A stretch of DNA of 64,000 nt. Origin: Proteocatella sphenisci DSM 23131 (GTDB taxonomy: Bacteria; Bacillota; Clostridia; Peptostreptococcales; Filifactoraceae). How positions within the stretch are numbered: the stretch's first letter is position 1; the number at the start of each line of letters is the position of its first letter. Shown here one piece after another: positions 1 through 64,000 of the stretch. A program made the translations under genes and the position numbers. Location: contig NZ_AUID01000012.1 in assembly GCF_000423525.1 (NCBI RefSeq), forward strand, positions 1-64,000, in the 5' to 3' direction. The notes beneath the pieces were generated by a model. It searched no databases, was not told the DNA's origin, and saw only the letters and a list, made by a program, of their open reading frames with translations.

Positions 1-150
<150 letters not shown>

Positions 151-523
151 TAATGTTTGACTGGCCGGATTAAACATCCGACATATCTATTTTTGTTATC
201 TCAATTAATTGAAATTACGGTTTGTTTCTTTTTTGTAGATGATTGCCTTGCGGCTCACACCTATAAATGGTTTGTATATTCTGCTGTTTAGTTTTCAAGG
301 TTCATGTTGCGCCGCTCTTATCTTGTTTTGTTTGTGTTGTTGTTGCTGTGTTTTGGCGACTTTATTAGTATACTTCGGATTCATAATTTTGTCAACATCT
401 TTTTTTATTTTTTTATTATATTTTTTCGGTACTCTATTTTTATACCCTCAAAACCGCATCCCAAACATGTTTTTCAAAAAAACATATTTGGGACACAGGC
501 TTGTTTTTATGGTTTTAAAAATA
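151..523 (-). other. rRNA operon leader and upstream spacer
   Basis: This gene-free stretch separates the EcsC-family gene from the 16S gene. It holds the rRNA promoter (367-395) and a leader of roughly 210 nucleotides that would be removed during rRNA processing. The rest is T-rich on the plus strand. Short open frames here (for example 239-547 plus) are low-complexity F/L/I-rich translations without ribosome binding sites, so I do not call a gene. Confidence 0.7.
367..395 (-). promoter_or_regulatory. rRNA operon sigma-A promoter
   Basis: On the minus strand a perfect -35 TTGACA (395-390) is followed after exactly 17 nucleotides by -10 TATACT (372-367). Transcription would start near 360 and run toward the 16S gene. 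A consensus -35, optimal spacing and near-consensus -10 fit a strong stable-RNA promoter. The call is from sequence only. Confidence 0.8.
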
Positions 524-1354
524 TTATCTGCTATTATCCCCGGCTAATATTTTCTTGCGTTTCTTCTTTTCAAGGTATCTCTTCTTGTATTTAAGCGCGG
601 CATATTCTGATACTCTTGAATATGTGCTCAGGTTGAATAAACTTCCCGCGACTCCTATTACAGGAAGGCCCTGTATGAATTTTGCAAAGAGCATGTTGTC
701 TGAAAGTATCTTCGCTGTCTTTTTTATCTCAGTTTCAAGGTCTCCATTCCAATGTTTTTTTCTGATAGCTTCTGCCCATTGGTCTAATTCATAGTTTTTT
801 ATATATTTTTCCTCATCTTCACAAACGGCTGCCTGTATGAGCTTTAGTATATACATTCTTTCTTGAGGCGTATCATATTCAAATCCATAACCAGTTGCAG
901 TTTCATATATACCTTTTAGGATTACTGATATGAAAACCGGTATATCTGGAAGGCCTATGCCCAGCAGTCCAAGCCCCGCACCTTCTGCAAAGGCTAGTCC
1001 TTTTCCCATAAACCTGCTTCTTTTGGATATTTTGTCAATATTTTTCATGTGTTTTTTCAAGGGAATACTTCTTCTGTTTCTATCTATTGCAAAGTCATTT
1101 ATTTCATATTCAAAGCTAACCCTGTCCTTTGAGTAAGTCTTTTCTATTATGGCCGTTCCTTTTTCGAATACGACTTTGAATGCCTTTTCAAAGGCATTTT
1201 CAAGGGTATCTCTGAGGTTTTGTGGAATTTTGGCTTCAAGCTTGTCAGATATATTGTCTACATTTTTTTGTAAAAATCCCGCTGATTTCTTTTTCAGCAT
1301 CTTATCTTCTTTTTTATGAAGCTTTACGATCTGTCTGTTTATAAATCTGCTCAA
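524..1354 (-). CDS. EcsC family protein
   Basis: This 276-residue protein resembles the EcsC family, named after the third gene of the Bacillus ecsABC locus; its biochemical role is not established. The N-terminal quarter is lysine-rich and helical, followed by a glycine-rich hydrophobic stretch around residues 120-145 (AEGAGLGLLGIGLPDIP) typical of the family, then a helical C-terminus ending in basic residues. The start is TTG at 1354, chosen because a strong GGGGGA ribosome binding site sits 7 nucleotides upstream. It is the last gene of the long minus-strand block, just after folD and before the rRNA operon. Family assignment is reasonably firm; function is unknown. Confidence 0.75.
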   Translation of the reverse strand: MSRFINRQIVKLHKKEDKMLKKKSAGFLQKNVDNISDKLEAKIPQNLRDTLENAFEKAFKVVFEKGTAIIEKTYSKDRVSFEYEINDFAIDRNRRSIPLKKHMKNIDKISKRSRFMGKGLAFAEGAGLGLLGIGLPDIPVFISVILKGIYETATGYGFEYDTPQERMYILKLIQAAVCEDEEKYIKNYELDQWAEAIRKKHWNGDLETEIKKTAKILSDNMLFAKFIQGLPVIGVAGSLFNLSTYSRVSEYAALKYKKRYLEKKKRKKILAGDNSR

Positions 1355-1376
1355 TATAAATCCCCCTTTGACTTGT

Positions 1377-2237
1377 TTAATTCATCTCAATCAGCTTTTC
1401 AATTCCAGAAAGAAGGTTTTTTGCAAGTATTGTTGTAGTAACGCTGCCTACTCCTCCTGGGACTGGGCTTATGGCTCCTGCAATGCTTTTTGCGCTTTCA
1501 AAATCTACGTCTCCGCAGAGCTTTCCATTTTCATCTGTATTCATTCCTACATCTATTATAGTTGCTCCTTCTTTGATGTAGCTTGAGTCTATCATCTTTG
1601 CTCTTCCCATTGCAGATACTACTATATCTGCTTCTTTTACTATAGCTTTCATATCTTTTGTCTTTGAGTGACATATGGTCACCGTGGCATTTTCATTTAA
1701 AAGAAGAAGTGCCACCGGCTTTCCAATAACGCTTGATCTTCCAATGACTGCAACTCTCTTACCTGCCATTTCTACATTGTAATACCTGAGTAGCTCTATT
1801 ACAGCCTGGGGCGTGCATGGAGTCTTTGATTCTTGTGAAAGCTCCAGTATTCCTGCAAGGGTTGCTGGATTCATGCAGTCCACGTCTTTTTGTGGTGACA
1901 CCATTTGCGTAATTCTTTTTTCGTCAAAATGCAAAGGAAGAGGTCTGAGCATAAGTATGCCATGCACGGTTTCGTCAATGTTTTTTTCTTTCATAACTTC
2001 TTCAAGTTCTTCTTGTGTACATTCTAAGTCAAGCCGCACGTGATCAACTTCGATACCTGTGGCTGCCATTTTTTTCATCGCACCAGTTTCATAGGCTATG
2101 TCGTCAGCCTTTTCCCCAACTCTTATTATACATAACTTGGGTATTATGCCACGTTTTCTAAGTTCGTGTGATTTTTCCGAAAGCATCTCCTGCATGGAAT
2201 CTGCTACGGGCTTTCCTTTAAGCAATTCTGCATTCAT
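1377..2237 (-). CDS. folD: Bifunctional methylenetetrahydrofolate dehydrogenase/cyclohydrolase FolD
   Basis: FolD interconverts 5,10-methylene-THF and 10-formyl-THF in the cytosol, supplying one-carbon units for purines and formyl-Met (and the methyl branch of acetogenesis where present). The 286-residue length is normal. Diagnostic stretches are the N-terminal catalytic region with the YETGAMKKMA tyrosine/lysine motif near residue 50, the DVDCMNP segment near 120, the nucleotide-binding GRSSVIGKPVALLLL around 165-180, and the C-terminal PVPGGVGSVTTT signature. The ATG start at 2237 has an AGAGGTG site upstream. It starts almost directly after the DUF951 gene ends (2240), so co-transcription is likely. 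Confidence 0.96.
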   Translation of the reverse strand: MNAELLKGKPVADSMQEMLSEKSHELRKRGIIPKLCIIRVGEKADDIAYETGAMKKMAATGIEVDHVRLDLECTQEELEEVMKEKNIDETVHGILMLRPLPLHFDEKRITQMVSPQKDVDCMNPATLAGILELSQESKTPCTPQAVIELLRYYNVEMAGKRVAVIGRSSVIGKPVALLLLNENATVTICHSKTKDMKAIVKEADIVVSAMGRAKMIDSSYIKEGATIIDVGMNTDENGKLCGDVDFESAKSIAGAISPVPGGVGSVTTTILAKNLLSGIEKLIEMN

Positions 2238-2239
2238 AT

Positions 2240-2449
2240 TTACACCTCTTCTGTTCCTGGGGCTTTATCAAGCTTTTTTATCCTGCGTTCTAATTCTGGC
2301 CTGGCTATCCATATTTCTTTTCCGCAGGTATCACATTTCATCCTTATATCCATACCTACTCTGGTAAGCTCAAATGTATTTCCTCCACATGGATGGTTTT
2401 TTCTTGTCGTTATTTTATCGCCTACATCGAGCTTCATTGGCTTGTACAT
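2240..2449 (-). CDS. DUF951 family small zinc-ribbon-like protein
   Basis: This 69-residue protein matches the DUF951 family, small proteins conserved in Firmicutes. It has the family pattern HPCGGNTFELTRVGMDIRMKC followed by DTCG, giving a possible C-x2-C pair plus an upstream HPCG cysteine that could bind metal. A GGAGG site precedes the ATG at 2449. In many Firmicutes genomes this gene lies near the origin with parB and mscS genes, which suits its place here. The molecular function is unknown. Confidence 0.85.
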   Translation of the reverse strand: MYKPMKLDVGDKITTRKNHPCGGNTFELTRVGMDIRMKCDTCGKEIWIARPELERRIKKLDKAPGTEEV

Positions 2450-2457
2450 AAATCCTC

Positions 2458-2709
2458 CTATTTACCCTCATATACCATTTCAAGGGTATTGTCTCCCACT
2501 TTGAATATTCCCAGTATCTTGAGATCTTCTTTTTCAACTATATTTATCAGCTTTTCCAGCTCTACTTCTTCCATGAGCTTTATGCTCATACCGCAGCTGT
2601 TGCTGATTGCCCTTGGGGTTGGTATGGTAAGCGCCTTTAGATTTTTTTCTTTTACTTTCATTTCCATCATCATAGCATGATGGGTTGATTTGAAACTTAT
2701 CAGATACAT
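2458..2709 (-). CDS. DUF3343 protein (putative Se/S carrier-like)
   Basis: This 83-residue protein matches DUF3343, a small family that comparative genomics links to selenium utilisation together with YedF and a NifS-like desulfurase. The visible signature is an N-terminal FKSTHHAMMMEMK segment followed by IPTPRAISNSCGMSI, where the cysteine is the likely functional residue. I use the ATG at 2709 because AGAGGT lies about 7 nucleotides upstream; the frame stays open further upstream but that part overlaps the aldo/keto reductase. The gene begins right at the stop of the reductase, so the two are translationally linked. The selenium role is by association. Confidence 0.82.
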   Translation of the reverse strand: MYLISFKSTHHAMMMEMKVKEKNLKALTIPTPRAISNSCGMSIKLMEEVELEKLINIVEKEDLKILGIFKVGDNTLEMVYEGK

Positions 2710-2710
2710 C

Positions 2711-3769
2711 TTATACCTCTTGTCTTCTTGATTTGTCAGTCTCGAGTTTTGTCTTGTAGACTTCTTCAAGCATATCTGGGATAGGCAGAAAGTATGGACA
2801 TTTTGGAAGACAGGCTCCACATTTTACACACGCAAACTCTCCATCTTTTTCTAGATTGGATGCCATATATCTTCCGTATCCCCACTGGGCAAGATTGTAC
2901 CTTTTCATATATCTGGCTGACAAAAATGCAAGCGGTATATCTATTCCTTGTGGGCAGGGCTTGCAATATCCACATCTTCTGCAAAAATTGCCTGTGAGGT
3001 CTTTTTTGATTTCTTCTATTTTAACAAGCTCTTCTTGTGTAAATTCATGTTTTTCTGCTTCGAGGACAGCTTTTGCTGACTGGATGTTCTGCTTTACTTC
3101 TTCTATGTCTCCCATTCCTGGTATAACTATATCTGTAAAGTTCTGATCCAGTATATATCTTACCGCGAGCTCAGGGTCTTCTATAGCACCTCCTGCAAGT
3201 GGCTTCATTATTATAGTTCCCATTCCTTTTTCATGTGCTTTGGTAAGAAGGTCTGTTCCTTGTGACTCGACTATATTAAAGGGAAATTGTATGCTCATAA
3301 AATAATCCGTTCCCATTTCTACTATCTTTTCAAGGCTTTCCAAAGTATGGGTAGTTATTCCTATGTTTTTAATCTTTCCCTGGTCTCTGGCTTCTAAAAG
3401 CGCCCTGTAGGCCCCATCTTGTGACATTAGATTTTCAATTTCAAGCACCTGCACATTGTGTATCTGGTAAAGGTCTATATGGTCTGTCTGAAGGCAGGAC
3501 AGACTTTTTTCTATATCGGCTTTCATTCCTTCATAGTCTCTTGCCATAGATTTTGTAGCAAGATAAAAGCTGTCTCTCATTTCTTTTATGGCTTCTCCGA
3601 TGTAGGTCTCGCTCTCACCGTATGCCCTTGCCGTATCCAGGAAATTTATTCCTGATTCTTTAATAAATTTAAGCAGTTCATTAGCTCCATTTTGATCTAT
3701 CCTTTGAATCGGAATGCCTCCAAAACCAAGCCTGTTTACCTTCATCCCTGTTTTCCCAAACTCTATCAT
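2711..3769 (-). CDS. Aldo/keto reductase with C-terminal 4Fe-4S ferredoxin domain
   Basis: This 352-residue cytosolic protein combines an aldo/keto reductase TIM barrel (about residues 1-260) with a ferredoxin-like tail. The barrel has the N-terminal GKTGMKVNRLGFGG motif and the DTARAYGESE segment carrying the catalytic Asp/Tyr. The tail has two cysteine clusters, CRRCGYCKPCP near 275 and CVKCGACLPKCP near 325, able to hold Fe-S clusters. Such Fe-S aldo/keto reductases are common in anaerobes, but substrates are mostly unknown. A GGAG site precedes the ATG. It sits between yedF and the DUF3343 gene, which suggests but does not prove a link to selenium or sulfur chemistry. Confidence 0.9.
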   Translation of the reverse strand: MIEFGKTGMKVNRLGFGGIPIQRIDQNGANELLKFIKESGINFLDTARAYGESETYIGEAIKEMRDSFYLATKSMARDYEGMKADIEKSLSCLQTDHIDLYQIHNVQVLEIENLMSQDGAYRALLEARDQGKIKNIGITTHTLESLEKIVEMGTDYFMSIQFPFNIVESQGTDLLTKAHEKGMGTIIMKPLAGGAIEDPELAVRYILDQNFTDIVIPGMGDIEEVKQNIQSAKAVLEAEKHEFTQEELVKIEEIKKDLTGNFCRRCGYCKPCPQGIDIPLAFLSARYMKRYNLAQWGYGRYMASNLEKDGEFACVKCGACLPKCPYFLPIPDMLEEVYKTKLETDKSRRQEV

Positions 3770-3802
3770 GTTTTTCTCCTCAAATATTTTCAGTTTTAAG
3801 TA

Positions 3803-4426
3803 TTATAATATTATTCTGTCTGTCGTTGACATAAGTGCTTCTACTACGTCATACATATTTCCTATTACCCCGACTTTTAGCTGATCTGTAAGTTTATAGT
3901 AGTCCAGGCACGTTCCACAGCTGTATATCTGTGTCCCTGATTCTTCAAGTTTTTTGAGATGCATTACAGTCTCTTCGTTGAGAGTTGAAAGCTTTACAGC
4001 TGAGTTTAAAAGCACTACTTTTTGTGGATATGGTTTTGTTTCTGTTATAGTATAAAGGAAGCCTTTCATCAAAACTTTCCCAAGCTCACCTTCTCCTTCT
4101 CCTAAAAATTCGCTCTTTATAGTAAGCACTTTGCCCTTTAAAGGTGATTCTTCAGTTTCTATATCACATAAGGCTACATATTCCTGACCTTCTTCTTCTT
4201 CTGAAAAAGCCGGGTCTCTTTTTATGTTGACTCTTATTATACTTCCTTCTTCTGAAATCTCAACCTTGTATCCCTTGCTTGTTGCCAGTCTTTTCAGATT
4301 TTCTCTTGCGGCGCTGTTGTCTACTATTACTTCAAATTCTGTGATTTCAGGATTTTTAAATGCTTTTTGTGTTTCTAGTACTGGTTTTGGACAAGCCATC
4401 CCCTTAAGGTCTAAGGTCGTTTTCAT
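3803..4426 (-). CDS. yedF: Sulfurtransferase-like selenium metabolism protein YedF
   Basis: This 207-residue protein has an N-terminal TusA/SirA-like domain with the hallmark CPKP motif (GMACPKPVLETQK, residues about 9-21) and a C-terminal DsrE-like region with the SCGTCLDYY segment near 165. That two-domain arrangement is the YedF form found in selenium-using bacteria, thought to carry sulfane sulfur or selenium. I use ATG at 4426 with GGAG 5 nucleotides upstream; an in-frame upstream start at 4462 lacks such a site. It lies downstream of CvpA and upstream of the Fe-S aldo/keto reductase and DUF3343 genes on the same strand. Confidence 0.88.
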   Translation of the reverse strand: MKTTLDLKGMACPKPVLETQKAFKNPEITEFEVIVDNSAARENLKRLATSKGYKVEISEEGSIIRVNIKRDPAFSEEEEGQEYVALCDIETEESPLKGKVLTIKSEFLGEGEGELGKVLMKGFLYTITETKPYPQKVVLLNSAVKLSTLNEETVMHLKKLEESGTQIYSCGTCLDYYKLTDQLKVGVIGNMYDVVEALMSTTDRIIL

Positions 4427-4465
4427 TATTTCTCCTTTTTTTAATAAAATTTGAATTAGCAAAGA

Positions 4466-5014
4466 TTAAAAAACAAGGTTAAGCAAATCTAAGATTCTGC
4501 TTTCCATCTGCCATCTGTAAAAACCTTCCGGATTTACCATATTCATAACCACGGAAAGCAGGATCATTATGATTATTGCGTATATAGACGCTTTTACAAA
4601 TCCAAAACAGGCTCCGAGTATTTTACCGCCGCTGTCTGATTTCCAGAAACTCCCTACTATTATACCTCTGGCTATAAAACCTGCCATAATCATGAGTATG
4701 AGAAATACAGCGACTCTGTCAAATTTTGCATTTTGAGAAAGATTAAGAATAAAGTCTGCAATAAAGTTTCCCTTGTTGTCTTCGAATGTCTTTTGTATAA
4801 ATCCTGTCACACTCGAATTTACCTTCATAGCCATTTTTGTATATTCTTCAATTTTAAGGAGCAGGGGAAGCAAGAATCTATATCCCAGTCCTGCACCGCC
4901 AAAGATCAGCACCCATTTTACAGTATCATAGAGCATTTTTCTGAACCCCAGCTTGAATCCTCTGTATATCTGCGTCAAAGCATATATTCCAAACATAATA
5001 TCCAAACTGTTCAT
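4466..5014 (-). CDS. CvpA-family membrane protein
   Basis: This 182-residue integral membrane protein resembles the CvpA/colicin V production family. It starts with the characteristic NSLDIMFGIYALTQIYRGFKLGFRK motif region, and has about four hydrophobic helices (around residues 30-50, 100-120 and 140-160 besides the first). CvpA proteins act in the inner membrane; their exact role (envelope, secretion) is unclear. A GGAG site is 6 nucleotides before the ATG at 5014. Gaps to the flanking genes are short, consistent with one transcript. Confidence 0.78.
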   Translation of the reverse strand: MNSLDIMFGIYALTQIYRGFKLGFRKMLYDTVKWVLIFGGAGLGYRFLLPLLLKIEEYTKMAMKVNSSVTGFIQKTFEDNKGNFIADFILNLSQNAKFDRVAVFLILMIMAGFIARGIIVGSFWKSDSGGKILGACFGFVKASIYAIIIMILLSVVMNMVNPEGFYRWQMESRILDLLNLVF

Positions 5015-5041
5015 TTTTTCTCCAATCTCTTATTTAATAAG

Positions 5042-6211
5042 TTATTGCATTATCCTGTTTATAAGTTTTATTTCACCTTTCATAACAATTCCTATATGGT
5101 TTCCAACATGTATTATCTTTTCTATAGGCTTTGCAAATTTGAGTTGTGTATCTGCATTTTTTACATAATCCTTGCTGTAAAATATCATCTCATCGTCAAG
5201 CCATGTTATCCCTGTAAAATCCCCCTGATAGTATTTTTCGTCTACTATTTTTCCATCTAAGTCTATTACTGTCAGTTTGTTTCTTTTGTCTACTGCATAT
5301 ATCAAGTCTTCATGGAGCTGGACCGATATGAAGGGCACGGTGGTGCTTATGCGAAAAAGCTCTTCGTTTGTGTTGTTTTTCAGCATTATGAGATTGTTTA
5401 TATCCACAAGCATATATCTGTCCTTCATGTCTATCTGGTCCATCACTATGGCATCTTTTATCTCGGATGAATATATCAATTGCCCTTGTGAAGAATAATG
5501 ATATACATTGTTTGTAAGGGTGGTTGCAAGCCGGTATATACCGTGGACTGTAAATTGATTTTTTTCATTTACTTCTACCGCTGTTATGCTTATCTTAGGG
5601 AAATTAAGATCAGCTATCTGTTTTCCTTCACTATCAAAAAACACTGTGCCTTCAACTCCTACATCAGTAGTATAGTATACCGCTATGGCCCCATTTGCCC
5701 CCGATACTATCTTCTGTGGGATATTTGAAAGCCTCACATTGTTATTAAATTCCCCCTTTGATGAAATAAAATATAGGGTTTTTTCTACTTTGTCCATAAG
5801 ATATATATTCTTGCCTGAAACTTCCAAAGCCCAACTGTCCAATACCAGATTTACATTAAAGATCTCCTCCCCTGAGGGTTTTAAAAGTCTGAGATTTGAG
5901 GAGTCATATATAAGTATGTTATCTGCAAAGGGCATTACTTGCATTCCCTGTGAGTAGTTGTATGTTATGAGGTATTCTTCTCTTGGGCGTTGCTGCTGCC
6001 TGTAATCTTTTAACTTTCTGACATTATAGGGATTAAAAACAAGAGCAGCAACAATAAGCATCACTATGGCTGTTATCTTTACTTTGTTAAGGGTCTTCTG
6101 TCGCCTTGCTTTTTTCAGCTCCAGCTCCTGTCTTTTTTTCTCACGCTGGTCCTGTAATTCCTGGTCTTTCAAAAATTCTTGGAGCGCTATGTCTATCCTA
6201 TCCTTATCCAT
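5042..6211 (-). CDS. DUF5711 family membrane-anchored beta-propeller-like protein
   Basis: This 389-residue protein begins with a highly charged K/E/Q-rich coiled segment (residues 1-45), followed by one transmembrane helix (about 46-62, ITAIVMLIVAALVF) and a long extracellular part rich in short beta-strand repeats such as ILIYDSSNLRLLKPSG and NIYLMDKVEKTLYFISSKG. Those repeats suggest a WD40/PQQ-like propeller, as described for DUF5711 proteins. Function is unknown. It lies 11 nucleotides after the cysteine desulfurase gene and ahead of CvpA, all on one strand; a GAGGT site precedes the ATG. Confidence 0.72.
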   Translation of the reverse strand: MDKDRIDIALQEFLKDQELQDQREKKRQELELKKARRQKTLNKVKITAIVMLIVAALVFNPYNVRKLKDYRQQQRPREEYLITYNYSQGMQVMPFADNILIYDSSNLRLLKPSGEEIFNVNLVLDSWALEVSGKNIYLMDKVEKTLYFISSKGEFNNNVRLSNIPQKIVSGANGAIAVYYTTDVGVEGTVFFDSEGKQIADLNFPKISITAVEVNEKNQFTVHGIYRLATTLTNNVYHYSSQGQLIYSSEIKDAIVMDQIDMKDRYMLVDINNLIMLKNNTNEELFRISTTVPFISVQLHEDLIYAVDKRNKLTVIDLDGKIVDEKYYQGDFTGITWLDDEMIFYSKDYVKNADTQLKFAKPIEKIIHVGNHIGIVMKGEIKLINRIMQ

Positions 6212-6222
6212 TTAAAACCTCG

Positions 6223-7383
6223 TTATTCTTTCGCAAGTTCTCTTACTGCTTGTATTACACTGTCTATATCCTTGTCCGTTGTAAAGCTGGACACACTTAT
6301 TCTGACCATTCCCTGTTCAAGGGTGCCCATCCTCTTGTGTGCAAGGGGTGCGCAGTGCTTGCCACCTCTTGTAGCTATGTCATATTCACTGCTCAGAAGG
6401 TGGGTGATCTCTTGAGAATCTCTGTCTCTTATGTTGATCGCAACCGCTCCTGCTCTTTTTGATGCATCTCTTGTCCCAAAAAGTTTCACTCCGTCTATGC
6501 CAGAAAACTCTCTTATAAGTCTTGCTATATATTTTTGTTGTTTTTCTCTCAGTTTTGAAACCTGGTTCTGATCTATATATTTTACTCCAGCTCTTAGCCC
6601 TGCTATTCCAGCGGCATTTAGGGTTCCTGTTTCCAGCATATCGGGCATAAAGTCTGGCTGCTCAAGGGATTCAGACATGCTACCCGTACCGCCCCTGTAG
6701 ACTGGTCTTAGTTTTATATTCTCACTTACACATAAAAACCCAGTACCTGTAGGGCCGTAAAGACACTTATGCCCAGCTCCTGCAAGCATATCTATGCCCA
6801 TTTGTGTGACATCTATATCTGCAAAACCTGCTGTCTGAGCCGCATCCACAAGAAGAACTATATTCTTATCTCTGCCAATGTTTTCTTTTTTTATCATATC
6901 TGAGATTTCTTCTATATCATTTATGCTTCCTGTAAGATTGCTGGCATGGGTAATTGCTACAAGCGATGTTTCCCAGTTTATGGCCTCTTTTATATCTCTG
7001 GCATGTACAAAACCTTCATCGTCACTGGAAACTATAGTAAGGTTTATTATTCCCTGGTCTTGAAGGTAGTGAAGGGGTCTGAGCACCGAGTTGTGCTCCA
7101 TGCATGAAGTTACTACGTGGTCTCCATTTTTCACATACCCATTTATAGCCATGTTTAAAGATTCTGATGCATTTTTTGTAAATACTGTCTGCATTGGGTT
7201 TTGGACTCCAAGCATCTGCGAAAGTTCCATTCTTGCCATCAGGATCTCTCTGTTGGTTTCCTGAGCCATCTTGTGAGCGCTTCTGCCTGGATTTGCACAG
7301 GTAGTTCTCATGAATTCTGACATAGCTTCAATTACTGATTCCGGTTTTGGAAAGGTTGTTGCTGAATTATCTAAATATATCAT
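6223..7383 (-). CDS. Class V aminotransferase / cysteine desulfurase family protein
   Basis: This 386-residue PLP enzyme belongs to the NifS/SufS-like desulfurases (the EF2568-type subfamily). Visible features are the N-terminal YLDNSATTFPKP, the MEHNSVLRPL histidine region, the DAAQTAG aspartate, the PLP lysine in AGHKCLYGPTGTGF near residue 200, and the C-terminal RGGKHCAPLAHK cysteine loop near 350. It would mobilise sulfur (or selenium) from cysteine/selenocysteine as an enzyme-bound persulfide. No iscU or suf genes are adjacent; yedF and DUF3343 lie downstream, so a role in a selenium/sulfur carrier pathway is more likely than general Fe-S assembly. Confidence 0.88.
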   Translation of the reverse strand: MIYLDNSATTFPKPESVIEAMSEFMRTTCANPGRSAHKMAQETNREILMARMELSQMLGVQNPMQTVFTKNASESLNMAINGYVKNGDHVVTSCMEHNSVLRPLHYLQDQGIINLTIVSSDDEGFVHARDIKEAINWETSLVAITHASNLTGSINDIEEISDMIKKENIGRDKNIVLLVDAAQTAGFADIDVTQMGIDMLAGAGHKCLYGPTGTGFLCVSENIKLRPVYRGGTGSMSESLEQPDFMPDMLETGTLNAAGIAGLRAGVKYIDQNQVSKLREKQQKYIARLIREFSGIDGVKLFGTRDASKRAGAVAINIRDRDSQEITHLLSSEYDIATRGGKHCAPLAHKRMGTLEQGMVRISVSSFTTDKDIDSVIQAVRELAKE

Positions 7384-7412
7384 TCTATCTCCTTTTCTGA
7401 GATGTCAGATTG

Positions 7413-8171
7413 TCATCTGAACGTATCAAGCAGTTTCTCTACTATATCTCCAAGTTCTAACTCACTGTGATAATTTATACAAAGAGTTCCGCTTTTTTCG
7501 CTTCCTTTTGTGTATATCCTGGTCCCCAGGCTGTCTTCAAGTTCTTCAAGGGCGCTGATCAAAAAGATGTCCTTCTTTTCTTTAAGGCTCCTGCTGCATT
7601 GTTCGGCTTCTCTTACAGAAAGCTTTTCATTTATTATTTTTTCAAGCAGTTTCTGCTTTTCTTTTTCTTCTTTTATACCAGCCAGCACTCTGGCATGGGC
7701 ATCTGATATTTTTTCATCTATCAGCGCTTTTTGAACATGAGGACTAAGTCTTAGAAGCCTCAGACTGTTGGCTATATAGGACCTGCTCTTTGAAAGTATC
7801 TGAGCTACCTGGTCCTGAGTATATTTTTTTTCTTCCATTATGCGTTTTATGGCATTTGCTTCTTCTATCTTGTTAAGATCTTTTCGCTGAAGATTTTCGA
7901 TAAGGGCAATCTCTGACTTGTCATCACGGCTTCTTACAAGCGCTTTTATAGACTTCATCCCAGCAATTACACTCGAGCGATAACGTCTCTCTCCAGCGAT
8001 TATTACATACTTGCCTGAGAGCTCATCTTTTGATACTATTACAGGCTGAAGTAATCCATATTTTTTTATGGAATCCGCCAGCTCATCCAGCTCGCCTTTG
8101 CCAAAATGCTTTCTTGGCTGATTTTCATCTCTTATTATATCTTCAAGACCTATCTCTTTTATCTGGTTCAT
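7413..8171 (-). CDS. parB: ParB/Spo0J-type chromosome partition protein
   Basis: This 252-residue protein has the ParB order of domains: N-terminal CTP-binding region with QPRKHF (near 20) and GERRYR (near 60), an ENLQRKDLN box near 93, a helix-turn-helix with SKSRSYIANSLRLLRL near 125, and a short C-terminal dimerisation segment with GTRIYTKGSEKSGTLCI. The SR..IAN recognition-helix sequence looks more like Spo0J/ParB than Noc, though Noc usually occupies the place right after rsmG. No parA follows or precedes it, which is unusual. Its ATG lies one base after the rsmG stop, so the pair is translationally linked. Confidence 0.88.
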   Translation of the reverse strand: MNQIKEIGLEDIIRDENQPRKHFGKGELDELADSIKKYGLLQPVIVSKDELSGKYVIIAGERRYRSSVIAGMKSIKALVRSRDDKSEIALIENLQRKDLNKIEEANAIKRIMEEKKYTQDQVAQILSKSRSYIANSLRLLRLSPHVQKALIDEKISDAHARVLAGIKEEKEKQKLLEKIINEKLSVREAEQCSRSLKEKKDIFLISALEELEDSLGTRIYTKGSEKSGTLCINYHSELELGDIVEKLLDTFR

Positions 8172-8172
8172 T

Positions 8173-8967
8173 TTAGATTAGTGGCTCCTTGTTTGGCTTT
8201 CCTGCTTTTCTAGGATAAGCTTTGTCTGTCTTTCCGTTCTTTTTTATTATAACAATTTTATGATTTAGCTCACTGTGAGGTATCTCTATGTCGATAACAT
8301 CTACTATCTCTGATTTTAGGACTTTAAGTGCTTTTTCACTCATTTTTATTTCTTCTTCTACAGCAGGGCCTTTGAGGCATACAAAATATCCTCCAAGCTT
8401 TACATATGGGATGCAGTACTCCAAAAGCGCCGGAAGTGAAGCTACTGCCCTTGAAACCGCCATATCATAGCCTTCTCTGTGGTCTGCCATCCTTGCTCCG
8501 TCTTCTGCTCTTTCGTGAAGGCAAAGTGAATTTTCCAGTTCAAGCGATTCGCATACTTCTTGAAGAAACTTTATCCTCTTGTTGAGCGAATCCAGCAGTG
8601 TAAGCTTTAGATCGCTCCTGTAAATCTTCATTGGAAGTGAAGGAAATCCTGCGCCTGTTCCTACGTCTATTATCCTTGCTCCCTCTGGAAGCTCCACTTT
8701 CTTTTTTGCAGTTTCTATGGCTTTGAATATAGAAAGTGAATCCAGAAAGTGCTTTATATATACTTCTTTTTCATCTGTTATAGAAGTCAGATTGGTATGG
8801 GCATTATATTCAAGGAGTTTGTCCTTGTATAGTTTGAAATCCATACAGAGTTCCCTTGCTACCTTATCGTTTTCTCTTGCAAGAAGTCCCATCTTCTCAA
8901 GTCCGCTTACTAGTATCTCGTCAAGCACGTCCTGATCATATCTTATTATTTCCTTAGCCTCTTTCAT
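8173..8967 (-). CDS. rsmG: 16S rRNA (guanine-527 N7)-methyltransferase RsmG
   Basis: RsmG (GidB) methylates G527 of 16S rRNA using S-adenosylmethionine. The 264-residue sequence shows the N-terminal YNAHTNLTSITDEKEVYIKHFLDSL block, the SAM site IDVGTGAGFPSLPMKI near residue 100, and the SRAVASLPALLEY segment near 160. It is about 25 residues longer than the usual family length because of an extra helical N-terminus; the ATG at 8967 has only a modest GAGG site, so a slightly later start is possible. It follows mnmG and precedes parB, the classical origin-region order. Confidence 0.95.
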   Translation of the reverse strand: MKEAKEIIRYDQDVLDEILVSGLEKMGLLARENDKVARELCMDFKLYKDKLLEYNAHTNLTSITDEKEVYIKHFLDSLSIFKAIETAKKKVELPEGARIIDVGTGAGFPSLPMKIYRSDLKLTLLDSLNKRIKFLQEVCESLELENSLCLHERAEDGARMADHREGYDMAVSRAVASLPALLEYCIPYVKLGGYFVCLKGPAVEEEIKMSEKALKVLKSEIVDVIDIEIPHSELNHKIVIIKKNGKTDKAYPRKAGKPNKEPLI

Positions 8968-8994
8968 TACTGCCTCGCTTTCTCTAATCAGATA

Positions 8995-10905
8995 TTAATT
9001 CTGTGGATGATAACTGTCCATGGTGGGTTCGTGTTTTCTATTATATGCCTGAAGATATACAAGAAGCACTGATATATCTGCTGGCGAAACGCCTGATATC
9101 CTGCTGGCCTGCCCAATATTGAGTGGTTTTATGGCTTCAAGCTTCTGTTTGGCTTCTAATCTTAGTCCATCTATAGCCTTAAAGTCCAGGTCTTTTGGAA
9201 TCATTCTTTTTTCAAGTTTTCTGTATGATTCCACCTGCTGTACCTGTTTTTTGATGTATCCATCATATTTGAGCTGAATTTCACACTGCTCAGTCACCTG
9301 CCAGTTGAGGTTTCCGCCATACTTGCCCAGTTTTTTGAGTATCTCATAGTTTATTTCCGGCCTTTTTATAAAGTCTGCCAGAGCAATAGTGTTGTTTAAA
9401 GGAGAAGCTCCCATTTCTTCGAGCAGTTTTTTCGCTTCCGAAGGTTTAATCTTTTCTTCTGAGAGTCTTGCCATTTCTTTTTCTATTTCAAATTTCTTCT
9501 CAAGGAACCTTGAATATCTTTCATCATCTACAAGGCCTATTTCACGCCCTGTCTGAGTGAGTCTAAGGTCTGCGTTGTCTTGTCTTAGAAGCAGTCTGTA
9601 TTCTGATCTTGAAGTCATCATGCGGTATGGCTCATTGGTGCCTTTTGTAACCAGGTCATCTATGAGAACCCCTATATAGGCTGTAGCTCTGTCAAATATA
9701 ACAGGTTCTTTGCCGTCTAATTTTCTTACTGCGTTTATTCCTGCCATAAGTCCCTGAGCCGCGGCTTCTTCATAGCCACTGGTTCCATTGAATTGTCCTG
9801 CGCTGAACAGATTTTCTACTGACATAACCTCTAAAGAAGGCAGGAGGTGGAGCGGATCTATACAGTCATATTCTATGGCATATGCAGGTCTCATGAGTTT
9901 TACATTTTCAAATCCCGTTACGCTGTGATATATTTCAAGTTGTATCTCATAAGGAAGAGAAGTTGAAAAGCCTTGTATATAGTATTCTTTTGTATCTCTA
10001 CCTTCTGGTTCAACAAAAAACTGGTGACTCTTTTTTTCTGAAAATCTCACAACCTTATCCTCTATCGAAGGGCAGTATCTCGGACCCGTACTCTCAATCA
10101 TCCCCCCATAAACGGCTGAACGACTGAGGTTTTCTCTTATAATATCGTGTGTTCTTGGAGTAGTCCTTGTAAGATAACAAGGAACCTGATCCATGTCTTC
10201 TACCTTTTCCGTCATAAAGGAAAATGGCACTATATTGTCGTCTCCATTTTGCACTTCCATCTTGCTAAAATCTATGGAATCTCCATGCACCCTTGCCGGA
10301 GTACCCGTCTTAAACTTTCTAAGAGGAAGTCCAAGCTCAATAAGACTGTCGCTCAGATAAGGCGCATTAGGCTGGCCTATAGGACCTGATGGGAAATTCA
10401 CTTCTCCCATGTATATCCTTCCGTTAAGAAATACCCCAGTGCAAAGTATTACTGCATCGGCATGGTATTGACAGAATTGTTTTGTCCTTACTCCCTTTAT
10501 CTTCATGTTCTCATGAATAAGTGCAACTGCTTCATCCATTACAAGATCAAGGTTTGGAGTGTTTTCCATTACCTTTTTCATCTCTACATGGTATCTTATC
10601 TTATCGGCCTGGGCTCTCACGGACTGAACTGCCGGTCCTTTTGAGGCATTGAGGGTTCTTGACTGTATGAATGTCCTGTCTATATTCTTACCCATTTCTC
10701 CGCCAAGTGCATCAACTTCTCTTACCAATTGACTTTTCCCTGTTCCACCAATTGCCGGATTGCATGGCATATGCGCTATAGTATCCAGCGACAGCGTTAT
10801 CATAAGTGTTTTTTTACCCAGCCTTGCGCTCGCAAGTGCCGCCTCGCAGCCTGCATGTCCTGCTCCAATAATTATAATGTCATATTTTTCTGCATCAAAA
10901 TACAT
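8995..10905 (-). CDS. mnmG: tRNA uridine-5-carboxymethylaminomethyl modification enzyme MnmG (GidA)
   Basis: MnmG works with MnmE to install the carboxymethylaminomethyl group at wobble U34 of certain tRNAs, using FAD, NADH and methylene-THF. The 636-residue length is typical. It has the N-terminal FAD motif [20 protein letters not shown], the [13 protein letters not shown] signature near residue 48, the cysteine-containing [11 protein letters not shown] region near 280, a second GxGxxG-like [17 protein letters not shown] near 375, and a helical C-terminal domain containing [21 protein letters not shown] site precedes the ATG. It lies directly downstream of mnmE, its functional partner. Confidence 0.98.
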
Positions 10906-10940
10906 TTTTCCTCCAAAATCCTGTCTCTATTAAATCATCA

Positions 10941-12335
10941 TTATTTTCCTATACAAAAATTCGCGAATATATTATCCAGGAGTGTCTCCGATGTGGTATC
11001 CCCTGTTATTTCTCCAAGATAATCCCAGATATTTTTAAAATCCGTCTCTATAATATCGAGTGGAAGCTCCACAGCAAGTGATTCAAGGGCGTCTTCACAT
11101 GCTTTTGCCGCTCTTTCAAGGGCATTTTTGTGTCTGACATTGTTTATCATGTAATCGTTGTCAGTTGAGAGTCCTTCACCCTCTACCATATGTTTTATCA
11201 TGGTCTTGAGCTCATCTATTCCCTGATTGTTTATTACAGAGGCATGTATGATGTGGTCTGTGTCGATGTGCTTCCTTACAATTTCTTCGTCCATCCTGCT
11301 CTCAAGGTCTTGTTTGTTTATTATGACAATCAGCTTTTTATCTTTTGAAATATCTATAATATCCAGATCCTCTGAATCGAGTTCTCTTGAACGGTCAAGC
11401 ATAAGAATTACAAGATCTGCCTCTTCTATCGATTCTTTAGAGCGCTCTACTCCAATTTTTTCCACGACATCTTCTGTCGATCTTATCCCCGCAGTATCCA
11501 CAAGTCTTATCGGTATCCCGTCAAGTGTAAGGTATTCTTCTATTATATCTCTTGTAGTCCCTGCTATCTCAGTAACTATAGCCCTGTTTTCCATCAGTAT
11601 TCCATTAAGAAGTGAAGATTTTCCTACGTTTGGCTTTCCTATTATTACTGTTCTTAGGCCGTCTCTGTATATCTTTCCAGCCTCAAAGCTGTTCACCATC
11701 TTTTTTATGTCCAGAAGATGCTTCGTCGTACTTTCTATAAGCTCGGCGTAAGTCACATCCGGCTCGTCTTCTTCAGGGAAGTCTACCGCTACAGTTATCC
11801 TCGCAAGGTCTGCAGTAACTGCATGCCTTATATCAGCAAGTTTTCCGGAGAGTTTTCCTTCAAGCTGTTTTTGCGAAAGCTCATGGCTCTTTCCAGTCTT
11901 TGCAGTTATTATATCCATGACCGCTTCTGCCTGGGAAAGGTCTATCCTGCCACTTAAAAAAGCTCTCTTGGTGTATTCCCCCCGCTCGGCAAGCCTTGCT
12001 CCGTTTTTGAGCACAAGCTCCAAAGTCTTTCTGAGGCTGAGGTATCCTCCATGGCAGTTTATCTCCACTACATCTTCTCTTGTGTACGTGTGGGGAGCTT
12101 TCATATATACACACAGCACCTCGTCCACAGTATGTCTGTCTAAGTCGCCTGTCTTTTCAACAATGTGGCCAAGCACCATGTATCTTACCTTGTCTTCAAG
12201 TTTTGTGCCTTCTCTGGCAGGTTCAAAGATACGGTTAACACATTCAAGTGCATCTTTTCCGCTGACCCTTATTATGCCTACTCCGGCTTCTCCCGGGGCA
12301 GTTACTATGGCCGCAATCGTATCATCTATATACAT
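10941..12335 (-). CDS. mnmE: tRNA modification GTPase MnmE (TrmE)
   Basis: MnmE is the GTPase partner of MnmG in wobble-uridine modification. The 464-residue protein has the N-terminal folate-binding domain (DTIAAIVTAPGEAGVGIIRVSG), a helical domain, an inserted G domain with GKPNVGKSSLLNG near 227, the GTTRD switch, DTAG, and NKQD specificity motif, and the family-defining C-terminal CIGK. I use the ATG at 12335, which has AGGAG 7 nucleotides upstream, rather than an in-frame start 18 bases earlier. It is followed closely by mnmG; the genes usually upstream at the origin (jag, yidC, rnpA, rpmH) are absent. Confidence 0.98.
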   Translation of the reverse strand: MYIDDTIAAIVTAPGEAGVGIIRVSGKDALECVNRIFEPAREGTKLEDKVRYMVLGHIVEKTGDLDRHTVDEVLCVYMKAPHTYTREDVVEINCHGGYLSLRKTLELVLKNGARLAERGEYTKRAFLSGRIDLSQAEAVMDIITAKTGKSHELSQKQLEGKLSGKLADIRHAVTADLARITVAVDFPEEDEPDVTYAELIESTTKHLLDIKKMVNSFEAGKIYRDGLRTVIIGKPNVGKSSLLNGILMENRAIVTEIAGTTRDIIEEYLTLDGIPIRLVDTAGIRSTEDVVEKIGVERSKESIEEADLVILMLDRSRELDSEDLDIIDISKDKKLIVIINKQDLESRMDEEIVRKHIDTDHIIHASVINNQGIDELKTMIKHMVEGEGLSTDNDYMINNVRHKNALERAAKACEDALESLAVELPLDIIETDFKNIWDYLGEITGDTTSETLLDNIFANFCIGK

Positions 12336-12368
12336 TTTAATTCTCCTGTTCATTCATAAACTTGTCTG

Positions 12369-12950
12369 TTAAAGTCCCAGATCGTCTGATATATCCTGCA
12401 TTGCCTTAAGAGATATGTCTGCAAACTCGTCAAAGGAAATTCCTGTTTTCACTATCGCCTTCATGGCTTCTCTGTTAGCGCCCGCAGCAAATCTGGTCTC
12501 TTTCATTCTTTTTATTATAGATTTAAGCTTTACGCTGCCTACCTTCTTGTCCGGATATACAAGCGCTATGGCGTTTATAAATCCAGTTATCGGATCTCCT
12601 GCATACATGGCAATCTCAAATTTAGTTTCCGGCTTCTTTCCGTTTTTGGGATTATGGGCAAGTATAGCATTATACATCTCTTCATTTCCAAAATTATGGT
12701 CTTTTAGTATTTCAATGCTCTTTGGTCCATGAGTGGACATGTCATTTTTCCAATCACAGTGGTCCTCATCAAGGTCATGAAGAAGCCCTGCCATGGCCCA
12801 CATCTGCTCGTCTCCAGGAGAAAGTCTTGAAGCAAGAGCTCTCATTACCGCTTCTGTAGCAAGTGAATGTATTTTTATGTGTGGAGTAGAAACATATCCC
12901 TCAAGTAACTCTATAGCTTTTTCTCTGTCCATATTTACGTTATTATCCAT
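12369..12950 (-). CDS. HD-domain (HDIG-type) hydrolase
   Basis: This roughly 193-residue cytosolic protein is an HD-superfamily phosphohydrolase. The metal site is visible as an N-terminal histidine (HSLATEAVM near residue 29), the HD pair in GLLHDLDEDH near 60, a histidine in NAILAHNPKNG near 98 and a later aspartate in AGDPITG near 117. Substrate is unknown; relatives are often annotated as HDIG or hydrolases of nucleotides. A GGAG site serves either the ATG at 12950 or a TTG two codons upstream at 12956. It is the first gene of the long minus-strand block and lies 34 bases ahead of mnmE. Confidence 0.82.
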   Translation of the reverse strand: MDNNVNMDREKAIELLEGYVSTPHIKIHSLATEAVMRALASRLSPGDEQMWAMAGLLHDLDEDHCDWKNDMSTHGPKSIEILKDHNFGNEEMYNAILAHNPKNGKKPETKFEIAMYAGDPITGFINAIALVYPDKKVGSVKLKSIIKRMKETRFAAGANREAMKAIVKTGISFDEFADISLKAMQDISDDLGL

Positions 12951-12989
12951 ATCCAATATTCTCCTTTTATATTAAAATTTCATGTTTTT

Positions 12990-13080
12990 CGTAATATTAT
13001 ATCGTTACCTTTCATTATATCATCTTTAATGTCTAATTTCTATATCTGCACATTCTCTCATGGCAATTTTCTGATATAAT
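12990..13080. promoter_or_regulatory. Divergent promoter region
   Basis: This AT-rich gap drives genes both ways. On the plus strand an extended -10 (TGATATAAT, 13072-13080) lies about 47 bases before the peptidase ATG. On the minus strand a TATAAT (13001-12996) sits about 46 bases before the HD gene. Neither has a good -35, so both are tentative. Confidence 0.4.
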
Positions 13081-13126
13081 ATATCTATATAGGATCTTTA
13101 AATTTTTTATATCATTGGAGAATAAT

Positions 13127-13780
13127 ATGCAAATCGAAATAAAAGGCAAAGAAGTAGTATTTAATATTGAATACTCCAAAAGAAAAAAGATGAGTCTGGA
13201 CGTCACGCCAGAGGGATATGTGACCGTAAAAGCTCCTCCAAAAACTGACGAAGCTGAAATAATTGAATTCGTGAAATCTAATTCAAAAGAAATCCTCAGT
13301 GTTCTTGAAAAACTGGAAAACAGAAGATATATAACAAGGGAAAAAAGTTATGTCAGCGAAGAAACCTTCCTCTATCTTGGATATGCCCGCAGCCTTTCGC
13401 AACTGCTGGATCAAATCCCTGATTCTGATGAAAAATCCCAGGAAATGGTAAAAAAATTCTATTTATCAAAAACAGGCGAGATAGTCAAAAAAAGAGTTAA
13501 GCACTTTGAAGGCATAATAGGGGTCAAGGCAAAGAGTGTATCCATTGTTGATTCACCATCCACCTGGGGCACCTGCAATTCGCTTCGGGAGCTGACATTC
13601 AACTACAGGCTTTCAATGGCATCTGAATCTGTAATAGATTATGTAGTCATCCATGAGCTGTGCCATATGCACCACCTCAATCACGACCGATCTTTCTGGC
13701 GGAAGGTTGGCTCATATGACCCTTCTTACAGGGAGCATCAGGAATATCTGGCAAGATTTGGACCTTTCATGAGCATATAG
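13127..13780 (+). CDS. YgjP/SprT-like metal-dependent peptidase (DUF45)
   Basis: This 217-residue protein is a zincin-type metallopeptidase of the YgjP (DUF45, M48-like) family. The N-terminus has the typical RKKMSLDVTPEGYVTVKAPP strand region, and the C-terminal half carries DSPSTWGTCN-type residues near 145 followed by the zinc motif HELCHMHHLNHDRSFW near 190. Substrates in bacteria are unclear; in some genomes it accompanies type I restriction genes, but none are here. I use the ATG at 13127, since GGAG lies 6 nucleotides upstream; a TTG at 13115 would overlap that site. Confidence 0.88.
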   Translation: MQIEIKGKEVVFNIEYSKRKKMSLDVTPEGYVTVKAPPKTDEAEIIEFVKSNSKEILSVLEKLENRRYITREKSYVSEETFLYLGYARSLSQLLDQIPDSDEKSQEMVKKFYLSKTGEIVKKRVKHFEGIIGVKAKSVSIVDSPSTWGTCNSLRELTFNYRLSMASESVIDYVVIHELCHMHHLNHDRSFWRKVGSYDPSYREHQEYLARFGPFMSI

Positions 13781-13833
13781 CGGCAGACAATGCTATATTA
13801 CTTTCAGCCAATGGCTTGGACCAACTCATGCAA

Positions 13834-13864
13834 AAAGCCCATCCATATGGATGGGCTTTCTTTA
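13834..13864. terminator. Bidirectional terminator
   Basis: A perfect 13-base inverted repeat (13834-13859, core GCCCATCCATATGGATGGGC) flanked by A-run and T-run lies between the convergent peptidase gene and the efflux permease gene, and can end transcription from both sides. Confidence 0.8.
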
Positions 13865-13881
13865 TTTTTCATACCTCATAA

Positions 13882-15093
13882 TTATTCATATCTCAGGGCT
13901 TCTATCGGATTCAATTTTGCAGCCTTGTTGGCCGGGTAGAGTCCGAAGAAAATACCGACCATTGCTGAAAAGATAAGGGCGGTAATTACCGCATTTGGAT
14001 TTACCACAAGCTCTATATCGGCGAGCTTTGCCCCCGCCATCCCAAGCAGTATCCCGAGCACAAGTCCGATGATTCCTCCGATAACTGAAAGTATAACGGC
14101 TTCAATAAGAAATTGAAGCAAGATGTCTCTTCTTTTTGCACCGAGCGCCTTTCGAATTCCTATTTCTCTGGTTCTTTCTGTTACAGATACCAGCATTATA
14201 TTCATTATACCTATACCGCCTACCACCAGCGATATTCCTGCAATGGCTCCTACTGCTACCGATATGGTCTGAAGCGTCTTATCGAGTTCGTCCTGCTGAA
14301 GCTGGGTGGATTCAAAGACATAGAAACCTCTCTGACGATCCTTTACCTTTGCCAGATAATTTGTTATGGTGTTGCCCATTATCCTCTGGTCGAGTCCCTC
14401 TCCTGTGTAGAAATCCAGAATCGGCATATCCTTAAGCCTCGATGAAAACAGGGTATATGGGATATAAGCTTTCAGATTGTTGGACATGCCCACCGAAGCG
14501 AATATGGAATCCGACTTTGCGGTGACTCCTATTATGGTCATCACAAGTGTCTTTTCGTCTATATCCAGGGTCAGCGATTCACCAAGCACATCTGTCCTTC
14601 CAAAAAGCTTTAATGCGCCCTCCTCATCGATTACGATCCGGTTTCTCCTCGAATCCGTGTCCTGGCCTGATATCATACGTCCATGGAGCATCTCGATGTT
14701 CTGGTATACATCATAATCCTGATCTACCCCTTCCATTATTATGGTACTTTCGACTCTTCCGACCCTTACCTCACTGCTACCAGAAACAGACGGCACTATA
14801 TAGGCTATGGAGTCTTTGAACTTCTCCTTCAAATTATCGATATCTTTCATCTGAAATAAGTCTTCGTATCTGATTTCGTCTTTTGACAGTTCGCTGTCTG
14901 CATATATTATCATACGGTTTTTACCAAAGCTGGAAAACTGGTCCGTAAGCAAAGCTCTTGCGCTGTCTCCTATGGAGGTTATGGATATCACCGAGCTTAT
15001 CCCGATTATTATACCGAGCATAGTAAGAAAGGATCTCATCTTGTTGGCCCTTATGGCTAGAAGTGCAAGTTTTATATTTTCGCCTATAAGCAT
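13882..15093 (-). CDS. MacB-like ABC transporter permease
   Basis: This 403-residue inner-membrane permease belongs to the FtsX/MacB family. One helix at the N-terminus (about 20-45, SFLTMLGIIIGISSVISIT), a large extracytoplasmic domain (about 50-270), then three helices near 280-305, 330-360 and 370-395 give the expected four-helix topology. It would couple ATP hydrolysis by the adjacent ATPase to export of a peptide, antibiotic or lipid-like compound. The ATG at 15093 follows the ATPase stop by one base and has GGGAG 9 nucleotides upstream. The three genes adaptor-ATPase-permease form one operon. Confidence 0.9.
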   Translation of the reverse strand: MLIGENIKLALLAIRANKMRSFLTMLGIIIGISSVISITSIGDSARALLTDQFSSFGKNRMIIYADSELSKDEIRYEDLFQMKDIDNLKEKFKDSIAYIVPSVSGSSEVRVGRVESTIIMEGVDQDYDVYQNIEMLHGRMISGQDTDSRRNRIVIDEEGALKLFGRTDVLGESLTLDIDEKTLVMTIIGVTAKSDSIFASVGMSNNLKAYIPYTLFSSRLKDMPILDFYTGEGLDQRIMGNTITNYLAKVKDRQRGFYVFESTQLQQDELDKTLQTISVAVGAIAGISLVVGGIGIMNIMLVSVTERTREIGIRKALGAKRRDILLQFLIEAVILSVIGGIIGLVLGILLGMAGAKLADIELVVNPNAVITALIFSAMVGIFFGLYPANKAAKLNPIEALRYE

Positions 15094-15094
15094 A

Positions 15095-15793
15095 TTAAGC
15101 ATCTCCCTTCAAAGCATCGTCTCTGAGGACGTCAGATATTACTCTGCCATCCCTGAAGGTAATTGTCCTGTTCGCATAGTCTGCTATGTCATGTTCATGG
15201 GTTACAATTATGACGGTTCGGCCTTCTGAGTTAAGTGCCTTCATTATCTCCATTATTTCCAGCGACGATTTGGAATCGAGATTTCCCGTGGGTTCATCGG
15301 CGAGAATTATATCCGGGTCATTTGCAAGCGCCCTTGCTATCGCCACTCTCTGCCTCTGCCCGCCAGAAAGTTCGCTGGGCATGTGTTTTGCCCTGTCCCC
15401 GAGATTCAGGCTGCCCAGAATTTCCATAGCCTTTTTGGTCCTTTGCGTCGCATCTTTTTTTGCATATATCATGGGAAGTTCGACATTTTTAAGGGCACTG
15501 GTTCTGGGTATGAGATTAAACGACTGAAATACAAAGCCTATCTTCTTGTTTCTTATCTCTGCCAGTTCATTCTCAGTCTTATCCCTGATATCTATTCCAT
15601 CGAGAAGATAAGTCCCGCAGTCCGGCCTGTCCAGGCAGCCCAGGATGTTCATAAGAGTGGATTTCCCCGAACCCGAGGCCCCCATTATGGCAATAAATTC
15701 ACCCTTTTCAATCTTAAGATTTACTTGGTCGAGCGCCTTTACCGTAGAATCTCCCATGATGTAGTCCCTGCATATATCTATCAGCTCTATCAT
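15095..15793 (-). CDS. MacB-like ABC transporter ATPase
   Basis: This 232-residue protein is an ABC ATPase of the LolD/MacB/FtsE class. It has Walker A GASGSGKSTLMNILG near residue 35, the ELSGGQRQRVAIARAL signature near 140, Walker B ILADEPTGNLDS near 163, and the H-loop VTHEHD. It energises the neighbouring FtsX-type permease. A GGAG site lies 5 nucleotides before the ATG at 15793. The gene sits between the adaptor and permease genes, gaps being a few bases only. Confidence 0.95.
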   Translation of the reverse strand: MIELIDICRDYIMGDSTVKALDQVNLKIEKGEFIAIMGASGSGKSTLMNILGCLDRPDCGTYLLDGIDIRDKTENELAEIRNKKIGFVFQSFNLIPRTSALKNVELPMIYAKKDATQRTKKAMEILGSLNLGDRAKHMPSELSGGQRQRVAIARALANDPDIILADEPTGNLDSKSSLEIMEIMKALNSEGRTVIIVTHEHDIADYANRTITFRDGRVISDVLRDDALKGDA

Positions 15794-15802
15794 ATTGTCT
15801 CC

Positions 15803-17110
15803 TTATTGGTTTTCCTGTCTTACAACGGCTGGTGGTCCCTGGAGGACAGCTTCATTATCCAGATTCTCCTCATTTGCCAAAGCAACCAGAGTTCCGTCTT
15901 TCATAGAAAGGTCGGGGCTTAAAACCAGCCTTTCATTTTCCTTTATATCTCCAGAAACAAGTTCAATGTAAAAATCTCCCTCCAGGCCTGGTTTTACGTC
16001 GATTAGTCTAAGCATATTATTCTCATCTACCTTTATGACCCTGTAGCCACCTGCTCCATCTTCCAGGATTGAGTCCACGGGAACTCCCAGTACATTTTTC
16101 CTGCTTTCTACGACTATGAGTGCTCTTGCACTTACACCTGATATGAGTCTGGCTTTCCCCTTAAATATCTTGATTTCTACTGGTATTACCATTTCGCTGC
16201 TTACTGCATCTTTTTTCTCTCCCGAAGGCGAAATCCGCGCGACAAGGCCATCCACCATAAGATCTCCGGTGACATCTGAACTTATCTTCACGCTCTGGCC
16301 TTCTATTATCTGACTTATGTCATATTCGCTCACCTTAACATCCATTTTCAGATTAGCTATATCCTCTATTATAAACATGGGTTCACGGTTGAGCGTATCA
16401 CCTGCAAATTTCCCAAGAGACACATTGACCCTCGTTACGGTGCCGTCTATGGGACTCTTTATCTCGATATCATCAAGGCTGCTTAGCTGCTTTTGATAAG
16501 TCGCTCTTTGAACTTCGATTGATTTGCTCTGCGCCGCCGTAGCCACCACTTTGCCGCCAGAAACCTTGAAGCTATCTACCATTATCTGGGCGCTCTTATA
16601 GATTTTCTCAGCCTGAATCACTTCTTCTTGAGATGCCGAACCTGCTTCAAAAAGGGCCTTGGTATTTTCAAGGCTGCGACTCAGATTCTCAAGATTGAGA
16701 ACTGCATCGTTGTATGATTCCTGAGATTTTTTCAGAGTCTCTGAAAGATTAAGACTTGCAAGCTCCAGCTGTTTTTTTGATATGGTCAGCTCCTGCATGA
16801 TTGACTTTGAATCAAGTACTGCTAGTATCTGATTACGCTTTACATAGTCCCCCTCTTTTACTCTTATCTCCTTGATCTCCAGATTGTAAATCGAGTTCAC
16901 TTCGGCGCTCTGGGACGGGACTATGTTTCCATTTACCGAAATCGTCTGCTCAATATCGAGTTTCTTGGAAAGATCTACAGGTACGGTCATCTGGGGCACC
17001 GGTGTACTGTAAAGCTGACGGTATATGCCGTAACCTCCCAGAGAAACCAGTATTACTACAAGAAATATAACTTTCTTTTTATTTTTTCTATAAATTTCTG
17101 ACACCTTCAT
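15803..17110 (-). CDS. HlyD/MacA-family efflux adaptor
   Basis: This 435-residue protein is anchored by one N-terminal helix (about 12-32, KVIFLVVILVSLGGYGIY) and otherwise extracytoplasmic. It shows the lipoyl/hybrid motif half VKEGDYVKRNQILAVLD near 90, a long coiled-coil hairpin around 105-200, the second half SPIDGTVTRVNVSLGKFAGD near 220, and a beta-barrel C-terminus. In Gram-positive bacteria such adaptors work with MacB-type permeases without an outer-membrane channel. Start is ATG at 17110 with GGAGG 8 nucleotides upstream. It is the first gene of the efflux operon. Confidence 0.92.
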   Translation of the reverse strand: MKVSEIYRKNKKKVIFLVVILVSLGGYGIYRQLYSTPVPQMTVPVDLSKKLDIEQTISVNGNIVPSQSAEVNSIYNLEIKEIRVKEGDYVKRNQILAVLDSKSIMQELTISKKQLELASLNLSETLKKSQESYNDAVLNLENLSRSLENTKALFEAGSASQEEVIQAEKIYKSAQIMVDSFKVSGGKVVATAAQSKSIEVQRATYQKQLSSLDDIEIKSPIDGTVTRVNVSLGKFAGDTLNREPMFIIEDIANLKMDVKVSEYDISQIIEGQSVKISSDVTGDLMVDGLVARISPSGEKKDAVSSEMVIPVEIKIFKGKARLISGVSARALIVVESRKNVLGVPVDSILEDGAGGYRVIKVDENNMLRLIDVKPGLEGDFYIELVSGDIKENERLVLSPDLSMKDGTLVALANEENLDNEAVLQGPPAVVRQENQ

Positions 17111-17276
17111 AATTACATCCTCCAATTTCTCATATATTTAACCTCTATATTATAGCTACCCTTTAGGATGGCCATATAAATCTTGGATTTACCTATCGTG
17201 AAACATATTTCAGAGATCTTAAGGCTGTTTCTGACTGAATAGTGCTTTGTCCATGATTTTTTATTTATAATTGTAG

Positions 17277-17305
17277 TTGACAAGCGTACATAAATTTGGT
17301 AAAGT
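17277..17305 (+). promoter_or_regulatory. Predicted promoter of acetate transporter gene
   Basis: TTGACA (17277-17282), a 17-base spacer and TAAAGT (17300-17305) precede the transporter gene by about 55 bases. The -35 is perfect and the -10 moderate (four of six). Confidence 0.55.
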
Positions 17306-17359
17306 TTTGTAGCATGTGTTTTTTGCACTATTACAATTATAATATTATTCGGAGGTATC

Positions 17360-17965
17360 ATGAACGAAAATAAGGTTAAGATAGTTGTAGCTGACCCTTC
17401 GGCTATCGGACTCTTTGGACTTGCAATGGTTACACTTGTTGCGTCCTCTCAAAAACTAGGTCTAACAGATGGGGTATCACTTGTTATCCCGTGGGCAATA
17501 TTTTTAGGAGCTTGTGCTCAGCTTGTAGCTTGCATCAATGACTTCAAGCATAACAACCATTTTGGTGCTACTGCATTTGGAGCTTATGCATTCTTCTGGT
17601 TTTCTATGGCTATGTCATGGATGATTCAAAATGGTGTTTTTGGAGAATCTCTTGCAGCTGCTGCAGATCCAAAGCAGTTAGGATTCGCATTTATCGGATA
17701 TCTGATATTCACTCTTTTCATGACAATCGGAGCAATGGAAACAAATAAGGTACTGTTTTTCATATTCCTGATGATAGACTTTCTTTTCATCGGACTTGCT
17801 TTTTCAACACTTGGAATCGCAGAGCATGCTATGCATAGCCTTGCGGCTTACTCTGAGCTTATTATTTCACTGCTCTCTTTCTACGGATGTGGTGCAAACG
17901 TACTCAACAACCACTTTGGAAAAACTTTCCTTCCAGTTGGAAAACCGTTTGGAATATTTAAATAA
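17360..17965 (+). CDS. GPR1/FUN34/YaaH family acetate-type transporter
   Basis: This 201-residue protein has six predicted membrane helices and the AceTr family order: an N-terminal DPSAIGLFGLAM motif (a variant of NPAPLGL) at about residues 11-22, the IPWAIFLGACAQLVAC helix near 44-60, and the FWFSMAM segment near 80. Relatives (SatP/YaaH) move acetate or succinate, or ammonium in fungi. A GGAGG site lies 4 nucleotides before ATG. The gene is monocistronic, ending at a terminator shared with the thiamine operon. Acetate uptake or release fits an anaerobe, but substrate is inferred. Confidence 0.88.
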   Translation: MNENKVKIVVADPSAIGLFGLAMVTLVASSQKLGLTDGVSLVIPWAIFLGACAQLVACINDFKHNNHFGATAFGAYAFFWFSMAMSWMIQNGVFGESLAAAADPKQLGFAFIGYLIFTLFMTIGAMETNKVLFFIFLMIDFLFIGLAFSTLGIAEHAMHSLAAYSELIISLLSFYGCGANVLNNHFGKTFLPVGKPFGIFK

Positions 17966-17989
17966 AATCGGAATGTTTTAATAAAAATA

Positions 17990-18034
17990 AAAACTCCCTG
18001 TAAATGGCAAAAAAGCCTTCTTCAGGGAGTTTTT
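17990..18034. terminator. Bidirectional terminator
   Basis: Inverted repeat AAAACTCCCTG ... CAGGGAGTTTTT closes the convergent acetate transporter gene and thiamine-precursor ATPase gene. Confidence 0.75.
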
Positions 18035-18053
18035 ATATACTTTTTTTTTCAAA

Positions 18054-18794
18054 TTATACTTTTATAAATTCAAGAATCTCTCTTTTTAACTTTATAAATT
18101 CCTGGGTCATTCCAAAATCAGAACCACGGTCTCCACTAGACTCCACCTTGAATTCTCTCCTTATATGTCCGATTGGACCTTGCATTATATATATCCGGTC
18201 TGAAAGCAGTATGGCCTCATCTATGTCATGCGTTATAAAAAATGTAGTCGTCCCATGTATCTTTGCAACGTCCTTATACCACTGATGCATGGAGGATTTG
18301 GTTATTGAATCAAGTGCACTGAACGGCTCGTCAAGGAGCATCACATTATCTGAATAAAGATATGCCCTTAAAAACGCCGCCCTTTGCCTCATGCCACCAG
18401 AAAGCTGAGCTGGATACTTGCCCTCTGATCCTTCGAGTCCAAATTCTTGAATATATCTGGCAGCAGTTTTTCTCGCTTCTGCTTTGCTGACTCCCTTTAT
18501 CCTAAGGGGGACGCTTACATTATCTATTATATTCATAAATGGCAGCAGTAAGTCTTTTTGCTGCATATAGCTTATCTTTCCTGGAATCCCTGTTACATCT
18601 TTGCCATCGAGTGTCACTCTTCCACTTTCTGGTTTTTCAAGGCCTGACATTATATTAAATAAGGTAGTTTTTCCAGTCCCACTCTCCCCGAGCAAAGATA
18701 CGAGTTCGCCTTTTTCCAGCTTTACCCTAACGTTTTCAAGGATGCGCTCTCCATCATAGGACTTGTAAATATTGTCTGCTTCAAAAAAAGCCAT
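18054..18794 (-). CDS. thiZ: Thiamine-precursor ABC transporter ATPase (ThiZ-like)
   Basis: This 246-residue ABC ATPase is of the nitrate/sulfonate/taurine class. It has Walker A LLGESGTGKTTLFNIMSG near 34, signature QLSGGMRQRAAFLRAYL near 128, Walker B VMLLDEPFSALDS near 152 and H-loop FITHDIDEA. Together with the upstream permease and NMT1/THI5-like lipoprotein, under a TPP riboswitch, it would power uptake of a thiamine pyrimidine precursor such as formylaminopyrimidine. Substrate is inferred from the operon. It is the last gene of the operon. Confidence 0.87.
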   Translation of the reverse strand: MAFFEADNIYKSYDGERILENVRVKLEKGELVSLLGESGTGKTTLFNIMSGLEKPESGRVTLDGKDVTGIPGKISYMQQKDLLLPFMNIIDNVSVPLRIKGVSKAEARKTAARYIQEFGLEGSEGKYPAQLSGGMRQRAAFLRAYLYSDNVMLLDEPFSALDSITKSSMHQWYKDVAKIHGTTTFFITHDIDEAILLSDRIYIMQGPIGHIRREFKVESSGDRGSDFGMTQEFIKLKREILEFIKV

Positions 18795-18835
18795 ACTGCG
18801 TCTCCATTTCCTTTTACTTTCAAGCTTGTGATTTT

Positions 18836-19849
18836 TTACTTTGTAAGGTATTCGTTTGTAAAACCCTGGTTTCCAAGTTCTCTTGTTATAAGTCCTTGCT
18901 CAAACATCCAAGTATAAAATGCGCTCCATCTTGACTCGTCAATAAATCCCCAGGCTTCTTTTTCACCCATGTAATGACTTGCAAGATATTCCTGGCTCTT
19001 TTGAACAAGCTCTGGAGAAAGCTCCGGAACATGCTTTAAAAGTATATCTGCTGACTCAGAAGGATTTTGAACTGCAAATTCATATCCCTTTGCAGTGGCA
19101 CTTAAAAATGCTCTTGCTGTTTCTGGATCAGACTCAAGAAAGTCGTTGTTTGCCACTATTACCGGTGTATAAAAATCGAAAACCGGTGACTGGTCTGCAA
19201 AGGAAATATAGTTATATTCAAGGCCCGCAAGCTCTGCCATCATTACATCCCAGCCTTCATATACCCATACTGCGTCTACGTCTGTCTGCATCAAAGACAG
19301 TGCATCTGATCCTGGATTAGGCACCATTTTCAATTTATCGTAATCTGCTCCTGCATCTGTCATAACCTGTTTTATTATTGCTTTTTCTGAAGGCATATCC
19401 CAGGTTGCATAAGTCTTTCCTTCAAGTTTATCAAAGCTGTCTATGCCTTTATCCTTCATGGAAATCATTCCCGAAGTGTTGTGGTCTATAATTGCAGCTA
19501 CTGCAGTAACTGGTATTGGGTTTTCTGCTACAAGCGCAAGAGCCAGAGACTCCTGAAAATCTACTCCAAACTGAGCATTTCCCGTACCTACTGCCGAAAG
19601 AGCTCCGCCTTCTGGTGGCTGGATTATTTCAACTTCAAGTCCCGCATCTTTGTAGTATCCATTTTCTATTGCCGCATATACTCCTGTGTGATTAGTGTTT
19701 GGAGTCCAGTCTAGCACGAATGTTACTTTTTTAAGTTGTCCTGATTCTGTACTTTCTTGATCTGTATTAGTTTCTCCTGTGCAGGCTGCAAGCGAAATAA
19801 GCATTGAAGCTGCAAGTCCCAGGCTTATTAGTTTTTTTCCAAATTTCAT
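18836..19849 (-). CDS. thiY: NMT1/THI5-like substrate-binding lipoprotein (ThiY-like)
   Basis: This 337-residue protein starts with a lipoprotein signal (MKFGKKLISLGLAASMLISL then the LAAC lipobox, lipidated Cys near residue 23). The mature part has VTFVLDWTPNTNHTGVYAA and GYYKDAGLEVEII, typical of the NMT1/THI5-like family that binds pyrimidine moieties of thiamine. It would sit on the outer face of the membrane and hand its ligand to the adjacent permease. It lies between the permease and ATPase genes under TPP riboswitch control, supporting a thiamine-salvage role. The exact ligand (HMP versus formylaminopyrimidine) cannot be told from sequence. Confidence 0.9.
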   Translation of the reverse strand: MKFGKKLISLGLAASMLISLAACTGETNTDQESTESGQLKKVTFVLDWTPNTNHTGVYAAIENGYYKDAGLEVEIIQPPEGGALSAVGTGNAQFGVDFQESLALALVAENPIPVTAVAAIIDHNTSGMISMKDKGIDSFDKLEGKTYATWDMPSEKAIIKQVMTDAGADYDKLKMVPNPGSDALSLMQTDVDAVWVYEGWDVMMAELAGLEYNYISFADQSPVFDFYTPVIVANNDFLESDPETARAFLSATAKGYEFAVQNPSESADILLKHVPELSPELVQKSQEYLASHYMGEKEAWGFIDESRWSAFYTWMFEQGLITRELGNQGFTNEYLTK

Positions 19850-19864
19850 ATTATTTTCTCCTCT

Positions 19865-20641
19865 TTATTCTGATTTGTCCCCAAGATTTTTCCAGGGCAT
19901 ACTTTTTTTCTGTATAATATCAACAATTTTCATGAGCAAGAGGCTGATTATACTTATAAATATTATAACCGCAAACATCTTGTCAAATGCATATGACTTT
20001 CTTACCCTTGTCATATAGACTCCAAGCCCCCTGTTTCCTCCAAGCCACTCGGCAATAACTGCTCCCACTATGGAATAAGAGACCGCCAGTCTCAAGCCCG
20101 AAAAAAAACTCTCCATGGCTGAAGGCAATTTTACCCAAAGCAGTATCTTGAGCCTTCCTGCCCCCATGGATTTAAAGAGGCGTATTATATCCTCATCCAC
20201 TGACATAAGTCCACTGAGTGTGCTTACTACCATGGGAAAGAAACAGGTTATAAATATCAGAGCTATCTTGGGCGCCATACCGTAGCCCATCCAGAGCACA
20301 AGAAGAGGAGCCAGGGCTATGGCAGGCACTGTCTGAGTTATTATAACTGAAGGATAAATAGTCTTTTTTATAAACTCTGACTCATTCATCATTATTGCAA
20401 GCAAAAGAGCAAAAATTATGCTAAGAAAAAGCCCTGCAAATGCTTCTGCAAGTGTTACGACTGCATGATCCATCATCAGGGCCGCAGATGCAAAGAAGGC
20501 TGCTACCACACTTTCTGGAGATGGCAGCATAAATGCAGGCACCAGCTCAAAGCGGCACACTAAATGCCATATGAGCACAAGCACTGCAATAAATGCTATT
20601 GAATGAATGTTATTCGTGATGCTTTTTAACTTTTTTGTCAA
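19865..20641 (-). CDS. thiX: Thiamine-precursor ABC transporter permease (ThiX-like)
   Basis: This 258-residue BPD-type permease has about six helices and the EAA loop (SMGAGRLKILLWVKLPSAMESFFSGLR region, about residues 160-186) that contacts the ATPase. It is of the SsuC/TauC/ThiX class. The likely start is TTG at 20641, which overlaps the end of the preceding gene by 32 bases and has a GGGGG site 9 nucleotides upstream. It forms the uptake system with the genes on both sides. Confidence 0.86.
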   Translation of the reverse strand: MTKKLKSITNNIHSIAFIAVLVLIWHLVCRFELVPAFMLPSPESVVAAFFASAALMMDHAVVTLAEAFAGLFLSIIFALLLAIMMNESEFIKKTIYPSVIITQTVPAIALAPLLVLWMGYGMAPKIALIFITCFFPMVVSTLSGLMSVDEDIIRLFKSMGAGRLKILLWVKLPSAMESFFSGLRLAVSYSIVGAVIAEWLGGNRGLGVYMTRVRKSYAFDKMFAVIIFISIISLLLMKIVDIIQKKSMPWKNLGDKSE

Positions 20642-20912
20642 TTGACCATACCCCCGCCTCAGGATTAAAGGCTATTTTTATATATGACATCACACTTGGT
20701 GCGCCCTCCTTGATACATATTATCTGGCTCTGTTTTATTATATCCATTAGTTTTTCAAAGTCACCTTCTACTGTGGTTTCAAAGGGTCCAACGTATGTGG
20801 TGAGTCCTGTAGATTTGATGTATTCTATCACTTTGTCCACAACGTCGATTACTTTTTCTCCCTCAAGGGCTGGAAGTACCTGTATTGCAATACTTGCTTC
20901 TGGTTGTTTCAT
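20610..20912 (-). CDS. Thiamine-binding protein, MTH1187/YkoF-like
   Basis: This 100-residue cytosolic protein matches the MTH1187/YkoF thiamine-binding fold: an alternating beta-alpha-beta ferredoxin-like pattern with SIAIQVLPALEG, IEYIKSTGLTTYVGPFETTVEG and SYIKIAFNPEAG. YkoF in Bacillus binds thiamine and is encoded with an HMP transporter, as here. I use ATG at 20912, because GGAG lies 6 nucleotides upstream; an upstream in-frame start at 20990 would reach into the terminator of the TPP riboswitch. It is the first gene after that riboswitch. Confidence 0.88.
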   Translation of the reverse strand: MKQPEASIAIQVLPALEGEKVIDVVDKVIEYIKSTGLTTYVGPFETTVEGDFEKLMDIIKQSQIICIKEGAPSVMSYIKIAFNPEAGVWSIDKKVKKHHE

Positions 20913-20943
20913 GTTTTTCTCCATTCCATTCTTAATAAATTTA

Positions 20944-20975
20944 AATAAAAAAATACGCAAGCTGAGGCCTGCGTA
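20944..20975 (-). terminator. Riboswitch-controlled terminator before the thiamine operon
   Basis: On the minus strand TACGCAGGCC/..TTGCGTA forms a hairpin followed by a T-run (20953-20944). It lies between the TPP aptamer and the first gene, so ligand binding probably favours termination. Confidence 0.75.
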
Positions 20976-20998
20976 GAAAAAATTTCTCAATTTATTTT

Positions 20999-21082
20999 TC
21001 CTACGCCAGCATTATCTGGATCAGGTCTAAGGTCAGAAGCGCATTAACTTCTATCTCAGCCGATTTGCATCAGCTCCCTAAA
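20999..21082 (-). promoter_or_regulatory. TPP riboswitch (THI element)
   Basis: On the minus strand the conserved TPP aptamer blocks are present in order: GGGAGCT, CGGCTGAGAT, then ACCTGATCCAGATAATGC and CAGCGTAGG. These match the thi-box consensus (CTGAGA, ACCTGATCTGGATAATGCCAGCGTAGG) almost exactly. Thiamine pyrophosphate should repress the ykoF-thiX-thiY-thiZ operon. Confidence 0.95.
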
Positions 21083-21097
21083 TGTATATCTATGAAG

Positions 21098-21126
21098 ATT
21101 GTAACACTCATAGGTGTCTTGGTCAA
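21098..21126 (-). promoter_or_regulatory. Promoter of the thiamine-precursor operon
   Basis: On the minus strand TTGACC (21126-21121), a 17-base spacer and TACAAT (21103-21098) lie just upstream of the TPP aptamer, so transcription would begin right before it. Confidence 0.7.
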
Positions 21127-21234
21127 TGCCTGTTTCAGCGTCTGATAAATTTGTTTTTAAAAGTTTTAATATGATTTTTGATGATAATATGATAAAATAC
21201 CTATTTGCTAAACAAATAAAGGAAGGTTTAATAA

Positions 21235-21885
21235 ATGAAAAAATTTATATATATTTTAATACTCATCCTGATAACCATATTTTCTGTTGCCGGATGCAAT
21301 AAAGGCGGGGATTCTACCGAAAAACCCGCTGCAGAAGATATAGATGCAGAAGATACCGTTCCCGAAATAGATACCTCAAAGCTTGTTTCTAACCCCTATG
21401 TGGAGCTTTTTAAAAGCGGAAATTATCTTCTCAAATTCAAAGGCGTAGTGGATCTCGATCCCGAAGATATATTCTCAAATGTTACTTTTGCAATGCAAGG
21501 TGAAAACGGCCTTTGGATAATCGAAGCCGAGGACTCAAAAAGTCATATCATTACCAAGGGCGATACGGCCTTCATGATTGACCAAGAGTCTAAATCTTAT
21601 ATAACAGGAACTATATCTAATATGGAAACCAGCCTGATAAACGGCGAGTCCCTGGTGTACTCATCTGAGGGCGAAGAAATAATAAACGGCATGAGAATGA
21701 TATATGAGGAGTATACCTACGACATAGGAACTCTGAAATTCTTTTTTAATAAGGAAGACAAGAAAAAACTCTATGCCATCTTGAATACCAATCCTGTCGA
21801 GACGGTAATGATGGAAATCATAGAGTTGTCTGAAAACGTAACGCCGGATATGTTTGAGCTACCCGAGGGATATTCAGGGATATAG
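21235..21885 (+). CDS. Putative lipoprotein of unknown function
   Basis: This 216-residue protein has a clear lipoprotein signal: MKKFIYILILILITIFSVAG then a Cys at residue 21. A D/E-rich linker (25-45) precedes a beta-rich domain with patterns such as GNYLLKFKGVV, TFAMQGENGLWIIEAE and DTAFMIDQESKSYITG, which resembles the LolA-like or outer-layer lipoprotein beta folds, but I cannot name a family. A GGAAGG site precedes the ATG. It overlaps the convergent HAD gene by 12 bases at the 3' end, so there is no separate terminator. Confidence 0.8.
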   Translation: MKKFIYILILILITIFSVAGCNKGGDSTEKPAAEDIDAEDTVPEIDTSKLVSNPYVELFKSGNYLLKFKGVVDLDPEDIFSNVTFAMQGENGLWIIEAEDSKSHIITKGDTAFMIDQESKSYITGTISNMETSLINGESLVYSSEGEEIINGMRMIYEEYTYDIGTLKFFFNKEDKKKLYAILNTNPVETVMMEIIELSENVTPDMFELPEGYSGI

Positions 21886-22548
21886 GTGCTGTAGAGGATA
21901 TCTCGATTTGAGTATGTCGCTGAGTTCTCTTATGTCTGAAATTCTGAAATCCGCATTTCTGAGCTCATCAAGCTCCCCATATCCGTATGTGCAACCTATG
22001 GACACAAGGCCATGCCTTTGTGCAATTTCAATATCCTGAAATCTGTCGCCAATAACAGTGTACGTTCCTGGGTGCTGCGCCAGTATATGGCTGAATATCT
22101 CATGCTTTGGTGCAAAATTATACTGGTGGGTGCAGTAGAATCCCTCAAAGTATCTATCCAGGCCAAATTCTCTTTTATGGGCCTCCATATACTGAGTCTT
22201 GCAGTTACTTAGAAATATCAGCTTGTGCCCTCTATTTTTAAGGGTTTCCAGGGTCTCCAGGCTCCCGTCATAAAGCTGGGCTTTCCCCTGACCTGTAAAT
22301 TCCAGCATCGTCTGTCCTATTATGGTGCTACAGCGCTGCTTGAGCTCCTCATCCAGACCAGGCATAAAGGCATTCCACATGTCTTTGCTGGTGTATCCAA
22401 GCCACCGGCCTATTTCTGAGTAATTCCACTCTTTTTCAGGAGCAAGCCCTCTTTGCACGAGAAATTCATAGGCTCTTTGAAAAGCCGGAGCGTATATCCT
22501 TATGCTCTCATGCAGGGTTCCATCATAATCAAAAATTATTCCCTTCAT
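21874..22548 (-). CDS. HAD-family hydrolase in the riboflavin operon
   Basis: This 224-residue protein is a haloacid-dehalogenase phosphatase of the phosphoglycolate-phosphatase-like group. It has motif I FDYDGTLHES at residues 5-14, motif II LIFLSNCKT near 112, and motif IV VIGDRFQDIEIA near 168, with a helical cap at about 15-85. Its ATG comes one base after the ribH stop, so it is translated with the rib genes. Riboflavin synthesis needs an HAD phosphatase to dephosphorylate the RibD product, and this is a natural candidate. That assignment is inference from position; a general phosphatase remains possible. Confidence 0.87.
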   Translation of the reverse strand: MKGIIFDYDGTLHESIRIYAPAFQRAYEFLVQRGLAPEKEWNYSEIGRWLGYTSKDMWNAFMPGLDEELKQRCSTIIGQTMLEFTGQGKAQLYDGSLETLETLKNRGHKLIFLSNCKTQYMEAHKREFGLDRYFEGFYCTHQYNFAPKHEIFSHILAQHPGTYTVIGDRFQDIEIAQRHGLVSIGCTYGYGELDELRNADFRISDIRELSDILKSRYPLQHLYP

Positions 22549-22549
22549 A

Positions 22550-23020
22550 TTAATTCTGCTCTATTTTTCTTATGAGATTTACCATTTCAATGGCTCCCAC
22601 CGCGCAGTCATATCCCTTGTTCCCTGCCTTAGTTCCCGCTCTTTCTATAGCCTGCTCTATATTTTCTGTAGTAAGTATCCCAAACATCACAGGTATGTCT
22701 GCCCCAAGAGATACACTCGCTATTCCCTTTGTGACTTCGCTGCATACATAATCATAGTGAGTCGTTGCTCCTCTTATCACTGCTCCAAGGCATATTACGG
22801 CATCATATTTTCCTGACTTTGCCATTTTTGAAGCTATAAGCGGGATTTCAAATGCCCCTGGAACCCAGGCAATTTCTATGTCTTCTTCTTTTACGTCGTG
22901 GCGAAGAAGGCCATCCGTAGCCCCACCTATAAGCTTTGAAACTATAAATTCATTAAACCTGGCTGCTATTATACCTACCTTGATTCCCCTTGATACTAAA
23001 CTTCCCTCATATGTTTTCAT
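22550..23020 (-). CDS. ribH: 6,7-dimethyl-8-ribityllumazine synthase
   Basis: RibH condenses the ribitylaminouracil with dihydroxybutanone phosphate to lumazine. The 156-residue length is standard. Visible family blocks are [17 protein letters not shown] near 20, [16 protein letters not shown] near 52, [20 protein letters not shown] near 80 (with the catalytic histidine in THYDYV), and [20 protein letters not shown] near 110. A GGAG site precedes the ATG at 23020. It follows ribBA by 21 bases. Confidence 0.98.
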
Positions 23021-23041
23021 TTTTCTTCTCTCCTTTTTTAA

Positions 23042-24241
23042 TTAAAAATGCATCATGTGTCCCATCTTGTTCTGCTTTGTCTTAAGATAAAATTCATCGT
23101 GGTCTGTAGCTTCCATCTGTATGGGCTCTCTTTCTACTATCTCTATCCCAAAGTCTGAAAGGCCGTCTATCTTTTTGGGATTGTTGGTAAGCAGTCTAAG
23201 TTTTTTTACCCCAAGGTCTCTTAGTATCTGTGCCCCTATATAATACTCTCTTAGGTCTTCTTCAAATCCAAGCGCAATATTTGCTTCAACTGTGTCAAGG
23301 CCTGTATCTTGAAGTGCATATGCCTTAAGCTTATTTATCAGGCCTATCCCTCTGCCTTCTTGTCTCATGTAAAGCATAAGGCCCCTTCCTTCTTTTTCTA
23401 TTTGGGCCATGGCTGCATCAAACTGCTGGCCACAATCACACTTTAGCGATCCAAAACAGTCTCCTGTAAGGCACTCTGAATGAACCCTGCAAAGCACCGG
23501 TTCTCCACCGCTTATATCTCCTTTGACAAGCGCAACGTGATGGTCCCCGTTAAGCTTGTTTACATATCCAATGGCCTTAAATTCTCCGTGAACAAGTGGC
23601 ATCTTGGTCTCTACTTCTCTTTGCACAAGACTGTCAAATTGCTTTCTATATTTTTGGAGGGCCTCTATGGTTATAAACTTAAGTCCAAATCTTTGGGCAA
23701 GCTCTATCAGCTCTGGAGTCCTCATCATTGTGCCGTCTTGTCCCATTATCTCGCAGCAAAGTCCGCAGGGCTTGAGGCCTGCAAGCTTCATAAGATCTAC
23801 TGTGGCTTCAGTGTGTCCGTTTCGCGCAAGTACTCCATTATCATTAGCAAGGAGTGGGAACATATGGCCAGGTCTTCTGAAATCTTGTGGCCTTGCTCCT
23901 TCTTCGAGCGCCTTTATTGCAGTTACGGATCTTTCTGCTGCAGATATTCCAGTAGTTGTATCCACGTGATCTACAGATACTGTAAATGCGGTCTCATGGT
24001 TATCCGTATTTTTAGTTACCATTTGATGAAAATCCAGCTTTTGTGCAAGTTCTCTGCTTAAAGGCATGCAGATAAGCCCTTTTCCATGGATTGCCATGAA
24101 GTTTATATTTTCTGTGGTAGCAAATTCTCCTGCGCAGATAAAGTCGCCTTCATTTTCCCTGTCCTCATCATCTGTCACAACTATTATCTTTCCCTGTCTC
24201 AAATCTTCAAGTGCTTCTTCTATAGTGTTGAATTTAAACAT
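23042..24241 (-). CDS. ribBA: Bifunctional DHBP synthase / GTP cyclohydrolase II
   Basis: This 399-residue fusion makes both riboflavin precursors. The N-terminal RibB half (about 1-200) has [14 protein letters not shown] near 22 and [12 protein letters not shown] near 125, and the RibA half (about 205-399) has the zinc motif [20 protein letters not shown] near 255 and [10 protein letters not shown] near 295. Length and order are as in Bacillus RibA. A GGAGG site precedes the ATG. Both catalytic halves look intact. Confidence 0.98.
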
Positions 24242-24274
24242 TTTTAATCCTCCCTGTAATTAAAATACCGATAA

Positions 24275-24943
24275 TTAAAATCCCGACCTCATGATAAAAT
24301 CTTCAGTTATATTGCTCTCATAACTTTTTTTGTATAAATCCGGTCCTTTACCAGTCCCATACCCGGTAAATCTCTCTATATATTTTCCTATGACATCATT
24401 TTCTATGTTTACTATGTCTCCCACCTTCTTTTTAAGAAGGGTCGTTTCTTTTCCCGTATGTGGAATTACCGACACCGAAAACTTCCCTGGGCTCTCTTGC
24501 GCTACTGTAAGGCTTATTCCGTCTATTGCAACCGACCCTTTTTCAACGATGTATCTGGATATTTTTTCTGAGATACTTATGGTTATCCATACCGCATTTT
24601 CATCTGACCTTAAAGCGGCTATAGTTCCTGTACCATCTATGTGCCCGCTTACGATATGACCCCCAAATCTACCGTTTGCAGGCATCGCTCTCTCAAGATT
24701 TACCTTGCTTCCCGCCCGAAGCATTCCAAGCGAGCTCCTTGAGACTGTCTCGCTCATCACATCAGCCACAAAAATTCCCGAGCCCATATTCGAAACAGTC
24801 AGGCACACTCCGTTTACTGCAACGCTGTCTCCAAGCTTTAGATCATCAAATATGAGCTTTCCTTCAATGGATAGTCTTGACGATTTTGTGCTTTTTTCAA
24901 CCCTTATAATTTTTCCCGTCTCCTCTATTATTCCTGTAAACAT
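24275..24943 (-). CDS. ribE: Riboflavin synthase alpha subunit
   Basis: Riboflavin synthase dismutates two lumazines into riboflavin. The 222-residue protein is made of two similar lumazine-binding barrels: MFTGIIEETGKI with VAVNGVCLTVSNM in the first, and FGGHIVSGHIDGTGTI with VAIDGISLTVAQ in the second, exactly the internal duplication of the family. The start overlaps the ribD stop by 16 bases, so they are coupled. Confidence 0.97.
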   Translation of the reverse strand: MFTGIIEETGKIIRVEKSTKSSRLSIEGKLIFDDLKLGDSVAVNGVCLTVSNMGSGIFVADVMSETVSRSSLGMLRAGSKVNLERAMPANGRFGGHIVSGHIDGTGTIAALRSDENAVWITISISEKISRYIVEKGSVAIDGISLTVAQESPGKFSVSVIPHTGKETTLLKKKVGDIVNIENDVIGKYIERFTGYGTGKGPDLYKKSYESNITEDFIMRSGF

Positions 24944-26025
24944 CTTTCCACCTCATATTCCAAAAGCACATCTTCATCCATTAATGTGATTTTCCTGTTC
25001 TTCATAATGAATGCCTCATCCGGGCTGTAGATCCCTTTTCCTCCAACCGGACCTTTCGCACTTTCTCCCCCGAATATCTTTGGTGAGATGTATGCCTGAA
25101 CCTTGTTTACTATGCCAGCCTCCAGCGCTGCCGCATTTAGGTTTGAGCCTCCTTCGAGAAGTATGCTGTCAATATTCTGCGCTCCCAGCTGTTTCATAAG
25201 ATCTTCAAGATCCATATGGCAGTTGAGTTCTGATACTCGAATTACCTTGCAACCAAAGTTTTCAAGATTTTCAATCTTCGCCTCGTCTTTGCTGCAAGTT
25301 GCTACAAAGGTCTCTATCCGGTCCGCGTTCTTGAAAATCTTTGCATCAAGCGGAATCCTGAGTCCTCCGTCACATATTACACGCTTGGGGTCTCTTCCTC
25401 CCCCCATCCTGCATGTAAGCTCCGGATCATCGGCAATGATGGTTCCCGAGCCAACCATTATCGCAGTCAGCATATTCCTCGTATGATGAACATGAGCTCT
25501 TGAAGTTTCTCCACTTATCCATTTGGATTTACCACTGTATGTAGCAATTTTTCCATCCAGGGTCATGGCATATTTCATTACCAGGTATGGCAAGCCTGTC
25601 CTCATGTAGTGAAAGAAAATCTTGTTGATGTTATCACATTCATTCTCAAGCTCAGACATCTCCACATTAATTCCCTTTTTTCTGAGCATTTTTATTCCCT
25701 TTCCGGCAACCAGGGGATTGGGATCTTTTGAGCCTACCACTACCTTGCTTATCCCACTTTTAATTATGGCCTCTGTGCATGGAGAAGTTTTTCCGTGATG
25801 GCAGCACGGCTCCAAAGTGACATACATAGTCGCTCCATCAGGAGATTTGTGTGCGGATCTGAGAGCATTTATTTCTGCATGAGGCCCTCCGTACTCTTCA
25901 TGATAACCCTGTCCTATAATTTCATTATCCTTTACTATTAAAGCTCCCACCATAGGGTTTGGGCTTACTCTGCTTCCACCTCTGAGTGCCAGATTTATGG
26001 CAAGTTTCATATAGTTTTCTTTCAT
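24928..26025 (-). CDS. ribD: Bifunctional pyrimidine deaminase/reductase RibD
   Basis: RibD deaminates and then reduces the GTP-derived pyrimidine. The 365-residue protein has an N-terminal cytidine-deaminase-like domain with zinc motifs HAEINAL near 48 and PCCHHGKTSPC near 75, and a C-terminal DHFR-like reductase with AMTLDGKIA near 155 and SILLEGGSNLNAAAL near 290. I use ATG at 26025 (AAGGAG 9 nucleotides upstream), as the ATG at 26034 abuts that site. It is the first gene of the rib operon, behind an FMN riboswitch. Confidence 0.97.
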   Translation of the reverse strand: MKENYMKLAINLALRGGSRVSPNPMVGALIVKDNEIIGQGYHEEYGGPHAEINALRSAHKSPDGATMYVTLEPCCHHGKTSPCTEAIIKSGISKVVVGSKDPNPLVAGKGIKMLRKKGINVEMSELENECDNINKIFFHYMRTGLPYLVMKYAMTLDGKIATYSGKSKWISGETSRAHVHHTRNMLTAIMVGSGTIIADDPELTCRMGGGRDPKRVICDGGLRIPLDAKIFKNADRIETFVATCSKDEAKIENLENFGCKVIRVSELNCHMDLEDLMKQLGAQNIDSILLEGGSNLNAAALEAGIVNKVQAYISPKIFGGESAKGPVGGKGIYSPDEAFIMKNRKITLMDEDVLLEYEVERCLQE

Positions 26026-26054
26026 AACCTGCATCTCCTTTTTAATAAAATAAA

Positions 26055-26080
26055 ACCCTGAATACGTACATATTCAGGGT
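26055..26080 (-). terminator. Terminator in the rib leader (proximal to ribD)
   Basis: On the minus strand the perfect hairpin ACCCTGAATA/TATTCAGGGT is followed by a T-rich run (26054-26041). It sits between the FMN aptamer and ribD and could serve as the regulated attenuator. Confidence 0.7.
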
Positions 26081-26099
26081 ACAGGAAATCACATAATAA

Positions 26100-26134
26100 A
26101 AAAGCCCTGAAATGTTTTATGACATTCCAGAGCT
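26100..26134 (-). terminator. Terminator in the rib leader (distal)
   Basis: On the minus strand AGCTCTGGAATG ... CATTTCAGGGCT forms a hairpin followed by a T-run of seven. Being closest to the FMN aptamer, it is the better candidate for the ligand-controlled terminator. Confidence 0.75.
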
Positions 26135-26178
26135 GTATCGTGCGTACTGTAAATACAGGAAAATAAAGCTCCTGTAGA

Positions 26179-26288
26179 TATCTTCTTTCATCCAGACTTT
26201 ACTGTCGGTACTTGAATTTCACAAGTTCGGCCAATTAAGGCTCGCGGACTTTACCGCCGGTAGGGAATTTCGCCCTGCCCTGAAGATT
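26179..26288 (-). promoter_or_regulatory. FMN riboswitch (RFN element)
   Basis: On the minus strand the RFN consensus blocks occur in order: ATCTTCAGGGCAGGG, GAAATTCCCTACCGGCGGTA, AGTCCGCGAGCC, and finally ACCGACAGTAAAGTCTGGAT then GAAGAT closing the P1 stem with the first block. It should repress the ribD-ribE-ribBA-ribH operon when FMN is plentiful. Confidence 0.97.
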
Positions 26289-26306
26289 TGCTATTCAATT
26301 TTCTTT

Positions 26307-26335
26307 AGAATAACATGGCATATGCTATATGTCAA
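26307..26335 (-). promoter_or_regulatory. Promoter of the rib operon
   Basis: On the minus strand a perfect TTGACA (26335-26330), a 17-base spacer and TATTCT (26312-26307) lie just ahead of the FMN aptamer. Confidence 0.65.
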
Positions 26336-26479
26336 TTATTTTTTCACGAACTTAATTTTAATTATGATCAATATCATCCGTAAAATATTGACATAATAAA
26401 CAAAATGATGTTATCATGTTAAAATAGTTTTTTATCAATTGGAATAATTTATTCATCATGAAAGGATTTAAATGATTAT

Positions 26480-28534
26480 ATGAAAAACAAGAGAAAAAGC
26501 CTTATGTTTCAGATCCCTCTTAAGATTGGAGTTGTAGTATCTGTGGTTATGCTTGTTATATGCATCTCCCTTAACATCTTGCTAAACACCATAATTTCTG
26601 CAGATGTAAAGAGCGAGATAAGCTACATTGCAAAGCATAACGCAAATACAGCTCAGTCATATCTGGAAAACCTCCAGACTACTTCAAAAGCTCTTGCAAT
26701 GGAGGTAAACCGCTACAAGTCCCTGGACCGTGAATCCTCAGAAAAAATGCTTGAAAACTCACTTACTGGGATACTGCGTGATGAAAGAATTTTTTCTGCC
26801 TACTACGCATTTGAGCCTGACAAATTTTTTAAAGATACACCAGAAGGCCTTTCATACTATGCCTTTCGTGATGGTTCAAGCATAGTTATGGATATCTACA
26901 ATGACTACAGTACATATTCAAATGGAGATTATTATGCTCCCACAAAGGAAACTCTTTCCACCCACATCACAGAGCCTTACTCCTATGAGCTTTCCAACGG
27001 CGAAACCGTATGGCTTATCACTTTGAGCAACCCTGTACTGGATGAAAACGGGAATTTCATCGGAGTCGCCAACTGTGATATCCTTACAGAATCAATAAGC
27101 GGCCTGGAATATGACCGTGGTAACTATGATACTTCCTACAGCTATATCCTTACAAACGGAGACAGCTACATAGCCCACTCAGGAGACAGCTCAAAGGTCG
27201 GTACTGCCTATGAATCTACGGGAAAAGATGATTTTGTAAGCAATGCCTCAAAAAACGGAGAATTCATGATAGGTGAAGGAAACCAGTCCCTTGATGGAAA
27301 CAGAAAGACCTTTGTAGTCCACTCTCCTGTCAAAATAAGCGGATTTGACAAGTCATGGTCGAGCATTTTCGTAGTGGATAAAAGTGAATCTCTTGCCTCT
27401 GTAAGAAATATCACTTTCATAGTCATAGCCATTGCCCTGGCAGGACTTATAATCCTTACTTTCTTGACCCTTGCCATACTTAGAAAATCTCTTTCCCCGC
27501 TCCAGGATGTAATCCATATGGCTGAGCAAATGGGAAAAGGAAACCTGGATTTTCAAATTGATGAATCCAATATTCGAGAAGATGAGCTTGGTGATTTAAT
27601 GAAAATTTTCAGAACAACTTCTGAAAGCCTTCATGGATATATAAGCGACATATCATATATACTTGAGAACATATCCTCAGGAAACCTTCAACTTGAAGTA
27701 GAAAGTGAATACGAGGGTGATTTTCAAAAAATCAAAGATTCTCTTAACAATATAATTTATTCTCTAAATGATGTACTTTCTGAAATGCACCAGGCTTCAT
27801 CTCAGGTATCTCTGAGCTCTGATCAGGTTTCCAGCGCATCACAGTCCCTGGCTCAGGGAGCCACTGAGCAGGCAAGCTCTGTAGAGGAGCTCTCAGCGAC
27901 CATAGAGGACATTTCAGAAAAAGTAAGGACAAATGCAAAGAATGCTCAAAATGTGAGCAGGCAGGCTACTGAAATGGGCACAGAAATGGAAAGCAGCAAT
28001 GCTCAGGTTCAAAATCTGCTTGAAGCCATGAAGGCCATAGACAGCAAGTCCAATGAAATTGCACTCATTGTCAAGACTATAGAGGACATAACTTTCCAGA
28101 CCAACATACTGGCCCTAAACGCCGCAGTCGAAGCCGCTCGAGCTGGAAGTGCCGGCAGCGGATTTGCAGTAGTTGCAGATGAAGTCCGTAATCTTGCGGG
28201 CAAGAGTGCTCAGGCCGCAAGAAATATCGCTGAACTTATAGAATCTTCCGTTGAGCTAATAAAAGAAGGCTCCGACATGGCGGTAGAAACTGCAAATTCT
28301 GTCTCAAAAGTGGCCTTGGATTCTCAGGTAATTGTCGAAAACATCGACCTTATATCAGGCTACCTTCAGCAGGAATCGGTGGCTATATCACAGATAACTA
28401 CTGGTATGGACCAGATCTCTGCTGTAGTTCAGACAAACTCTGCCACCGCTGAGCAAAGCGCCGCAGCAAGCGAGGAGCTCTTTGGTCAGTCGCAGATTCT
28501 TGACAGCCTGATAGGCAAGTTCAATATAAAATAA
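26480..28534 (+). CDS. Methyl-accepting chemotaxis protein with Cache sensor
   Basis: This 684-residue chemoreceptor has a first membrane helix near 12-33, a large extracellular Cache-type sensor (about 35-300) with FIGVANCDI and similar PAS-fold strands, a second helix near 310-332, a HAMP linker (about 333-390) and a long cytoplasmic coiled coil. The signalling tip [21 protein letters not shown] lies near 535-555. No terminal CheR-binding pentapeptide is present. Cache domains often bind amino acids or organic acids; the ligand is unknown. The start ATG overlaps the stop of a three-codon reading frame whose ATG has the better-spaced AAAGGA site. Confidence 0.95.
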
Positions 28535-28560
28535 ATATATCCAATTTATGCACTTACGCA

Positions 28561-28612
28561 AAAAAGCAGGATGAAATCTGATTATTGATTCAGATTTCAT
28601 CCTGCTTTTTTT
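28561..28612. terminator. Strong bidirectional terminator
   Basis: A 21-base near-perfect inverted repeat (arm AAAAAGCAGGATGAAATCTG) with flanking A/T runs separates two convergent chemoreceptor genes. Confidence 0.85.
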
Positions 28613-28632
28613 GATTTCATATTATTTTAAAA

Positions 28633-30657
28633 CTAGTATTCGCTCTTTATCCTGAAAGTTGACACAAGCTCCCTCAGCATTTGTGCCTGTGCGGAAAGTT
28701 CTTCACTGGCTGCCGCACTTTCCTCAGCAGTTGCCGAGGTGTTTTGTACAACTGAGGAAATCTGTTCAACTCCCGAAGTTATCTTTTCTGCTTCCTGAGC
28801 CTGAAGCGCAGATGAATCTGCAATCCTTATTATCTCCCTGCCTACAGCCTCTGTTTTTTCAACCACGAGGCCCAGTGCTTCTGCCGTCTCATTGATTATG
28901 GATCTTCCTGAGGCTATTGCTGTCATAGAGCCTTCTATAAGCTCCGTTGTCTCTTGAGCTGCCAGAGCTGATTTCTGTGCAAGGTTTCTTACCTCATCAG
29001 CCACTACCGCAAACCCTTTTCCCGCAGCTCCTGCGCGCGCTGCCTCTATAGCCGCATTGAGTGCAAGTATATTGGTCTGGAATGCTATATCGTCTATGGT
29101 TTTGATTATTTTTCCAATCTCATCTGACTTTTGTGTAATTATCTCCATAGCATCTACGATTTCATTCATCTTGTAATTATTATCGTTAACTGCTTTTCCA
29201 GTTTCGATGCTCAGGCGGCTTGCTTCTAGCGTATTTTTACTGTTTTCAGAAATCTTGTCTGTTATCTCAACAAGGCTTGCAGTAAGCTCTTCCACTGATG
29301 ATGCCTGCTCCGTCGCTCCCTGACTTAGATTCTGTGCCCCTGCCGAAACCTGCTCTGATCCATTTGCAACCTGATCTGCCGCTATTCCAATCTGTGAAAG
29401 TGTAGAGCTAAGTGATTCAGATATATTTATAAGCGCTGACTTTATCTTTGCAAACTCCCCATTATATTCCTGTGTAAGGGTAAAATCCAGATTTCCACCT
29501 GCTACATCATCAAGCACAAGAGTTATCTCATCTATATATGCCACGTATTTTCTAAGTCTGTCTGTGGTATTTCTCACCCCATCTGCAATCAGGCCTACTT
29601 CGTCATTGGTAACTACATCTATTCTTACGTCGAGTTCTCCAGCTGCAATCTGCTCCACCCCTTTTGCAAGGCGCTTCATAGGAGTAGTTATGCTCTTTGC
29701 TATGAAATATGTTATAAGTGCGATTATCAATGTCCCCGCAAGCAGTATTATCATGGCTCTGGTATTAAGGCCATTGACAACTCTGTAGTGCTCTTCATCT
29801 GGGAGCCCCGTCAGTACGGTCCAGCCAGTATCTCCTACGGCCTTTGTAACACCATATACATCCGTTCCCTTAAATTCATAGCTGAAGTCGTTCTCTTCTC
29901 TTGATTTTAAGGCAGATGCGACATTTTCAGATATGTCCATTTCTTCAATCGATCTGTCTATCATTTCAGAATCCGGATGGTAAATTATCCTTCCGTCATC
30001 GGAAAAAAGAATAAAAAACCCTGTCTCTCCGAGCTTATATGTATTAAAATTTTCTCCAAGCGTATCGAGAAGAAGATCTATTCCGGCAAAGCCAACTACA
30101 TTTTTTGTTCCTGGTTCAAAAACCGGGGAAACAAGGCTCACAATAGTCTTTCCTGTAGATGTATCTTCATACGGCGGCACAAGCATTGTGGATCCGAGCT
30201 CTTTTACCTTGTACCACGGCCTGCTAGTCACGTCCCAGTCCTTATTTGCCACAAACCCATCATTTTGGATATACTGGCTGGTGTCTGCATCTGCATACCA
30301 TGTAAACAATACGTTATGTGTATCAAGTGAAGCCGAATCCTTCATATCATTAAGGACCTGTATGTATTCATCTCTTTCAGAAATACGGTCAGATGAGTCC
30401 GTTACCTTGGCGAAAAGCTTAGCGGCAAGGCTGTTTGCTGCCATCTGCTCTGATACCATGCGGTATTTATAGAAGAACGATTCAGTATCCTTTGCAGCAA
30501 GCTCAGATTTATCCTCTATCTGCTGATTGGTGAGTCCTTCGAGTGCACTTCCAGATTCTCTGAGGAGCACGCTTTGCATTATTATCAGAGTAATTATGAC
30601 AGGAATTAGTATCATTGCTATCATTTTAAAAAGTATGCTGCTTTTCTGTTTTTTCAA
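28633..30657 (-). CDS. Methyl-accepting chemotaxis protein with dCache sensor
   Basis: This 674-residue receptor has a first helix near 9-29 ([20 protein letters not shown]), a double-Cache extracellular domain (about 35-295) with [21 protein letters not shown] and [14 protein letters not shown] typical of dCache_1, a second helix near 300-320, HAMP, and a cytoplasmic hairpin with tip [21 protein letters not shown] near 530. It is convergent with the neighbouring receptor and similar in its signalling half, suggesting paralogy. Start is TTG at 30657 with GGAG 6 nucleotides upstream. Ligand unknown, possibly amino acids. Confidence 0.95.
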
Positions 30658-30984
30658 TTTTTTCTCCTTTTTTATAATTGCTATATTTGCAATATTTGCT
30701 ATTCCTCATTATACAATAATAACAAGAAGGAAATCAATATCGATAATTCAATTTTTTGATTTATTTCCGTTTAGATTATTCATTTATGCAGGATTTATTT
30801 CGTCTTATTCGAACTTTTTTAGATGACATTCCTGTATACATCCGGTTTAAAGTCTTGTATACTCCACTTTTCATAATACAATGTATTATTTTGAAATTTT
30901 AGCTTTATTTACATCTTGAAGGATGATATAATGATTACTGTCATAATATGAAATTATGAAAATATTATTCAAAGGAGATTTTTT
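30658..30984. promoter_or_regulatory. Divergent intergenic region with promoters
   Basis: This AT-rich gap separates the divergent receptor and symporter genes. On the minus strand TTGATT (30737-30732), 18 bases and TATAAT (30713-30708) form a promoter for the receptor. On the plus strand an extended -10 TGATATAAT (30924-30932) lies about 50 bases before the symporter ATG, with a weak -35. I see no gene or riboswitch here. Confidence 0.5.
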
Positions 30985-32382
30985 ATGGAATTATTAAACA
31001 GTATAATTGGAACTATTAATGATTATATGTATGGTTATATACTTGTAGGCCTTCTTGTGGTCGTTGGTATTTACTTTACTTTGAGGACTGGCTTCGTTCA
31101 GTTCAGGCTTTTTCCCGATGGATTAAAGCAAATTATGGAAAAAAATGAAAATAAATCTGCAATGTCATCCTTCCAGGCTCTCATGATATCTACGGCTTCA
31201 CGCGTGGGTATTGGAAATATAGCCGGCGTTGCAACTGCTATTTCCGCGGGTGGTCCTGGCGCTGTATTTTGGATGTGGCTTATTGCAGTACTTGGATCTG
31301 CATCTGCCTTTGTTGAAAGTACTCTGGCTCAGGTTTACAAGGTGAAGCATGGAGAGGAATTTCGTGGGGGACCTTCTTATTACATCCAGAAAGCTCTTGG
31401 ACAGAGATGGCTTGGAATAATATTCTCAATTTCTCTTATAGCATGTTTCGCTTATGGATTTAATACACTTCAGGCAAATAACATAGTTTCTGCTTTATCA
31501 TACTATTTTGGAGGCGAATATCCGAGCATTGCAATTCCAGCAATGATAGGCCTCGTACTTGCCGGTTTTACAGGATATATAATATTTAAAGGACAAAAAT
31601 ATATAGCGTTTATATCTTCTATACTTGTTCCCGTTATGGCTTTGTTTTATATGGCACTTGGATTTTATATAATAGTAAAGAATATCGGTATACTTCCAGC
31701 TACAATTGCAATGATTTTCAAGAGTGCATTTGATTTTGAAAGTTTTTCGGGAGGCCTTATGGGGTCTGCTATACTTTGGGGAATAAAGCGTGGTCTTTTC
31801 TCTAATGAAGCCGGTATGGGTAGCGCTCCCAATGCTGCTGCAGCTGCGCAGGTTTCTCACCCCGCAAAGCAGGGCCTTGTTCAGATGATATCTGTATTCA
31901 TAGATACACTGCTTATCTGCAGCACATCTGCCTTTATCATACTTCTTTCTGGAGTAGATTATACTGCACTCAAAGCCATGCCTCTTGTTCAGCAGGCGGT
32001 GTCTTCTCAAGTTGGAGAGTGGGGAATCACATTTATTACAATTTCTGTGTTCTTGTTTGCATTCAGTTCGATTATAGGAAACTATTATTATACTGAATCT
32101 AATGTAATGTTTATACAAAACAGACCTGACGGATCACTTACGATTTTTAGAATTACGTGTATAATCGCTGTCTTCCTTGGAAGTATAGCTGGATACGATC
32201 TTGCGTGGAATATTGCTGACGTTCTCATGGGAGTTATGGCCCTTATAAATATAACTGCCATACTTCTGCTTGGAAATACAGCTGTTCTTGTCCTCAAGGA
32301 TTACTCTGACCAGAGAAAAGCTGGAAAAGATCCTGTGTTTTCTGCAAAGGCTGTTGGCATAAAAAATACTGATGTATGGTAG
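30985..32382 (+). CDS. Sodium:alanine/glycine symporter (AGCS family)
   Basis: This 465-residue membrane protein has about 10-11 helices and matches the AGCS family. Family blocks are FRLFPDGLKQI near 40, the signature SSFQALMISTASRVGIGNIAGVA near 60-82, GGPGAVFWMWL near 88 and GLFSNEAGMGSAPNAAAAA near 270. It would import alanine or glycine with sodium. A GGAG site precedes the ATG by 7 bases. Amino-acid uptake fits the adjacent isoaspartyl dipeptidase and chemoreceptors and a peptide-fermenting lifestyle, but substrate is inferred. Confidence 0.93.
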   Translation: MELLNSIIGTINDYMYGYILVGLLVVVGIYFTLRTGFVQFRLFPDGLKQIMEKNENKSAMSSFQALMISTASRVGIGNIAGVATAISAGGPGAVFWMWLIAVLGSASAFVESTLAQVYKVKHGEEFRGGPSYYIQKALGQRWLGIIFSISLIACFAYGFNTLQANNIVSALSYYFGGEYPSIAIPAMIGLVLAGFTGYIIFKGQKYIAFISSILVPVMALFYMALGFYIIVKNIGILPATIAMIFKSAFDFESFSGGLMGSAILWGIKRGLFSNEAGMGSAPNAAAAAQVSHPAKQGLVQMISVFIDTLLICSTSAFIILLSGVDYTALKAMPLVQQAVSSQVGEWGITFITISVFLFAFSSIIGNYYYTESNVMFIQNRPDGSLTIFRITCIIAVFLGSIAGYDLAWNIADVLMGVMALINITAILLLGNTAVLVLKDYSDQRKAGKDPVFSAKAVGIKNTDVW

Positions 32383-32407
32383 GATGATTGATTATTAATT
32401 AAATTTA

Positions 32408-32447
32408 TAGATCCCCTGAAGAATACTTTAGGGGATCTATTTTATTT
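32408..32447 (+). terminator. Terminator after the symporter gene
   Basis: Hairpin TAGATCCCCTGAA ... TTTAGGGGATCTA followed by ATTTTATTT lies 25 bases after the symporter stop. Confidence 0.75.
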
Positions 32448-32475
32448 AAATATTAAAATCATTTACAAATAAGCT

Positions 32476-33645
32476 TTATTCAAAAGTTCCTCTTACTGTT
32501 ACCGCTTTGTCCATTACCATGATTCTTCCTTTTGATATCACTGTTTCTATATCAAATGTATCTGCATTAACAAGCACTATGTCTGCATCAAATCCTTCTA
32601 TTATTGAACCTTTTCCTCTGAGCCTGTATATGGCTGCCGGATTTGATGTGACCGTCATAACTGCATATTCAACAGGGACCTTATCTACAAGTATTGCATC
32701 TTGAATCTCTTTGTAAAGTGATGTTACTTTTCCTACACTTATTCCTACTACTCTTCCCTGTTCGTCAAATTCAGGAAGAGAGCCTTGGCCGTCTGAAGAC
32801 ATGGTGACATTTTCAACGGGAACGCCCTCTTCAATAAGTATCTTGAGAGCAGATGAACACTTTACTTCTCCTTCTTCAAAAAATCGAGGGATACTGCTTG
32901 TAGTCAGGTCTATTATCCCTCCTGTTTTTGCATATTCTATACCTTTTTCGAATAAAAATTCATTTCGATTCATATGAGTGGGTATTATGTTTTTTATTGG
33001 TATCTCTGTATTTTCAACGATCTGTTCTAATATATCTATCATTCTTGGAGAATCTCCAACATGAAAGTTTACAGTTCCAGCTTTTTTACTGAGCATTCCG
33101 CCAATCCTGGCTTCAGATATTATGCGAGTTATTTCTTCAAATGAGGGCTGAGAACATCTGTGGTCTGAAATTGCAATCTCGCCTACTCCTATAATCTTGT
33201 CTATAAAGACTATATCATCTGTTATTGATCCAGTCAGAGTTAATACCGGCACCTGATATGAACCTGTATTAACAAAAGTCGTTATTCCTTCTTCTTCAAG
33301 TGCTTTTGCCTTTGCAAGCAAATTTGCCATGCTTCTTGTGGTTCCATCTGTTCCAAGACACCCAATTACAGTCGTTACCCCTCCTTGAGTTATATCACTG
33401 ATCATTATTTCCGGAGTTCTGGTGTTAAACCCGCCTTCTCCTCCTCCACCCGCTATATGAACATGTGAATCTATAAATCCAGGAAATAAGATTTTACCTG
33501 TGGCATCTATTTCTGTATATTCGACAGATCCACTCAGCTCCACAACTTCACTGATTTTGCAAATTTTATCTGCTGTCAGCAATACATCTCGCCTTCCCAG
33601 ATATTTTGGAGCGTACACTTCTGCATTCTTTATCAATGTTATCAT
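32476..33645 (-). CDS. iadA: Isoaspartyl (beta-aspartyl) dipeptidase
   Basis: This 389-residue amidohydrolase cleaves iso-aspartyl dipeptides, products of damaged asparagine/aspartate residues. It has the metal motif GFIDSHVHIAGGGGEGG near residue 57-73, characteristic of IadA, the central lysine region near 160 (bridging carboxylated lysine), HMNRNEFLF near 225, and SSDGQGSLPEFDE near 285 with the catalytic aspartate. Length matches the E. coli enzyme (390). A GGAGG site precedes the ATG. It stands alone, convergent with the symporter gene. Confidence 0.95.
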   Translation of the reverse strand: MITLIKNAEVYAPKYLGRRDVLLTADKICKISEVVELSGSVEYTEIDATGKILFPGFIDSHVHIAGGGGEGGFNTRTPEIMISDITQGGVTTVIGCLGTDGTTRSMANLLAKAKALEEEGITTFVNTGSYQVPVLTLTGSITDDIVFIDKIIGVGEIAISDHRCSQPSFEEITRIISEARIGGMLSKKAGTVNFHVGDSPRMIDILEQIVENTEIPIKNIIPTHMNRNEFLFEKGIEYAKTGGIIDLTTSSIPRFFEEGEVKCSSALKILIEEGVPVENVTMSSDGQGSLPEFDEQGRVVGISVGKVTSLYKEIQDAILVDKVPVEYAVMTVTSNPAAIYRLRGKGSIIEGFDADIVLVNADTFDIETVISKGRIMVMDKAVTVRGTFE

Positions 33646-33685
33646 AACTACCTCCTGTTTAGTCTTTAAATCCGCTTTTAAAAAA

Positions 33686-34501
33686 TTAAGCCGTTTTCTT
33701 AATACTCAGGTTGCCCTTAGCGCTTCTTATTTCAAACTTCGATTCCACCTTTTTATATATTCCATAATGCGACCTTGAGATAAGTGGGAAATCACACAAA
33801 AAACGTCCTTCTCCTATTTTGTAATCCACTTTAAACCCATTGTTTTCTGGTATCTGTATGGTGGTATTTCCTGTGTTCGTTCTTATTTCAATATCATCTG
33901 GTCTGGAATCCATCTCTATATTTATATGCCCAGAGTCTTCTTGAATCTTTATGTCTTCAATATCACCTGAAATATTTACATTTCCTTTTTTTGAAGATAC
34001 CACAAGATTTTCCACATGATCAGAAGCTACACTTATATAGGCTTCATCAGTCATTATTTTTATCAGATTTATATCTTCCTTTATACCTTGTGGTATTTTA
34101 AGATAGAGTGTCTTGTTATTTAAATTTTTTAAATTGTTTTCACTAGTATTTCCATTATATCTTATTATCAGCTTTCCATTTTTTGAAAGAAATTTTATTC
34201 TATCTATGTCCGATAAATCTTCTTTATATGCTTCATCAACAACGATATAATCTCCTTCATATTCTGAGATTTCTATATTTCCCCATGCCCATATAACATC
34301 TATCTGTTTTATATGGCCAGACGGAATTTGTGCCTCACCTGTGGAGTATTCTTTAAGCTCTCCAAAAAAAGTATAGGGGTCCATACCAGCAGTTCCCAAT
34401 TTGAAAAAACCGTTTCCTCTGTCCCACACCGAAAGCGCCGCACCTGCTATTAAGATTATAACCACTATTTTTAAAATAAATGCTCGTCCTGCCTTCATCA
34501 T
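33686..34501 (-). CDS. Membrane-anchored DUF4097-type beta-helix protein
   Basis: This 271-residue protein has one N-terminal helix (about 8-26, FILKIVVIILIAGAALSVW) and an extracytoplasmic domain of repeating short strands such as NVNISGDIEDIKIQEDSGHINIEM and IEIRTNTGNTTIQIPE, the pattern of DUF4097 (putative adhesin-like beta-solenoid). Function is unknown; relatives are often linked to envelope stress regulators. Either of two consecutive ATGs may be used (34501 or 34498; GGTGG just upstream). It lies upstream of iadA with a 40-base gap, so they may be co-transcribed. Confidence 0.78.
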   Translation of the reverse strand: MMKAGRAFILKIVVIILIAGAALSVWDRGNGFFKLGTAGMDPYTFFGELKEYSTGEAQIPSGHIKQIDVIWAWGNIEISEYEGDYIVVDEAYKEDLSDIDRIKFLSKNGKLIIRYNGNTSENNLKNLNNKTLYLKIPQGIKEDINLIKIMTDEAYISVASDHVENLVVSSKKGNVNISGDIEDIKIQEDSGHINIEMDSRPDDIEIRTNTGNTTIQIPENNGFKVDYKIGEGRFLCDFPLISRSHYGIYKKVESKFEIRSAKGNLSIKKTA

Positions 34502-34715
34502 TCACCACCCATCGCCATTTTTTAACTATTCAAACTATTCCATTATGATTATTATACTATAACCTTACATAAAAATGTCAATATCTATGGAATATTGTTA
34601 ACTTTTTACTTTTTAATTTATTAATTTTAAACTAATTAACTGGAAGTATGTTTATATAAATGTTACAATTAATAATATATATACAATACTTAAACAAAAG
34701 AAGGGGTTACATATA

Positions 34716-37193
34716 ATGTTCTTTAAAAAAAACAATCTATTTAAATCAAGCACCAACATATCTGTAAGTAGTGAAATCACTCCAAAAAGAATCTCTATTT
34801 CCGAGAAAAATCTAGATATACTTCAGGAAATGAATCGTTCAAAGATGATTTCAAGACTTACCAATCAGGTTGAAGAAACAGCTGTCGTAGCAGACGGCTT
34901 GATTGCATCCACAAAAGGCATCAACCACTCTATCGAGGAGCAGATGGAAATTATAGACAATGTCGTAGATGAAATTACAAGCTATTCTTCACTGGCCGAA
35001 GAAGTCTTTACTAGTATTGAAAGCTCCAAAGAAATAGCTGAAAAAACTGTCGAAAACGCAAACGAAGGTACTAATGCTGTGGGAAATGTACTTGGATCAA
35101 TGGATGAAATAGAAAATGTTGTAAATGATGTAAGAAAGTCTGTAAACGAACTTTTTGAAAAATCAAAGAATATAGACGACCTTCTCAATATAATAAAAGG
35201 CATAGCAACCAGTACGAACCTTCTTTCCCTTAACGCTGCCATAGAAGCTGCCCATGCTGGCGCTGCAGGAAAAGGATTTGCAGTCGTTGCAGGTGAGGTG
35301 AAAATGCTTGCGGACAGAAGTATGGAATCCGTGGCCCATATAGATAATATCCTTAATGAAATTAAGCAGAGCATAGGCAATACATCAGACCTTATGCTCT
35401 CTGCAATAGACAAGGTAAATGATGGAAAACAGATATCTGAAGCTACAAAACAGGTCTTTGAAACCATTATAGATTCAGCAAGAGAAAATCTTAATGTGTC
35501 ATCTGAAATAAGCACAGCCATATCAAGACAGACAGATTCCCTTGAATCAGTTATATTTTCTACTCAAAAAATGAGCCAGAGTTTTTCTCAGCTCATAAAA
35601 ACAGTAGAGCTTACTATACTTAACACTGAGCTTACAAGCACAGCGCTGAGCAGACTAAATAACATATCCACTTCTATACAGGGGTCTCAAAAACTTATAT
35701 CTTCAAATGATTTAAGCAGTGAGGTTTCGGAATCACTTGTACTCAAGTGCTGTGAACCTTATGGTTTGTCTATTGTTGACCCAATGATCAGCTCTGACCT
35801 GGTGGATTCCAGCACATTGTACAATATCCACGGAACACTTATAAATATAGATATCAATGGAAAAGTCTCTCCTGGCATAGCCAAATTCTGGCATGTAAAA
35901 GACGACCAGCTTACCTGGGAATTCCAGATAAGAAAGGGCATTAAATTCCACAATGGAGACGTGCTGACAGCAGCAGATGTGAAGTTTTCCTATGAGAGAC
36001 TACTCAGCAAGGCGCTTGATGCCAATTCTGCATGGATACTTATGGATATAGAAGGTGCAAACGAATATCATAAGGGACAGGTTAAATCTGTAGATGGTAT
36101 CAAAGTTGTAAATTCCCATACCCTTACTATAAAGCTAACGAGCCCATATACAGGATTTCTTCTTAATCTGGGCCAGCCTGCTTCTGCCGTTATTTCAGCA
36201 CGTGCCTTTGAAAAAGAAAGTCAACTTTCAGGCTGCGGACCCTACAAGCTTACCAAAAACTCTAACGACGAAATGATACTGCAAGCCTTTGATGAATGTT
36301 ATTCTGGCGCTCCATATATTCCAAAAGTTAAGATTTCAACTAATGATGCAAATCGTGTTCAAAGAGTCATAGATGGAGAACTTGATTTCATAAGGATAGA
36401 AGACGGTATGTCATATCAGGCTGCAAAAAAAGCAAACCTGGAGATCCAGCAATTGGATATGCTCTCTGTTTACTACTTAGGATTCAATTTCAAGTCAAAT
36501 CACCCTGCTGTTCACTCCAAACTTGTAAGACAGGCTGTAAATCTTGCAATTAATAAGGACCAGATTGTAAAAGAAGTGCTAATGAATTACGGTTCCATAG
36601 CTGCTTCTCCACTTCCTCCTTCTATGCTTGAAGATAGCCACATATCTCCTTATCCTCATAATATTCAAAGAGCTAAAGAGCTTATACGTGCAAGTGGTGT
36701 GAGTAACCTTACCCTTAACCTCTATACCAGAGATGACGGAGGAAACGGACTCTTTAAGAGAACTGAAAAACTTGTGGTCGAAGATTTAAAGGCGGCTGGA
36801 TTTAATATAAATCTGCACAGCATCCCATCTGCGGAATTTATAAGGACTCGCGCATATGAAAAATCAGATGTCTTTATATCAAGATGGACTGCTGACACAG
36901 GAGATCAGGACAATTTCTTAAGACCTAACCTGACAAAGGACAGCAACGACAACTTCTGCGCTTACCATAATCCCGAAGTAGTTCAGCTTCTTGAAGATGC
37001 TAAGCAAATGGTCAATCCAACAAAAAGAGCGAAAATGTACAATGAACTTGCTGAGATTATTCACGAAGATGCCCCATGGGCATTCCTATTTCATCCCAAA
37101 AATGGAATAGCACATAAAAAGAACATAGGCGGTGCAAATCTCAATGCTATATCAATAATCAGATATGATCAATTCTTTATAAAAAATATTTAG
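34716..37193 (+). CDS. Soluble chemoreceptor-like protein fused to a family 5 solute-binding domain
   Basis: This 825-residue protein joins two parts not normally found together. Residues about 30-330 form a chemoreceptor signalling hairpin with tip [20 protein letters not shown] near 168-190 and GFAVVAGEV after it (ADEV and AAR are usual). Residues about 340-825 form an SBP_bac_5 domain, as in dipeptide/oligopeptide-binding proteins, with [20 protein letters not shown] near 405 and [15 protein letters not shown] near 605. There is no signal peptide or membrane helix, so it should be cytosolic. A cytosolic SBP_5 domain has precedent in the regulator SgrR. It begins a three-gene operon with two AraC-type proteins, facing the bai operon. 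Ligand unknown; sensing role inferred. Confidence 0.9.
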
Positions 37194-37207
37194 AAGGAGA
37201 GTATCTT

Positions 37208-38452
37208 GTGGAAAAAATTATTAAATCAAAGCGTATCTGTGGCAGACCTGTCCATTCCTATTTTACCGGAGTGGACAAGTATCTTCATCTTCAGAAACAT
37301 TGTATATATGACATAACTCCACCAATATCCGAAAATGAATCTTTATTAATTATAGTAAATTCGGGAAAGGGCCTTATTCTGATAAATGGAGTGGAGTTCC
37401 CTTTTGAAAAAGGCACCTTTGCCTGGCTACAATCATATCACACTTTTTCCATACAAGCTTTTGCCGACTATCCTCTGGAGATAAGCGTGTGTGTATATGA
37501 CTACCCGCTCTCCTCTTTTCTCGTATTTGAGGAGCCAGGGTCTGATGTGGTGGCCTCCATAATTGATGCCACTCCAGTTTTATATCCTCAAGGAGATCCG
37601 CTTTTAAAGATTCAATCCCTCTTTGATGAGTTTGAAAAGGAAAACGAGTGTTACGACCCCGGAAGTTCTCTTATTAAAGTATCAATACTGGGCCAGCTTT
37701 CTGATATTTTTGTAAGAAAGAGCTTGAAGTATCACCTGGGCCAGCCAAAATCAGAAAGACCTCTTGGTTGGAAGGTCATTCTTTACATGAGTGCGCATTT
37801 CTCAAAAGATCTCACTTCAGAAAATGTAGCTTCACATTTTGGTTCCTGCGTTTCTGACCTAAACCGTGAACTGCGCAATATAAGTGGGTATAACTTTGCG
37901 CAGATACTGAACCGAATACGCGTGAATATCGCTTCAATGGCGCTGCTTTATGAGGGAATGCCACTTTCCTATGTTGCGACTCATTCCGGATTTCCTTCAG
38001 AAACAGATTTTTATCGTACCTTTAAAAAGTACATGGGTATAACTCCACTTGAGTACCGAAGTCATATCCTTAACAAGGGTGATGGCATATACAGGGGTAT
38101 GATCATGGAAAGCACTTTGATGAAAATTCTGAATCACTGCTATTCCAGCTTTTCATATCCTATTAATATAAATAACACAGCAAAGAGTCTTTACATATCA
38201 GAGAGCATGGTCAGTGATCTTGTACAAAAGGAGTTTGGCATAAGTTTTAAAGATATTACTTCACTTAACCGTATCAGGCACGCTGAGGCGCTTCTTCTCA
38301 CAACAGATCTTCCGATCCTTGACATTGCAATAAATGTAGGATTTAACAGTTCGCGCTCTCTTTCAAGGGTATTTCGAACCATACACGGAATGACCCCGGG
38401 CGAATACAAGGCTCTTAACAAGGGAGGTTATTCAAATGACGTGCAAAAATAA
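37208..38452 (+). CDS. AraC-family regulator with two DNA-binding domains
   Basis: This 414-residue protein has an N-terminal cupin-like sensor region (about 1-170, with IIVNSGKGLILINGVEF), then two AraC/XylS helix-turn-helix units: one at about 186-286 ending in SYVATHSGFPSETDFYRTFK and GITPLEYRSH, and a second at about 303-402 ending in IAINVGFNSSRSLSRVFR and GMTPGEYKAL. Most AraC proteins have only one such unit. GTG start with AGAAGGAGAG upstream, 14 bases after the fusion gene. It may regulate the convergent bai operon, as AraC-type BarA is proposed to do in Clostridium scindens; this is inference from position. Confidence 0.92.
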   Translation: MEKIIKSKRICGRPVHSYFTGVDKYLHLQKHCIYDITPPISENESLLIIVNSGKGLILINGVEFPFEKGTFAWLQSYHTFSIQAFADYPLEISVCVYDYPLSSFLVFEEPGSDVVASIIDATPVLYPQGDPLLKIQSLFDEFEKENECYDPGSSLIKVSILGQLSDIFVRKSLKYHLGQPKSERPLGWKVILYMSAHFSKDLTSENVASHFGSCVSDLNRELRNISGYNFAQILNRIRVNIASMALLYEGMPLSYVATHSGFPSETDFYRTFKKYMGITPLEYRSHILNKGDGIYRGMIMESTLMKILNHCYSSFSYPININNTAKSLYISESMVSDLVQKEFGISFKDITSLNRIRHAEALLLTTDLPILDIAINVGFNSSRSLSRVFRTIHGMTPGEYKALNKGGYSNDVQK

Positions 38453-39038
38453 TAACTATCCGCCAATATATGCCAGCGGTCATTATTATTCAAAAAAAGA
38501 ATTCACTTTCCCAATTAACGCGGTCAATCAGACTGTAAATAATACAACTGTGCTCAAGAACAACAGCGGTATTACTCTGATTTATTTTCGAAGTGGTGAG
38601 GGAAGCATAATTATAAATTCCAAGCCTTATGAAATCAAAAGAGGCATGCTTATATGTTTAGGGTCATACCACTATTTCCAGATAAAGCCTTCAAATGTAT
38701 CCATAGAGCTTATGCAGTGCAGACTGAGCTATGATACTTTTTTATATATGGCCGCCAATCCTTACTATGATTTCTCTGAGATTACTCTGAATCCAAAACC
38801 TCTTACTGCATTACTTGAAGGTGAAATGCTTGAAAGGGCTGAGAATATAATTGAAGAACTTGTGGACACGAGCTCTAAAAGCCGAAAAAAAGAAAACTGC
38901 AGTAAATACAAAGACCTGTCTCAAAGTGGAAATATATCAGACAGATTTCTTCACAAAAGCGGAAATACAGAGTTTTTTCTGTGCATGAGATTGATAGGAA
39001 TCCTTCAAAAAACTTATCAGGTGGATTTTTGGAAGTAA
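38436..39038 (+). CDS. AraC-type sensor domain protein lacking the HTH
   Basis: This 200-residue protein resembles the N-terminal sensor part of the preceding AraC regulator: LIYFRSGEGSIIINSKPYEI and LICLGSYHYFQIK parallel LLIIVNSGKGLILINGVEF and FAWLQSYHTFSIQ. It ends (KTYQVDFWK) just where the DNA-binding unit would begin, and no HTH remnant follows before the terminator. The ATG lies inside the end of the regulator gene (17-base overlap) with GGGAGG 8 bases upstream, so the pair is translationally coupled. It may modulate the regulator by ligand binding or heterodimer formation; that is speculation. Confidence 0.8.
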   Translation: MTCKNNNYPPIYASGHYYSKKEFTFPINAVNQTVNNTTVLKNNSGITLIYFRSGEGSIIINSKPYEIKRGMLICLGSYHYFQIKPSNVSIELMQCRLSYDTFLYMAANPYYDFSEITLNPKPLTALLEGEMLERAENIIEELVDTSSKSRKKENCSKYKDLSQSGNISDRFLHKSGNTEFFLCMRLIGILQKTYQVDFWK

Positions 39039-39076
39039 TATAAGGTCAAAATAATCGCCCATGCTGGGCGCACCCA

Positions 39077-39120
39077 AAACAAGGCACCCCGGAGAATGTA
39101 TATCACAGGATGCCTTGTTT
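39077..39120. terminator. Bidirectional terminator of the bai and sensory operons
   Basis: AAACAAGGCA ... TGCCTTGTTT form a hairpin between the HTH-less AraC protein gene and baiH, ending both convergent operons. A smaller hairpin CGCCCATGCTGGGCG lies just before it (39056-39070). Confidence 0.7.
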
Positions 39121-39141
39121 GTATTTATGAAAAGGAAAATG

Positions 39142-41121
39142 TTATAGACTGTAGGCAGTTTCAAAGCCTTCCCACATGGCAAAGCTCGCCTGGCGCGCTC
39201 TTACAGCGTCACCTATTACATGAACTTGAGGAACAAATTCTTTAAGTTCAGCGGAAAGTGGGTCATAGTTTCTGGAACCAAGTCCAAATAAGATATAATC
39301 GAATCCTTGCAGCCATTCCTCAGAACCATCCAGACGCTGCACTTTTACTGCATGGTCAGTTACCTCAAGAATCTTTGTGTTTACATTGATGTCAACGCCG
39401 CTTTCTTTGAGTTTTCTTATAAGCGGTCCTCTGTTTGGACTGCACACTCCCGTAAGCAGCTGTGGCATCATCTCAATAAGAGTAACTTCCACATCACCAA
39501 TACTTGAATTGAATCCTCTGATATATGCTGATGGTCTTGCATTTACCATAACCGCTTCTGCCGTCTCACACGCTACAGCCCCACCTCCAAGTACGCATAC
39601 ACGTCCCTTTGGTATTACATATTTTCCCCTAAGGAAATCATGCGCTGTCAGTACTGGATAATCCTGCGTACCTTTTATTGGCGGCACAAGTGGTCTTGCT
39701 CCGGTTGCCACAATAACCGCCTCAGGAGCAAATTCTCTTACAGCATCTATAGTAGCTTCTTTATTAAATTCAATATTAACCCCGGCTTTTTTTGCTCTAT
39801 GGTTTAAATGTACCATCCATTTGGTCATTTCCTGTTTTCCAGGAGAAACAACGGCAAGGTTGATCTGGCCTCCGATTATGCTGTCTGCTTCCCATACAGT
39901 AACATCGTGGCCTCTCTCTGCTGCAGTAACTGCAGCGTACATACCACCTGGACCCGCACCTATTACAAGCGTCTTCTTAGGCTTTTCTGCCGGTACTTCC
40001 GGAAAATCATATTCTCTTCCTACAAGAGGATTTACATGGCAGTGACACTGTGGACTTTCTGCACTTCTCGAAATACAGCTTCCTCCACAGTTTGCACAAG
40101 GAGTTATGTCTTCAAATCTATTTTCCATGGCCTTGTTGCATATATCTGGATCTGCAAGCAGAGGTCTTCCCATGGATACTCCATCCACAAGTCCTCTTTC
40201 TACTATGTCAGCCGCATATCTTATGTCGTTTATTTTTCCTACAACGAAAACCGGAATGTTAACCGCTTTACGAATCTCAGATGCCTCATATACATTCACG
40301 CCTATATTTTTATTCTGACACGGGATTATATGCTCCATTCCTTCATACTGAGTCCCCCCTGATACTTCTATCAGGTTAACTCCAGCTGCTTCAAATTTGC
40401 GTGCAAGATAGATCATATCTTCAAGTGAGTTTCCCCCGATAGTTCTTTCATCTCCTGATACTCTTAGAAATATAGGAAAATCCGGACTTACGTTCTTTCT
40501 TACTTGGGCTATTATTTCCAGCATCAAGCGTGCTCTGTTGTCAAGGCTTCCTCCGTATTCGTCCATGCGCTTATTTCTAAGCGGTGACAGAAATGCTCCT
40601 GGAAGCATGTATGCATGGGCACAGTGAAGAAATATTCCTCCGCATCCGGACTCCTCTACACGTCTTGCTGCCTCACCGTACTGTTTTATGACAGTTTGAA
40701 TTTCATCGATGCTTATAGCTCTGCTCACATGACAGTTTGCATTTGTATTCACAGATGGTCCCATCGGCGCTATATTTCTGTAACCACATACAGATTCTGG
40801 CCCCGGATGGATAATCTGAGGAATAAGTGTGCTTCCTGTGTTTCCCACTCTTTTCGCAAATTCTTTAAACTGAGGAACCAGATCATCCGAATCAAGACAA
40901 GTAGTATTTCCCATATATGGGTATTTTCGATCTACAGTTACCGCATCGATTATAACAAATCCAGTTCCCCCTTCTGCTCTGCGGACAAAAACGTCAGCAA
41001 GGCGTTTTGGTACTGTTCCATCAGCTACTTCGTAATCCATGCTCATAGGGGCCATCCCAACACGATTTTGAAGAGTCAGTGAACCCACTTTTAGTGGTGA
41101 AAATAATTTTGAGTTTTTCAT
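39142..41121 (-). CDS. baiH: BaiH-like NADH:flavin oxidoreductase (bile acid dehydrogenating)
   Basis: This 659-residue enzyme is close to the 661 residues of C. scindens BaiH. It has an old-yellow-enzyme FMN barrel (about 1-330, with NRVGMAPMSMDYE and FLSPLRNKRMDEYGGSLDNR), an Fe-S cysteine cluster starting CANCGGSC near 337, and a C-terminal FAD/NAD domain with VIGAGPGGMYAAVTAAERG near 382. BaiH acts on 3-oxo-delta4 bile acid intermediates (7beta-hydroxy series, and later reductive steps). ATG at 41121 has AGAGGT upstream. It is the last gene of the operon; no baiI follows. Confidence 0.92.
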   Translation of the reverse strand: MKNSKLFSPLKVGSLTLQNRVGMAPMSMDYEVADGTVPKRLADVFVRRAEGGTGFVIIDAVTVDRKYPYMGNTTCLDSDDLVPQFKEFAKRVGNTGSTLIPQIIHPGPESVCGYRNIAPMGPSVNTNANCHVSRAISIDEIQTVIKQYGEAARRVEESGCGGIFLHCAHAYMLPGAFLSPLRNKRMDEYGGSLDNRARLMLEIIAQVRKNVSPDFPIFLRVSGDERTIGGNSLEDMIYLARKFEAAGVNLIEVSGGTQYEGMEHIIPCQNKNIGVNVYEASEIRKAVNIPVFVVGKINDIRYAADIVERGLVDGVSMGRPLLADPDICNKAMENRFEDITPCANCGGSCISRSAESPQCHCHVNPLVGREYDFPEVPAEKPKKTLVIGAGPGGMYAAVTAAERGHDVTVWEADSIIGGQINLAVVSPGKQEMTKWMVHLNHRAKKAGVNIEFNKEATIDAVREFAPEAVIVATGARPLVPPIKGTQDYPVLTAHDFLRGKYVIPKGRVCVLGGGAVACETAEAVMVNARPSAYIRGFNSSIGDVEVTLIEMMPQLLTGVCSPNRGPLIRKLKESGVDINVNTKILEVTDHAVKVQRLDGSEEWLQGFDYILFGLGSRNYDPLSAELKEFVPQVHVIGDAVRARQASFAMWEGFETAYSL

Positions 41122-41156
41122 TATAATGCTACCTCTTTTCATTACTGATTATTTAT

Positions 41157-42617
41157 TTATTTTGCTTTGCTGTCATGTATCTTTGGCATCATCCTTACAA
41201 TTATAATACCTGCTATAATGCATGCCACCTCGATTAATGCAAGGGTCTGTATTGAAGAAGTAGCCGCTTGAACAACTGCAGCGCCCTGTTCAGCACCTGC
41301 TACAGTAGCCCTGTCGATAAGTCTAGTCACGCTGTTTGTAAACATAGGTACGAATACTGCTACTCCAAAAGGTGCCGCTATATCACGGAAAAGTCCGTAT
41401 GTACCTGTTCCTGATCCTGCCAGTTCACTGGATAATCCGCTCAGTGCTACCTTCATGAATATTGTAGCATTTCCTCCAAGTCCGATTCCCAGGATACCAA
41501 GTGATGCTGCAAATATTGCTATTGAAGAATCCGCCTTGAAGAAGTACATTATGGCGCAGCCTATGCCTGTAAGCACAAGTGAAAATGTAAGTATGGATCT
41601 TGGCTCTTTTTTGTCTGCCTTAGGTCCGATCAAAATAGCACCAAGTGACATCCCGATGTACATTATCGAAATGGCAAAGCTTGCTATAAGTACATTGTCC
41701 GGCTGAGTGTATCTTACAAACACAATTACATTGGTCATGTTAGCCTGCATAAGTCCCTGTGTAAGGAAAAGAATCATCACAGGAAGTATGAATTCCTTAC
41801 GTGCCATGAATGTACCATTTAAAACAGGGTTCTTAACTTTTTTCTCAACCTTTATAAGGGCAAACAGTGATATGATTGCAACTCCAGCTACAGTCATAAA
41901 GAGTGTGGAACCCCAGCCTATATTCTGTCCAAAAGACGGAACGCAAAGGAAAAGACTGAAGAACACAACAACAAGTGCAGCGCCTTTTTTATCAAAATCT
42001 ACAAGACTTTTCTTTTCAAAAGCCGTTTTCTTTATAACTAATGAGCAGAATAAGAATACCAGAGCGCATATGGCAACGCATACCCACATCATCACTCTCC
42101 ATCCTGCCGCCTTCATGATCAGTCCGCCGCAGGTAGGTCCGACAACTACTGCACCGCTCGATACCAGCATGTACACAGCAAATCCTTTTCCCATTTCTGC
42201 AGGAGGATATTCAGAAACAATATAAGACATTACAACCGGCGCAATAGCTGCAGTACCAATACCTACAACAAATCTAGCCGCCAGCATCAACATCAAAGAT
42301 GGGGCAATAGCCGTAAGTATGTTACCAAGAGTAAAAATTCCTATTCCTATAAGTAGAGTCTTGCGTCTTCCAAGTACATCTCCCAATTTACCAAGAATGG
42401 GAGCACATGCTGCGGCTGACATTGCCAGTGCAAGCGATATCCAGGTAGTATTATTGTAGGCAAGCCCCTGATCCGCTACGAATGCCGGTGCCAGAACTGC
42501 TGTAAATCCTCCAATCAGTCCCAACATAAGGGCTGCAACAGCATATGGTATGAATCCTTTTTTATAATCTGTAGCTGGTTTAATATTATTACCTTTTTTA
42601 TTTAACGCGGCATCCAT
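41157..42617 (-). CDS. baiG: BaiG-like bile acid transporter (MFS)
   Basis: This 486-residue protein has 12-14 predicted membrane helices and the major facilitator motif GKLGDVLGRRKTLLIG near 76-91 between helices 2 and 3. BaiG of C. scindens is a proton-driven importer of primary bile acids of similar length (477). Position between baiF and baiH matches the known operon. The start ATG at 42617 has a GGAAGGGGA site. A strong hairpin lies just upstream in the baiF-baiG gap. Confidence 0.9.
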   Translation of the reverse strand: MDAALNKKGNNIKPATDYKKGFIPYAVAALMLGLIGGFTAVLAPAFVADQGLAYNNTTWISLALAMSAAACAPILGKLGDVLGRRKTLLIGIGIFTLGNILTAIAPSLMLMLAARFVVGIGTAAIAPVVMSYIVSEYPPAEMGKGFAVYMLVSSGAVVVGPTCGGLIMKAAGWRVMMWVCVAICALVFLFCSLVIKKTAFEKKSLVDFDKKGAALVVVFFSLFLCVPSFGQNIGWGSTLFMTVAGVAIISLFALIKVEKKVKNPVLNGTFMARKEFILPVMILFLTQGLMQANMTNVIVFVRYTQPDNVLIASFAISIMYIGMSLGAILIGPKADKKEPRSILTFSLVLTGIGCAIMYFFKADSSIAIFAASLGILGIGLGGNATIFMKVALSGLSSELAGSGTGTYGLFRDIAAPFGVAVFVPMFTNSVTRLIDRATVAGAEQGAAVVQAATSSIQTLALIEVACIIAGIIIVRMMPKIHDSKAK

Positions 42618-42644
42618 TATATAATCCCCTTCCTTTTTATTTTA

Positions 42645-42669
42645 TGAAAGGCGGGCTTTGCCCGCCTTT
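42645..42669 (-). repeat. Strong GC-rich hairpin between baiF and baiG
   Basis: A perfect inverted repeat with 11-base arms (GAAAGGCGGGC / GCCCGCCTTTC) and a three-base loop lies between the baiF stop and the baiG start. On the minus strand it is followed by ATAAAATAAA rather than a T-run, so it is not a typical terminator. It could protect or cut the mRNA and so change transporter expression relative to upstream genes. Confidence 0.6.
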
Positions 42670-42677
42670 CAATAGAA

Positions 42678-43952
42678 TTATTTCTTTCTCATGTGCGGAA
42701 TTACTTCTTCCAATCTATAACGCTTTATTGTTGTAGCAAGATCAAATTCTTTAGTTATGCCCTTTTCATACAGACTTTGTATCTCTTCGTCAGAATATCC
42801 CAGATCTTTCAGTATATCTTTGTTATCCATACCAAACAAAGGTGCACCTCTCCATATTTGTGAAGGATTGTTCTTAAACTTGTTTATAAGTCCAAGGCCT
42901 TTAACTCTTCCCATCATTGGATCATCCCATTCCATTACTGTCTCACGAGCTTTCCAGTGAGGGTCATTCAGGCAGTCTTCAAGTTCGTAAACTCTCTGAC
43001 ATGGAATTTGATTAGCGTGCATCAGAGCCTCTACCTCTTCCATAGTATTCTCTGATACAAACTTCTCAACAGCAGCTTCCATTCTCTGTCCTACAGGTGA
43101 ATTGATCAACCAGCCTGTAAATCCTTCTGGAAAATCTGGATCTCCAGTTCCAGGTACGGGAAGTCCTATTAGAGGGTATCCACGTTTGCATACCTCAGCC
43201 CCAGTCATTCCGATAAATATAGTCTTTCCATCCTTACAAGTATAGAAACTGAACAGTGCCGCCTGTGTATCTTTGTTTCCTGTTCTTGGCATCTTTATAT
43301 CGTCAGTAGCATACTGCATCATACGTCCGTCCATTATTCTGGCTAAAGCCTCATATTGGGCTACGTCAACGGATTCTCCCTTTCCAGTTAACATTGTACT
43401 TACATAACATGCAAGCATTGTCCAGCATGTAGTAAGTCCACACACAAAGTCACTTAGATATGGATTAACCTTTAATGCCTCAGTAGTTCCGTTTAGAGAC
43501 ATGTATCCACTGAATGCCTGTCCAACTGCATCGTAAGAAGCCTTTGTTACATAAGCAGGATCCCCTGTCTGACCATATCCTGATACATGGACTATAGCAA
43601 GCTTTGGATTTACCTTCCAGATCTCTTCATCTGAAAGACCCAGTCTGTCATACTGTCCTCCTTTTGAAGACTCTACCCAGATGTCTGCCCATTTTATTAA
43701 TTTGAAGAAAATCTCTCTTCCTTCTTCTGTCTTTATATCTGCTACCATTGAAAGTTGATTTCTGTGGTTCTGAGGATAGCCATACCATCCACGCTGATTG
43801 TCCGGTTTATTTGGAGCTTCAAAATGAATTACCGTAGAACCGCACTCTGAAAGAAGTCCTCCTCCAAGAGGTCCTGCAATATTTGAACCACTGTCCAGTA
43901 CTTTTAATCCTGAAAGCGCTCCAAATTGTGGAAAATCTTTTAATCCAGCCAT
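42678..43952 (-). CDS. baiF: BaiF-like bile acid CoA transferase
   Basis: This 424-residue protein belongs to the CaiB/BaiF (family III) CoA transferases; C. scindens BaiF is 426 residues. The N-terminal fold has SGLKVLDSGSNIAGPLGGG, and the aspartate at 168 (NPYLSDFVCG) fits the catalytic residue that forms the acyl-CoA anhydride. BaiF moves CoA from the deoxycholate-type product to incoming primary bile acid, saving ATP. GGGAG precedes the ATG. It lies between baiA and baiG as in the known operon. Confidence 0.93.
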   Translation of the reverse strand: MAGLKDFPQFGALSGLKVLDSGSNIAGPLGGGLLSECGSTVIHFEAPNKPDNQRGWYGYPQNHRNQLSMVADIKTEEGREIFFKLIKWADIWVESSKGGQYDRLGLSDEEIWKVNPKLAIVHVSGYGQTGDPAYVTKASYDAVGQAFSGYMSLNGTTEALKVNPYLSDFVCGLTTCWTMLACYVSTMLTGKGESVDVAQYEALARIMDGRMMQYATDDIKMPRTGNKDTQAALFSFYTCKDGKTIFIGMTGAEVCKRGYPLIGLPVPGTGDPDFPEGFTGWLINSPVGQRMEAAVEKFVSENTMEEVEALMHANQIPCQRVYELEDCLNDPHWKARETVMEWDDPMMGRVKGLGLINKFKNNPSQIWRGAPLFGMDNKDILKDLGYSDEEIQSLYEKGITKEFDLATTIKRYRLEEVIPHMRKK

Positions 43953-44017
43953 ATTTATATCTCCCTTATGTTTATTAGTTAAAGTTAAAGTTATTTTTAA
44001 AATTACAGGTTTTCAAA

Positions 44018-44767
44018 TTATGGTCTGTAAGCTCCATCTACACTGATTGTAGTTGCAGTTATTCCGCTTGCCAGATCTGATGCAAGGAACATATACACAT
44101 TTGCTATTTCTTCAGCCTCAAGCATTCTCTTCATTGGAAGAGTTTTAAGGTATCCGTCCAGAATTTCCTGTGGCATTCCACTCACCATATCTGTATTAAC
44201 CACTCCTGGAGCCACGCCAACTACACGGATATTCTTTCTTACAATTTCTCTTCCAAGACCATGAGTCAGACCTATTACTCCTGCCTTAGTTGTTGGGTAT
44301 CCTATACCTGAAAGTGAACCGTATACACCTGTTACAGATGCCGTATTTATAATTACACCTTTTTTAGCATCCTTCATGCACTGATAAGCAGCCCAGGCAC
44401 CGTTGAATACTCCTATAAGGTTTACGTCTACTATGTTCTTAAACTCATCTTCTTCTACTTTGCTGAAAACTGTGTTCATTGAAACTCCAGCGTTATTTAT
44501 CATAACATCCAGTCTGCCGTATTTTTGAGCTACTGCACCAACTGCACCCATTACTTCATCTCTTGAAGCAAGGTTTGGAGCAAATCCAAGCACTTCTTCC
44601 TCTGGATATAGTCCCTTAAGCTCTGCAAGCGCAGCGTCTACTTCTGGCTGAGTTTCTCCAAATATAGCTACCTTTGCCCCATTTTCTATGAATTTTCTTG
44701 CTGCTGCAAAACCTATTCCGCGAGTTCCACCAGTGATTACTGTAATTTTATCTTGTACTAGTTTCAT
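44018..44767 (-). CDS. baiA2: BaiA-like 3alpha-hydroxysteroid (bile acid-CoA) dehydrogenase
   Basis: This 249-residue short-chain dehydrogenase has the same length as C. scindens BaiA2. Cofactor loop TGGTRGIG is at 12-19, NNAG at 92-95, and the catalytic set is Ser145, Tyr158, Lys162. Glu42 after the second strand corresponds to the residue known to select NAD over NADP in BaiA2. It oxidises the 3-hydroxyl of cholyl-CoA and probably works in the reductive arm too. GGAG precedes the ATG. Confidence 0.94.
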   Translation of the reverse strand: MKLVQDKITVITGGTRGIGFAAARKFIENGAKVAIFGETQPEVDAALAELKGLYPEEEVLGFAPNLASRDEVMGAVGAVAQKYGRLDVMINNAGVSMNTVFSKVEEDEFKNIVDVNLIGVFNGAWAAYQCMKDAKKGVIINTASVTGVYGSLSGIGYPTTKAGVIGLTHGLGREIVRKNIRVVGVAPGVVNTDMVSGMPQEILDGYLKTLPMKRMLEAEEIANVYMFLASDLASGITATTISVDGAYRP

Positions 44768-44844
44768 GATTTTATCTCTCCTTGTTGTTTAAATTATTTA
44801 AATGGTTTAAATGGTTTTCCAGTTCTGTTGTCCTTCTGTTCCTC

Positions 44845-45348
44845 TTATTTGTCATGCATATTTGTTAATATTCTTCTTTTTTCATCTCTTCTAAAGTTTT
44901 CTTCATAAATTCGTACATAACCAGTTTCTAATATGTACCATTGTCCATCAACTTTTTCATACTTGTCTGTATAGAATGCCCCGCCATTAACCTCTATACC
45001 CTTATACTTTCCATCTGTAAAAATCAATTTATCTTCTAAATACCATCTTCCTGAAGCTATATTTTCGCTTTCAAGAGTAATTTCTGGAGTGTGTCCTGTG
45101 TGCATGCTGATTTCTTCAGGAGGCATCGCACTTCTCAAATAATCTGTAACTTCTTTTGGACTCTTAAAAACAAGTTTTCCATCAGAATAAGATGTGACAA
45201 TATTAGGTGAAAGCGTAGATTCCAGCTCATCCCAGTGCTTGCTGTCAAGACATCTGAAATATTTTCCTTTTAATTCTTTAATTGCCTCAATATCATTTAT
45301 ATTTTGAATTTCTTTTTCAAGGGCGATTATTCTTTCTTCTAAAGTCAT
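44845..45348 (-). CDS. baiE: BaiE-like bile acid 7alpha-dehydratase
   Basis: This 167-residue SnoaL/NTF2-fold protein matches BaiE (166 residues), which removes the 7alpha-hydroxyl from 3-oxo-delta4-cholyl-CoA, the rate-limiting step of 7alpha-dehydroxylation. The catalytic residues known from C. scindens fall at identical positions: Tyr30, Asp35, His83 and Arg146 (also Asp106). This gives strong support for true activity rather than a distant SnoaL homologue. AAAGGA precedes the ATG. It lies between baiCD and baiA. Confidence 0.95.
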   Translation of the reverse strand: MTLEERIIALEKEIQNINDIEAIKELKGKYFRCLDSKHWDELESTLSPNIVTSYSDGKLVFKSPKEVTDYLRSAMPPEEISMHTGHTPEITLESENIASGRWYLEDKLIFTDGKYKGIEVNGGAFYTDKYEKVDGQWYILETGYVRIYEENFRRDEKRRILTNMHDK

Positions 45349-45383
45349 GTCTATAAATCCTTTCTATTTAAAATAATTATTAT

Positions 45384-47303
45384 TTAAATTGACATACCCA
45401 CGTTGTAGCCTTCAAGTGTTGCAATTCTTGCATCTCTCGCCTTAACTGCGTCTCCAATTACGTTATATGGAATATTAAGCTCTTGGCATTTAGCTTTTAG
45501 ATCTTCACTTGGACGAGATGTGATTCCAGTACAGATAACTACTGAGTCGCACTCAAGCGTTCCAGGAATGATTTCTTTAGTCTTTTTGTCGGTTATATTG
45601 TAATGGATTTCTCCTGGTTTTATTCCTGTAACATCAGTACCTGCCAGTTTTGCTATCTTGTAGTACTTGAGCTCTCCTGGTAAGAACATTCTTCTAAGCA
45701 TATTCATGCCTGTACCAATACCTTTTCTCTCTATTGCCGTAACCTCTTGTCCTCTTGAAGCAAGCAATTGCGATACTTCTGTACCTACAAGTCCACAGCC
45801 GACAACTGCTACATGACCAGTCGGGTTTACTTCTCCCCTTAGAACCTGGTACTGTGAATATACATTAGGGCTGTCAATTCCTGGGATTTCAGGTGCCACA
45901 TAGTCAGAACCTATTGCAATGATTACATGGTCTGGTGCTATTTCAGCAATCTTTTCTGGGGTTACAGCTGTATTAAGCATAACTTCAATTCCCTGACGCT
46001 TAACTTCTTCCGCTTCCCATATTGCCATATTCGCCCAGTCCTGTTTCATGGGCGCAACTCCGGCAAGAGCAAATTGTCCTGAAAGTTTGTCAGATGATTC
46101 AAATATTACCGGTTCATGTCCACGTTTTTTAAGTATCTGCGCCGCCATAAGTCCAGCCATTCCCCCGCCGATGATCATTACCTTTTTAGCTTCTTCCGTC
46201 TTTGGAAGTCCCTTATATTCCTGAGCTACCATAGGGTTATGAGTGCACGTTATACTCTTCATCTTAGGATCAATTATCGCATCATAGCAGCCCTGTACGC
46301 AGCCTATGCAGTGACGGATTGTGTCTTCTTTGCCATCTCTTACTTTTGCAACCCAGTCTGGATCTGTAATCTGAGAACGCCCTATACCTACAAGATCAAA
46401 TTTACCTTCCTCTATTACTCTGTTTGCCATTTCTCCGGTCTTGATGCTTCCCACACCCATTACCGGGATCTTGATCTGCTTCTTGATGTTGTATATGTTC
46501 TCTATATTGAAGCCATGTGCAAGGTTGAATGGAGGAACCTCATATACTGTAGCAAATGACACTGCATTTCCACGGGAAATGTCTGCCACGTCCACCCCTA
46601 GATCCGCACTTCTGTTTATGAATTCAACTATTTCTGCTTCTGTCATAGTCTCGTCCATAAGTTCGTCAATACATCCCACTCTCATGAAGAAAGGCATGTC
46701 CTCTGGTATGTTGTTACGGATTGCTGTAATTGTCTCGAAAAGGAATCGGCAGCGATTTTCAAAATTTCCACCGTATTCATCTGTACGCTTGTTCATTCCT
46801 GGACTAAGGAACTCATGAGGAAGATAGCTGTGCGCTGCATGAAATTCTACAGAATCAAATCCAGCTTCAACTGCTCTTTTTGCAGCAAGTCCAAATTCTT
46901 CAACAATCTCATGGATTCTCTCTACTGAAAGATTTTCAGGTTTTTCCAGTACATTTGTTTCGTCAAAGAACAGTTCCGGGCTAAATCCTCCATGCCATAG
47001 CTGAACGCTCATCTTGCCGCCAACCTCATGTACAGCATCTGTAAGTTTTTTCAGCTGCTCTACATGATGGTCATTGTAAAGTCCCATATACATGTACGCA
47101 TGTGGAGCTGGACATATGGCAACGCATTCAAAAATATTAAGTGCACACCCTGCCTTAGCTCTTGCTACATGATATGCTATAAGATCCTCTCCTATATCAT
47201 GCTTGCTCTTTGTCATTTTTGTGTTCATTCCTGGCAGAATAATTCTGTTCTTTAATTCCAGCCCACGAATTTTAAACGGTGAAAATAATGCTTCATAACT
47301 CAT
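45384..47303 (-). CDS. baiCD: BaiCD-like 3-oxo-delta4-cholyl-CoA oxidoreductase
   Basis: This protein has 639 residues, the same length as C. scindens BaiCD. It has an N-terminal OYE-type FMN barrel (NRIILPGMNTKMTKS, HEFLSPGMNKRTDEYGGNFENR), an Fe-S cluster motif HCIGCVQGCYD near 330 with a fourth Cys in TCTHNP, and a C-terminal FAD/NAD part with MIIGGGMAGLMAAQILKKRG near 370 and GCGLVGTEVSQLLASRG near 495. BaiCD introduces the delta4 double bond in the cholate (7alpha-hydroxy) series. GGAGG precedes the ATG. It follows baiB by 79 bases. Confidence 0.94.
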   Translation of the reverse strand: MSYEALFSPFKIRGLELKNRIILPGMNTKMTKSKHDIGEDLIAYHVARAKAGCALNIFECVAICPAPHAYMYMGLYNDHHVEQLKKLTDAVHEVGGKMSVQLWHGGFSPELFFDETNVLEKPENLSVERIHEIVEEFGLAAKRAVEAGFDSVEFHAAHSYLPHEFLSPGMNKRTDEYGGNFENRCRFLFETITAIRNNIPEDMPFFMRVGCIDELMDETMTEAEIVEFINRSADLGVDVADISRGNAVSFATVYEVPPFNLAHGFNIENIYNIKKQIKIPVMGVGSIKTGEMANRVIEEGKFDLVGIGRSQITDPDWVAKVRDGKEDTIRHCIGCVQGCYDAIIDPKMKSITCTHNPMVAQEYKGLPKTEEAKKVMIIGGGMAGLMAAQILKKRGHEPVIFESSDKLSGQFALAGVAPMKQDWANMAIWEAEEVKRQGIEVMLNTAVTPEKIAEIAPDHVIIAIGSDYVAPEIPGIDSPNVYSQYQVLRGEVNPTGHVAVVGCGLVGTEVSQLLASRGQEVTAIERKGIGTGMNMLRRMFLPGELKYYKIAKLAGTDVTGIKPGEIHYNITDKKTKEIIPGTLECDSVVICTGITSRPSEDLKAKCQELNIPYNVIGDAVKARDARIATLEGYNVGMSI

Positions 47304-47382
47304 TTTGTATCCTCCTTGATCGATTGATTGTATTATATTTTAAATAAAAATTACCGACTTTCATTGTTCATTTAAAACGTTA

Positions 47383-48900
47383 TTAGCTGGACACGTATTC
47401 TCTTAATATCCTGTCTCTGTCGGTCTTTCCATTACCTACTCTTGTCAAATTATTTACAAATTCAAAGGTCTTGGGAATCTTGTACGGCGACAGATATTGC
47501 CTTAAAAAAGTTCTTAATTCCTCTTCTGATATTCCTGTTGTAGACTCTATAACCGCATGAATGAGTCTTCCCCATTCTTCATCAGGGATGCCAACAACAA
47601 TTGCATCCATAATGCCCTCATGTCTGAGCAGGGCAGTCTCTACTTCGTTAACAAATACATTTTCCCCACCTGTCACCAGCATATCATTTCGCCTGTCTAC
47701 AAAATAAAGATATCCATCTTCATCTATATATCCAAAATCTCCAACACTTCTAAATCCATCCTTTGTAGTTTCCAGCTGTTCCTTGTTCATATATTCTGTA
47801 TCAAAGCATCCATCTGGAAATGTCATATAGATTTCACCAAGTTCACGTGGGGGCAATTCTTTTCCCTGATTGTTGCGAATTGATACCTTTCCATTACATA
47901 TAGGGCGTCCAATACTTCCAGTATGTTTTAACCACTCATCTCCTCTGATACAAGTCAGCCCTATCACCTCAGTCATGGAGTAAATCTCATGAATTTTTTC
48001 CGGCCCCAGCAGATCTATCCACCTTTTTTTGAGCCAGTCAGAGCAGTATCCGCTGGTATGACATATAGCCTTTATAGAGTCAAAGTCTTCGATTTTCAGA
48101 CCAGGAATCTTAATGATACGATTTAAAAGAATAGGTACCATTTGCGCATATTCTATCTGGTATTTTTTTATCAGTCTTACAATGTTTCCTGCACACAGAT
48201 TCCTTGGTATTACCAGGGTATTGCCGGAGAACAGACCGTTAAATGCTGCAGTATGAGGTGCCCCATGAAATAATGGACCCAAGAGCAGCTGCCTTTGTTC
48301 AAATCCCATCCCAGACATATGAAACCAAATTTGTAAAATGTCATCTGATATTCCACTTGGCATGTTCTGACGTATGAGCTTAAGATTTCCACTAGTTCCC
48401 CCGGAAAGTGAGATCATGTTAGGATCTGCCTTGATGTCTTCTGGCATTTCTTCTGATTGTCCTTCCATACTCTCGTACATCTTTTTATAATTTAAGGTTA
48501 TAGGCACTCCTGGAACTTCAAATTCTGCAAATGCAATAGTTGGTGATATCATATCGCCGATTTCTACAAATTCCTTATCAGCTGTCTTGCTGGAGACTGG
48601 AAGATAACAGGCTCCTACCTTCCATATGGCAAATGCTGCAATTATATGTTCAATGCAGTTGGGCCATGCTACCATGATTACCGAACCCGGTTTAATGTTT
48701 TTTTCCATAAGCATCCATGCCAGCTTATTTGATTGTATGTATAGTTGACTCCAGGTTATAAAAGAAGTTTTTTCTTCCTTATCAATATAAATAATGGCGG
48801 TATCATCTGGTTTATAATCTGCAATGTATTTTAGTTGCATTCCAGCAGTTACAAAATTCGATTGACCATTGTTGAATTTGTTGAAAAAGCTACTGCTCAA
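47383..48900 (-). CDS. baiB: BaiB-like bile acid-CoA ligase
   Basis: This 505-residue protein of the AMP-forming ligase family starts the bai operon; it would activate cholate to cholyl-CoA using ATP. It has the ATP motif SLSGGTSGNLKLI near 163, GLTCIRG near 320, and GDFGYIDEDGYLYFVDRRND and GGENVFVNEVE around 388-415. I use TTG at 48900, since GGAGG lies 8 bases upstream; the frame extends to 49002 but crosses the promoter. C. scindens BaiB is about 520 residues. Confidence 0.92.
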   Translation of the reverse strand: MSSSFFNKFNNGQSNFVTAGMQLKYIADYKPDDTAIIYIDKEEKTSFITWSQLYIQSNKLAWMLMEKNIKPGSVIMVAWPNCIEHIIAAFAIWKVGACYLPVSSKTADKEFVEIGDMISPTIAFAEFEVPGVPITLNYKKMYESMEGQSEEMPEDIKADPNMISLSGGTSGNLKLIRQNMPSGISDDILQIWFHMSGMGFEQRQLLLGPLFHGAPHTAAFNGLFSGNTLVIPRNLCAGNIVRLIKKYQIEYAQMVPILLNRIIKIPGLKIEDFDSIKAICHTSGYCSDWLKKRWIDLLGPEKIHEIYSMTEVIGLTCIRGDEWLKHTGSIGRPICNGKVSIRNNQGKELPPRELGEIYMTFPDGCFDTEYMNKEQLETTKDGFRSVGDFGYIDEDGYLYFVDRRNDMLVTGGENVFVNEVETALLRHEGIMDAIVVGIPDEEWGRLIHAVIESTTGISEEELRTFLRQYLSPYKIPKTFEFVNNLTRVGNGKTDRDRILREYVSS

Positions 48901-48950
48901 TATCAATTCCTCCTCGCTATGGATTTTTATACTTATCTTTATTCTCTGAT

Positions 48951-48966
48951 TGTTATAATTGTAACA
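48951..48966. promoter_or_regulatory. Operator-like palindrome at the predicted bai start site
   Basis: TGTTATAATTGTAACA is an inverted repeat with perfect TGTTA/TAACA arms and one internal mismatch. It covers about +1 to +16 of the predicted baiB transcript, a place where a bound repressor would block transcription. A 12-base part (ATGTTACAATTA on the minus strand) also occurs at 34660-34671, 45 bases before the chemoreceptor-SBP fusion gene. Confidence 0.5.
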
Positions 48967-48973
48967 TCTAAAT

Positions 48974-49002
48974 ATAATATTCATCGGAAAAATCAATATC
49001 AC
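48974..49002 (-). promoter_or_regulatory. Predicted baiB promoter
   Basis: On the minus strand GTGATA (49002-48997), 17 bases and TATTAT (48979-48974) form a plausible sigma-A promoter. The weak -35 suits an activator-dependent promoter. Start would be near 48967. Confidence 0.5.
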
Positions 49003-49029
49003 TTTATAACGAACCTGGCTCTATTTGGC

Positions 49030-49070
49030 GGACAAAACATGTTATAATTATGGACAAAATATGTTATAAT
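49030..49070. repeat. Tandem 19-bp repeats upstream of baiB
   Basis: Two copies, GGACAAAACATGTTATAAT (49030-49048) and GGACAAAATATGTTATAAT (49052-49070), differ at one base and are 22 bp apart, about two helical turns, so both face the same side. They lie about 63-103 bases ahead of the predicted start, a usual place for AraC-type activator sites. No other copies were seen in the window. Confidence 0.75.
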
Positions 49071-49096
49071 ACTGTCAAAGTTTAAAACTCAAACAA

Positions 49097-49141
49097 AAAA
49101 AGAGCATGAAATACAGTAAATCCGTATTTCATGCTCTTTTT
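49097..49141. terminator. Terminator between mgtE and the bai promoter
   Basis: AAAGAGCATGAAATAC ... GTATTTCATGCTCTTT is a near-perfect hairpin with A- and T-runs; on the minus strand it ends mgtE transcription before the bai promoter. Confidence 0.85.
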
Positions 49142-49151
49142 GAAATTATAT

Positions 49152-50495
49152 CTACAATTGAAGCAGTCTCTGTGCAATATTGAAATAAAATATAAGAGAA
49201 AAAGCATCGACTAATGTAGTTATTATTGGTGCCGCCATTATCGCAGGGTCAACCTTAAATACTTTTGCAGCCATTGGAAGCAGGCATCCCACAGTCTTTG
49301 CTACTATTACTGTTGCAAAAAGGCTGAGGGCAACAGTGAACGCTATGATTTCGTTTCCTGGATACATTACCAATAATCTAAAAAAGTTTACAACTGACAA
49401 AACACTTCCCACAAGAATACTGACTCTCAGTTCCTTCCATAAAACCTTGCCCACGTCTGCAAGCTTTATCTCCGAAAGTGCCATTCCCCTTATTACAAGT
49501 GTTGAGCTCTGAGAACCGGCATTTCCTCCCGTATCTGTAAGCATTGGTATAAAGGTAACAAGCAAGGGAAATGTTGCAAAGGCGTATTCATATTTTTGAA
49601 GCACGTTACCTGTGACCATTGCTGATATCATAAGTACAAGAAGCCACGTTATCCTGTTCCTTGCAAGAGAAAAGACGCTGGTTTTTAAATATGGTTTTTC
49701 TGATGGTCTCATTGCAGCCATAAGTTCAAAGTCTTCTGTAGCTTCTTCATTTATTACATCAACTGCATCATCTATGGTGACTATACCTACAAGCCTTTTC
49801 TCATGATCCACCACTGGAAGAGAAAGTAGTCCATATTTTGAAAATATGGCTGCAACTTCTTCTTTGTCATTGTCTGTAATCACTGATATTACATCAGTTT
49901 CCATTATGTTCTCCAGAATTTCTTGAGGATCTGAAAGAATCATGGTCTTTATAGATACAACTCCTTCGAGTTTTCTGCCGTCATTAGTTACATAGCATGT
50001 ATAGATTGTTTCCATATCGCGCGCAAGCATCCTTACTCTGTCAAATGCCGCATCCACAGTCATGTTTTTTTTCAGGTGTATAAATTCAGCTGTCATGATA
50101 CTTCCCGCACTGTTTTCTTTATACATTAAAAATTGATTTATAAGGTCTCTGGTATCACTGTTTGCATTTTCAAGAACCCGCTTTACAACATATGCGGGCA
50201 GTTCTTCAAGAAGATCAACTGCATCATCTACAAAAAGATCTTCAATTATTTCTGCGAGTTCACTGTCAGTTACCGAGTTTATTATGTGCTCCTGGGTATC
50301 CGACTCAAGGAAAGAAAATACCTCTGATGAAATTTCCTTTGGAAGCATCCTGAATACCACAATCATTTTTTCAATTTCAAGAGTCTCAAAAAACTCTGAA
50401 ATATCTACTTCATTCATCTCTATCAAAATTTCTCTCAGATCGATGAATTTCTTATTTTCTATAAGTTCATATAGTTCTAAGTTTCTATTTTCCAT
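49152..50495 (-). CDS. mgtE: MgtE magnesium transporter
   Basis: This 447-residue protein has the MgtE layout: acidic N-terminal superhelical domain (about 1-125), two CBS domains (about 130-250, with SIMTAEFIHLKKNMTVDAAF) and a membrane part of five helices (about 280-447) with TFIPMLTDTGGNAGSQSST, where the conserved aspartates and glycines line the pore. It imports Mg2+ and is gated by Mg2+ binding to the cytosolic part. A GGAGG site lies just before the ATG. Its 318-base leader holds a small ORF and a terminator. Confidence 0.96.
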   Translation of the reverse strand: MENRNLELYELIENKKFIDLREILIEMNEVDISEFFETLEIEKMIVVFRMLPKEISSEVFSFLESDTQEHIINSVTDSELAEIIEDLFVDDAVDLLEELPAYVVKRVLENANSDTRDLINQFLMYKENSAGSIMTAEFIHLKKNMTVDAAFDRVRMLARDMETIYTCYVTNDGRKLEGVVSIKTMILSDPQEILENIMETDVISVITDNDKEEVAAIFSKYGLLSLPVVDHEKRLVGIVTIDDAVDVINEEATEDFELMAAMRPSEKPYLKTSVFSLARNRITWLLVLMISAMVTGNVLQKYEYAFATFPLLVTFIPMLTDTGGNAGSQSSTLVIRGMALSEIKLADVGKVLWKELRVSILVGSVLSVVNFFRLLVMYPGNEIIAFTVALSLFATVIVAKTVGCLLPMAAKVFKVDPAIMAAPIITTLVDAFSLIFYFNIAQRLLQL

Positions 50496-50524
50496 TTTTC
50501 CTCCTTTTAAAGAGTACCAAAACA

Positions 50525-50557
50525 GGAAAAACCGCTTTCAGATTTAACTGAAAACGG
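50525..50557 (-). terminator. Attenuator-like terminator before mgtE
   Basis: On the minus strand CCGTTTTCAG, a six-base loop and CTGAAAGCGG are followed by TTTTTCC. It lies 30 bases before the mgtE ATG, so mgtE expression needs read-through, which suggests regulation by the leader. Confidence 0.75.
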
Positions 50558-50579
50558 CCAAAACTTCATATCAGTGCAT

Positions 50580-50611
50580 CTATGGGGCGGGGTTTACCTG
50601 ACCCGGAGGCT
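50580..50611 (-). promoter_or_regulatory. GC-rich structured leader segment upstream of mgtE
   Basis: On the minus strand a markedly GC-rich stretch (GCCTCCGGGTCAGG then TAAACCCCGCCCC) follows the stop codon of the leader ORF, in an otherwise AT-rich leader. GGGT/ACCC can pair into a small hairpin. It does not match the M-box consensus I know. It may be part of an ion- or translation-sensing RNA. Confidence 0.45.
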
Positions 50612-50678
50612 ACTTAAATGAACCGTCTGCAGAATATGATGTTTCTCTTGTTTCCGTTTTCATACTATGACTGTCCAC
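50610..50678 (-). CDS. Candidate 22-residue leader peptide upstream of mgtE
   Basis: A GTG at 50678 has an ideal GGAGG 7 bases upstream and opens a 22-codon frame rich in Ser, Thr, Glu and Lys (begins VDSHSMKTETRETSY, ends SADGSFK) closed by TAG, immediately before the GC-rich segment. This layout resembles translated attenuator leaders such as mgtL, but no such peptide is known to me. Coding is unproven. Confidence 0.45.
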   Translation of the reverse strand: MDSHSMKTETRETSYSADGSFK

Positions 50679-50774
50679 TTCTTTACCTCCTTAATTTTAT
50701 TTTATTAGAATTAGCTTCTTTTGTTTTGAACAATTATTAATTATACCGTAAATTAGAATTAATTTCAAGTTCGA

Positions 50775-50807
50775 TAAAAAAATCAGAGCAGAGGCTCTGA
50801 TTTTTTT
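50775..50807 (-). terminator. Terminator after the DUF4342 gene
   Basis: AAAAAATCAGAGC ... GCTCTGATTTTTT hairpin with T-run directly follows the DUF4342 stop, separating it from the mgtE leader. Confidence 0.8.
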
Positions 50808-50812
50808 ATCAA

Positions 50813-51454
50813 CTATTTATCAAGTTTTACTTCTTTTTCCGGTTCGCACTCAGTGCCTGCATCTTCACGCCATTCACAAAGCTCATCATCTGCTTCAAGC
50901 TCTACTTCTTCGCTTCCATCTTCAAAGATTTCGTCTATGTCATCAAACTTATCTTCTACAGCTCTTTTTTTTACCTTTATCTTCGCTTTTATATCATCTG
51001 TCATATCTTTAAAATCTTCAGACATTTCTTTGCCTGCTTTTTTAAGGTCATCTACTTTTTCAGACTTGACTTTATTTATGTTGGTTACTTTTCCATCTGA
51101 GTCTACTACCTTTACTGTAACCTTGTTTATAACGGTAGCACCAAGGCCTATGACTGCAATGACTGGAGCTATGACTGCACCAATTACTCCCACAGTGACA
51201 GGAATACTCAAAACTACTTCTCCGTCATTTTCAACTATTATTCTGCTTACATTCCCTTTTCTGATATATTCTTTAAGTGTCGATATAATATCAGAAACCT
51301 TACTGTCTTTTTCTTGTTTTAAACCTGGCTCGGACTGTATAAGAATTATAGCTTCTACAACATCTCCATTGCATTCGTTTAATGCATCTCTGGCCTCTTC
51401 AAACGTTACACCTGTTCTTTCAACAATTTTGTCTATTTTTTCTAAAGTTACCAT
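50813..51454 (-). CDS. DUF4342 protein with N-terminal UBA-like domain
   Basis: This 213-residue protein has a small helical UBA/TS-N-like domain at its N-terminus (about 1-40, VERTGVTFEEARDALNECNGDVVEAI), a DUF4342 middle part (about 55-110) with a hydrophobic glycine-rich helix pair (IPVTVGVIGAVIAPVIAVIG) that may insert in the membrane, and a long highly charged K/E/D tail. Function unknown. GGAGG precedes the ATG. Downstream of a DUF523 gene with a 31-base gap, probably one transcript. Confidence 0.8.
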   Translation of the reverse strand: MVTLEKIDKIVERTGVTFEEARDALNECNGDVVEAIILIQSEPGLKQEKDSKVSDIISTLKEYIRKGNVSRIIVENDGEVVLSIPVTVGVIGAVIAPVIAVIGLGATVINKVTVKVVDSDGKVTNINKVKSEKVDDLKKAGKEMSEDFKDMTDDIKAKIKVKKRAVEDKFDDIDEIFEDGSEEVELEADDELCEWREDAGTECEPEKEVKLDK

Positions 51455-51485
51455 AAAATTTCCTCCTTATTTTATATATAATGTT

Positions 51486-52391
51486 TTATTTGTTTCTGGC
51501 TGGCATTGAGCCAAAAAGTATATCGTGTGTAAATGCATATTTTTCAAGTGCCTCAAGCTCCATTGCTATATGATGCATATTCCTGTTTTCCTGAGGTGCC
51601 ATTATTTCTTCAATCTCAGTTCCCTGCTTTCTTTTTATATAAACATAATGCTTCCACAGCCTGTTCTTTATTTTTTCAAGAGTTGAGGGTTTTTTCATCA
51701 AAGCTGTTACAAAAATCTTTAGCTCTTGTGCAAGTTCTGGACTAAATTCACTGTTTGCAATTTTTTTCCCCATTATCCTTGACTCTTTTTCATCAAGCTC
51801 CTGGCATAAAAATTTTACATTATGCCAAAATTTAAAAAGCTCATCCTTAGTTTTTATTTCCTGATTTTTGGCCCACACATATGCATAGAGGCGCCTCTTA
51901 TAGTCCCATCTTCTAACAGGACTTGCAAGCGAAAGTGCCGGAATTAAAAATATATCTTCATTAAGAAGCATAGCACCAAAAACTCCCGGCGGTTTCCCAA
52001 CCTTGTTATTTTTAAGAGAAGTTCTTTCTACTCCACAAGTTGGGCTTCCATCCATGTATATGAATGCATCTATCTCAGATTTTTTGAGTATATCCATGCA
52101 TACATTGGACGCAGAGAGTATATCTGCCGTGACATCAACTCCATTTCTTGTGATGACCTTTGCACGACCTTCTATTACGTCCCTGCCACTGTCACCTTGT
52201 ATCCTTATCTGAGTTCTGGGAGTACCCATACCTGACATAACTTCTGGACATACCGGACACCATATAAAATTGGACATGTCTCTTCCAAATTCGGAAACGA
52301 GATCCCATCCTTTTCTATTGTATCTGGTTTTTGCACCATAAGCGCAGGCACTTATTCCTACACGTATCTTTCTATGAACTATATTATCCAT
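51486..52391 (-). CDS. DUF523/DUF1722-type protein
   Basis: This 301-residue protein has an N-terminal DUF523 domain (about 1-160) with ISACAYGAKTRYNRKG, the cysteine motif CPVCPEVMSGMGTPR and SPTCGVERTS, and a helical C-terminal part (about 165-300) resembling DUF1722/YbgA. The conserved cysteines suggest a metal or Fe-S site; relatives have been linked to thiouracil desulfuration, but activity here is unknown. Start is ATG at 52391. It heads the pair with the DUF4342 gene. Confidence 0.82.
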   Translation of the reverse strand: MDNIVHRKIRVGISACAYGAKTRYNRKGWDLVSEFGRDMSNFIWCPVCPEVMSGMGTPRTQIRIQGDSGRDVIEGRAKVITRNGVDVTADILSASNVCMDILKKSEIDAFIYMDGSPTCGVERTSLKNNKVGKPPGVFGAMLLNEDIFLIPALSLASPVRRWDYKRRLYAYVWAKNQEIKTKDELFKFWHNVKFLCQELDEKESRIMGKKIANSEFSPELAQELKIFVTALMKKPSTLEKIKNRLWKHYVYIKRKQGTEIEEIMAPQENRNMHHIAMELEALEKYAFTHDILFGSMPARNK

Positions 52392-52487
52392 ACACCCTCC
52401 ATTTGGTCACAATTTCATATCTGATACTATTTATACCCTTCTTTGGACGGTCTTTAACAAAAGATATCATATAATTGAATTAATTTA

Positions 52488-54473
52488 TTACATATTTTCT
52501 CTGAGTGTATTAAATTCTATTGTCACTTTGAACTGATCACCGTCTATAGTCACTCTAAAATCTCCATTACAGGCATTTGTAAAACTCTTGGCTATAGAAA
52601 GCCCAAGCCCGTTTCCTTCTGTTGCCCGGTTCTTGTCTCCTCGTGTAAACCTTTCTGTAATTTCTGTTTCAGAAAAATCCAGTTCATATGCAGCAATGTT
52701 TTTTATTTCTGCAAAGGCCCTATTGTCCTTTTCATAAAGATTAATAAATATCCTCGTATTGTCCATAGAATATTTTATAGCATTATCTATTACATTTTGA
52801 AATACTCTATATAGCTTTTTCCCATCCCCAAGTATCATCAAAGGATTTTCAGGCAAACTCTGCCTTATGGTCCTTCCACTGGTTTCTATGGAATCTGACA
52901 TATCTGCGAGCGTCTGCTCTATAAGTTTTTTCATGTCCAGTTTTTCCATTTCAAGCTCAAAATTTCCACTTGTACTCTTCGAAAGATCAAAAAGGTCTGA
53001 TATTATATTTTTTAGTCTATATGATTTTTTCTTTATTACTGCGATATAATCTCTGGCCTCAGCAGGCATTCCCTCTGTTCCTTCAAGCAGATCCACATAT
53101 CCGATTATCGAAGTAAGCGGAGTTTTGAGATCATGAGATACATTGGTAATAAGCTCTGATTTCATTTTTTCAGCTTTCACAGCCCCCTGGACCGCCTTGT
53201 CAAATCCTTCTGCAATATTGTTGATATCATCTATAACTTCGCTGAGTTCCCTGCAGGATGCAAACGGAATCTTTTGACCCAGATTTCCATTTCTTAGTTC
53301 TCTGACACCTTTTGCCATCTGCGAAAAATCTTTTATTTCCTTTGCCGCCGGCTTAAGCAGGTAAAAAACAATCACCGGATAAGTCACTATAGCCCAAAGA
53401 GGGCCCCCTGCAGCACTAAACACAAGATTTATCAGAAGCACTGCCATCACAAGAATTATCCACCTCGTATATCTTTTTGAGAGTTTTTCTCCCATGAGGC
53501 TGTTAATAGCAGTCCTTATATTCATGGCTCTTATCCTGAAAAATTCCAGGACTGCCCTGAAAAGAGATTTCATCCATGCAAGGCTTCTGAAGACAAGCGT
53601 GTATCTCAGAAGTTCCTTTCTCTTGATCCTCTTTGCGAAGTTTGTCACGAAATATATGTTGTAAATCACAAACAGCGCCGAAAGAAGCCAGAGCAGCGTT
53701 ATTATGACCTCTTCATTTGCCGCTTTGTCTATTATGCCCTGATAAAGCAATATAAATCCTGCACCAAAGCCAAGCTCTGCAAAAAACGTTATTACAAGAA
53801 GGATGTCAAAGTAAACCCTGTCATAAAGACGGATGCTTACATCATCTCCCTTTTTGCCCTGCCCAGCAAAAATCATCAGCCACAGCGCTCCTGCAAGTAT
53901 AGCGCCTATCCCTGCCACAGTGCTGTAGAATATTATGCGGCCTTCCGGAGAATCCGGATTCATGTGATATCCCTGTTCAGTCAGCATCTGCTTTGGCACC
54001 GCAACCTTTATTGTCACATCTTTGTAGGCGCCATTTTCCATATAGCTCTGTCCGAACTCATTTACTATATATCTGCTCTCAAGATTGCTTTGCGGCGATA
54101 TCCCAGGAATGATTCCATCCTCAAGCACCGTCCTGCCATCTGAAGTGACCAAGTACCTGTATCCCTTCTTCAGATATTCATCAAGGTTGGCTTGCATGCT
54201 CGCTCTTGCTTCGTCATCCGGATAATAGTTCCAGCCACCCTCAGAATTCTTCTCCGAGAATTTGAGCGGACCTATCATGTCTGCTATTTCCTGCGTGTCA
54301 TAATATACTTTTGAGTTATAGTAGCTCTCTCCCTCGATGAAGACTGCCACGCTTTCCAGGCTTCCCTGATTTGAAATGTTCAGGGTTATCGCTGACATTC
54401 CTGCTATTATAAATATTACTGCTATGAATTTAAAAAATCCGTTATATAAATTTATTTTCAATTTTGTATCCAA
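52488..54473 (-). CDS. Sensor histidine kinase
   Basis: This 661-residue membrane kinase has an N-terminal helix (about 13-31), an extracytoplasmic region (about 32-175), several more helices (about 180-200, 220-270, 340-375), a short linker, a HisKA domain with phospho-acceptor His in ITNVSHDLKTPLTSIIGYVD near 447, and HATPase with VIDNAIKYS (N box) near 565 and GNGLGLSIAKSF near 630. The start is uncertain (TTG at 54473 overlaps the regulator gene by 32 bases). It pairs with the regulator just upstream; the stimulus is unknown. Confidence 0.93.
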   Translation of the reverse strand: MDTKLKINLYNGFFKFIAVIFIIAGMSAITLNISNQGSLESVAVFIEGESYYNSKVYYDTQEIADMIGPLKFSEKNSEGGWNYYPDDEARASMQANLDEYLKKGYRYLVTSDGRTVLEDGIIPGISPQSNLESRYIVNEFGQSYMENGAYKDVTIKVAVPKQMLTEQGYHMNPDSPEGRIIFYSTVAGIGAILAGALWLMIFAGQGKKGDDVSIRLYDRVYFDILLVITFFAELGFGAGFILLYQGIIDKAANEEVIITLLWLLSALFVIYNIYFVTNFAKRIKRKELLRYTLVFRSLAWMKSLFRAVLEFFRIRAMNIRTAINSLMGEKLSKRYTRWIILVMAVLLINLVFSAAGGPLWAIVTYPVIVFYLLKPAAKEIKDFSQMAKGVRELRNGNLGQKIPFASCRELSEVIDDINNIAEGFDKAVQGAVKAEKMKSELITNVSHDLKTPLTSIIGYVDLLEGTEGMPAEARDYIAVIKKKSYRLKNIISDLFDLSKSTSGNFELEMEKLDMKKLIEQTLADMSDSIETSGRTIRQSLPENPLMILGDGKKLYRVFQNVIDNAIKYSMDNTRIFINLYEKDNRAFAEIKNIAAYELDFSETEITERFTRGDKNRATEGNGLGLSIAKSFTNACNGDFRVTIDGDQFKVTIEFNTLRENM

Positions 54474-55191
54474 TTCCCCACACCACCTTAAGATATTTAG
54501 GCTCTTTAGTATTTATTTCTATCTTTTCACGGATTCTTCTTATATGGACCATTACTGTATTTTCTACTGAATATGCTTCTTCATTCCAAACTCTTTCATA
54601 GATTTCCTCAGATGGAAAAACTCTGCCTGGGTTTTCCATAAGCAGCTTAAGGATCTTATACTCTGTCGCTGTAAGATTTTCTTCTCTGCCATCTACTATT
54701 ATGGTTTTGGAGTTCTTATCAAGTTCCAGGCCTCCTACCCTTATCATTTCACCGCTCTGAGAAGTCCTCTCCTGGAGCCTTTTTGAACTTCCAAGATAAA
54801 GGTATCTCCTGAGTTGAGATTTTACCCTTGCAACCAGCTCCATTGAATTATATGGCTTTGATACATAATCGTCTGCACCCATGCTGAGCCCAAGTACCTT
54901 GTCGCTGTCCTCTGTCTTGGCCGAAAGTATTATTATAGGAATGTTTCGTTTTTCCCTTATCTTCATTGTAGCAGAGAGTCCATCCAGCCTTGGCATCATA
55001 ATATCAAGTATTATAAGATCCACCTGTTTTTGCGCTATAATTTCAAGTGCCTCTATCCCATCATGTGCAATCAGCGACATATAACCTTCTTTTTCCAGTA
55101 TTTTTGCAACTGAATTTGCAATCTCTATATCATCATCTACTACAAGTATTGTAGCTTCTCCTTCTGATGAAGCTGTTATTTTCATATTCAA
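54442..55191 (-). CDS. OmpR-family response regulator
   Basis: This 249-residue regulator has a receiver domain (about 10-125) with acidic pocket VDDDIEIA, phospho-acceptor Asp in DLIILDIMMPRLDG and LSAKTEDSDKVLGLSMGADDYVSKPY, and a winged-helix DNA-binding domain (about 150-245) with LTATEYKILKLLMENPGRVF and VENTVMVHIRRIREKIE. I use TTG at 55191, as GGAG lies 7 bases upstream. It is the first gene of the pair with the histidine kinase. An upstream tandem repeat may be its own binding site. Confidence 0.94.
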   Translation of the reverse strand: MNMKITASSEGEATILVVDDDIEIANSVAKILEKEGYMSLIAHDGIEALEIIAQKQVDLIILDIMMPRLDGLSATMKIREKRNIPIIILSAKTEDSDKVLGLSMGADDYVSKPYNSMELVARVKSQLRRYLYLGSSKRLQERTSQSGEMIRVGGLELDKNSKTIIVDGREENLTATEYKILKLLMENPGRVFPSEEIYERVWNEEAYSVENTVMVHIRRIREKIEINTKEPKYLKVVWGIGYKIENKFI

Positions 55192-55281
55192 GATCCGTCT
55201 CCTTTCATCATATTTTTTAATCGTGAATTTATTGAGCCTATGGATATTATTGTACAAACAAATTCTTAAGTGAGTATCTAT

Positions 55282-55303
55282 ATTTTTCTTACATTTTTCT
55301 TAC
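55282..55303. repeat. Tandem 11-bp box upstream of the two-component genes
   Basis: ATTTTTCTTAC occurs twice back-to-back (55282-55292 and 55293-55303). A one-helical-turn repeat containing TTACA is the usual form of an OmpR/PhoP-family binding site. It lies in the gap between the response regulator gene and glsA. Confidence 0.6.
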
Positions 55304-55317
55304 ATTATAAGCAAGTG

Positions 55318-55347
55318 TTGAATTTATACTTGCTCTAGTGCTATAAT
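55318..55347 (+). promoter_or_regulatory. Predicted glsA promoter
   Basis: TTGAAT (55318-55323), 18 bases and TATAAT (55342-55347) with an upstream TG (extended -10) precede glsA by about 37 bases. Confidence 0.6.
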
Positions 55348-55383
55348 AAAAATATAAAAAACAAATACACAAAGAGGTGAAAT

Positions 55384-56304
55384 GTGAGAGAATTATTAGA
55401 AAAAATGGTAGAAGAAAGCAGGGAATTTACGCAAGGTGGCCAACTTGCCAGCTACATACCTGAGCTTCTTAAGTATAACAAGGACGATTTGGGAATATAC
55501 CTTATAAGAAATGACGGAAAAGAATTCTACGCTGGTAATTTTGATAAGAGATTTACAATACAAAGTGTATGCAAGCCCCTTATTCTCCTTCTTGCCCTTA
55601 TTGATAATGGCGAAGATTACGTAACCCAGCGAGTAGGTGTTGAATCCACAGGAAAAGCCTTTAATGCAATCATGGATTTCTCGCAGGTTGAAGATCTAAA
55701 GGATCACATAAATCCCATGGTAAATATCGGTGCTATTGCAATGTGTTCTATGATAGAGGGTAAAGATAAGGATGAAAAGTTTCAAAGGCTCCTCGATCTC
55801 ACAAAAAAACTCTCTGGAAATGAAAACATAGGGGTAAACATGCAAGTGTTTGAGTCCGAAAGAAAGACCGGAGACAGAAACAGGGCCCTTGCCTATCTTC
55901 TTAAAAGTTACGGAACCATAACAGATGATGTAGATGACGTACTCGATGTTTACTTTAAAGCATGTTCTATAGAAATAACTTGCAAAGACCTTGCAAATAT
56001 AGGATTTGTACTTTCAAACAACGGAAGATCCAAATCCTCTGATGAAGAAATAGTATCAAAAAAATACACACGCTTTGTAAATGCCATACTTATGACATGC
56101 GGGATGTATGATGGCGCAGGAGATTTTGCCATAAGAGTTGGTATCCCTGCCAAAAGTGGGGTTGGTGGTGGAATCCTCTCTGTCGCTCCAAGCATTATGG
56201 GCATAGGCATATATGGTCCAGCTCTTGATTCAAAAGGAAACAGCATAGCCGGAATAAAACTTCTTGAAAAGCTTAGCAACTCCTTATATCTAAGCGTATT
56301 TTAA
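55384..56304 (+). CDS. glsA: Glutaminase A
   Basis: This 306-residue enzyme hydrolyses glutamine to glutamate and ammonia. The serine-lysine pair of the beta-lactamase-like fold is seen in TIQSVCKPLILL near 60-71, and other blocks are NPMVNIGAIA near 117, NRALAYLLKSYG near 166, and AKSGVGGGILSVAPS near 258. Length is typical. GTG start at 55384 with AGAGGTG upstream; an overlapping ATG two bases earlier runs into an immediate stop. The gene is monocistronic, ending at a shared terminator. Confidence 0.96.
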   Translation: MRELLEKMVEESREFTQGGQLASYIPELLKYNKDDLGIYLIRNDGKEFYAGNFDKRFTIQSVCKPLILLLALIDNGEDYVTQRVGVESTGKAFNAIMDFSQVEDLKDHINPMVNIGAIAMCSMIEGKDKDEKFQRLLDLTKKLSGNENIGVNMQVFESERKTGDRNRALAYLLKSYGTITDDVDDVLDVYFKACSIEITCKDLANIGFVLSNNGRSKSSDEEIVSKKYTRFVNAILMTCGMYDGAGDFAIRVGIPAKSGVGGGILSVAPSIMGIGIYGPALDSKGNSIAGIKLLEKLSNSLYLSVF

Positions 56305-56309
56305 ACAAG

Positions 56310-56345
56310 AAAAGAGGTGCAAACAATACTGCAACCTCTTTTTTT
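56310..56345. terminator. Bidirectional terminator
   Basis: AAAAGAGGTGCA ... TGCAACCTCTTTTTTT forms a hairpin between the convergent glsA and DUF2207 genes. Confidence 0.8.
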
Positions 56346-56351
56346 ATCCAT

Positions 56352-58244
56352 TTACCAGCTGGAACCTCCTCCTCCTCCAGAACCTCCACCAGAAAAACCT
56401 CCTCCCATGCTTCCACCAGAACTCGTTGTACTCTGAGGCTGAGGGGTGGTCATTGCAGAGTTGAAACTGCTCATACTGTTATTAAGCGCATTCGCAAATA
56501 TTATCGTATTGAAATTTCTTCCGTAGCTGTCAGTCCTGTACCAGTCAGGCGGCTGGGTCACTATTGATTCGAAATTTTTTGCCCACTTGTCTGTTACTCC
56601 AAGTACCATTGCATATGCCAAAGTGCTGTAAAAATAATGTGGATTTTCTTCAACAAGCATGTTTATCCTGTCTTTTTCTGCAGTCTGCAAAAATTCCCTA
56701 AAGCCGAGCATTCTTCCATAATACTGATTACCGCTTTCAGTCCTTTTATCACACATGAATGACATTGCGCTAAGAACTGCTGCGCCTGCAAGTGATATTG
56801 CAAGAGGCATGAGACTGTTTTGAGTAATGCTCAGATAAAGTGCAATGCTCCACGCGATCGCACTCAATATCGCAGACAGTATAAGCGCTGCATAATATCC
56901 AAATTTCTTTTCTTTATATCTGTTCCAGCTTACTACATACATAAATCCCCACACCGGTATCATTACTACAATAGCGCCAACAAGGGAAAGTATGACTGTC
57001 ACAGCAAACGTGTCGCCAAATCCTGTATTTATAGCCGGCATAAAACCGATAAATGCAATCAGAAGCGATGCAAGCGAAAGTATAGCTGAAATGAAAATGT
57101 TCATTTTTTTATATATCCTATTATCTGAATCATCCTGCCATGAAGATTTTACCATCTCTTTTACGGCGCTCATGACTTTATAAAATTTATGTTCCAGTTC
57201 ACTTGTGCTAACACTCGAACCATCTCCAAATTCATTAAAAAGTGATTCAAACATAGTTATTTCATAGGCTTTGGCATTGGTGTCCAAATCTTTGAGTTTA
57301 TGAAGCGTAAATGTTTTTTTAACAGAGAGAATTTTTTTCTCTGTTATTTCCTCTATTTCAAGGTATCCTTTATCCGCCCAGTAAATTATGAGTGAAGTTA
57401 CATCCATAGGATCTACCGAATTATCTATTATAAATCCTGCATCAGCTGGAGTGACTCCTTGTGGAGCATAAAATTCTACAGTCTGCACAAAGGGCTTACT
57501 TTTCCCCTTTTTAAACCAGAAAAAAGCTCCCAGACCAGTAATTAAAGGCATTATGAGTAAATAATATTTTTGCACCATGTCAGCCGGATTGGTTTTTTTA
57601 TGTGCTTGACTGAAATACCCTTCTTGAAGCGGAAGTGCAACAGTAAGCGCCTCATAGGGCTCCAGCTTGCTGTTTAACTTTCCAGATATAACATTGCCAT
57701 CCACGCTGTACTTGACGCCCTCGCTCGCCTTACTCCCCTGGGTTCCATAGGTAAAATTAAGTTTTTCACTGTCAAACGGCTCTGGCATCTCTATCTTAAA
57801 TTTTACATTATCTATAAAACAGTCCCACTGAGTACCAATAAGGTTAAAATAAAGTTCATCCATATCATCCAGATAATCATAGCCAATTTCATATACATAA
57901 AGTATGGTGTATTTTTGCTTCTGAGCTGCAAAGGCATCAGCATTACCTATCTTTATCTTAAAGTATCCACCTTCTTTGTAGGTTTCAAAATCTTGACCAG
58001 GAACACTCACAGATTTTACTTTTGCAGGTTTTCCTCCGTTGGTTTTAAGAGGAATACTCCTTATTATCCCATGTCTTTGCTCGCTAAAATTAACTTCTAA
58101 CACTTCGGTTATAGTGTAGTTGTTATCCAGATCCACTTTCATATCTATATCATAAGAAGAAATGTTGAAGGCCTCGAGCGCAAGTGCGCTTTGAGGAAGC
58201 AAGGTCAATAAAAGGGCTATGATTATTAAAGAAAGTTTTTTCAA
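56352..58244 (-). CDS. DUF2207 membrane protein with Gly/Ser-rich tail
   Basis: This 630-residue protein has a signal peptide (about 1-22, ending QSALA), an extracytoplasmic beta-rich DUF2207 domain (about 23-220, ITEVLEVNFSEQRHGIIRSIP), a helix near 228-246, a cytoplasmic part, further helices (about 380-480), and a C-terminal GGGFSGGGSGGGGGSSW tail typical of the family. Function unknown. It follows a LemA gene by 23 bases; the LemA-DUF2207 pairing is common in bacteria. Confidence 0.88.
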   Translation of the reverse strand: MKKLSLIIIALLLTLLPQSALALEAFNISSYDIDMKVDLDNNYTITEVLEVNFSEQRHGIIRSIPLKTNGGKPAKVKSVSVPGQDFETYKEGGYFKIKIGNADAFAAQKQKYTILYVYEIGYDYLDDMDELYFNLIGTQWDCFIDNVKFKIEMPEPFDSEKLNFTYGTQGSKASEGVKYSVDGNVISGKLNSKLEPYEALTVALPLQEGYFSQAHKKTNPADMVQKYYLLIMPLITGLGAFFWFKKGKSKPFVQTVEFYAPQGVTPADAGFIIDNSVDPMDVTSLIIYWADKGYLEIEEITEKKILSVKKTFTLHKLKDLDTNAKAYEITMFESLFNEFGDGSSVSTSELEHKFYKVMSAVKEMVKSSWQDDSDNRIYKKMNIFISAILSLASLLIAFIGFMPAINTGFGDTFAVTVILSLVGAIVVMIPVWGFMYVVSWNRYKEKKFGYYAALILSAILSAIAWSIALYLSITQNSLMPLAISLAGAAVLSAMSFMCDKRTESGNQYYGRMLGFREFLQTAEKDRINMLVEENPHYFYSTLAYAMVLGVTDKWAKNFESIVTQPPDWYRTDSYGRNFNTIIFANALNNSMSSFNSAMTTPQPQSTTSSGGSMGGGFSGGGSGGGGGSSW

Positions 58245-58267
58245 AACATGGCCTCCTATCTTAGTAT

Positions 58268-58822
58268 TTAAAATTGAACCTTCACATTTTCTCTTTCAGC
58301 CTCAACAGCTTCAAAGAAAGGATATTTCTTAAATCCTGCCATGTTTGCAACAATATTTGAAGGAAACATCTCGATTTTTGTATTGAGTGCTCTTACTGCC
58401 CCATTGTAGTATTTTCTCGCCTGAGATATCTCGTTTTCAAGAGAGGATAGCTGACTTTGAAGATTTAAAAAACTTGTATCTGCCTTGAGATTTGGATAGT
58501 TTTCAGAAACCGCAAAAAGAGACTTTAGCGTTCCAGAAAGCATATTTTCATTTTGAATTCTATCATCCATACTCTGAGAACCCATTGCCATATTCCTTGC
58601 ACCTATTACTTTTTCCAAAGTTTCTTTTTCATGAATAGCATATTGCTTTACTACTTCTACAAGATTAGGAATCAGGTCATAACGCTTTTTCAGATACACG
58701 TCCATAGTAGAAAATGCTTCATCAGATTGATTTCTCAGTTTCACAAAAGTATTGTAATAAGATATAGATATTATTCCTAAAATTACAACCAAACCCAAAA
58801 CTACCATAAGTGCTCCACCCAT
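58268..58822 (-). CDS. LemA family protein
   Basis: This 184-residue protein has one N-terminal helix (about 5-22, MVVLGLVVILGIISISYYN) and a helical-bundle LemA domain with SDEAFSTMDVYLKKRYDLIPNLVE near 35-58, ENYPNLKADTSF near 113 and ARKYYNGAVRALN near 138. Function is unknown; it is often linked with DUF2207 proteins, as here. It starts the two-gene operon. Confidence 0.93.
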   Translation of the reverse strand: MGGALMVVLGLVVILGIISISYYNTFVKLRNQSDEAFSTMDVYLKKRYDLIPNLVEVVKQYAIHEKETLEKVIGARNMAMGSQSMDDRIQNENMLSGTLKSLFAVSENYPNLKADTSFLNLQSQLSSLENEISQARKYYNGAVRALNTKIEMFPSNIVANMAGFKKYPFFEAVEAERENVKVQF

Positions 58823-58860
58823 AAGATTACCTCCTCAGTAATATTAAATCATGTTAAATT

Positions 58861-60009
58861 CTACCATCTGGAATTTAAAAATTCATAAGTTTGCTCTTCT
58901 ACATGCAAAATCTGATCTATATCTGGATTTTCAATCACTTTGTGTGCCTTCATAGCCTGTTCAATCATTGTTACTATATCAAGAAAATTTATTTCTTTTT
59001 TTAGAAACTTGGCCACAGCCAGCTCATTGGCCGCATTGTAAACGGTCGTCATAGAGCCGCCTGATTTTAATGCTTCAAATGCCAGCGCCAGTCCCCTGAA
59101 ATTTTCCAGATCAGGTTCTTCAAAAGTTATCTGCTTCAGGGTTTTAAAATCGAGCCTTTGTCCCCCAAGAGGTCTTCTGTGAGGATAATATAGAGCATAC
59201 TGTATAGGAAGCCTCATATCGGGAGTTCCCAGCTGAGCCATTATGCCTCCGTCCACAAATTCGACCATAGAATGGATTACACTCTGTGGCTGGACCACTA
59301 CCTCTATATCCTCAGCTGCCAGTCCAAATAGCCACTTTGCCTCAATGACTTCAAGTCCCTTGTTTACCATGGTAGCCGAATCTATAGTTATCTTTTTTCC
59401 CATAGACCAGTTTGGATGTTTAAGCGCGTCTTCTAGTTTTACATCTTTCATCTGCTCTATGGTTTTCCCTCTGAAGGGCCCCCCAGATGCAGTAATTATT
59501 ATCTTGCTTATCTCCCTTTGGTCTTCACCTGTAAGGCACTGGAGTATGGCGCTGTGCTCACTGTCAACAGGAAGAATCCTGACATTTTTTTCCTTTGCAA
59601 GAGGCATTATAATATGCCCTGCAGTCACAAGTGTTTCCTTGTTTGCAAGGGCTATATCCTTACCCGCATTTATTGCAGCCACCGTGGGCCTCAGACCCAT
59701 CATTCCCACAACCGCCGTAACCACCATGTCTGAATCAGGATGCTGGGCTACCTCAATTAGACCCTCCATACCAAAAACCACTCTAACCCCAGTACCCTCA
59801 AGGTTTTTTCTAAGAAGCTGTGCATTTTTTTCATCTGCAACGCTCACAAGTTTTGGAGAAAACTCCCTTATCTGGTCCTCCAGCAGTTTAATATTAGAAC
59901 CCGCAGAGAGCGCAACCACCCTTATGTCCTCATTGTTTCTTGCTACATCCAGTGTCTGAGTCCCTATCGATCCTGTAGAGCCCAGTATAGCTATATTTTT
60001 CATTTTCAT
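58861..60009 (-). CDS. dxr: 1-deoxy-D-xylulose 5-phosphate reductoisomerase
   Basis: Dxr catalyses the second step of the MEP isoprenoid pathway with NADPH. The 382-residue protein has NADPH loop ILGSTGSIGTQTLDVARN near 6, GKDIALANKETLVTAG near 115, metal/substrate motifs LPVDSEHSAILQCL near 145, GGPFRG near 178 and the GLEVIEAKWLFG block near 222. Usually it lies between cdsA and rseP; here it is alone. The ATG at 60009 has AAGGA upstream. Confidence 0.97.
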   Translation of the reverse strand: MKMKNIAILGSTGSIGTQTLDVARNNEDIRVVALSAGSNIKLLEDQIREFSPKLVSVADEKNAQLLRKNLEGTGVRVVFGMEGLIEVAQHPDSDMVVTAVVGMMGLRPTVAAINAGKDIALANKETLVTAGHIIMPLAKEKNVRILPVDSEHSAILQCLTGEDQREISKIIITASGGPFRGKTIEQMKDVKLEDALKHPNWSMGKKITIDSATMVNKGLEVIEAKWLFGLAAEDIEVVVQPQSVIHSMVEFVDGGIMAQLGTPDMRLPIQYALYYPHRRPLGGQRLDFKTLKQITFEEPDLENFRGLALAFEALKSGGSMTTVYNAANELAVAKFLKKEINFLDIVTMIEQAMKAHKVIENPDIDQILHVEEQTYEFLNSRW

Positions 60010-60199
60010 CTAAATTTCCTTTTCATTTTTAATTATTTAAATATACTTTGCTTATATTATAGCATAAATATATAATACCCAAACTCGCTATAATATAATT
60101 TTTTTTGAATAATATATTAACTATTGCCCTCTCTTTGTCGATTAATAATATTGTAAGGCAAAATTTTATTTAATACATTAGACTGCGAAAGAGGTTTTT

Positions 60200-62212
60200 A
60201 TGAAACGTATTGGAATTTTTAAAAAAACAGACTTTAATAATGGCAAATCGACAAGTATCAAAAAGCGGATTACAAATGCGATTACAGCTATAATTATAGT
60301 TCTTAGTATAGTCCTTGGAGGTCTTGCCGGATATCTTTCATATTCCTCTTCCATGGAAGCACTTGAGATTTCCATGAAGGAAACTGCTGAAATTGCGTCC
60401 ACTCAGATTTCTACCCAGCTTAAATCTTACAAGGATATAGCTTACGAAATAGGATCCATCGCAAAACTCTCAAATCCTGATATATCCTTGTCTGAGAAAC
60501 AATCAATAATAGACAGCAGATTGTCTTCGTATGGATTTATCCGCGGGAACATAATGCTTACAAATGGAACAAGTATATTTGACGGCAACGACTACTCAGA
60601 CAGAGAGTATTTTCAGGCTTCCATAAAAGGTGACTCCTTTGTATCCGAACCTCTGATAAGCAAGGTTACAGGAAAGCTCACAACTATAATTTCATCCCCA
60701 CTTTGGAAGAATGGGATTTCTGGAAGCGAAATCGTGGGAGTCATATACCTGGTACCTGATGAAAATTTCCTCAATGATACAGTAAGAGAAATTAAAATAG
60801 GAGATTCTGGATCGGCATATATGCTTAATAATAGTGGTACCACTATAGCCAGCGCCTATCCTGAAAATGTAGGTATAGAAAATACAATTGAGGCTTCTAA
60901 GTCAGATTCTTCACTTAATAAACTGGCAGAGATACAAAAGAAAATGATACAAGGATTAAGCGGATTTGGAAAATCTACCTACGCGGGAGAGATTGAGCTC
61001 AGCGGCTATGCCCCTGTTCCAAATACCGATGGATGGAGCATAGCCGTGACCGCTAAACAAAGTGAATTCATGGGCGGAGTATCTAAGGCTATCTTATATG
61101 TAATAGCAAGCATAATTGTTTTTGTGGCCTTAGGAATTATTATAGCAAGAAAGTTCGCCAACTCTATTTCATTACCAGTAATCGAATGTGCAAAAAGATT
61201 AAAAATGCTCTCAGAGGGTGATCTCAATTCTCCAGTTCCAGTAACAGATGCAAAAGATGAAACCGGAGACCTACTCAGGGACTTGAAAACTACAGTTGAG
61301 ACTCTAAGTGCTTCTATTTCTGAAGTATCATTCAACCTTATAGAGATGGCAGACGGCAATCTTAATGTCCATATGTCAGGCCAGTATATGGGTGATCTGG
61401 AGCCTCTTTCAAGATCTGTAAGTACTATCAATACAAACCTGAATGAAATAATGGGAGAAATAACCATGAGCGCAGACCAGGTATCAAACGGTTCAGATCA
61501 AGTTTCTGCAGGAGCTCAGGTCCTTGCTCAGGGTTCAACAGAGCAGTCCAGCTCAGTGGAACAAATAGTAGCTACGGTAGAAGAAGTGTCTTCACTTATA
61601 CAAAAGAGTTCTGTAAACGCTTCAGATGCCAGCAACAAGGCAGAAGAAGTGGGAAAAGATGTCGACATCTGCAACCAAGAAATGCAGCGCATGATGCAGG
61701 CCATGACAGAAATAAACGCCAGCTCCAGCGAAATAGGAAAAATAATTAAAACCATAGAAGACATAGCATTCCAGACTAATATTCTTGCCCTGAACGCAGC
61801 AGTAGAAGCAGCAAGAGCCGGAAGTGCCGGAAAAGGATTTGCCGTTGTTGCAGACGAAGTAAGAAATCTGGCTACAAAAAGTGCCGAAGCTGCCAGAAAT
61901 ACTACTGTCCTTATTGAAAACTCTATTACTGCAGTTGAAAATGGAAGCAGCATAGCAAACAGAACTGCAAAAATAATGCAAGACGTTACAGAACATACAA
62001 AAATGATAGTTGAGGCCATACATGAGATATCCTCAGATTCTGCAGAACAATCCAGTGCGATAGTAGAGCTTGAGCAAGGTATCGACCAGATATCATCTGT
62101 TGTCCACAGCAACTCTGCAACAGCCGAGCAAAGCGCTGCCTCAAGTGAAGAGCTTTCTGCTCAGGCAGATTCTCTTAAATCTCTGGTATCCAAATTTCAG
62201 CTTGCAGATTGA
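60200..62212 (+). CDS. Methyl-accepting chemotaxis protein with Cache sensor
   Basis: This 670-residue receptor has a first helix near 27-50 ([20 protein letters not shown]), a dCache-type extracellular domain (about 55-290, with [21 protein letters not shown]), a second helix near 295-318, HAMP (about 320-370) and a signalling hairpin with tip [21 protein letters not shown] near 522-545. Third such receptor in the window; its cytoplasmic half is much like the other two. Ligand unknown. AGAGGT precedes the ATG. Confidence 0.95.
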
Positions 62213-62244
62213 ATAAGTACAGATCGTATATACATGTATTAAAT

Positions 62245-62291
62245 AATCCCCGCGAAAGAGACTTGTACAAGGTCTTTTTCACGGGGATTTA
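62245..62291. terminator. Bidirectional terminator
   Basis: AATCCCCGCGAAAGAGAC ... GTCTTTTTCACGGGGATT forms a long hairpin between the convergent receptor and MBL-fold genes. Confidence 0.8.
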
Positions 62292-62295
62292 GTAT

Positions 62296-63291
62296 TTAGG
62301 ATAAAGAATATAAATATATACCTGAGTCCTTATCATATTTTTTTGAAATTACATCTCTCTTTACCAGATAATCTATGTGAGACATGGTCTCACCCATTGC
62401 AAACCACTTCTGATTATCAGGAAACTCTTGCCATGAAATCCCCCTCAGATTCCACTTCATCCTCTGAGTTATTTCATAAGCATTAAGGGGCCTGTCAAGG
62501 TCTTTTAGTATCTTGATTGTGTCCTCAAGCCTTATCCTGTGATGCTCAAGAATTTCATCGACCCTGTCAGAAAGTTTTCCTCTGCTCTCCCTGTGGCCAG
62601 CAAAAGTTATATTCACGTCCAGATTTTTTATCATCTCAAGGCTCTTCATGTAGTCTTCCAAAGAATCCTCCACGCCCTGCCATGAAGTTATGTTTGGGGT
62701 TATATCAAACAACACATGGTCCCCCGAAAATAGAAGCTTTTCATTTTCCAGGTAAAGACACATGTGACCTGGGGTATGTCCCGGGGTGAGTATACATCTG
62801 AACTCATAATTTCCAAGTTTTATTATATCCCCGTCAGACATTGTAAGAGCCTTAAAAATCCTGTCCGGCATATATTTTCTTGCCTGATTTGTACTGCTTA
62901 GCCGCTCTGATACATCAGATGGAAATCCCTCATGTTCATAGATAATTTCCATATTATCCCAGCTTACCCCTTCAATATCTCCAATGAGATACTTATAGTC
63001 TGTCTCACCCATGAATATCTTGCTTTGGTCACCTGCAAGGCGCCCTACTATGCCGCAATGATCCCCATGAAGATGTGTAATGAAAAAATCCGTTTCCGAT
63101 ATTTTTATCTCCAGTTCTTCAAAAGCCTCTATCATAGCACTATAGCACTCATCTCTGTTGAATCCAGTATCTATCACCAGATTTCTTTTATCGCTCTTTA
63201 TAAGATAGGAATTCAGATTCCTGAGAGGGTTTTCTGGAAGGGGTACAATTACCCTGTATATTTCTGGCTTATCATAAATTTTTTCTACCAT
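62296..63291 (-). CDS. MBL-fold metallo-hydrolase
   Basis: This 331-residue protein has the metallo-beta-lactamase fold with ITHLHGDHCGIVG near 70-83 (HxHxDH), GHTPGHMCLYLEN near 172 and a late FAGHRESRG near 230, followed by a winged-helix-like C-terminal part (about 255-331), as in many Firmicutes hydrolases of glyoxalase II-like type. Substrate unknown. GGAGG precedes the ATG. It lies directly downstream of the GNAT gene, likely the same transcript. Confidence 0.9.
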   Translation of the reverse strand: MVEKIYDKPEIYRVIVPLPENPLRNLNSYLIKSDKRNLVIDTGFNRDECYSAMIEAFEELEIKISETDFFITHLHGDHCGIVGRLAGDQSKIFMGETDYKYLIGDIEGVSWDNMEIIYEHEGFPSDVSERLSSTNQARKYMPDRIFKALTMSDGDIIKLGNYEFRCILTPGHTPGHMCLYLENEKLLFSGDHVLFDITPNITSWQGVEDSLEDYMKSLEMIKNLDVNITFAGHRESRGKLSDRVDEILEHHRIRLEDTIKILKDLDRPLNAYEITQRMKWNLRGISWQEFPDNQKWFAMGETMSHIDYLVKRDVISKKYDKDSGIYLYSLS

Positions 63292-63307
63292 TTAATTCCT
63301 CCTGTCA

Positions 63308-63814
63308 TTACATCATTTGAGCAAGCTTTGGCAGATTTTCTCCATCTACTCTGTATACAGTCCACTCATCCATAGGTTTTGCACCCATCTGAAGATAAAA
63401 ATCTATAGATGTCTTGTTCCAGTCCAGGCACCACCAGTCGAGTCTGCCACAGCCTCTTTCAACTGCTATGGTACCAAGGCATGCAAGCATTGTCTTTCCA
63501 AGACCTTTACCCCTAAACGCTGGATCTACATAAAGATCCTCCAGATAAAGATTTGCTCTTCCAAGGAACGTCGAGAAATTATGGAAAAATAACGCAAACC
63601 CGGCTGGTTGTCCATTATATTCTCCTATTATTACCTGCGCCTGTTTTTTTTCAAAAAGAGATTCCATAAGTATTTCCTCTGTTGCAACTACTTCATTTAA
63701 AAGCCCCTCATAGTCGGCCAGCTCTTTAATAAATTTAAGTATAAGCGAAACGTCTGATTCATTGGCGTATCTTATCTTGAAACCTTCAATTTTAGTATCA
63801 TAATATTTGGTCAT
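63308..63814 (-). CDS. GNAT family N-acetyltransferase
   Basis: This 168-residue protein has the GNAT acetyl-CoA loop FRGKGLGKTML near 98-108 (Q/RxxGxG/A), and LYLEDLYVDP before it, with the SSAT-like segment GCGRLDWWCLDWN near 125-137 as in diamine N-acetyltransferase-type members. Substrate unknown, polyamine possible. Start is ATG at 63814 with AAGGAG upstream; the frame extends to 63880 without a good site. Confidence 0.88.
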   Translation of the reverse strand: MTKYYDTKIEGFKIRYANESDVSLILKFIKELADYEGLLNEVVATEEILMESLFEKKQAQVIIGEYNGQPAGFALFFHNFSTFLGRANLYLEDLYVDPAFRGKGLGKTMLACLGTIAVERGCGRLDWWCLDWNKTSIDFYLQMGAKPMDEWTVYRVDGENLPKLAQMM

Positions 63815-63898
63815 TATTTTCTCCTTATTTTGATTTTTATTATAAAGTTTACTTATAATAATTATACTATACTTCTCCACAAAAAACCTCTCGAAGAT

Positions 63899-63947
63899 AA
63901 AAAAGAGGCAATTGTTTGAACACTATGCCCAAAAATCACCTCTTTTA
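63899..63947 (-). terminator. Terminator upstream of the GNAT gene
   Basis: AAAAGAGGTGA ... CCTCTTTTT on the minus strand forms a hairpin with a T-run, ending the gene that enters from the right edge. Confidence 0.65.
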
Positions 63948-63967
63948 TTTAAATTCATATTACTAAG

Positions 63968-64000
63968 CTACTTCTTCGCCTAAGCCAATCTTGTTCTTTT
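63968..64000 (-). CDS. C-terminal fragment of a gene running off the right edge
   Basis: On the minus strand the last ten codons KNKIGLGEEVA-type sequence end at a TAG (63970-63968), and a terminator follows about 20 bases later. That supports the 3' end of a gene, but too little is present to identify it. Confidence 0.4.

Follow-up and report, generated by a model that had tools for sequence, protein, structure and literature searches.

A Peptacetobacter-type bai operon in Proteocatella sphenisci, with relocated regulators and an empty site in a congener

The question raised by a cluster of seven minus-strand genes in Proteocatella sphenisci DSM 23131 is whether it encodes bile acid 7alpha-dehydroxylation and, if so, how it came to occupy its present site. 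The cluster lies in a stretch of 64,000 nucleotides of contig NZ_AUID01000012.1 (hereafter the window), in which a first-pass annotation had read positions 39142-48900 as a complete bai operon. Four type strains of cultured Clostridia, this one among them, have been reported as bai operon carriers (PMC9426597).

Gene content and predicted function

The genes for BaiB, CD, E, A, F, G and H were all found in one same-strand cluster, in the claimed order baiB-CD-E-A2-F-G-H, and all seven reading frames were open and intact. The lengths proposed for BaiCD, BaiA and BaiE (639, 249 and 167 aa respectively) likewise held. From the first gene to the last, the operon comprises:

47383..48900, minus strand: baiB, bile acid-CoA ligase, 505 aa; TTG start behind AGGAGG; NCBIfam NF038344
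45384..47303, minus strand: baiCD, NAD(H)-dependent flavin oxidoreductase, 639 aa; NCBIfam equivalog NF041087
44845..45348, minus strand: baiE, bile acid 7alpha-dehydratase, 167 aa; PDB BaiE matches and key residues
44018..44767, minus strand: baiA (A2 position), 3alpha-hydroxysteroid dehydrogenase, 249 aa; Glu42; PDB 4is2
42678..43952, minus strand: baiF, bile acid CoA transferase, 424 aa; CoA_transf_3 family; 84.9-86.3 % identical to other BaiF
41157..42617, minus strand: baiG, MFS bile acid transporter, 486 aa; MFS_1; 70-75 % identical to other BaiG
39142..41142, minus strand: baiH, flavin oxidoreductase; 80-82 % identical to other BaiH; likely start ATG 41121

The mechanical reading frame of baiB extends to 49002, and the TTG at 48900, with the strong ribosome site AGGAGG, gives the 505 aa product and fits the end point annotated earlier. 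BaiH has 666 aa when read from the first ATG and 659 aa from the ATG at 41121, where the ribosome site is better and which is more likely the true start.

The proteins were compared with those of five complete bai operons, from Dorea sp. D27, Lachnospiraceae CE91-St61 and Extibacter muris (L002-L004) and from two Peptacetobacter-like genomes (L032, L033). Identity to the counterparts in these operons was 57-64 % for BaiB, 75-79 % for BaiCD, 73-79 % for BaiE, 85-86 % for BaiF, 70-75 % for BaiG and 80-82 % for BaiH, and BaiA was 74-78 % identical to the baiA products of the two Peptacetobacter-like loci. The gene order is common to the window and these independent loci, and the range of 57-86 % for all seven proteins lies clear of the approximately 40 % that the first-pass annotation had named as its floor. 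BaiH is only about 30 % identical to BaiCD and is therefore clearly a BaiH.

Curated models and solved structures gave the same assignments. BaiCD scored 878 bits against the NCBIfam equivalog NF041087 (cut-off 825) and BaiB 944 bits against NF038344 (cut-off 650). The PDB relatives of BaiE were three BaiE sequences only, headed by 4leh (E=5.8e-89) and including 4l8p (E=2.5e-87). The best PDB match of BaiA was 4is2 (E=2.5e-135), a solved bile acid 3alpha-hydroxysteroid dehydrogenase. As judged by sequence comparison, these matches are specific and not due to chance. The active-site residues named in the first-pass annotation were recovered in the alignments: Tyr30, Asp35, His83 and Arg146 of BaiE, with Asp106 kept besides; Glu42 of BaiA, together with the Ser144/Tyr157/Lys161 triad; and the aspartate of BaiF, which is residue 168 in the motif SDFVCGL and aligns with ADYFSGL of CaiB. 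Which of these residues act in catalysis is established for the characterized enzymes. That the cluster is an ordinary operon of old-yellow-enzyme reductase, CoA ligase and CoA transferase which acts on another substrate (carnitine or other steroids) and is merely bai-like is scarcely credible: the best NCBIfam and PDB matches of BaiF are carnitine CoA-transferases, and the 2,4-dienoyl-CoA reductase superfamily includes both BaiH and BaiCD, but every gene has a close counterpart in bai loci with the same gene order, BaiB and BaiCD exceed curated cut-offs, and the signature enzyme BaiE matches BaiE structures alone with all named residues kept.

The description of the operon as complete stood in part. 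All core-step genes are in place, but baiI is absent genome-wide and the regulatory genes barA and barB lie just beyond the annotated span. In the search of the whole genome for BaiI the best match was BaiE itself, at 25 % identity. The presence of baiI as last gene, as in the C. scindens arrangement, was not treated as defining for a bai operon. In vitro, BaiB, CD, E, A2, F and H are sufficient to convert cholate into deoxycholate and BaiI is dispensable, the addition of its product being without effect (PMC10936602). All six of these enzymes are encoded here, as is the transporter BaiG.

In the predicted pathway, BaiG would import free primary bile acid and BaiB would couple it to CoA, after which the 3alpha-hydroxyl would be oxidized by BaiA and the 3-oxo-delta4 intermediate formed by BaiCD. 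BaiE would then remove the 7alpha-hydroxyl as water, BaiH and BaiCD would reduce the ring, BaiA would restore the 3alpha-hydroxyl to give deoxycholate or lithocholate, and CoA would be recycled by BaiF. This order of reactions is established for homologues and would apply by inference to the present operon. No member of the bile salt hydrolase family was found in the genome; therefore only deconjugated bile acids would be usable, and conjugated ones would have to be deconjugated by other organisms.

From its sequence, the predicted gene set for turning primary into secondary bile acids (e.g. deoxycholic acid) is real, with its core steps complete, in a gut-type bacterium. The best explanation of the locus is, with very high probability, a bai operon that works in the 7alpha-dehydroxylation of bile acids.

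An empty site in a congener

The operon and its regulators coincide with a segment that is missing from a congener (G001) at the same site:

37193..49168: 12-kb block of barA, barB and baiH-G-F-A-E-CD-B, missing from the congener at the same site

In the congener, a chemoreceptor-like gene (84 % identity) and mgtE (81 %) are just 113 bp apart. DNA homology between the two genomes ends at 37192, where the chemoreceptor gene has its stop codon, and restarts at 49169 inside the 3' end of mgtE. The regulators and the operon therefore form one 12-kb block, present here and absent from the congener. Neither BaiCD nor BaiE, taken as markers of the operon, was found in the 10 other sampled genomes of the family.

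We consider that the block was likely gained by horizontal transfer into the lineage, because the congener lacks it between the same flanks and because most of the Bai proteins are closer to those of Lachnospiraceae than is RpoB: identity to the Lachnospiraceae proteins is 65 % for the partial RpoB but 74-86 % for five of six Bai proteins. In a tree of the Bai proteins the window clustered with the operons of the Peptacetobacter-like genomes (80 % bootstrap), a grouping that fits more than one donor and direction of transfer. The alternative, vertical inheritance within the genus followed by deletion in the congener, appears rather unlikely. A clean junction in the congener is equally expected from a deletion, the flanking gene pair is not polarized by an outgroup, and the grouping with Peptacetobacter is the one that the species themselves show. 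However, the lack of the operon in all 10 of the other family genomes and the difference in identity between RpoB and the Bai proteins favour gain over loss.

The probable transfer left no sign of a vehicle among the features that were sought. The block junctions showed neither an integrase or transposase nor a tRNA, and the whole window is free of tRNA. BaiCD and BaiE turned up in no plasmid or phage record, and the G+C content of the block (0.402) equals that of its surroundings. An explanation by a mobile element was rejected on the tRNA, plasmid or phage and G+C results.

Relocated regulators and a paired operator-like box

Two AraC-type regulatory genes (37208-39038), outside the span of the first-pass annotation, lie behind baiH, and two repeated boxes and a terminator lie at the other end of the operon:

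37208..38452, plus strand: barA, AraC-family regulator, 414 aa; two AraC-type DNA-binding domains (two HTH_18 stretches)
38436..39038, plus strand: barB, 200 aa; resembles the BarA sensor part, lacks DNA-binding domains
49030..49069, minus strand: 18-bp box TTATAACATRTTTTGTCC in two direct copies, spaced by 22 bp and lying 130-170 bp ahead of the baiB start; putative BarA site
49097..49141: terminator separating baiB and mgtE, a perfect 18-bp hairpin with a T run

The names barA and barB are taken from a previous study (PMC9426597). BarA shares 56-64 % identity with the regulator that diverges from baiB in the five other bai loci, and BarB shares 54-61 % with the gene paired with barA there; BarB aligns to the N-terminal sensor part of BarA. 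In all five of these loci the two genes are divergent and upstream of baiB, whereas here they are convergent with the operon, and only 14 bp separate barA from the preceding chemoreceptor-like gene (34716-37193), which carries an SBP_bac_5 domain. Both regulators are probably read from the transcript of that gene.

The chemoreceptor-like gene encodes a single chain in which a chemoreceptor signalling domain (MCPsignal) precedes the solute-binding domain (SBP_bac_5). Its homologues are 84 % identical in the congener and 48 % in one other genome of the family. It was ruled out as a bai gene and is regarded as host background, since the bai-less congener has one and the other bai genomes do not. 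Near the block (26480-30657) the window encodes another two chemoreceptors, which have Cache/PDC and HAMP domains.

For the box TTATAACATRTTTTGTCC, the expectation for the window is 0.04 occurrences when up to two mismatches are allowed, and two copies free of mismatches were found. The box also occurs without mismatch exactly once per genome in three Lachnospiraceae genomes, before baiB, and with three mismatches before baiB in one Peptacetobacter-like locus. BarA would bind the paired box, and transcription of the operon probably starts before baiB under this control. Only exact copies are counted, because matches at up to two mismatches were about as many as in a reversed control; a wider regulon was rejected on this basis, and no bai genes were found behind the two-mismatch matches. 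Box-like matches with four mismatches near baiJ and baiP homologues of other genomes were judged to be chance.

The regulators' position also raises the prospect that this is a genuine bai operon which is now silent or weak, the move of barA and barB behind an unrelated gene having broken their divergent self-regulation. The uniformly divergent arrangement in the close loci fits such a loss, but all nine genes (the seven bai genes, barA and barB) still have open frames and good ribosome sites, and the box before baiB is both kept and doubled, which suggests continued selection. We regard a silenced operon as improbable and favour a working one.

One further copy of the box (n=1), in the form TTGTAACGTGGTTTGTCC, was found elsewhere in the genome (contig C10:52716), approximately 150 bp before a SnoaL-like gene that is followed by a gene for a BaiP-like flavoprotein; it has moderate weight because the pattern was widened after this copy had been seen. 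The box-preceded pair (G000:C10, L038:4717-7190) consists of a 168-aa SnoaL-like protein, which keeps the Tyr30, Asp35 and His83 positions of BaiE in alignment, and a flavoprotein that shares 72-74 % identity with its counterpart in the Peptacetobacter-like genomes. The pair may constitute a second bile acid locus with a dehydratase-like gene. The SnoaL-like gene was also considered as a hidden baiI and rejected, as it has no significant similarity to BaiI and is not near baiP in the Peptacetobacter-like genomes.

Relation to known bai loci

The closest likeness is to the two Peptacetobacter-like loci (L032, L033; genomes G185 and G206), to which we give the inferred name Peptacetobacter hiranonis. 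These have the same order B-CD-E-A2-F-G-H with baiA in the operon, no baiI behind baiH, a BaiE 79 % identical to that of the window, and barA and barB. They differ in that barA and barB are divergent and upstream of baiB rather than downstream and convergent. In L032 baiI lies beyond barB, whereas the genome of the window has none; baiI was not seen within the L033 stretch either.

The operons of Dorea sp. D27, CE91-St61 and Extibacter muris share B-CD-E-F-G-H (64-86 % identity), barA and barB, and the 18-bp box before baiB. In contrast to the window, they lack baiA and have baiI behind baiH. In CE91-St61 and D27, both of which were checked, baiA is beside a baiJKL-like cluster (L104/L106). 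In Extibacter muris, baiB and baiCD are fused in a single stop-free frame of 1168 residues (L004:8414-11920), and they are separate genes in L002 and L003.

Split clusters of the Paraclostridium sordellii type (L035-L037) encode homologues of BaiA, CD, H and E at only 36-52 % identity, and the genes form A-CD and H-E pairs; B, F and G, all present in the window, are missing from the stretch. The BaiE relatives in these pairs (genomes G123, G188 and G078) are 52 % identical, and the layout is that reported for Paraclostridium sordellii, a strain of which has low activity (PMC10382948). A further divergent bai cluster (L034, genome G313; BaiE 59 %, BaiCD 55 %, BaiH 69 %) has the layout E-CD / H-barA-A-B-G described for uncultured cluster 1 bacteria, yet belongs to the taxonomic order of the window. 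Across 395 sampled genomes of this order, a BaiE of at least 78 % identity was present in 3, the window's own included, and relatives at 52-59 % in a further 4, consistent with the earlier remark that few bacteria carry the pathway.

The baiA in the operon is the sole close copy in the genome, the next-best short-chain dehydrogenase being just 31-32 % identical. Reports on DSM 23131 describe a single baiA inside the operon (PMC10936602) and a BaiP (PMC9645264) encoded elsewhere, and both features were found here. The system belongs to a known kind, the Peptacetobacter type of bai operon, and has probably been described already. The empty site, the relocated regulators and the paired box are modest additions that were not found in the literature texts consulted; the position of the regulators may show in published figures.

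A broader reading, which we advance tentatively as possible but not probable, is that bai genes travel between distant Clostridia as a self-contained block of enzymes, transporter, dedicated regulators and 18-bp operator. Here the block would have come to lie behind a native chemoreceptor-like gene, so that a host promoter drives the regulators, and a second BarA-controlled locus, with a BaiE-like SnoaL protein beside BaiP, would extend the pathway.

Very few bacteria produce secondary bile acids, compounds that influence the metabolism of the host and its resistance to Clostridioides difficile. The natural empty site in a sister species offers a paired comparison for pathway gain, and the common 18-bp box is a testable candidate operator for the BarA regulator.
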